DNA from: JALSIF01 sp026981635 [NCBI: bacterium]
Lineage (GTDB): Bacteria > 4484-113 > JALSIF01
DNA: 16,354 nucleotides
NCBI GenBank assembly: GCA_026981635.1
Contig: JALSIF010000181.1
Span: forward strand, 1 to 16,354
Direction: 5' to 3'
Shown: positions 1 through 16,354 of the stretch, piece after piece
How the letters are laid out: every line of letters begins with the position of its first letter
How positions within the stretch are numbered: position 1 is the first letter of the stretch
Position numbers and translations under genes: made by a program
The notes under the pieces: generated by a model
The model's input: the letters and a program-made list of their open reading frames with translations, nothing else
Database searches by the model: none
What the model was told of the DNA's origin: nothing

Positions 1-2
1 GT

Positions 3-158
3 ACCATCATCCAGCGCCAGCTCTACGACTCGGGGGGCAACCTGCCCCAGGGGTTTGGCCAACCCGATCCGCTGCTCGGTCCGTCGGTCCTGAACCTTGA
101 CCCCGGCTTCTACGGGGCGGTGATCATGGTCTCAAGCAGTCGCAACCCGAGGAGCTAG
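3..158 (+). CDS. 3' end of an unidentified protein (partial)
   Basis: The frame starting at base 3 is open from the left edge to a TAG stop at 156-158 and gives 51 residues, ending in GAVIMVSSSRNPRSS. The other two forward frames hit stops within the first 111 bases. The stop lies two bases before the next start, and the ribosome binding site of the next gene sits inside this gene's last codons, as expected for an upstream member of the same operon. The fragment has no recognisable motif. From context it could be another pseudopilin or assembly component, but nothing in the 51 residues proves that. Confidence 0.7.
   Translation, partial: TIIQRQLYDSGGNLPQGFGQPDPLLGPSVLNLDPGFYGAVIMVSSSRNPRS
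149..154 (+). promoter_or_regulatory. Ribosome binding site for the gene at 161
   Basis: GAGGAG lies six bases upstream of the ATG at 161 and overlaps the last codons of the preceding gene. This supports the ATG at 161 and translational coupling with the upstream gene. Confidence 0.75.
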
Positions 159-160
159 TC

Positions 161-1183
161 ATGAAGCAGGCGAGAGGACAGGTGATCAGGCAGCAGAGGG
201 AGATCTGCCGGGGTGGTTTCACCCTGGTGGAGCTTCTGGTGGTGATTGCGGTAATCGGGATACTCATGGGCCTGCTGCTTACCCAGGCCACCAAGTACAA
301 GAACAAGGCGCGGGAGACCCAGGTGGCGACCGGAGTGAGGCAGGTGGAACAGGCGCTGGAGCAGTTTAGGGCCGACTACGGGGGCTACCCCTTCCGCATC
401 AAGGCATGGGCCGAGGTGGATGCCCAGGGCAATCCCATAAACCTGATCAACTCCTCCGACTGGCCCAGCCCGAGCGGCTCCATCGCCATGCCCCTGGGGC
501 TCTTTGGTGGCAAGCAGGTGATGAACCGGCGGGGAGAGCTGAACCTGGAGACCACCACTGACTTCCCCACCAACTTTGACTTCGTCAAGGTGGTAAACCC
601 CCGCTTCCCCGCCGGAGATGGACTGGACGCCGACAAGTACCAGTTTTTTAACAACTGGAGCGACCCGCTGGTGGCGCTGGGCTACATGCAGGGGGGCTAT
701 CCGCCCAACCCCTTCCTCAAGGAACCGGCCGGGATGACGGCCTGGAGCTGGAGCACCTCCGACCTCACTACGCCGGGTGGGGGGGTGATCACCATTCCGG
801 GGGAGATGGTCTATACCCAGTTTCCCGACCTGGACGAGAACGGCAACCCGCTCACCTACACCCAGGAGGGGCATGTCTTCCTCAGCGCCAAGGGGATAAG
901 AAAGGATGCGGTGAAGTACAACGTGACCCTGCCCGAGGGGGGCAGCCTGCGCTGGGTCTATACCCTTGACCTGGTGGACGGCTACATCCTCTGGGGTTAT
1001 GGGGACATGCCCAAGACCGGCATCGGCTGGTCCGCCTACGGCGGTGAGGCTCCCCGCAATCTGCAGGACCTGGATGGAAACGGAAAGCTGGACGTCTATG
1101 AGCGCTACGCCATCGCCCTCCGCACCCAAGGCTATGGAGGGCGCGGGGAGCGCAATGCCAGCGGGACTACTCCCGAGTTCTAG
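161..1183 (+). CDS. Prepilin-type (GspG-like) pseudopilin with C-terminal EF-hand-like loop
   Basis: This 340-residue protein has a class III (prepilin peptidase) signal: a basic 19-residue leader ending CRGG, then FTLVE with Glu24 at mature position +5, and a hydrophobic helix to about residue 40. Prepilin peptidase should cut after Gly19 and methylate Phe20. The helix runs into a charged amphipathic stretch (residues ~46-70, many Lys/Arg/Glu/Gln), as in major pseudopilins. The remaining ~270 residues form a globular domain I do not recognise, much larger than a usual GspG (about 140 residues). Near the C-terminus, D303 to E314 (DLDGNGKLDVYE) matches a 12-residue EF-hand/dockerin-type calcium loop with acidic or amide side chains at 1, 3, 5, 9 and 12. 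The only Cys seen (Cys16) is in the leader. It is the first complete gene of the pseudopilin operon. GspH or a type IV minor pilin are alternatives, so no gene symbol is given. Confidence 0.88.
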   Translation: MKQARGQVIRQQREICRGGFTLVELLVVIAVIGILMGLLLTQATKYKNKARETQVATGVRQVEQALEQFRADYGGYPFRIKAWAEVDAQGNPINLINSSDWPSPSGSIAMPLGLFGGKQVMNRRGELNLETTTDFPTNFDFVKVVNPRFPAGDGLDADKYQFFNNWSDPLVALGYMQGGYPPNPFLKEPAGMTAWSWSTSDLTTPGGGVITIPGEMVYTQFPDLDENGNPLTYTQEGHVFLSAKGIRKDAVKYNVTLPEGGSLRWVYTLDLVDGYILWGYGDMPKTGIGWSAYGGEAPRNLQDLDGNGKLDVYERYAIALRTQGYGGRGERNASGTTPEF

Positions 1184-1279
1184 GAGGGGCAAGCGGTGAA
1201 CAGGAGAAGGAGCGCAGAAGTGAGCAGAAGGTTGGGTGCCCCCCGGGGGGGATTCACCCTGGTGGAGCTTCTGGTGGTG
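218..1279 (+). repeat. 27-base identical prepilin-signal segment shared by two genes (218-244 and 1253-1279)
   Basis: The 27 bases encoding FTLVELLVV are identical at the nucleotide level at 218-244 and 1253-1279, including wobble positions, while flanking sequence differs. This fits a duplicated gene family or local gene conversion in the signal region. The span given covers both copies. Confidence 0.75.
1182..1189 (+). promoter_or_regulatory. Ribosome binding site that fixes the GTG start at 1196
   Basis: AGGAGGGG overlaps the stop codon of the preceding gene (TAG 1181-1183) and lies six bases before GTG 1196. The match is near perfect and no in-frame ATG precedes the prepilin signal, so the GTG start is well supported. 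Confidence 0.85.
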
Positions 1280-2392
1280 CTTACCATCATCGGCATTCTG
1301 GTGGTGGCGCTGGTTCCCCAGGTGAAGAACGCCATGGTGAGGGCCAAGGAGTCGGTGGTGGCTCGCTCCACCGCTGATCTCAATGGCGGTATCGCCTCCT
1401 TTGCCGCCAACCACAACGGCAACTACCCAGGGGTGATGCAGGATGTGGCGGTAAGTTACCGCGACCACGGCCTGGGCGACACCCTGAGCGGTGGGGGAGG
1501 CCTCTACGGTGCTCCCAACAGCGGGCTGCTGGGACCCCAGTGTGCCGCCCAGGCGATCAACCCCTACAACGCCGCCACCCCTGCTCCGGGGACCACCCTG
1601 TTGTGGAATGGGGTGGTGGGGGGCTCCTTTGATGTGGGTTGCCTGGCCCAGATTAAAAACTCCTCCTTTGACCCCACCTTGCCCCGCTTCTTTGATGTGC
1701 TGGTGGCCTCCGACGCCCTTGACCCCTATCCCAAGAACCCCTTCAAGACCGGCACCGGCGGCGGAATGCCCATGATCAACATCTTCCAGTTCCTCTTTGA
1801 CCCCACCCAGCCCATCGGGTTTAACAACCCCACCCCCATCCTGCTGGTGGAGGACAACGGTCAGGGAGCCTACCCTGCCGCCACCGCCTGGGGGATGCCC
1901 GACCGGGTGGAGTTCAACCCCATCGCCAACGGGGGCGCCCCGGTTCCTACCCTGCCGGTCACCTTCGCCAACCTGGTGGACAACCCCTTTGAGCCCTTCC
2001 CCGACGCCGGCCGGCCCGGCTTTGGCCCCGGCGAGATCACCCTGCCCACCGGCGACACCATCGGCAACTACTTCGCCGAGGGGGACTTTGCCTATGTGCC
2101 CATCCTCACCACCGGTCCCTATGCCAACTTCATCGGCATCACCTCCGACCCCAACACCACCACCCCGGAGGATGACCGCTTCAAGGCGGGCACCCTGGTT
2201 ACCGGCTACTACCTGTTTGGCTTTGGCCGGGCAGACGGCAAGGACCGGGGCCGGTTTGAGGATGCCAAGCAGGACTTCTACGCCAAGGGGATCCCCGGCT
2301 TTGGTGGACCGGGGGTGGACACCCAGTATGAGCTGGCGGTGGCCGCCCTGTTCAACGGGGCAGTCTACTTCCACGCCGAAGGTGCTAAGTAG
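1196..2392 (+). CDS. Large GspG-like pseudopilin, first copy of a tandem pair
   Basis: This 398-residue protein starts at GTG. The 19-residue Arg-rich leader ends PRGG, followed by FTLVE (Phe20 = +1, Glu24 = +5) and a hydrophobic helix to about residue 42. An amphipathic segment follows, then a large globular domain. The motifs DPYPKNPF (176-183) and GYYLFGFGRADG (337-348) recall the C-terminal half of GspG-family major pseudopilins, where a Gly/Asp-rich loop binds calcium; that parallel is inferred. The protein is a clear paralogue of the next gene: shared blocks include INPYNAATP, WNGVVG, NIFQFLFDPT, EFNPI, DDRFKAGTLV, GIPGFGGPGVDTQYE and AALFNGAVYF. It has exactly two Cys, C116 and C149, in a segment where the next copy has none and is shorter, so a disulfide special to this copy is possible. 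It is more than twice the usual GspG length. It is probably exported by the secretion machine as a fibre subunit. Confidence 0.9.
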   Translation: MNRRRSAEVSRRLGAPRGGFTLVELLVVLTIIGILVVALVPQVKNAMVRAKESVVARSTADLNGGIASFAANHNGNYPGVMQDVAVSYRDHGLGDTLSGGGGLYGAPNSGLLGPQCAAQAINPYNAATPAPGTTLLWNGVVGGSFDVGCLAQIKNSSFDPTLPRFFDVLVASDALDPYPKNPFKTGTGGGMPMINIFQFLFDPTQPIGFNNPTPILLVEDNGQGAYPAATAWGMPDRVEFNPIANGGAPVPTLPVTFANLVDNPFEPFPDAGRPGFGPGEITLPTGDTIGNYFAEGDFAYVPILTTGPYANFIGITSDPNTTTPEDDRFKAGTLVTGYYLFGFGRADGKDRGRFEDAKQDFYAKGIPGFGGPGVDTQYELAVAALFNGAVYFHAEGAK

Positions 2393-2988
2393 GTGAAGTG
2401 ATTTGGCGCTGACAGGGAAAGGGATGACAATGGGAGCGCGACCCACCACCACCGGTAGCGGCGGGGGATTTACCCTGGTTGAGCTGATGGTCGTTCTCGT
2501 CATCATCGGAATCCTGGTGGTGGTGCTGGTGCCGGTGGTGAAGGGGGTGAGGGAGCGGAGCAAAGAGCAGGCGGTAAGCACCAACACCGCCGCCATCTCC
2601 CAGGCGCTGAACAACTTCGCCTCCCAGCACGACGGCTTCTATCCCGGGGTGATGCTGGACATCACCGTCCCCTTTAAGCCCCACGCCCTGGGGGACATCA
2701 TCTCGGGGGGCGGTGTCCTGTGGCCGGCGGGAAACCCCATAAACCCCTACAACGCCGCCACCCCCCTGCCGGGGAATGCGGCGGTGTGGAACGGGGTGGT
2801 GGGAGACGGCTTTGACAGCAACGCCCTGGCAGCGGCCAAGCAGGCGGGTAGCTTCAATGTGCCCAAGTTCTTTGATGTGCTGGCCGCCGAGGAGGCGCTC
2901 ACCGAGTATCCGGTCAACCTGTTTGCCGCCGGCGCCGGTGGCGCCCAGCGAATGGTAAACATCTTCCAGTTCCTCTTTGACCCCACCC
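1778..2988 (+). repeat. 31-base identical block shared by the tandem paralogues (1778-1808 and 2958-2988)
   Basis: The bases encoding NIFQFLFDPT are identical in both copies at 1778-1808 and 2958-2988, within otherwise diverged paralogues. It is the longest exact match I found between the two genes by eye. The span given covers both copies. Confidence 0.75.
2391..2396 (+). promoter_or_regulatory. Ribosome binding site favouring the TTG start at 2403
   Basis: AGGTGA lies six bases before TTG 2403 and overlaps the preceding stop. Competing in-frame starts are ATG 2424 and ATG 2430, preceded by an AGGG/AAGGG stretch (2414-2423) at a usable distance. The frame opens only after a TGA at 2394-2396. 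The start is therefore uncertain among the three; all leave the prepilin signal intact. Confidence 0.5.
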
Positions 2989-3581
2989 GGGCCATCGGGG
3001 TAAACAACCCCATTCCCATTCTGCTGGTGCCCGACAACGGGGAGGGGATCTATCCGGTGACCACCGGCTTCAACCTGGGACCCATTGCCGCCCGGGTTGA
3101 GTTCAACCCCATCACCAACGGAGGGGTTCCCTTCCCCACGCTGCCCATCACCTACGCCAACCGGGCCCAGAACCCCTTTGAGCCCAGCCCCGCCGACGGC
3201 AGGCCAGGCTTTGCCCCCGGCGAGACGGCGGGACCCAATGGCAGGGTGAGGAACTTCTTTGCTCCCGGGGACTTTGCCTACGTGCCGGTGCTCTCCGCTG
3301 GCCCCTACGCCTCCTACATCGGGTCGCCCATTGACCCGGACAGCTCCAACTTTGAGGACGACCGCTTCAAGGCGGGCACGCTGGTTTCGGGCTACTACCT
3401 GTTCGGCTTTGGGCGGGGTGACGCCGACCCCAAAGAGCTCCGCTTTGAGCAGGAGAAGCAGGACTTCTACGCCCGTGGCATCCCCGGCTTCGGTGGACCT
3501 GGGGTGGATACCCAGTACGAGATGGCGGTGGCCGCCCTCTTCAACGGGGCGGTCTACTTTGAGAAGGTGGGGGTGAGGTGA
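2403..3581 (+). CDS. Large GspG-like pseudopilin, second copy of a tandem pair
   Basis: From TTG 2403 this is 392 residues. From ATG 2424 it would be 385, with a 15-residue leader of more typical length. The signal is TGSGGG|FTLVE (Phe23 = +1, Glu27 = +5 counted from the TTG), then a Val/Ile-rich helix to about residue 45 and a Lys/Arg/Glu-rich amphipathic stretch. The globular domain aligns along its whole length with the preceding protein. The differences are a gap of about 12 residues where the first copy has the segment with Cys116, loss of both cysteines, and loss of the ADG motif after GYYLFGFGR (here GDAD). The last residues repeat the GIPGFGGPGVDTQYE...AALFNGAVYF block. The stop TGA overlaps the next start by four bases. 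The tandem arrangement and divergence suggest an old duplication with specialisation, perhaps major and minor subunits of one fibre. Confidence 0.9.
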   Translation: MALTGKGMTMGARPTTTGSGGGFTLVELMVVLVIIGILVVVLVPVVKGVRERSKEQAVSTNTAAISQALNNFASQHDGFYPGVMLDITVPFKPHALGDIISGGGVLWPAGNPINPYNAATPLPGNAAVWNGVVGDGFDSNALAAAKQAGSFNVPKFFDVLAAEEALTEYPVNLFAAGAGGAQRMVNIFQFLFDPTRAIGVNNPIPILLVPDNGEGIYPVTTGFNLGPIAARVEFNPITNGGVPFPTLPITYANRAQNPFEPSPADGRPGFAPGETAGPNGRVRNFFAPGDFAYVPVLSAGPYASYIGSPIDPDSSNFEDDRFKAGTLVSGYYLFGFGRGDADPKELRFEQEKQDFYARGIPGFGGPGVDTQYEMAVAALFNGAVYFEKVGVR

Positions 3582-5407
3582 GCATGAGAGGAATCGGGAA
3601 AGGACTGCTCTCTGGCCGGAAGGTCCCCCCTGCCCGGCAGGGCTTCACCCTGATAGAGCTGATGACCGTACTGGTCATCTTCAGCCTGATTGCGGTACTG
3701 CTGTGGGCATTTCTTGCCGGCACCTTTGAGGTCATCCGGCTAAATGAAGAGAAGGCCAAGCTCAACAACAATGCCCGCGCGGCCCTAAACCAGATCGCCG
3801 AGGCCATCCGCACCGCCTCGCGCATCCCGCGGGCGGTGGATCGAGACCGGGACGGACTCCCCGACGATGATCCCAACGACTTTGGCTCTCTGGCTAGTTG
3901 GGTGATTGGTGAGCTAAATATCATCGGTCAGCCCGATCTGCCGGTGACCAACTTCCAAAGCGAGGCCTTTAGCGACCGGCTAATGCTTGAGCACCGCTCC
4001 GGGTTTGAGTACAACTTCGGTGGCCTGCTCATCAGAGACATTTACTCTGGCTCCGACTTTACCCTGAAGATCCCCGGCCGGGCGGGGCAGCGGGTGGCGG
4101 CGCGCCGGGTGCTCTTCCAGCTCGCCATCCCGGCCGACTTTCAGGAGGGTGTCGGTGGAACACCCTACTACATGGCACCCATAAACAGCAGCCGCAGTGA
4201 CAACATGACCATTGATGGCTATCCCGCGGTGGTCAACTTCGGCGGCACCTCAAATACAGCGGTGCTAACCGAGGATCTGTTCTACGACCTCACCACCTTT
4301 GACACCTTCAACCAGGCCACCGCCATGGGGCTCACCCCACCGGTGGGTAACACCGGAGTGGAGCAGCCCCCTGTAAGGGGAGTGCCGCGGCTTTCCAGTG
4401 CGGTGGAGACGGTGGTGGTACGCCAGCAGCCCGTCACCTCAAACATTACCCGCATCCGCTTTGAGTATCTCCACGAGGTGCCGGTATACCTGGCGGAAGA
4501 GGACGGCAGCGGCAACTGCCAGCCGGTCCTGGTGGACACCAACGGCAACGGCATCCCCGACAGCCCGGTGGAGGTGGATCGGATCCTGGTGCCCATTGAT
4601 GTGGCGGAGAATGGCAATGGGCGGATGGTTAGCGACCTGGATGCGGTCTATGACCGCCTCCTGAGCCCAACCGAACGGGCCAACAGCTTCAGAGCCTGGA
4701 ACATGGACGCCTACTACCTGGTGGGCGAAGAGGATCGCGAACCCCCCGACTTCAACGCCTACCTCCGCTGCGGGGCAGGCAAGGTCCAGTTTGCTCCCAT
4801 GTCCTACAACGTGGAGGACCTAATTGGGTTTGACAACAGCGACCCTGCCCTGGATGGGCAACCGGACGGCAACGCCGACGGCATCCCCGACGGGGACGGC
4901 ATCCCCGACGACCCGGTTCCCTATTGGTGGGTGCCCTACATCAAGGCGATCCGGGTAACCCTGGTGGCCACCCCCACCCGGGTGATTGAGGAGCGCCGCA
5001 ACAACAGCGGAAGACTGGTGGATGTGGATGGGGACGGCACCCTGGAGCGCATCTACTATAAGCTAGACAGCCCCTATCCCTACCTCTATGATCCCGCTTT
5101 GGCGGGAGGCATAGCGGATCCTTTCGTTCCCATCAAGAACCGGCCCGACCTCATGATCGGGGCCAACAAGGACATCATCGTAACCCGTACGGTGAGGACC
5201 GAGAACATGCCCTCCCTCACCCCGGCGCTGGACCCCCTTGACCCGCGTCTGGGAGGGACCAGAAGGGCCGACTTCAACTATCTGGTGGGGGTCATCTATT
5301 CCCTGAGCGATTTCGGTGAGCGCCAGGTGAGGACCGATCCGGTTGAGCTGGTAAGAAGGCTGGCCATGAGGCTGGGGATCAATCTGGGTCAGGTGGCTGG
5401 TCCCTGA
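3578..5407 (+). CDS. gspJ: GspJ-like minor pseudopilin with calcium-loop insertions
   Basis: This 609-residue protein starts at GTG 3578 with a four-base GTGA overlap; ATG 3584, two codons later, is possible. The leader ends PARQG, then FTLIE (Phe23 = +1, Glu27 = +5) and a hydrophobic helix to ~50. The following EEKAKLNNNARAALNQIAEAIRTASRI stretch is typical of GspJ/PilW minor pseudopilins, and the C-terminus (VIYSLSDFGERQVRTDP) resembles the last strands of such proteins. GspJ is normally about 200 residues, so this one is about three times longer. The extra length includes Asp/Asn/Gly loops like thrombospondin type 3 or EF-hand calcium sites: DRDRDGLPDDD (88-98), DTNGNGIPD (320-328), a duplicated GIPD loop (426-445) and DVDGDGTLE (482-490). 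Two Cys (C314, C398) could pair. GspJ is established as part of the pseudopilus-tip complex with GspI and GspK, which fits its place just upstream of the GspK-like giant. PilW is the main alternative. Confidence 0.8.
   Translation: MSMRGIGKGLLSGRKVPPARQGFTLIELMTVLVIFSLIAVLLWAFLAGTFEVIRLNEEKAKLNNNARAALNQIAEAIRTASRIPRAVDRDRDGLPDDDPNDFGSLASWVIGELNIIGQPDLPVTNFQSEAFSDRLMLEHRSGFEYNFGGLLIRDIYSGSDFTLKIPGRAGQRVAARRVLFQLAIPADFQEGVGGTPYYMAPINSSRSDNMTIDGYPAVVNFGGTSNTAVLTEDLFYDLTTFDTFNQATAMGLTPPVGNTGVEQPPVRGVPRLSSAVETVVVRQQPVTSNITRIRFEYLHEVPVYLAEEDGSGNCQPVLVDTNGNGIPDSPVEVDRILVPIDVAENGNGRMVSDLDAVYDRLLSPTERANSFRAWNMDAYYLVGEEDREPPDFNAYLRCGAGKVQFAPMSYNVEDLIGFDNSDPALDGQPDGNADGIPDGDGIPDDPVPYWWVPYIKAIRVTLVATPTRVIEERRNNSGRLVDVDGDGTLERIYYKLDSPYPYLYDPALAGGIADPFVPIKNRPDLMIGANKDIIVTRTVRTENMPSLTPALDPLDPRLGGTRRADFNYLVGVIYSLSDFGERQVRTDPVELVRRLAMRLGINLGQVAGP
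4877..4910 (+). repeat. Two tandem copies (period 18) of a 16-base calcium-loop unit
   Basis: GACGGCATCCCCGACG occurs at 4877-4892 and again at 4895-4910. Each copy encodes DGIPD. A related segment lies at 4549-4562 in the same gene and another in the giant gene near 16171. In-frame slippage could add or remove loops. Confidence 0.75.
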
Positions 5408-5491
5408 GCCCCGTCAATGGCGGAATTTTGCAGGTTTCTACCGGCCTAGGCCTGGGTATAGTTTCACCCTGGGGCCTGAACAAGAAACGGG
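5408..5491 (+). promoter_or_regulatory. 84-base intergenic region with palindrome, hairpin and weak -10 candidate
   Basis: This is the only real gap in the operon. It contains a perfect 10-base palindrome GGCCTAGGCC (5443-5452). It also holds an imperfect hairpin pairing 5448-5452 with 5473-5477 and 5454-5457 with 5466-5469, with an eight-base loop. TATAGT (5457-5462) could be a -10 element, but no convincing -35 lies at 16-18 bases. There is no U-run, so an intrinsic terminator is not supported. It may be a secondary promoter, an operator or an RNA processing element controlling the giant gene. No strong Shine-Dalgarno site precedes ATG 5492. Confidence 0.35.
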
Positions 5492-7210
5492 ATGAGAAGC
5501 CCAATGAGAGAGCGAACCCCTAAGCGGGCGAGGCCCGGTGTGGCCCTCATCGTGGTCCTCGCAGTGGTGGCGCTGATGCTGCCGGTGGTGGTGGTCTCCA
5601 TCGCCCTGGTCAACCAGGAGAGCGTTTCCATCTCCAACGAGATCATTGAGAGCAAGACCCGGGCGGCCGCCGAGAAGGCCATCGGCAACGCGGTCACCCA
5701 GACCAAGCTATCTAAGAGCTTCCCCAGTGTGGAGACCTCCCAGGCCCAGCCCCAGGCGGGGATCATCTCCACCACCAGCCCAGACGGAAGTGGTCAGCTT
5801 CGCTGGATGATCGTCAACAACGGGGCGGGGCCCGACGGGGTCTATGGCACCGACGACGACTTCTGGGTGGGCCCCCGCGGGGACCGTACCTTCCGCCCCG
5901 GCGACGACCCCAACGATCCCAAGAACTACCGGCTTGACTTCGGCTTCCTCAACCCCCACAGGCCCACCTACCTGGTGGAGAACTGGGCCTTCAACAACTA
6001 CAACAACCCGCTTACCACGCCCCTGCCGCCGGGCTTCGGGGAGCAGTATCCCCGCCCCTTCAACCAGTTTGGTCTGCTCGCCTTTGAGAACGGGTTCCCC
6101 ATCGGCTTTGACCCCCGCGACCCGGCCATCATAAGCCTCATCAACCCGGGCAGCGACACCGACACTCTGATGGCCCGCCTGCCCGGTTACTACCCCATGA
6201 GCGAGCCGCTGGTCCCCGAGGTGGTCCAGGGGGAGGAGGGACTCAGGCTGCCCAACCCCAATCCGGCCGATATTCTTGACTATAACCGCAACTTACTTGG
6301 TGCGCGGGCGGAGAACTACAAGCCCCTGGTGGAGAAGCTGGGCGGTGGCCCGCTGGGGATGGAGAACCTGTTCAGCTACGCCAACGTCACCGACGAAGCG
6401 GGCAGGCTGAACCTAAACCTTTTCGTCAAGAAGCTCCGTGTGTGGATCCAGGAGGACATTGACCTGGACTACGACCTGCAGGGCAACCCCACCCCCGACT
6501 GGAACGACCCGGTAAACCGGGGCACGCCGGGGGACATGCACTGGGCCTGGATTGACAACCCCCTCTTCCCCGACCGCGACACCCGTCGGCTCTACTACTG
6601 GGACGAGACGGTTACCGACCCGCGGGGCTACTCCACCGACCCGGCCGACTACTGCGGGTTTGAGCCCGGGGCGCTGATTGACATTGACGGCGATCCCGAA
6701 AACCACCCCTGGGAGACCATCCAGAAGGTCTACTGGCAGGACCCCAACAACCCCGACTGCAACTGGGCGCGCTTTGCCATCAAGAGCAAGAAGATGCTGG
6801 TAAACGCCCTGGGCATTACGGCCAAGCAGGCGGAGAACCTGCTTTTGGCTCTAAACCCCTCCATTACCACCCTGCCTCCAGAGTACTGGGGGGACAATGC
6901 GGCCGGGCTCACCATTGACCCCAACACCAACCCGCGGTTGGACGCACCGGTCATCCTGCCCAACCCGGGAGCGGTGACCATCAATTTCTCCGGTCCCACC
7001 CCAGTTTCGCGACAGATTGACCTTACCCCGGGAAGCTACCAGGGTCCCGACAACCTGGGACCTCCGGTGGCCCCCGGCTCTACCCCAACTCTCACCGACG
7101 ACTTCCCCCTGCCCGAGCCCCACCCCTTCAGCTCCCTGCGGGAGATCCTCAATGTGAGGGGGTTCACTGAGGCCGACTACCGTCGGATAAGCGATCTGGT
7201 CACCGTCTGG
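5492..7210 (+). other. Protein domain: GspK N-terminal half (leader, helix, first SAM-like region)
   Basis: Residues 1-573 of the giant protein. In order: basic leader; hydrophobic helix (17-40) followed by NQESVSISNEI; DEAGRLNLN (301-309), the GspK core motif; KMLVNALGITAKQAENLLLAL (~434-454), a SAM/helix-hairpin-helix-like pair; and FSSLREILNVRGFTEADYRRI (546-566) leading to VTVWSYD. GspK caps the pseudopilus tip, and the missing Glu5 is known for that family. Confidence 0.75.
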
Positions 7211-10200
7211 AGCTACGACACCAACTACATCGGCACCGGCATCGTGGACGAGCCGCCCCGCACCGAGGACGGCCAGATCACCGAGACCGACCGGCTAAAC
7301 GACCCACGCTGGGTGATTGACAACCGGCCCATCTTCCCGCCCACCCTCACCACCTACCAGCGGGAGGTGGACCGGCTGTGGGAGTTCTTCCAGCAGCACC
7401 TGGGGTTCAAGTTTGAGAAGATCGCTCTTCCCCCCATTGACCGCCTGGGCCGCACCCCCAGCGAGCGGGCCCAGTTTACCGTTAACCCCGACGGGACGCT
7501 CACCGACCCGGTAACCGGCGACACCTTGCCCTACGACCTTAACCCCCAGCTTACCAAGGACAGCCTGCTCAGCTTCTACATCTGGAAGTATGGGCTTCTA
7601 AGCTCTGACGACTACACCTACGACCCGGCGGCGGGCCGGCCGGGGGTGGCCGACTTCATCAACCAGTTCCCCGGCATCCCCGCCCCGGGTACCAAGTCAA
7701 GCTTCCTGCCCATCCCGCTTCCCTTCGTGGGGCAGGTGCTCCAGTTCCACTGGCTGTTTGCTGAGCTTGCCGCCGGCACCCCCAAGGACGACCCCTTCTC
7801 CGGCCTCATCAACCGTGACCTGGACGGGGATGGGGTACCTGACAACCCCAACAACGATGTGATCGTCCCGCCCCACGACGTCTCCTCCATCGCCGACCTA
7901 CTGGAGGTGCCCCTCTACAAGTTTGATCACCTGAGCCTATCCGCCATGGCCTCGCCGCCCTCGGGCTTCGTCTGCCAGGACATCCAGGGGGCCGACCAGA
8001 TCACCGTCACCTACCTCATCTCCATGTCGGACATCATCTTCAAGGACCGGGGCGAGTGGCGGCCCACCACCGTTGCCGGTGCCCTCTATCCCAATGAGCT
8101 CACCGCCGAGTATGAGATCCACTTTGACGTGGACAACGACGGGGTGGAGGACGCCGACCCCATCCTGGGCGGCATTGAGCGGCCCGATCTGCCCAACACA
8201 TACGTGGGAGTGCTCTCCCTCAACAACACCGGCGGGGCAAGTCCGGCCAACGCCGCCGAGATAAACGACGACCACCGCCTCCCCCTGATCCAGCTTCCCG
8301 GCTCGGACAACATCGCCCTGCTGGTGGCGGGCGGCTATGTGGATGAGGAGCCCGACGATGGCTCGGTGGACGACTACAACGGCGACGGCCTGCGCTTCCC
8401 CATTGACGGGGAGCAGATCGCCGACAAGGCGCCCAACCTCAAGGCCCAGTGGACCTTCAACCTGGCCGATGTGCCGCCGCCCAACCCGGCCCTGGCCGGT
8501 CAGGCGGTGGTGGTCAACGGGCGCCGCTTCTACTACGACGCCCACGGCAACCCCTTCATCTCCACCCGCATCTGGGTGGTCAAGAACCCGGGCACTCCCC
8601 AGGAGACCAGGGCCGACGAGATCGTCCGGGTCTACCTGCAGGAGAACTGCGACGCCCAGATCCCGCTTAGGACCAACATCCTGGCCATCCGCCAGGACCT
8701 CAACACCTTCCGCATCATCTCCTCCACCGCGGGCGGAGTGAACCCCACCGGCTCCTTCTATGACCCCACCGGCGCCATCTGGTTTGACTGGGACTACGAC
8801 GCCAGCGCCACCCCCAACGACCCGCCGGGGATTGACGTGGGGGTGGACCCGCCGGCGCCGCCCGACCTTGACCCCGACGGGCGCTGGCCGCCGCCCCCCG
8901 ACCGGGGGAGCGACAATCTGACCAACCGGGGGTTCAACGACCCGCGCGAGATAACCCTCACCCTGAACAACGCGGCCAACCGGTTTGTCACCCTCCGGGT
9001 GTCCAACTTTGACCCCGCCGGTCCGCCGCCGCCCACCGGTGAGCAGGACAGCGACACGGTGGAGCTGGAGATCTTGGGGGGCGGGGCGGCCCTGGTGGGC
9101 GAGGTGGTGGCCACCCGGCCGGTGGTCACCTGGGGCGGCAGCCAGATCCTGCGCATCGGCGTGTACGGCGGCGGTGCCCCCTATGACCTGGTGGTCAATG
9201 TGGTTGACCCGGCTGGGGTGCCCTTCCCGCCCATCCTGAGAAACGATGTGAACTCAAACGTGATCGACCTGCCGCTTCCCTTTGAGCTCAACCGGGCGGG
9301 CACCTACACGGTCACGGTAAACATCTCCGACTCCTCCACCCCGGTGCAGAACACGGTGGTCTCCACCACCTTTGAGGTGGCCTTCGGGGTGGGTGGTAAC
9401 CGGCGCAACTTCCAGGATGTGCCCTCGGTCACCGCCAGCCTGGACGTCATCCCGCTGGACCCGCCCCTCAAGGGCTTCCGCACCCGCGCCCTGCTGGCCG
9501 GGGCGGTGGGGGCGGTGCAGCTTCGCTGGGAGGTGACCGACCTTCAGGGCAACACCCTCTGGCAGGGGTTTGACGGCACCTTCCCCGCCCCGGCCGGGGC
9601 GCTGCCCATGGTCTCCACCGATCCCGAGCCCATCTTCCAGTTTGACAGCGGGAGCGGCTCGGACGGGGTCTACATCGTAAAACTTGAGGTGATTGACGAC
9701 GCCTCGCCCACCGGGCGGCGCTCCAACAGCAACTCCATCATCGCCTCGGACAGTGCGGCGGTGGTGCTCTATAGCGCCACCACCAGCCCCTTTGCCGACC
9801 AGCCCACCGCGGTGCTGGTGGCAGATGTCCCCGGCAGCGCCAACCCCAACAACAACCCGGGTGCCACCCCGCCCCAGTCGCCCTTCATTGCGCCAAACAA
9901 TGTGGTGCCCACAACGCCACCTGGCCCCAACACGCCGCAGCTTATAAACGGGGCCTTCGGGACAGACTTCCCGCTGAGCTCGGTGATGCTGCCGCCGGGG
10001 GCGGACCTCACCATCTACGGAATCAACTTTGACCCGGTGGCAGAAAACAACATCGTCACCTTCGGCGGCAACGTCACCCAGCCGGCGAGGAGCGTCGGGC
10101 CCCACCCCGACCCGGGGCTGGCCGCCCTCGGCCTGCAGGCGCTTACGGTGACCGTGCCGGCGGCGGCGAGAAGCGGCTTTATCACCGTATCCAACGCGGG

Positions 10201-13200
10201 GGGCAACTCCAACCGGGTCTTCTTCATGACCAACTTCACCGTCGCCTTTGACCTGATCGGCTCCATGAACCCGGGGGTGCAGAGAAACCTCCGCTTTGAG
10301 CTGGACTACCAGGGCGACGGGGTGGTGGACGAGGTGATAGAGACCGGGGCGCTGCCCGGATTTAACGGCCAGGTGAGAAACGGCCAGGGCGGCTTTACCC
10401 TGGTCCACGACTACTCGCGGGACGGCTTCGGCAACTACTACGCCACCCTCAAGGTGACCGATCTAGCCAGCGGGAAGGTGGCCTACAGCCGCCAGCTCAT
10501 CCAGATTACCGACCTCACCCCGGTGAGCACCGGCAGCCCGCGGCCGGAGGCCTTTGGCCTCACCGCCCAGATCGAGTCGCTTACCAACGACCAGTTCCTC
10601 CCCGCCGGCGGCCTCACCACCGCCCAGTTCAGGGCGCTGGTGGACGGCGTGTCGGGAGCTGCCCTGGAGGGGCTGGAGTATGTCTGGACCCTGGAGGGCA
10701 GGGGAGTGGTGGGCACCGGCCAGAACCTGAGCCTGGCGCTGGATGCCTCCAACAGGGCGCGCATCCTCTCCCTCAAGGTGGTGGCCGATCTTGCCACCCA
10801 GCAGGTGGTAAACACCGGCAGCGAGCGGGTCTACTACGCCACTAACGCCACCGGCCAGAACTCCATCCAGGCGGTGGACCTGAGCGACCCGGCCACCGTA
10901 ATCCAGATCACCGACCCGGGCGGAAGTGAAGAGTTCACCCCCGACGTGACCGGTGACCGGTCGGTGCTGGCCTACACGGTAAGCGGCCCCACCTTCAACA
11001 TCGCGGTGGCCAACGGGGACGGCAGCGGAGAACAGATACTCGCCAGCCCCTTCAACGACACCAACCCGACCCTCTCAAGCGACGGGTCGCGCATCTACTT
11101 TGCCTCTGACGAGAGCGGCATCTTCCAGATCCACCGGATGGACGCCGACGGGGCCAACCGCCAGCAGGTGACCGGAGGACCCAATCCCAAGTTTGACCCC
11201 GATCTGTCGCCGGACGACGGGCGGCTCACCTATGTGGAGGAGATCGCCCCCGGCATCCACCACCTGATGGTGGCCAACGCCGACGGCACCGGGGTAACCG
11301 ACCTCACCAGCCTGGCCGGCATCCCCGAGACCACCATCCGCCGCCCGCGCTTCAGCCCGGACGGCGCCCAGATCGTCTTCTCCCTGGGCAACCCGGGCGA
11401 CATCTGGGTGGTGAATGTGGACGGGACCGGCCTCCTCCAGCTCACCTCCGGGCCGGAGGACGACTTCGGGGCCGACTTCAACTCCACCGGTGATGCGGTG
11501 GTCTTTACCCGCCGGGTGGGGCTTACTTCTGACCTCTACACTGTGCCCGCCACCGGCGGGGCTGAGTCACTGCTTCCCGGCTGGCCCAAGGCGGGGACCG
11601 AGCTCAACCTGGACGTGGTGCCGGCGCCGGGGGAGGCCCTCACCACCAAGGTGGTGGCCACCGATACCTTCATCATCCCCGCCACCGAAGAGAACCAGAC
11701 CGTCCCGCCAAGCCAGCTGCTAAACGGCGACATCTACTACAGCCGGGAGGTCTCGCCGGGAGTGTCGGCGGTCTTCAGGGTTGACCCCACCACCGGCGGC
11801 GAGACCCAGCTCACCACCCCGCCCCCGCCCGGCGGCGGAGGCGGAGGTGGGTGGAATGCACCCCAGGTGGTTGATTCGATTGGGAATGTGGGGCTCCATT
11901 GCTCCATCGAGCAGGTAAACGGACGGCCGGCCATGAGCTACATGGCGTTTCCTGGTGAGCTACGCTTTGCCATCAACGCCCAGCCAGATGCTTCCGGTGT
12001 TTGGCAGACCCAAGTGGTTGGGTCGACTGCCACGCCTCTCATCCCCCACAGCACCTCCCTTGAAGTTGTCCAGGGTAGGCCAGCCATCGCCTATCCCCTG
12101 ACGGCGGGGGTTGGATATGCCATCAACACTCAGCCGGACGGTTCAGGGGCTTGGCAGTTCAATACCATCGACACGGTTCAGCCCTATAACGTCACCCTGA
12201 AGCTTCTGAATGCCGGTCGTCCTGCGGTGGCCTATGGGGTTTTCAGTGGCAATGAGTTGAGGTTTGCCTACTCGGCTACGCCTGACGGATTGGGAGCGTG
12301 GTCGGTTCAAGTGGTGGATAGCTCAGGAAACATCTCTCACCTTTCCATGGAGGTGATTCAGGGCCGCCCGGCCATCGCCTATCGGGTCAACTCCCTGCCC
12401 GAGATCAGGTATGCGATCAACTCGGCTGCCGACGGCTCGGGAGCTTGGACCATTGTGACGGTGGTAAGTGATCCTAACCTCATTCTCAACTCGGGGGTTT
12501 CTCTGTCGATCATCAATGGACTTCCCGCCATCGTCTACTCCACCACCCCCAACCAGGTAGTCTTTGCCATAAACGACCAGCCAGACGGGCTCGGCACCTG
12601 GACCTTCTACAACGCCTTTAGCCCCGTGGGGGGAGATCAGCTGAGTGGTGAGTCGCTGGCCGAAGTAACCGCCCTGCCTGGTATTGCTGCCGGATCTGCG
12701 ATCTTCCCGCTCCAGCAATTCTTCGTCATCAACGACCAGCCCGACGGCTCGGGCACCTGGTTCAGTCAGCTGGTGGACGGGGCTCCCAACACAGGGTGGT
12801 GGCCCGCGCTTGATGTGGTGGTGGGCAGGGCTTCAATCTGCTACTACGATGCGGGTGTCCGGCAACTCAAGTTCGTAAATGCCGGGGCGGGCGGCACCTT
12901 CCCCGCCGGTGACTTTGACCCGGCGGTGACCTACAACGCCACCGCCTTTGGCTTTACCCGCGCCGACGGCGTGGGCAGCGCCCAGATCTGGATCGGCGAC
13001 CCGGCCGACCCGGCTGGTGCCCAGGTGTGGGTGGGCAACAACGGCACCGAGAACTGGCTGGGCGACATCGCCGACAACCTGGAGCTCGTAACCTGGGTAA
13101 GCGACGCCAGCGGCGCCTTTGAGGTCTGGGTAGGGAGGCTTGACGGCTCCACCGCCTTCCAGATCTCGGCCGGCGACGTGGACCGCGAGTCGGCGCCAAG

Positions 13201-16200
13201 CTTTAGCCCCAACGCCCGGCGGGTGGTGTGGGCCTCGGCCAGCGGCCAGATCATGAGCCGGGCCATAAACCCGCTCACCGGCGAGCCCCAGGGGCCCATT
13301 GAGACCATCTACGGCGGCCCGCGTCCCGCCTTCAGCCCGGTCTACAACCGGAGCGGCACCCGCATCTACTTCATCCTGGACGACGGCGGCACCGGCCTGG
13401 TCTACTCCATGCTGCCCGACGGAAGCGACCTCCGGCAGGAGCAGGACAACGCCGGCGAGGTGGCAGACATCTCCATCGCGGTGGCTCCGCTGGAGGACCG
13501 CTTCGCCTTCCTCGCCCAGCGCCAGCCCACTCCGAGCCGCTTCAACGCCTCAAGCGCCCTCCTCACCGAGCAGTTCGGCGGCAACCCGCCACCACCCCTT
13601 TCAGGCGGCGAGACCACCGTAATCAGCTTCCCCAACGACGTCTTTACCCGCCAGATCGACTGGAGCGGAGTGCTCCTCAGCGGCGGGCCCTCCAACCCGG
13701 CGGCGGCCCAGGTCTCCGCCAACCTGGTGGCCGACCCGCCCTACTTCCTCACCAACGGCGGCGGGGTGGCTGAGATGCGCATGCGGGCCTACGGCGGGGC
13801 CGCTCCGCTCAGCTACTTCCCCGACGTGAACGCCGACGGAGTGGTGGACGGCGGCGGCATCTTCCCCTCCGGTGGAAGCATGCTGCTTAGCTTCCCCAAC
13901 CCGCTGGACCAGCTGGACAATGGCTTTATCTCCAGCGACCCGGTCAACGCCGGCACCTACTCCAACGACGGCTTCTTCGCCGCCATCCCCGGCGCCCTGG
14001 ACGGGCTGAACCAGCCATATGTTGCCCGCCGCGGCACCTACGACGGCTTCCTGGCCGTGCAGGAGCTGGGGGCAGGCAACTACGCCTTTGAGCAGCAGTA
14101 CTTCTTCGTCGGCGGGCGCCGCACCGGCACCCCCGGCGCGCGGGCGGGAAGCCTGAATGCCGACTTCTTCCTCGCCCCGCTGATCGGCCTTACCACCACC
14201 ACCTACCGGGCGGAGGCCTTCGTGGGCGGTGGGGTACCGCCCTACACCTGGCAGTGGACGGTGAGCAAGGCCGGCTTTGGCGTGCTTGCCACCCAAAGTG
14301 GCTCCGGCCAGACGGTGGATCCACTGGAGTTCAACCCCAGCCGCGACTCGGGCCTTGCGCCGGGTGACCAGGTGGGGGACTACGAGGTGACCCTGGACCT
14401 GGTGGACTCAACCGGCCAGACTCCGCCCGGCTTCCCCCTCACCCGCACCTTCAACGCCCAGCTCTTGCCGCTGATGGGTCAGATCTTCGTCCGCCCGCCC
14501 TCCATCGCCTTCGGCCAGACCATCACCGTCACCGCGGTGGTGGACGGCGGCGAGCCGCCCTACGACATCACCATTGACTTCGGCGACGGCCGGGTGGAGA
14601 CGGTGACCGGCGTCCAGCCGGGCAGCTCCATCCTGGGCATCGGCCAGGGTGCTGTGCTGGAGTTTGACCACGTCTACGACCGCAAGGGCGAGTTCATCGT
14701 CACCCTGCGGGTGGAGGACAGCGCCGGAACCGTCAAGGAGGACCCCAACCCGGTCCCGCTGGGCGACACCAACTACAGCGAGCGGGTCTTCGTGGGCGAC
14801 ATGTTGCCCCTTAGGATCTCGGTGATGGCCACACCTTCCTCGGGGGTGGGCCAGTTTGACCTCTACGCCAACTATGTGGTCTCCGGTGGGGTGAGAAATG
14901 ATCTCGGCGGCTACTCCATCACCATCCAGCTCATTGACTCCAACGGCCAGGTGGTGAGCGGTCCCTTCATCCGCACCGCCCCCTCCACCTTCGGCCCTGA
15001 CGGCCGTCCTCGCACCCGAGACGACCTCACCCCGGGAGAGATCGCCTCGGTCTTCAACACCACCGCCGACCTGGGCGGGGCGGAGGGGCTGCCGGTTCGT
15101 CTCAGGGTGCCCGGGCCGGGCAACTATATTTTGCAGGCCTTCGTCTCCGACGGCGGCGGCGAGTTCAGCTACGACCAGACCCCCATCTTCTCCACCGGCT
15201 ACCTGGCTCCTTCCGACTACACCGGGCTGGGCAACCCGCGCATCCGTACCGGCCTTGACGGGCGGCCGCTGCACGCCTTCCGCATCTGGGTTGACCCCAT
15301 CTACGGCACCGATGGAAGTGGTTTTGACCCGGACAACATCAACAACTCGGTAAGGCTGATGGAGTCTGACCTGCAGGTGCTGGGCGACCTGCTGATGACC
15401 GACCCCAACCCGCTCTCCATCGGCTACCAGGGAGCCACCGACCCGCTCCAGCAGCCCCTCTACCACATCACCCCGGTCTCCTTCGGCCCCTTCCGCTTCT
15501 TCACCAATGACTTCTACGACACCTTCACCATCGGGCGGATAAACATCAACACCGCCTCCAAGGAGGTGCTGACTGGCCTCTTCTCCATGATCAAGCGGCG
15601 CCGGGCGTGGAAGGTTGACCCCGTAACCGGCCAGCTGGTGCGCGATCCTGAAAACGACGAGTACCTGTCCCTAAGTGAGGCGGCTGCCCTGGCCCAGGCG
15701 GTGGTGGACTACCGCAACGCCTTCTACTCGGCGATGAAGCCGGAGATCCCGCCGGAGACCGACTTTGCCGGCTACAAGCGGGACAGCCTGGGGGTGACCA
15801 GCCTCAGGGTGGACCACCTGCCGGTGATTGGGCCCTATCTCGGCCAGGCTCCGCTGGGCCTCAAGGAGGGGGGCGACTACCTGGACGGCCTGCTGGTGGA
15901 AACGCCGGCCAGGGACGACGTGATCAACGCCTATGACCACGTGAGAGCAAGCTACTACAACGTCACCCACCCCGATGCGACCGAGAACGGAGCGGGGGTC
16001 TACCGCTTCTACGCCCCCTCCGACATCGCGGTGGTCCGCGAGCCGCTGCCAGGGGAGAGCGAGGAGGAGTACTCCCGCTACCTGAACTCGGTGATCGGAA
16101 ATACCCTTGACCCCAAGGCCGGCTCCCTGCTTGCCGCCACCCGGGCCGATTCGGTGGACAACAATGCCAACGGCATCCCCGACCTGCTGGACTTCAACTC

Positions 16201-16354
16201 GGTCTACTACAACAACCCGCAGACGGCCGGCTTTGACGCCCGCTACTACTTCACCTTCAACGCCCTGCAAGGGGAGCTGATGCGCCAGGGACGCAACAAG
16301 GTGGGCATGATCTACAGCCCCGCCCTGGGCAGCATCCAGGGTGATCAGGTGGCG
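5492..16354 (+). CDS. Giant GspK-like pseudopilus-tip protein with multidomain insertion (partial, no stop in window)
   Basis: The frame is open from ATG 5492 to the right edge: 3,621 codons without a stop. An in-frame TGA at 5477-5479 makes ATG 5492 the first usable start; ATG 5504 is possible. The leader ends RARPG, cut after Gly16, and the mature protein begins VALIV, so position +5 is Val21, not Glu, a hallmark of GspK. DEAGRLNLN (301-309), a helix-hairpin-helix-like segment (428-460) and FSSLREILNVRGF...VTVW (546-573) match GspK. The motif that normally follows, ININTASKEVL, appears only at ~3350, followed by VVDYRN (3404). Between them are Asp-rich calcium loops (D776, D879, D2778), a Pro/Asp linker, Ig-like and TIG domains, a PD40 propeller split by a seven-repeat module, and a PKD domain. 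Usual GspK length is about 300-350. The protein probably tips the fibre built by the upstream subunits; an adhesin or substrate-binding role is inferred. I read the frame across the low-GC module and found no frameshift. Confidence 0.85.
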   Translation, partial: MRSPMRERTPKRARPGVALIVVLAVVALMLPVVVVSIALVNQESVSISNEIIESKTRAAAEKAIGNAVTQTKLSKSFPSVETSQAQPQAGIISTTSPDGSGQLRWMIVNNGAGPDGVYGTDDDFWVGPRGDRTFRPGDDPNDPKNYRLDFGFLNPHRPTYLVENWAFNNYNNPLTTPLPPGFGEQYPRPFNQFGLLAFENGFPIGFDPRDPAIISLINPGSDTDTLMARLPGYYPMSEPLVPEVVQGEEGLRLPNPNPADILDYNRNLLGARAENYKPLVEKLGGGPLGMENLFSYANVTDEAGRLNLNLFVKKLRVWIQEDIDLDYDLQGNPTPDWNDPVNRGTPGDMHWAWIDNPLFPDRDTRRLYYWDETVTDPRGYSTDPADYCGFEPGALIDIDGDPENHPWETIQKVYWQDPNNPDCNWARFAIKSKKMLVNALGITAKQAENLLLALNPSITTLPPEYWGDNAAGLTIDPNTNPRLDAPVILPNPGAVTINFSGPTPVSRQIDLTPGSYQGPDNLGPPVAPGSTPTLTDDFPLPEPHPFSSLREILNVRGFTEADYRRISDLVTVWSYDTNYIGTGIVDEPPRTEDGQITETDRLNDPRWVIDNRPIFPPTLTTYQREVDRLWEFFQQHLGFKFEKIALPPIDRLGRTPSERAQFTVNPDGTLTDPVTGDTLPYDLNPQLTKDSLLSFYIWKYGLLSSDDYTYDPAAGRPGVADFINQFPGIPAPGTKSSFLPIPLPFVGQVLQFHWLFAELAAGTPKDDPFSGLINRDLDGDGVPDNPNNDVIVPPHDVSSIADLLEVPLYKFDHLSLSAMASPPSGFVCQDIQGADQITVTYLISMSDIIFKDRGEWRPTTVAGALYPNELTAEYEIHFDVDNDGVEDADPILGGIERPDLPNTYVGVLSLNNTGGASPANAAEINDDHRLPLIQLPGSDNIALLVAGGYVDEEPDDGSVDDYNGDGLRFPIDGEQIADKAPNLKAQWTFNLADVPPPNPALAGQAVVVNGRRFYYDAHGNPFISTRIWVVKNPGTPQETRADEIVRVYLQENCDAQIPLRTNILAIRQDLNTFRIISSTAGGVNPTGSFYDPTGAIWFDWDYDASATPNDPPGIDVGVDPPAPPDLDPDGRWPPPPDRGSDNLTNRGFNDPREITLTLNNAANRFVTLRVSNFDPAGPPPPTGEQDSDTVELEILGGGAALVGEVVATRPVVTWGGSQILRIGVYGGGAPYDLVVNVVDPAGVPFPPILRNDVNSNVIDLPLPFELNRAGTYTVTVNISDSSTPVQNTVVSTTFEVAFGVGGNRRNFQDVPSVTASLDVIPLDPPLKGFRTRALLAGAVGAVQLRWEVTDLQGNTLWQGFDGTFPAPAGALPMVSTDPEPIFQFDSGSGSDGVYIVKLEVIDDASPTGRRSNSNSIIASDSAAVVLYSATTSPFADQPTAVLVADVPGSANPNNNPGATPPQSPFIAPNNVVPTTPPGPNTPQLINGAFGTDFPLSSVMLPPGADLTIYGINFDPVAENNIVTFGGNVTQPARSVGPHPDPGLAALGLQALTVTVPAAARSGFITVSNAGGNSNRVFFMTNFTVAFDLIGSMNPGVQRNLRFELDYQGDGVVDEVIETGALPGFNGQVRNGQGGFTLVHDYSRDGFGNYYATLKVTDLASGKVAYSRQLIQITDLTPVSTGSPRPEAFGLTAQIESLTNDQFLPAGGLTTAQFRALVDGVSGAALEGLEYVWTLEGRGVVGTGQNLSLALDASNRARILSLKVVADLATQQVVNTGSERVYYATNATGQNSIQAVDLSDPATVIQITDPGGSEEFTPDVTGDRSVLAYTVSGPTFNIAVANGDGSGEQILASPFNDTNPTLSSDGSRIYFASDESGIFQIHRMDADGANRQQVTGGPNPKFDPDLSPDDGRLTYVEEIAPGIHHLMVANADGTGVTDLTSLAGIPETTIRRPRFSPDGAQIVFSLGNPGDIWVVNVDGTGLLQLTSGPEDDFGADFNSTGDAVVFTRRVGLTSDLYTVPATGGAESLLPGWPKAGTELNLDVVPAPGEALTTKVVATDTFIIPATEENQTVPPSQLLNGDIYYSREVSPGVSAVFRVDPTTGGETQLTTPPPPGGGGGGGWNAPQVVDSIGNVGLHCSIEQVNGRPAMSYMAFPGELRFAINAQPDASGVWQTQVVGSTATPLIPHSTSLEVVQGRPAIAYPLTAGVGYAINTQPDGSGAWQFNTIDTVQPYNVTLKLLNAGRPAVAYGVFSGNELRFAYSATPDGLGAWSVQVVDSSGNISHLSMEVIQGRPAIAYRVNSLPEIRYAINSAADGSGAWTIVTVVSDPNLILNSGVSLSIINGLPAIVYSTTPNQVVFAINDQPDGLGTWTFYNAFSPVGGDQLSGESLAEVTALPGIAAGSAIFPLQQFFVINDQPDGSGTWFSQLVDGAPNTGWWPALDVVVGRASICYYDAGVRQLKFVNAGAGGTFPAGDFDPAVTYNATAFGFTRADGVGSAQIWIGDPADPAGAQVWVGNNGTENWLGDIADNLELVTWVSDASGAFEVWVGRLDGSTAFQISAGDVDRESAPSFSPNARRVVWASASGQIMSRAINPLTGEPQGPIETIYGGPRPAFSPVYNRSGTRIYFILDDGGTGLVYSMLPDGSDLRQEQDNAGEVADISIAVAPLEDRFAFLAQRQPTPSRFNASSALLTEQFGGNPPPPLSGGETTVISFPNDVFTRQIDWSGVLLSGGPSNPAAAQVSANLVADPPYFLTNGGGVAEMRMRAYGGAAPLSYFPDVNADGVVDGGGIFPSGGSMLLSFPNPLDQLDNGFISSDPVNAGTYSNDGFFAAIPGALDGLNQPYVARRGTYDGFLAVQELGAGNYAFEQQYFFVGGRRTGTPGARAGSLNADFFLAPLIGLTTTTYRAEAFVGGGVPPYTWQWTVSKAGFGVLATQSGSGQTVDPLEFNPSRDSGLAPGDQVGDYEVTLDLVDSTGQTPPGFPLTRTFNAQLLPLMGQIFVRPPSIAFGQTITVTAVVDGGEPPYDITIDFGDGRVETVTGVQPGSSILGIGQGAVLEFDHVYDRKGEFIVTLRVEDSAGTVKEDPNPVPLGDTNYSERVFVGDMLPLRISVMATPSSGVGQFDLYANYVVSGGVRNDLGGYSITIQLIDSNGQVVSGPFIRTAPSTFGPDGRPRTRDDLTPGEIASVFNTTADLGGAEGLPVRLRVPGPGNYILQAFVSDGGGEFSYDQTPIFSTGYLAPSDYTGLGNPRIRTGLDGRPLHAFRIWVDPIYGTDGSGFDPDNINNSVRLMESDLQVLGDLLMTDPNPLSIGYQGATDPLQQPLYHITPVSFGPFRFFTNDFYDTFTIGRININTASKEVLTGLFSMIKRRRAWKVDPVTGQLVRDPENDEYLSLSEAAALAQAVVDYRNAFYSAMKPEIPPETDFAGYKRDSLGVTSLRVDHLPVIGPYLGQAPLGLKEGGDYLDGLLVETPARDDVINAYDHVRASYYNVTHPDATENGAGVYRFYAPSDIAVVREPLPGESEEEYSRYLNSVIGNTLDPKAGSLLAATRADSVDNNANGIPDLLDFNSVYYNNPQTAGFDARYYFTFNALQGELMRQGRNKVGMIYSPALGSIQGDQVA
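8783..8926 (+). other. Protein linker: Pro/Asp-rich segment
   Basis: Residues ~1098-1145 of the giant protein are rich in Pro and Asp (DVGVDPPAPPDLDPDG, RWPPPPDRG). This looks like an extended linker between the N-terminal part and the first Ig-like beta-sandwich (about 8950-9400, with a GGGAPYDLVVNVVD strand pattern). Confidence 0.5.
9968..10219 (+). other. Protein domain: TIG/IPT (Ig-like) domain
   Basis: Residues ~1493-1576 of the giant protein read PPGADLTIYGINFDP...NIVTFGGN...LTVTVPAAARSGFITVSNAGGNSN. This is the classic TIG/IPT order: G-x-NF loop, NxVxFGG strand, LxVxVP strand, SGxIxVxNxGG. Such domains are common in bacterial cell-surface binding proteins. Confidence 0.8.
10823..11821 (+). 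other. Protein domain: PD40/TolB-like beta-propeller, first part
   Basis: Residues ~1778-2110 contain repeated blades of the type P-x-x-S-x-DG-x-x-I-x-F-x-S...I-x-x-x-x-x-DG-x-x-x-x-x-LT. Examples are LSSDGSRIYFASDESG, LSPDDGRLTYVEE, FSPDGAQIVFSLG and FNSTGDAVVFTRR, with linking DADGANRQQVT and NVDGTGLLQLT. This is the TolB/WD40-like (PD40) propeller pattern. About six blades precede the Gly tract. The last one ends GGETQLTT and is left without its partner strands. Confidence 0.8.
11831..11851 (+). repeat. Seven-glycine tract encoded by G-rich near-repeat
   Basis: Seven consecutive Gly codons (residues 2114-2120) follow four Pro codons. The + strand carries closely spaced GG runs, capable of slippage or two-tier G-quadruplex formation, preceded by a C-rich stretch (11816-11830). 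It marks the exact left boundary of the low-GC repeat module. Confidence 0.85.
11852..12898 (+). repeat. Seven-repeat module (predicted seven-bladed propeller) inside the giant protein
   Basis: Residues 2121-2469 consist of seven units of 50, 50, 49, 49, 51, 53 and 47 residues. Each starts at a Trp (W2121, W2171, W2221, W2270, W2319, W2370, W2423). The consensus is W-x-x-x-x-V-x ... x-x-x-G-R-P-A-x-x-Y ... x-R-F-A-I-N-x-x-P-D-G-S-G-x. Units 1-5 are regular; unit 6 degrades the GRPAIAY motif (LPGIAAG) and unit 7 keeps only parts (VGRASICYY). Seven units of ~50 residues strongly suggest a seven-bladed beta-propeller of a type unlike the PD40 propeller around it. Function unknown. Composition differs sharply from the flanks. 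Confidence 0.82.
12899..13522 (+). other. Protein domain: PD40/TolB-like beta-propeller, second part
   Basis: Residues ~2470-2678 resume the PD40 pattern: FDPAVTYNATAFGFTRADG then AQIWIG, LVTWVSDASGAFEVWVGRLDG, PSFSPNARRVVWASASGQI, NRSGTRIYFILDDGGTGLVY and MLPDGSDLRQ. The first strand set reads as the continuation of the blade that ends TQLTT before the seven-repeat module. A small internal near-duplication (QIWIGDPADPAG / QVWVGNNG) is present. Confidence 0.75.
14483..14794 (+). other. Protein domain: PKD-type Ig-like domain
   Basis: Residues ~2998-3080 follow the PKD pattern: GQTITVTAVVDGGEPPYDITIDFGDG (DFGDG at 3029-3033), then FDHVYDRKGEFIVTLRVEDSAG. A neighbouring Ig-like unit just upstream contains GGGVPPYTWQWTV. 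PKD domains are typical extracellular spacer or binding modules. Confidence 0.85.
15536..15724 (+). other. Protein domain: GspK C-terminal SAM-like/helix-hairpin-helix segment
   Basis: RININTASKEVLTGLF (from R3349) and AAALAQAVVDYRN (ending ~3409) match the INVNTA...aivayR signature that closes the second SAM-like domain of GspK. In ordinary GspK it follows the VTVxS strand within tens of residues; here about 2,780 residues intervene. At least 200 further residues follow it, including another Asp/Asn loop (D3556 on, VDNNANGIPD), and the end is outside the window. Confidence 0.7.

What the first reader, a model, noticed from the sequence alone, without database searches (positions are those of the whole stretch)
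5492..16354. A pseudopilus-tip protein (GspK-like) carrying a ~2,700-residue insertion
Seen: a 3,621-codon ORF, still open, with GspK features at both ends. These are a leader without Glu at +5, DEAGRLNLN at 301 and FSSLREILNVRGF...VTVW at 546-573, then ININTASKEVL...VVDYRN only at 3350-3409. Known: in GspK these last two elements are close neighbours in one SAM-like domain. Inference: a huge multidomain cargo (Ig/TIG/PKD/propellers) was inserted into a loop of the tip subunit. This would turn a secretion pseudopilus into a fibre with a giant surface-exposed tip, by analogy with pilus-tip adhesins. I know of no described GspK of this size.
Basis: partly seen in the sequence, partly recalled or inferred. 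Interest (0 to 1): 0.88.

Follow-up and report, generated by a model that had tools for sequence, protein, structure and literature searches.

The report
Giant pilus-tip protein with inserted cargo
A little-known group of bacteria encodes a pilus-tip-type protein of about 3,800 amino acids in which roughly 2,770 residues of binding-type and propeller-like domains appear to sit between the two halves of an otherwise recognisable tip subunit, a very large example of building a surface-display device into a pilus.

Summary
Observation confirmed, interpretation largely upheld. The 3,621-codon ORF is real; its C-terminus lies on another contig, giving about 3,815 aa. GspK signatures sit in order at the two ends: NCBIfam GspK 3-91 and 174-211 in the N-part, 212-259 in an orthologue's C-part. 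With the insert left out, the class profile aligns across the junction to 19 ordinary GspK proteins (E 6.6e-13); swapped halves align only piecewise, reversed not significantly. Correction: the split lies at the boundary between two Pfam domains, T2SSK_1st and T2SSK, not inside one. The same gap is 4-14 residues in 16 ordinary GspK proteins, 549-635 in three proteins of other lineages and about 1,900-2,770 in 8 proteins of this class; 9 of 10 class genomes have both halves. Most curated cut-offs are missed and the structure models were unusable, so co-folding is untested. A secretin and PilM follow the gene; a PilB/GspE-PilT-PilC set lies elsewhere, which fits a type IV pilus-like fibre at least as well as a secretion pseudopilus. 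Best reading: a giant modular tip pilin displaying binding domains.

The parts
161..1183 (+). GspG-like prepilin (340 aa)
   Evidence: N_methyl above cut-off; GspG TIGR01710 E 2.1e-13, below its cut-off
1196..2392 (+). prepilin (398 aa); resembles the next gene by eye
   Evidence: N_methyl above cut-off
2403..3581 (+). prepilin (392 aa)
   Evidence: N_methyl above cut-off; GspG TIGR01710 E 1.7e-11, below its cut-off
3578..5407 (+). large prepilin (609 aa) directly before the giant; role like GspJ/PilW is inferred from position only
   Evidence: N_methyl above cut-off; no GspJ match at E 1
5492..16354 (+). giant GspK-like protein, residues 1-3621 of about 3815; continues on contig G000:C26
   Evidence: orthologues
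5531..5704 (+). prepilin-type cleavage site without Glu+5 and alpha1 helix (about residues 14-71)
   Evidence: hhalign residues 13-75 to GspK columns 1-62; NCBIfam GspK 3-91
6392..6418 (+). DEAGRLNLN (301-309)
   Evidence: hhalign residues 288-314 to GspK columns 86-113; DE.GR.N.N found in 8 of 8 class proteins
6764..7210 (+). first T2SSK domain (about residues 425-573), ending FSSLREILNVRGF...VTVW
   Evidence: GspK model 174-211 at residues 540-577; in orthologue L029 T2SSK_1st 62-105 just over its gathering cut-off
7226..15532 (+). insert, residues 579-3347 (2,769 aa)
   Evidence: only GspK-profile match inside it has E 0.51; 1,896-2,770 residues in 8 class proteins as printed (that script counts one too many)
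9992..10531 (+). well-conserved block of the insert (1501-1680), TIG-like then PKD-like by eye
   Evidence: 39-49% mean identity in 60-residue bins; names TIG and PKD here are recalled patterns, not family hits
11000..11569 (+). TolB/PD40-type beta-propeller stretch (1837-2026)
   Evidence: PD40 E 4.7e-10, above cut-off; TolB propeller model E 2.5e-32, below its cut-off
11924..12931 (+). seven repeats spaced 47-52 residues, perhaps a second propeller
   Evidence: repeat motifs at residues 2145, 2196, 2243, 2292, 2344, 2395, 2446, found with a pattern written after reading the stretch
14498..14737 (+). PKD domain (3003-3082)
   Evidence: PF00801 E 5.5e-6, above cut-off
15533..16354 (+). C-terminal GspK part from GRININTAS (3348); the ITTRSYVFRI element and the end are on C26
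   Evidence: hhalign residues 3339-3414 to GspK columns 197-277; in orthologues GspK model 212-259 and T2SSK from position 1; in the window itself T2SSK only E 0.095; C26 end

Best explanation
The ORF encodes a GspK-type minor pilin of about 3,815 aa whose two T2SSK (SAM-like, a recalled name) domains are separated by a 2,769-residue multidomain cargo. Proposed working: (1) the prepilin leader is cleaved and alpha1 anchors the subunit; lacking Glu+5, as GspK does (recalled), it is the tip-most subunit, joined to pilins encoded upstream. (2) The N- and C-terminal ends fold together as the GspK head, while the cargo loops out at the hinge between the two domains. (3) A type IV filament machine, with its secretin and PilM encoded next door and probably the PilB/GspE-PilT-PilC set found elsewhere, pushes this tip through the secretin and displays the cargo outside as a giant ligand-binding or adhesive tip, possibly retractable. 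Shown: sequence anatomy, class-wide conservation, order of GspK elements, gene neighbourhood. Inferred: co-folding of the ends, tip location, export, pairing with that ATPase set, and the binding function.
For: GspK model positions 3-91 and 174-211 in the N-part, 212-259 in an orthologue's C-part. Joined profile: one local alignment across the junction, columns 171-277, score 105.6, E 6.6e-13; global over 1-310, E 3.9e-21. Swapped order: local hits of 61, 52 and 52; global only columns 1-205, E 2.5e-13, score 72. Reversed: best E 0.0098. Of 8 whole-protein matches to the GspK profile the first 7 lie in the ends. T2SSK_1st ends and T2SSK starts at the split. Eight class proteins keep both ends while about residues 1741-2760 are poorly shared (2-17% identity per 60-residue bin). 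Three proteins of other lineages have the same split site with 549-635 residues; TolB matches inside 2 of 3 and PD40 inside 1. In L120 and L121 a secretin and PilM follow, as here. Precedents: ComZ (passages of PMC6561018), modular pilins (passages of PMC8179133).
Against: NCBIfam GspK cut-off (130 bits) far from met: 31.4 bits in the window's N-part; T2SSK gathering cut-off met in 0 of 6 C-parts, T2SSK_1st in 1 of 4 N-parts. In the own genome neither PF03934 nor NF037980 reaches E 0.001. At E 0.1 the GspK model matches 7 of 8 N-parts but 3 of 8 C-parts. The FSSL element fits two places of the GspK profile about equally (columns 172-205, score 53.7; 239-281, score 50.0), and in the whole-protein run the second place wins. 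The joined score (105.6) is not more than the two parts' sum, so it shows order and adjacency only. The GspK set was filtered by the INxNTA motif (19 of 30 loci kept). No usable structure. Further insertions lie inside both halves. Of the three other-lineage loci, L119 is followed by a GGDEF protein, not a secretin. Export of so large a protein is not shown, and the ATPase set is unlinked.
Confidence: 0.65

Rival explanations
1. GspK-like tip of a secretion pseudopilus: the insert stays mostly periplasmic and captures exoproteins or triggers their secretion instead of being displayed outside.
For: Two of the pilins here match GspG best, and a pilin of the G003 locus matches GspH; the secretin matches MshL and GspD about equally; the PilB-type ATPase of G000:C291 scores slightly better as GspE (541 vs 528 bits) and its PilC also as GspF.
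Against: PilM follows the gene; PilT above its cut-off beside the ATPase in G000 and G003, although not linked to the giant; a cargo several times the size of the head is hard to keep in the periplasm (inference). GspC and GspL were not searched for.
Confidence: 0.2
2. The ends are only pilin-like anchors: a giant adhesin or scaffold that uses a prepilin leader for membrane insertion and is never built into a filament.
For: Curated GspK cut-offs not met; extra stretches inside the head compared with ordinary GspK.
Against: GspK elements kept in order across the class; a large prepilin directly upstream in all 9 class loci read (starts read by eye, two family-scanned) and secretin/PilM downstream here and in L120 and L121.
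Confidence: 0.12
3. ININTAS is an independent ComEA-type helix-hairpin-helix domain, so there is no split GspK.
For: Such domains occur beside PKD domains in another protein of the class (L077) and match better than T2SSK at the C-terminus of other large GspK-like proteins (L122, L082).
Against: No HHH family matches any of 6 C-parts at E 0.1 while T2SSK matches all 6 from position 1; the C-part also has a second, weaker match to the downstream GspK element (columns 262-288, probability 38.6).
Confidence: 0.03
4. Assembly chimera or fusion artefact.
For: The window contig ends inside the gene; 317 contigs.
Against: Seven other genomes have both halves in one ORF.
Confidence: 0.01

Closest known systems
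GspK (T2SS tip pseudopilin; NF037980, PF21687 T2SSK_1st, PF03934 T2SSK)
   Same: No Glu+5; alpha1; DExGRLNLN; F-S-x-x-E-L...VTV closing the first domain; INxNTA opening the second; a TRSxxF-type element, in order
   Different: About ten times longer; 2,769 residues instead of 4-14 between the domains; below most curated cut-offs
ComZ of Thermus thermophilus (PMC6561018; abstract and passages seen)
   Same: Large extra domain inserted into a GspK-like pilin fold; proposed tip receptor
   Different: There a beta-solenoid of about 380 residues between the penultimate and last strands; here a multidomain stretch between the two T2SSK domains
Modular type IV pilins such as PilB of Streptococcus sanguinis (PMC8179133; passages seen)
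   Same: Binding modules carried by a pilin
   Different: There modules follow the pilin part; the survey's most extreme multi-domain case was 860 residues, and it searched for IPR012902, whose Pfam model N_methyl does not match this protein (that the two correspond is recalled)
Verru_Chthon cassette protein A (TIGR02600)
   Same: Weak match to residues 16-99; 4 of 8 N-parts at E 0.1, best E 0.025; also matches the large GspK-like proteins L122, L080 and L082
   Different: 11-12 bits in the window protein against a cut-off of 332.3; no member was fetched, so its own layout was not examined
Akkermansia Amuc_1098/Amuc_1101 pilus proteins (NF042912, NF045709)
   Same: The secretin and PilM downstream match these families, below cut-off
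   Different: Not compared directly; papers on them seen as a listing only

Membership tests
GspK | Prepilin-type leader without Glu+5, hydrophobic alpha1 | tested here: met
   8 of 8 leaders; GspK model 3-91 in the window's N-part
GspK | Both T2SSK domains, in order | tested here: met
   Order by hhalign; at E 0.1 T2SSK in 6 of 6 C-parts and T2SSK_1st in 2 of 4 N-parts scanned, only one over its gathering cut-off
GspK | Curated cut-offs (NF037980 130 bits; PF03934 24.2 bits) | tested here: not met
   31.4 bits in the window's N-part; best C-part 21.4; expected for a split protein but a formal miss
GspK | Ends co-fold as one pilin head | not testable with these tools
   Joined sequence not accepted; separate models pLDDT 34.6 and 32.1
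GspK | Sits at the tip with I and J subunits | not testable with these tools
   Only gene order: a large prepilin directly upstream in 9 of 9 class loci read; it has no GspJ match in the two that were scanned
T2SS (whole system) | GspC/L/M with GspE, no retraction ATPase | tested here: inconclusive
   PilM and an unlinked PilT found; GspC and GspL not searched; a GspM model matched the PilM protein weakly (E 0.0036)
Type IVa pilus | PilB, PilT, PilC, PilM, secretin | tested here: inconclusive
   G000: secretin, PilM beside the giant; PilB/GspE, PilT (over cut-off), PilC/GspF on C291; not linked to each other
PilC/PilY1 | PF05567 propeller | tested here: inconclusive
   0 of 10 class genomes, but the control search rang in none of 14 genomes
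Verru_Chthon A (TIGR02600) | Model cut-off 332.3 bits | tested here: not met
   11.0 and 12.2 bits; no match at E 0.001 in any of the 10 class genomes

The most novel reading that the evidence does not exclude
The hinge between the two T2SSK domains of GspK is a general cargo slot. Different lineages have loaded it with different display modules: TolB-type propeller repeats in the 1.5-1.6 thousand-residue proteins L119 and L120, a lamin-tail domain in L122 (about 980 residues between a weak T2SSK_1st match and the C-terminal T2SSK/HHH match), and in this class up to about 2,770 residues of PKD, Ig/TIG-like and propeller modules. The tip pilin itself thus becomes a giant surface receptor, doing in one chain what PilY1 plus minor pilins do elsewhere.
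Probability: 0.45. Interest if true: 0.75.

Novelty: new variant of a known kind. Interest (0 to 1): 0.6.

Why it matters
If right, the tip of a type IV filament or pseudopilus can carry a cargo several times larger than the 860-residue extreme of the 2021 modular-pilin survey, and the place where cargo is tolerated is narrowed to a few residues between two named domains. That gives a testable grafting site in a tip pilin, a concrete question of how a secretin passes so large a tip, and a handle on the surface biology of what is probably candidate phylum UBP7 (not cultured as far as I recall).

Tried and rejected
Structure: N-piece (751 aa) and C-piece (476 aa, from orthologue L036) predicted with 7-row alignments; mean pLDDT 34.6 and 32.1, so no fold search was run, since matches to such models would be meaningless.

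PDB sequence search with both profiles: nothing for the N-part, two hits at E 0.46 and 0.67 for the C-part.

PilY1 absence: 0 of 10 genomes, but the control rang nowhere, so not used as evidence.

G005:C83 (1,257 aa) looked like a second large GspK; it is a ComEA-type HhH plus PKD protein. G006:C76 (594 aa) matched PilX_N, DUF4900 and the GspK leader only.

Verru_Chthon A: weak leader match only. Literature: searches on GspK insertions, UBP7, modular pilins, the Verru_Chthon cassette, giant GspK and large insertions listed no title that announces a GspK of this kind. Of the papers listed I saw passages of three (PMC6561018, PMC8179133, PMC10191384) and only listings of the rest; the library lacks most subscription journals and all bioRxiv.

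Mends during work: the first extraction of GspK proteins picked wrong frames and was discarded; the motif filter kept 19 of 30 loci. A script gave a full length of 3,624 because it assumed an exact contig overlap; one search showed one mismatch and the length used is. Residue positions printed were mis-mapped; those used here are.

Full report
What is there. The window is one contig (C181) of a 1.75 Mb genome in 317 contigs. Five genes run on the plus strand: four prepilins with N-terminal methylation motifs at 161-1183, 1196-2392, 2403-3581 and 3578-5407, then the giant ORF 5492-16354. The ORF is open at the contig end; the first 151 bases of contig C26 repeat the last 151 of the window with one mismatch and carry the frame to a stop, for about 3,815 aa. 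C26 continues with a secretin (PF00263, E 5.4e-30) and a PilM protein (PF11104, E 1.3e-33) with a sub-threshold PilN match in its tail.

Who has it. Of the 10 genomes held for the class, 9 have the N-part and the same 9 the C-part. Seven relatives have both halves in one ORF of 2,839-3,761 aa; in G008 they lie on two contigs. G009 (77% complete) has neither. In 60 genomes searched with the N-part there was one further, weak match (G035, E 3.8e-4, 43 residues of the FSSL element). A scan of named genomes with the C-part found 7 loci: one titled 'bacterium isolate UBP7', two Planctomycetales, four only 'bacterium'. I read the group as candidate phylum UBP7; that rests on one record title. The C-part profile matched 15 of 385 genomes: the 9 of the class and 6 others, weakly.

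Is it a split GspK? The NCBIfam GspK model (307 positions) matches the window protein at 3-91 and 174-211 and an orthologue's C-part at 212-259. The window's own C-part, cut by the contig end, has only a T2SSK match at E 0.095. Against a profile of 19 ordinary GspK proteins (of 30 loci fetched; filtered by motif) the N-part matches columns 1-62 and 172-205, with a nearly equal alternative for the latter at 239-281, and the C-part 196-277 and 262-288. With the insert left out, one local alignment crosses the junction (columns 171-277, score 105.6, E 6.6e-13) and the global alignment covers columns 1-310 (E 3.9e-21). With the halves swapped, the best global alignment covers only columns 1-205 (E 2.5e-13, score 72) and the local hits are separate; reversed, the best E is 0.0098. 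The joined score is not above the sum of the parts: the test speaks for order and adjacency. In the whole-protein profile the matches lie at residues 13-75, 288-314, 542-575 (here best at columns 240-273), 435-575 (columns 127-205, probability 5), two very weak ones in the N-part, and 3339-3414; the only one inside the insert has E 0.51. Pfam agrees: T2SSK_1st ends at the FSSL...VTVW element (2 of 4 N-parts scanned) and T2SSK starts at ININTAS (6 of 6 C-parts scanned); HHH_3 matches the N-part element in 3 of 4 and no C-part. The insert is therefore at the boundary of two domains, not in a loop of one. That these domains are SAM-like is recalled, not from a call.

Limits. Curated cut-offs for GspK (NF037980) and T2SSK were missed in every scan made; T2SSK_1st is passed in one N-part. 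No own-genome match to either GspK family reaches E 0.001. The joined sequence cannot be given to the structure tool, and the pieces alone gave poor models; only about residues 11-20, 421-450 and 541-560 of the N-piece (numbered from window residue 10) average pLDDT 60 or more per ten-residue block.

The insert. In the window protein it holds a TolB/PD40-type propeller stretch, seven repeats spaced 47-52 residues, a PKD domain above cut-off, and Ig- and TIG-like stretches recognised by eye. Residues 1501-1680 are among the best-conserved of the protein, while about 1741-2760 are largely not shared. PKD_4 matches 6 of 8 proteins but PD40 only the window's, so the central part differs between species. 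This is expected of a binding region, but relaxed constraint would look the same.

A graded series. The stretch between the VTV and INxNTA elements is 4-14 residues in 16 of the 19 ordinary GspK proteins (3 gave no pattern match), 549, 635 and 580 in L119, L120 and L121, and 1,896-2,770 in 8 class proteins. L119-L121 come from other families of the domain (phylum not given). Two N_methyl prepilins precede the gene in L119 and L121; in L120 the one upstream ORF read showed no match. A secretin and PilM, above cut-off, follow it in L120 and L121; in L119 a GGDEF protein follows. TolB matches L119 and L120, PD40 matches L120, and nothing propeller-like matches L121. In L122 a weak T2SSK_1st match (E 0.047) ends at 327 and T2SSK starts at 1309, where HHH_3 scores better; a lamin-tail domain above cut-off lies between.

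The machine. Secretin search: 8 of 10 class genomes have two or three, G000 and G009 one; G000's only one is beside the giant. T2SSE-type ATPases were found in 10 of 10 genomes. G000:C291 carries a PilB/GspE-type ATPase, a PilT over its cut-off and a PilC/GspF; G003 carries the same set at one place on its contig C26 and a second PilT and a PilM in an apparently ordinary type IVa pilus locus at another (the other genes of that locus were read by eye). Pairing the first set with the giant locus is inference.

Working model and novelty. A tip subunit without Glu+5, closed from its two ends, with the cargo looped out at the hinge and pushed through the neighbouring secretin, is the simplest account. 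ComZ and the modular pilins are precedents in kind. Size, multidomain content and insertion site are new to me, and the literature searches named under Tried and rejected listed nothing that describes it. Hence: new variant of a known kind.

Noticed in passing
L122:3986-8257, L080:714-5429, L082:537-3656: GspK-like proteins of 1,424, 1,572 and 1,040 aa from other genomes with a lamin-tail (LTD) match between the pilin start and the C-terminal INxNTA; LTD is above its cut-off only in L122.
   Followed up: partly
161-5407: The upstream prepilins are 340-609 aa, larger than usual pilins (recalled size); 1196-2392 and 2403-3581 look like close paralogues by eye.
   Followed up: no
L026:4083-6092: PilM with a PilN match in its C-terminal part, below cut-off (E 0.0079), possibly a PilM-PilN fusion.
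   Followed up: no
L136:9172-10986: The second PilB-type ATPase of G003 carries an MshE-type cyclic di-GMP-binding domain above cut-off.
   Followed up: no
L119:446-1996: A GGDEF protein directly after the 1,509-aa GspK-like gene.
   Followed up: no
L077:4220-7990: A 1,257-aa protein in G005 with ComEA-type HhH and four PKD_4 stretches; not a GspK.
   Followed up: partly
L087:533-2389 and 2429-3994: Two proteins that look kinase-like from their starts, with a C-terminal VNINTA/ININTA stretch.
   Followed up: no
155-2614, minus strand: An 819-codon ORF antisense to the pilins; probably a shadow of GC-rich coding DNA.
   Followed up: no
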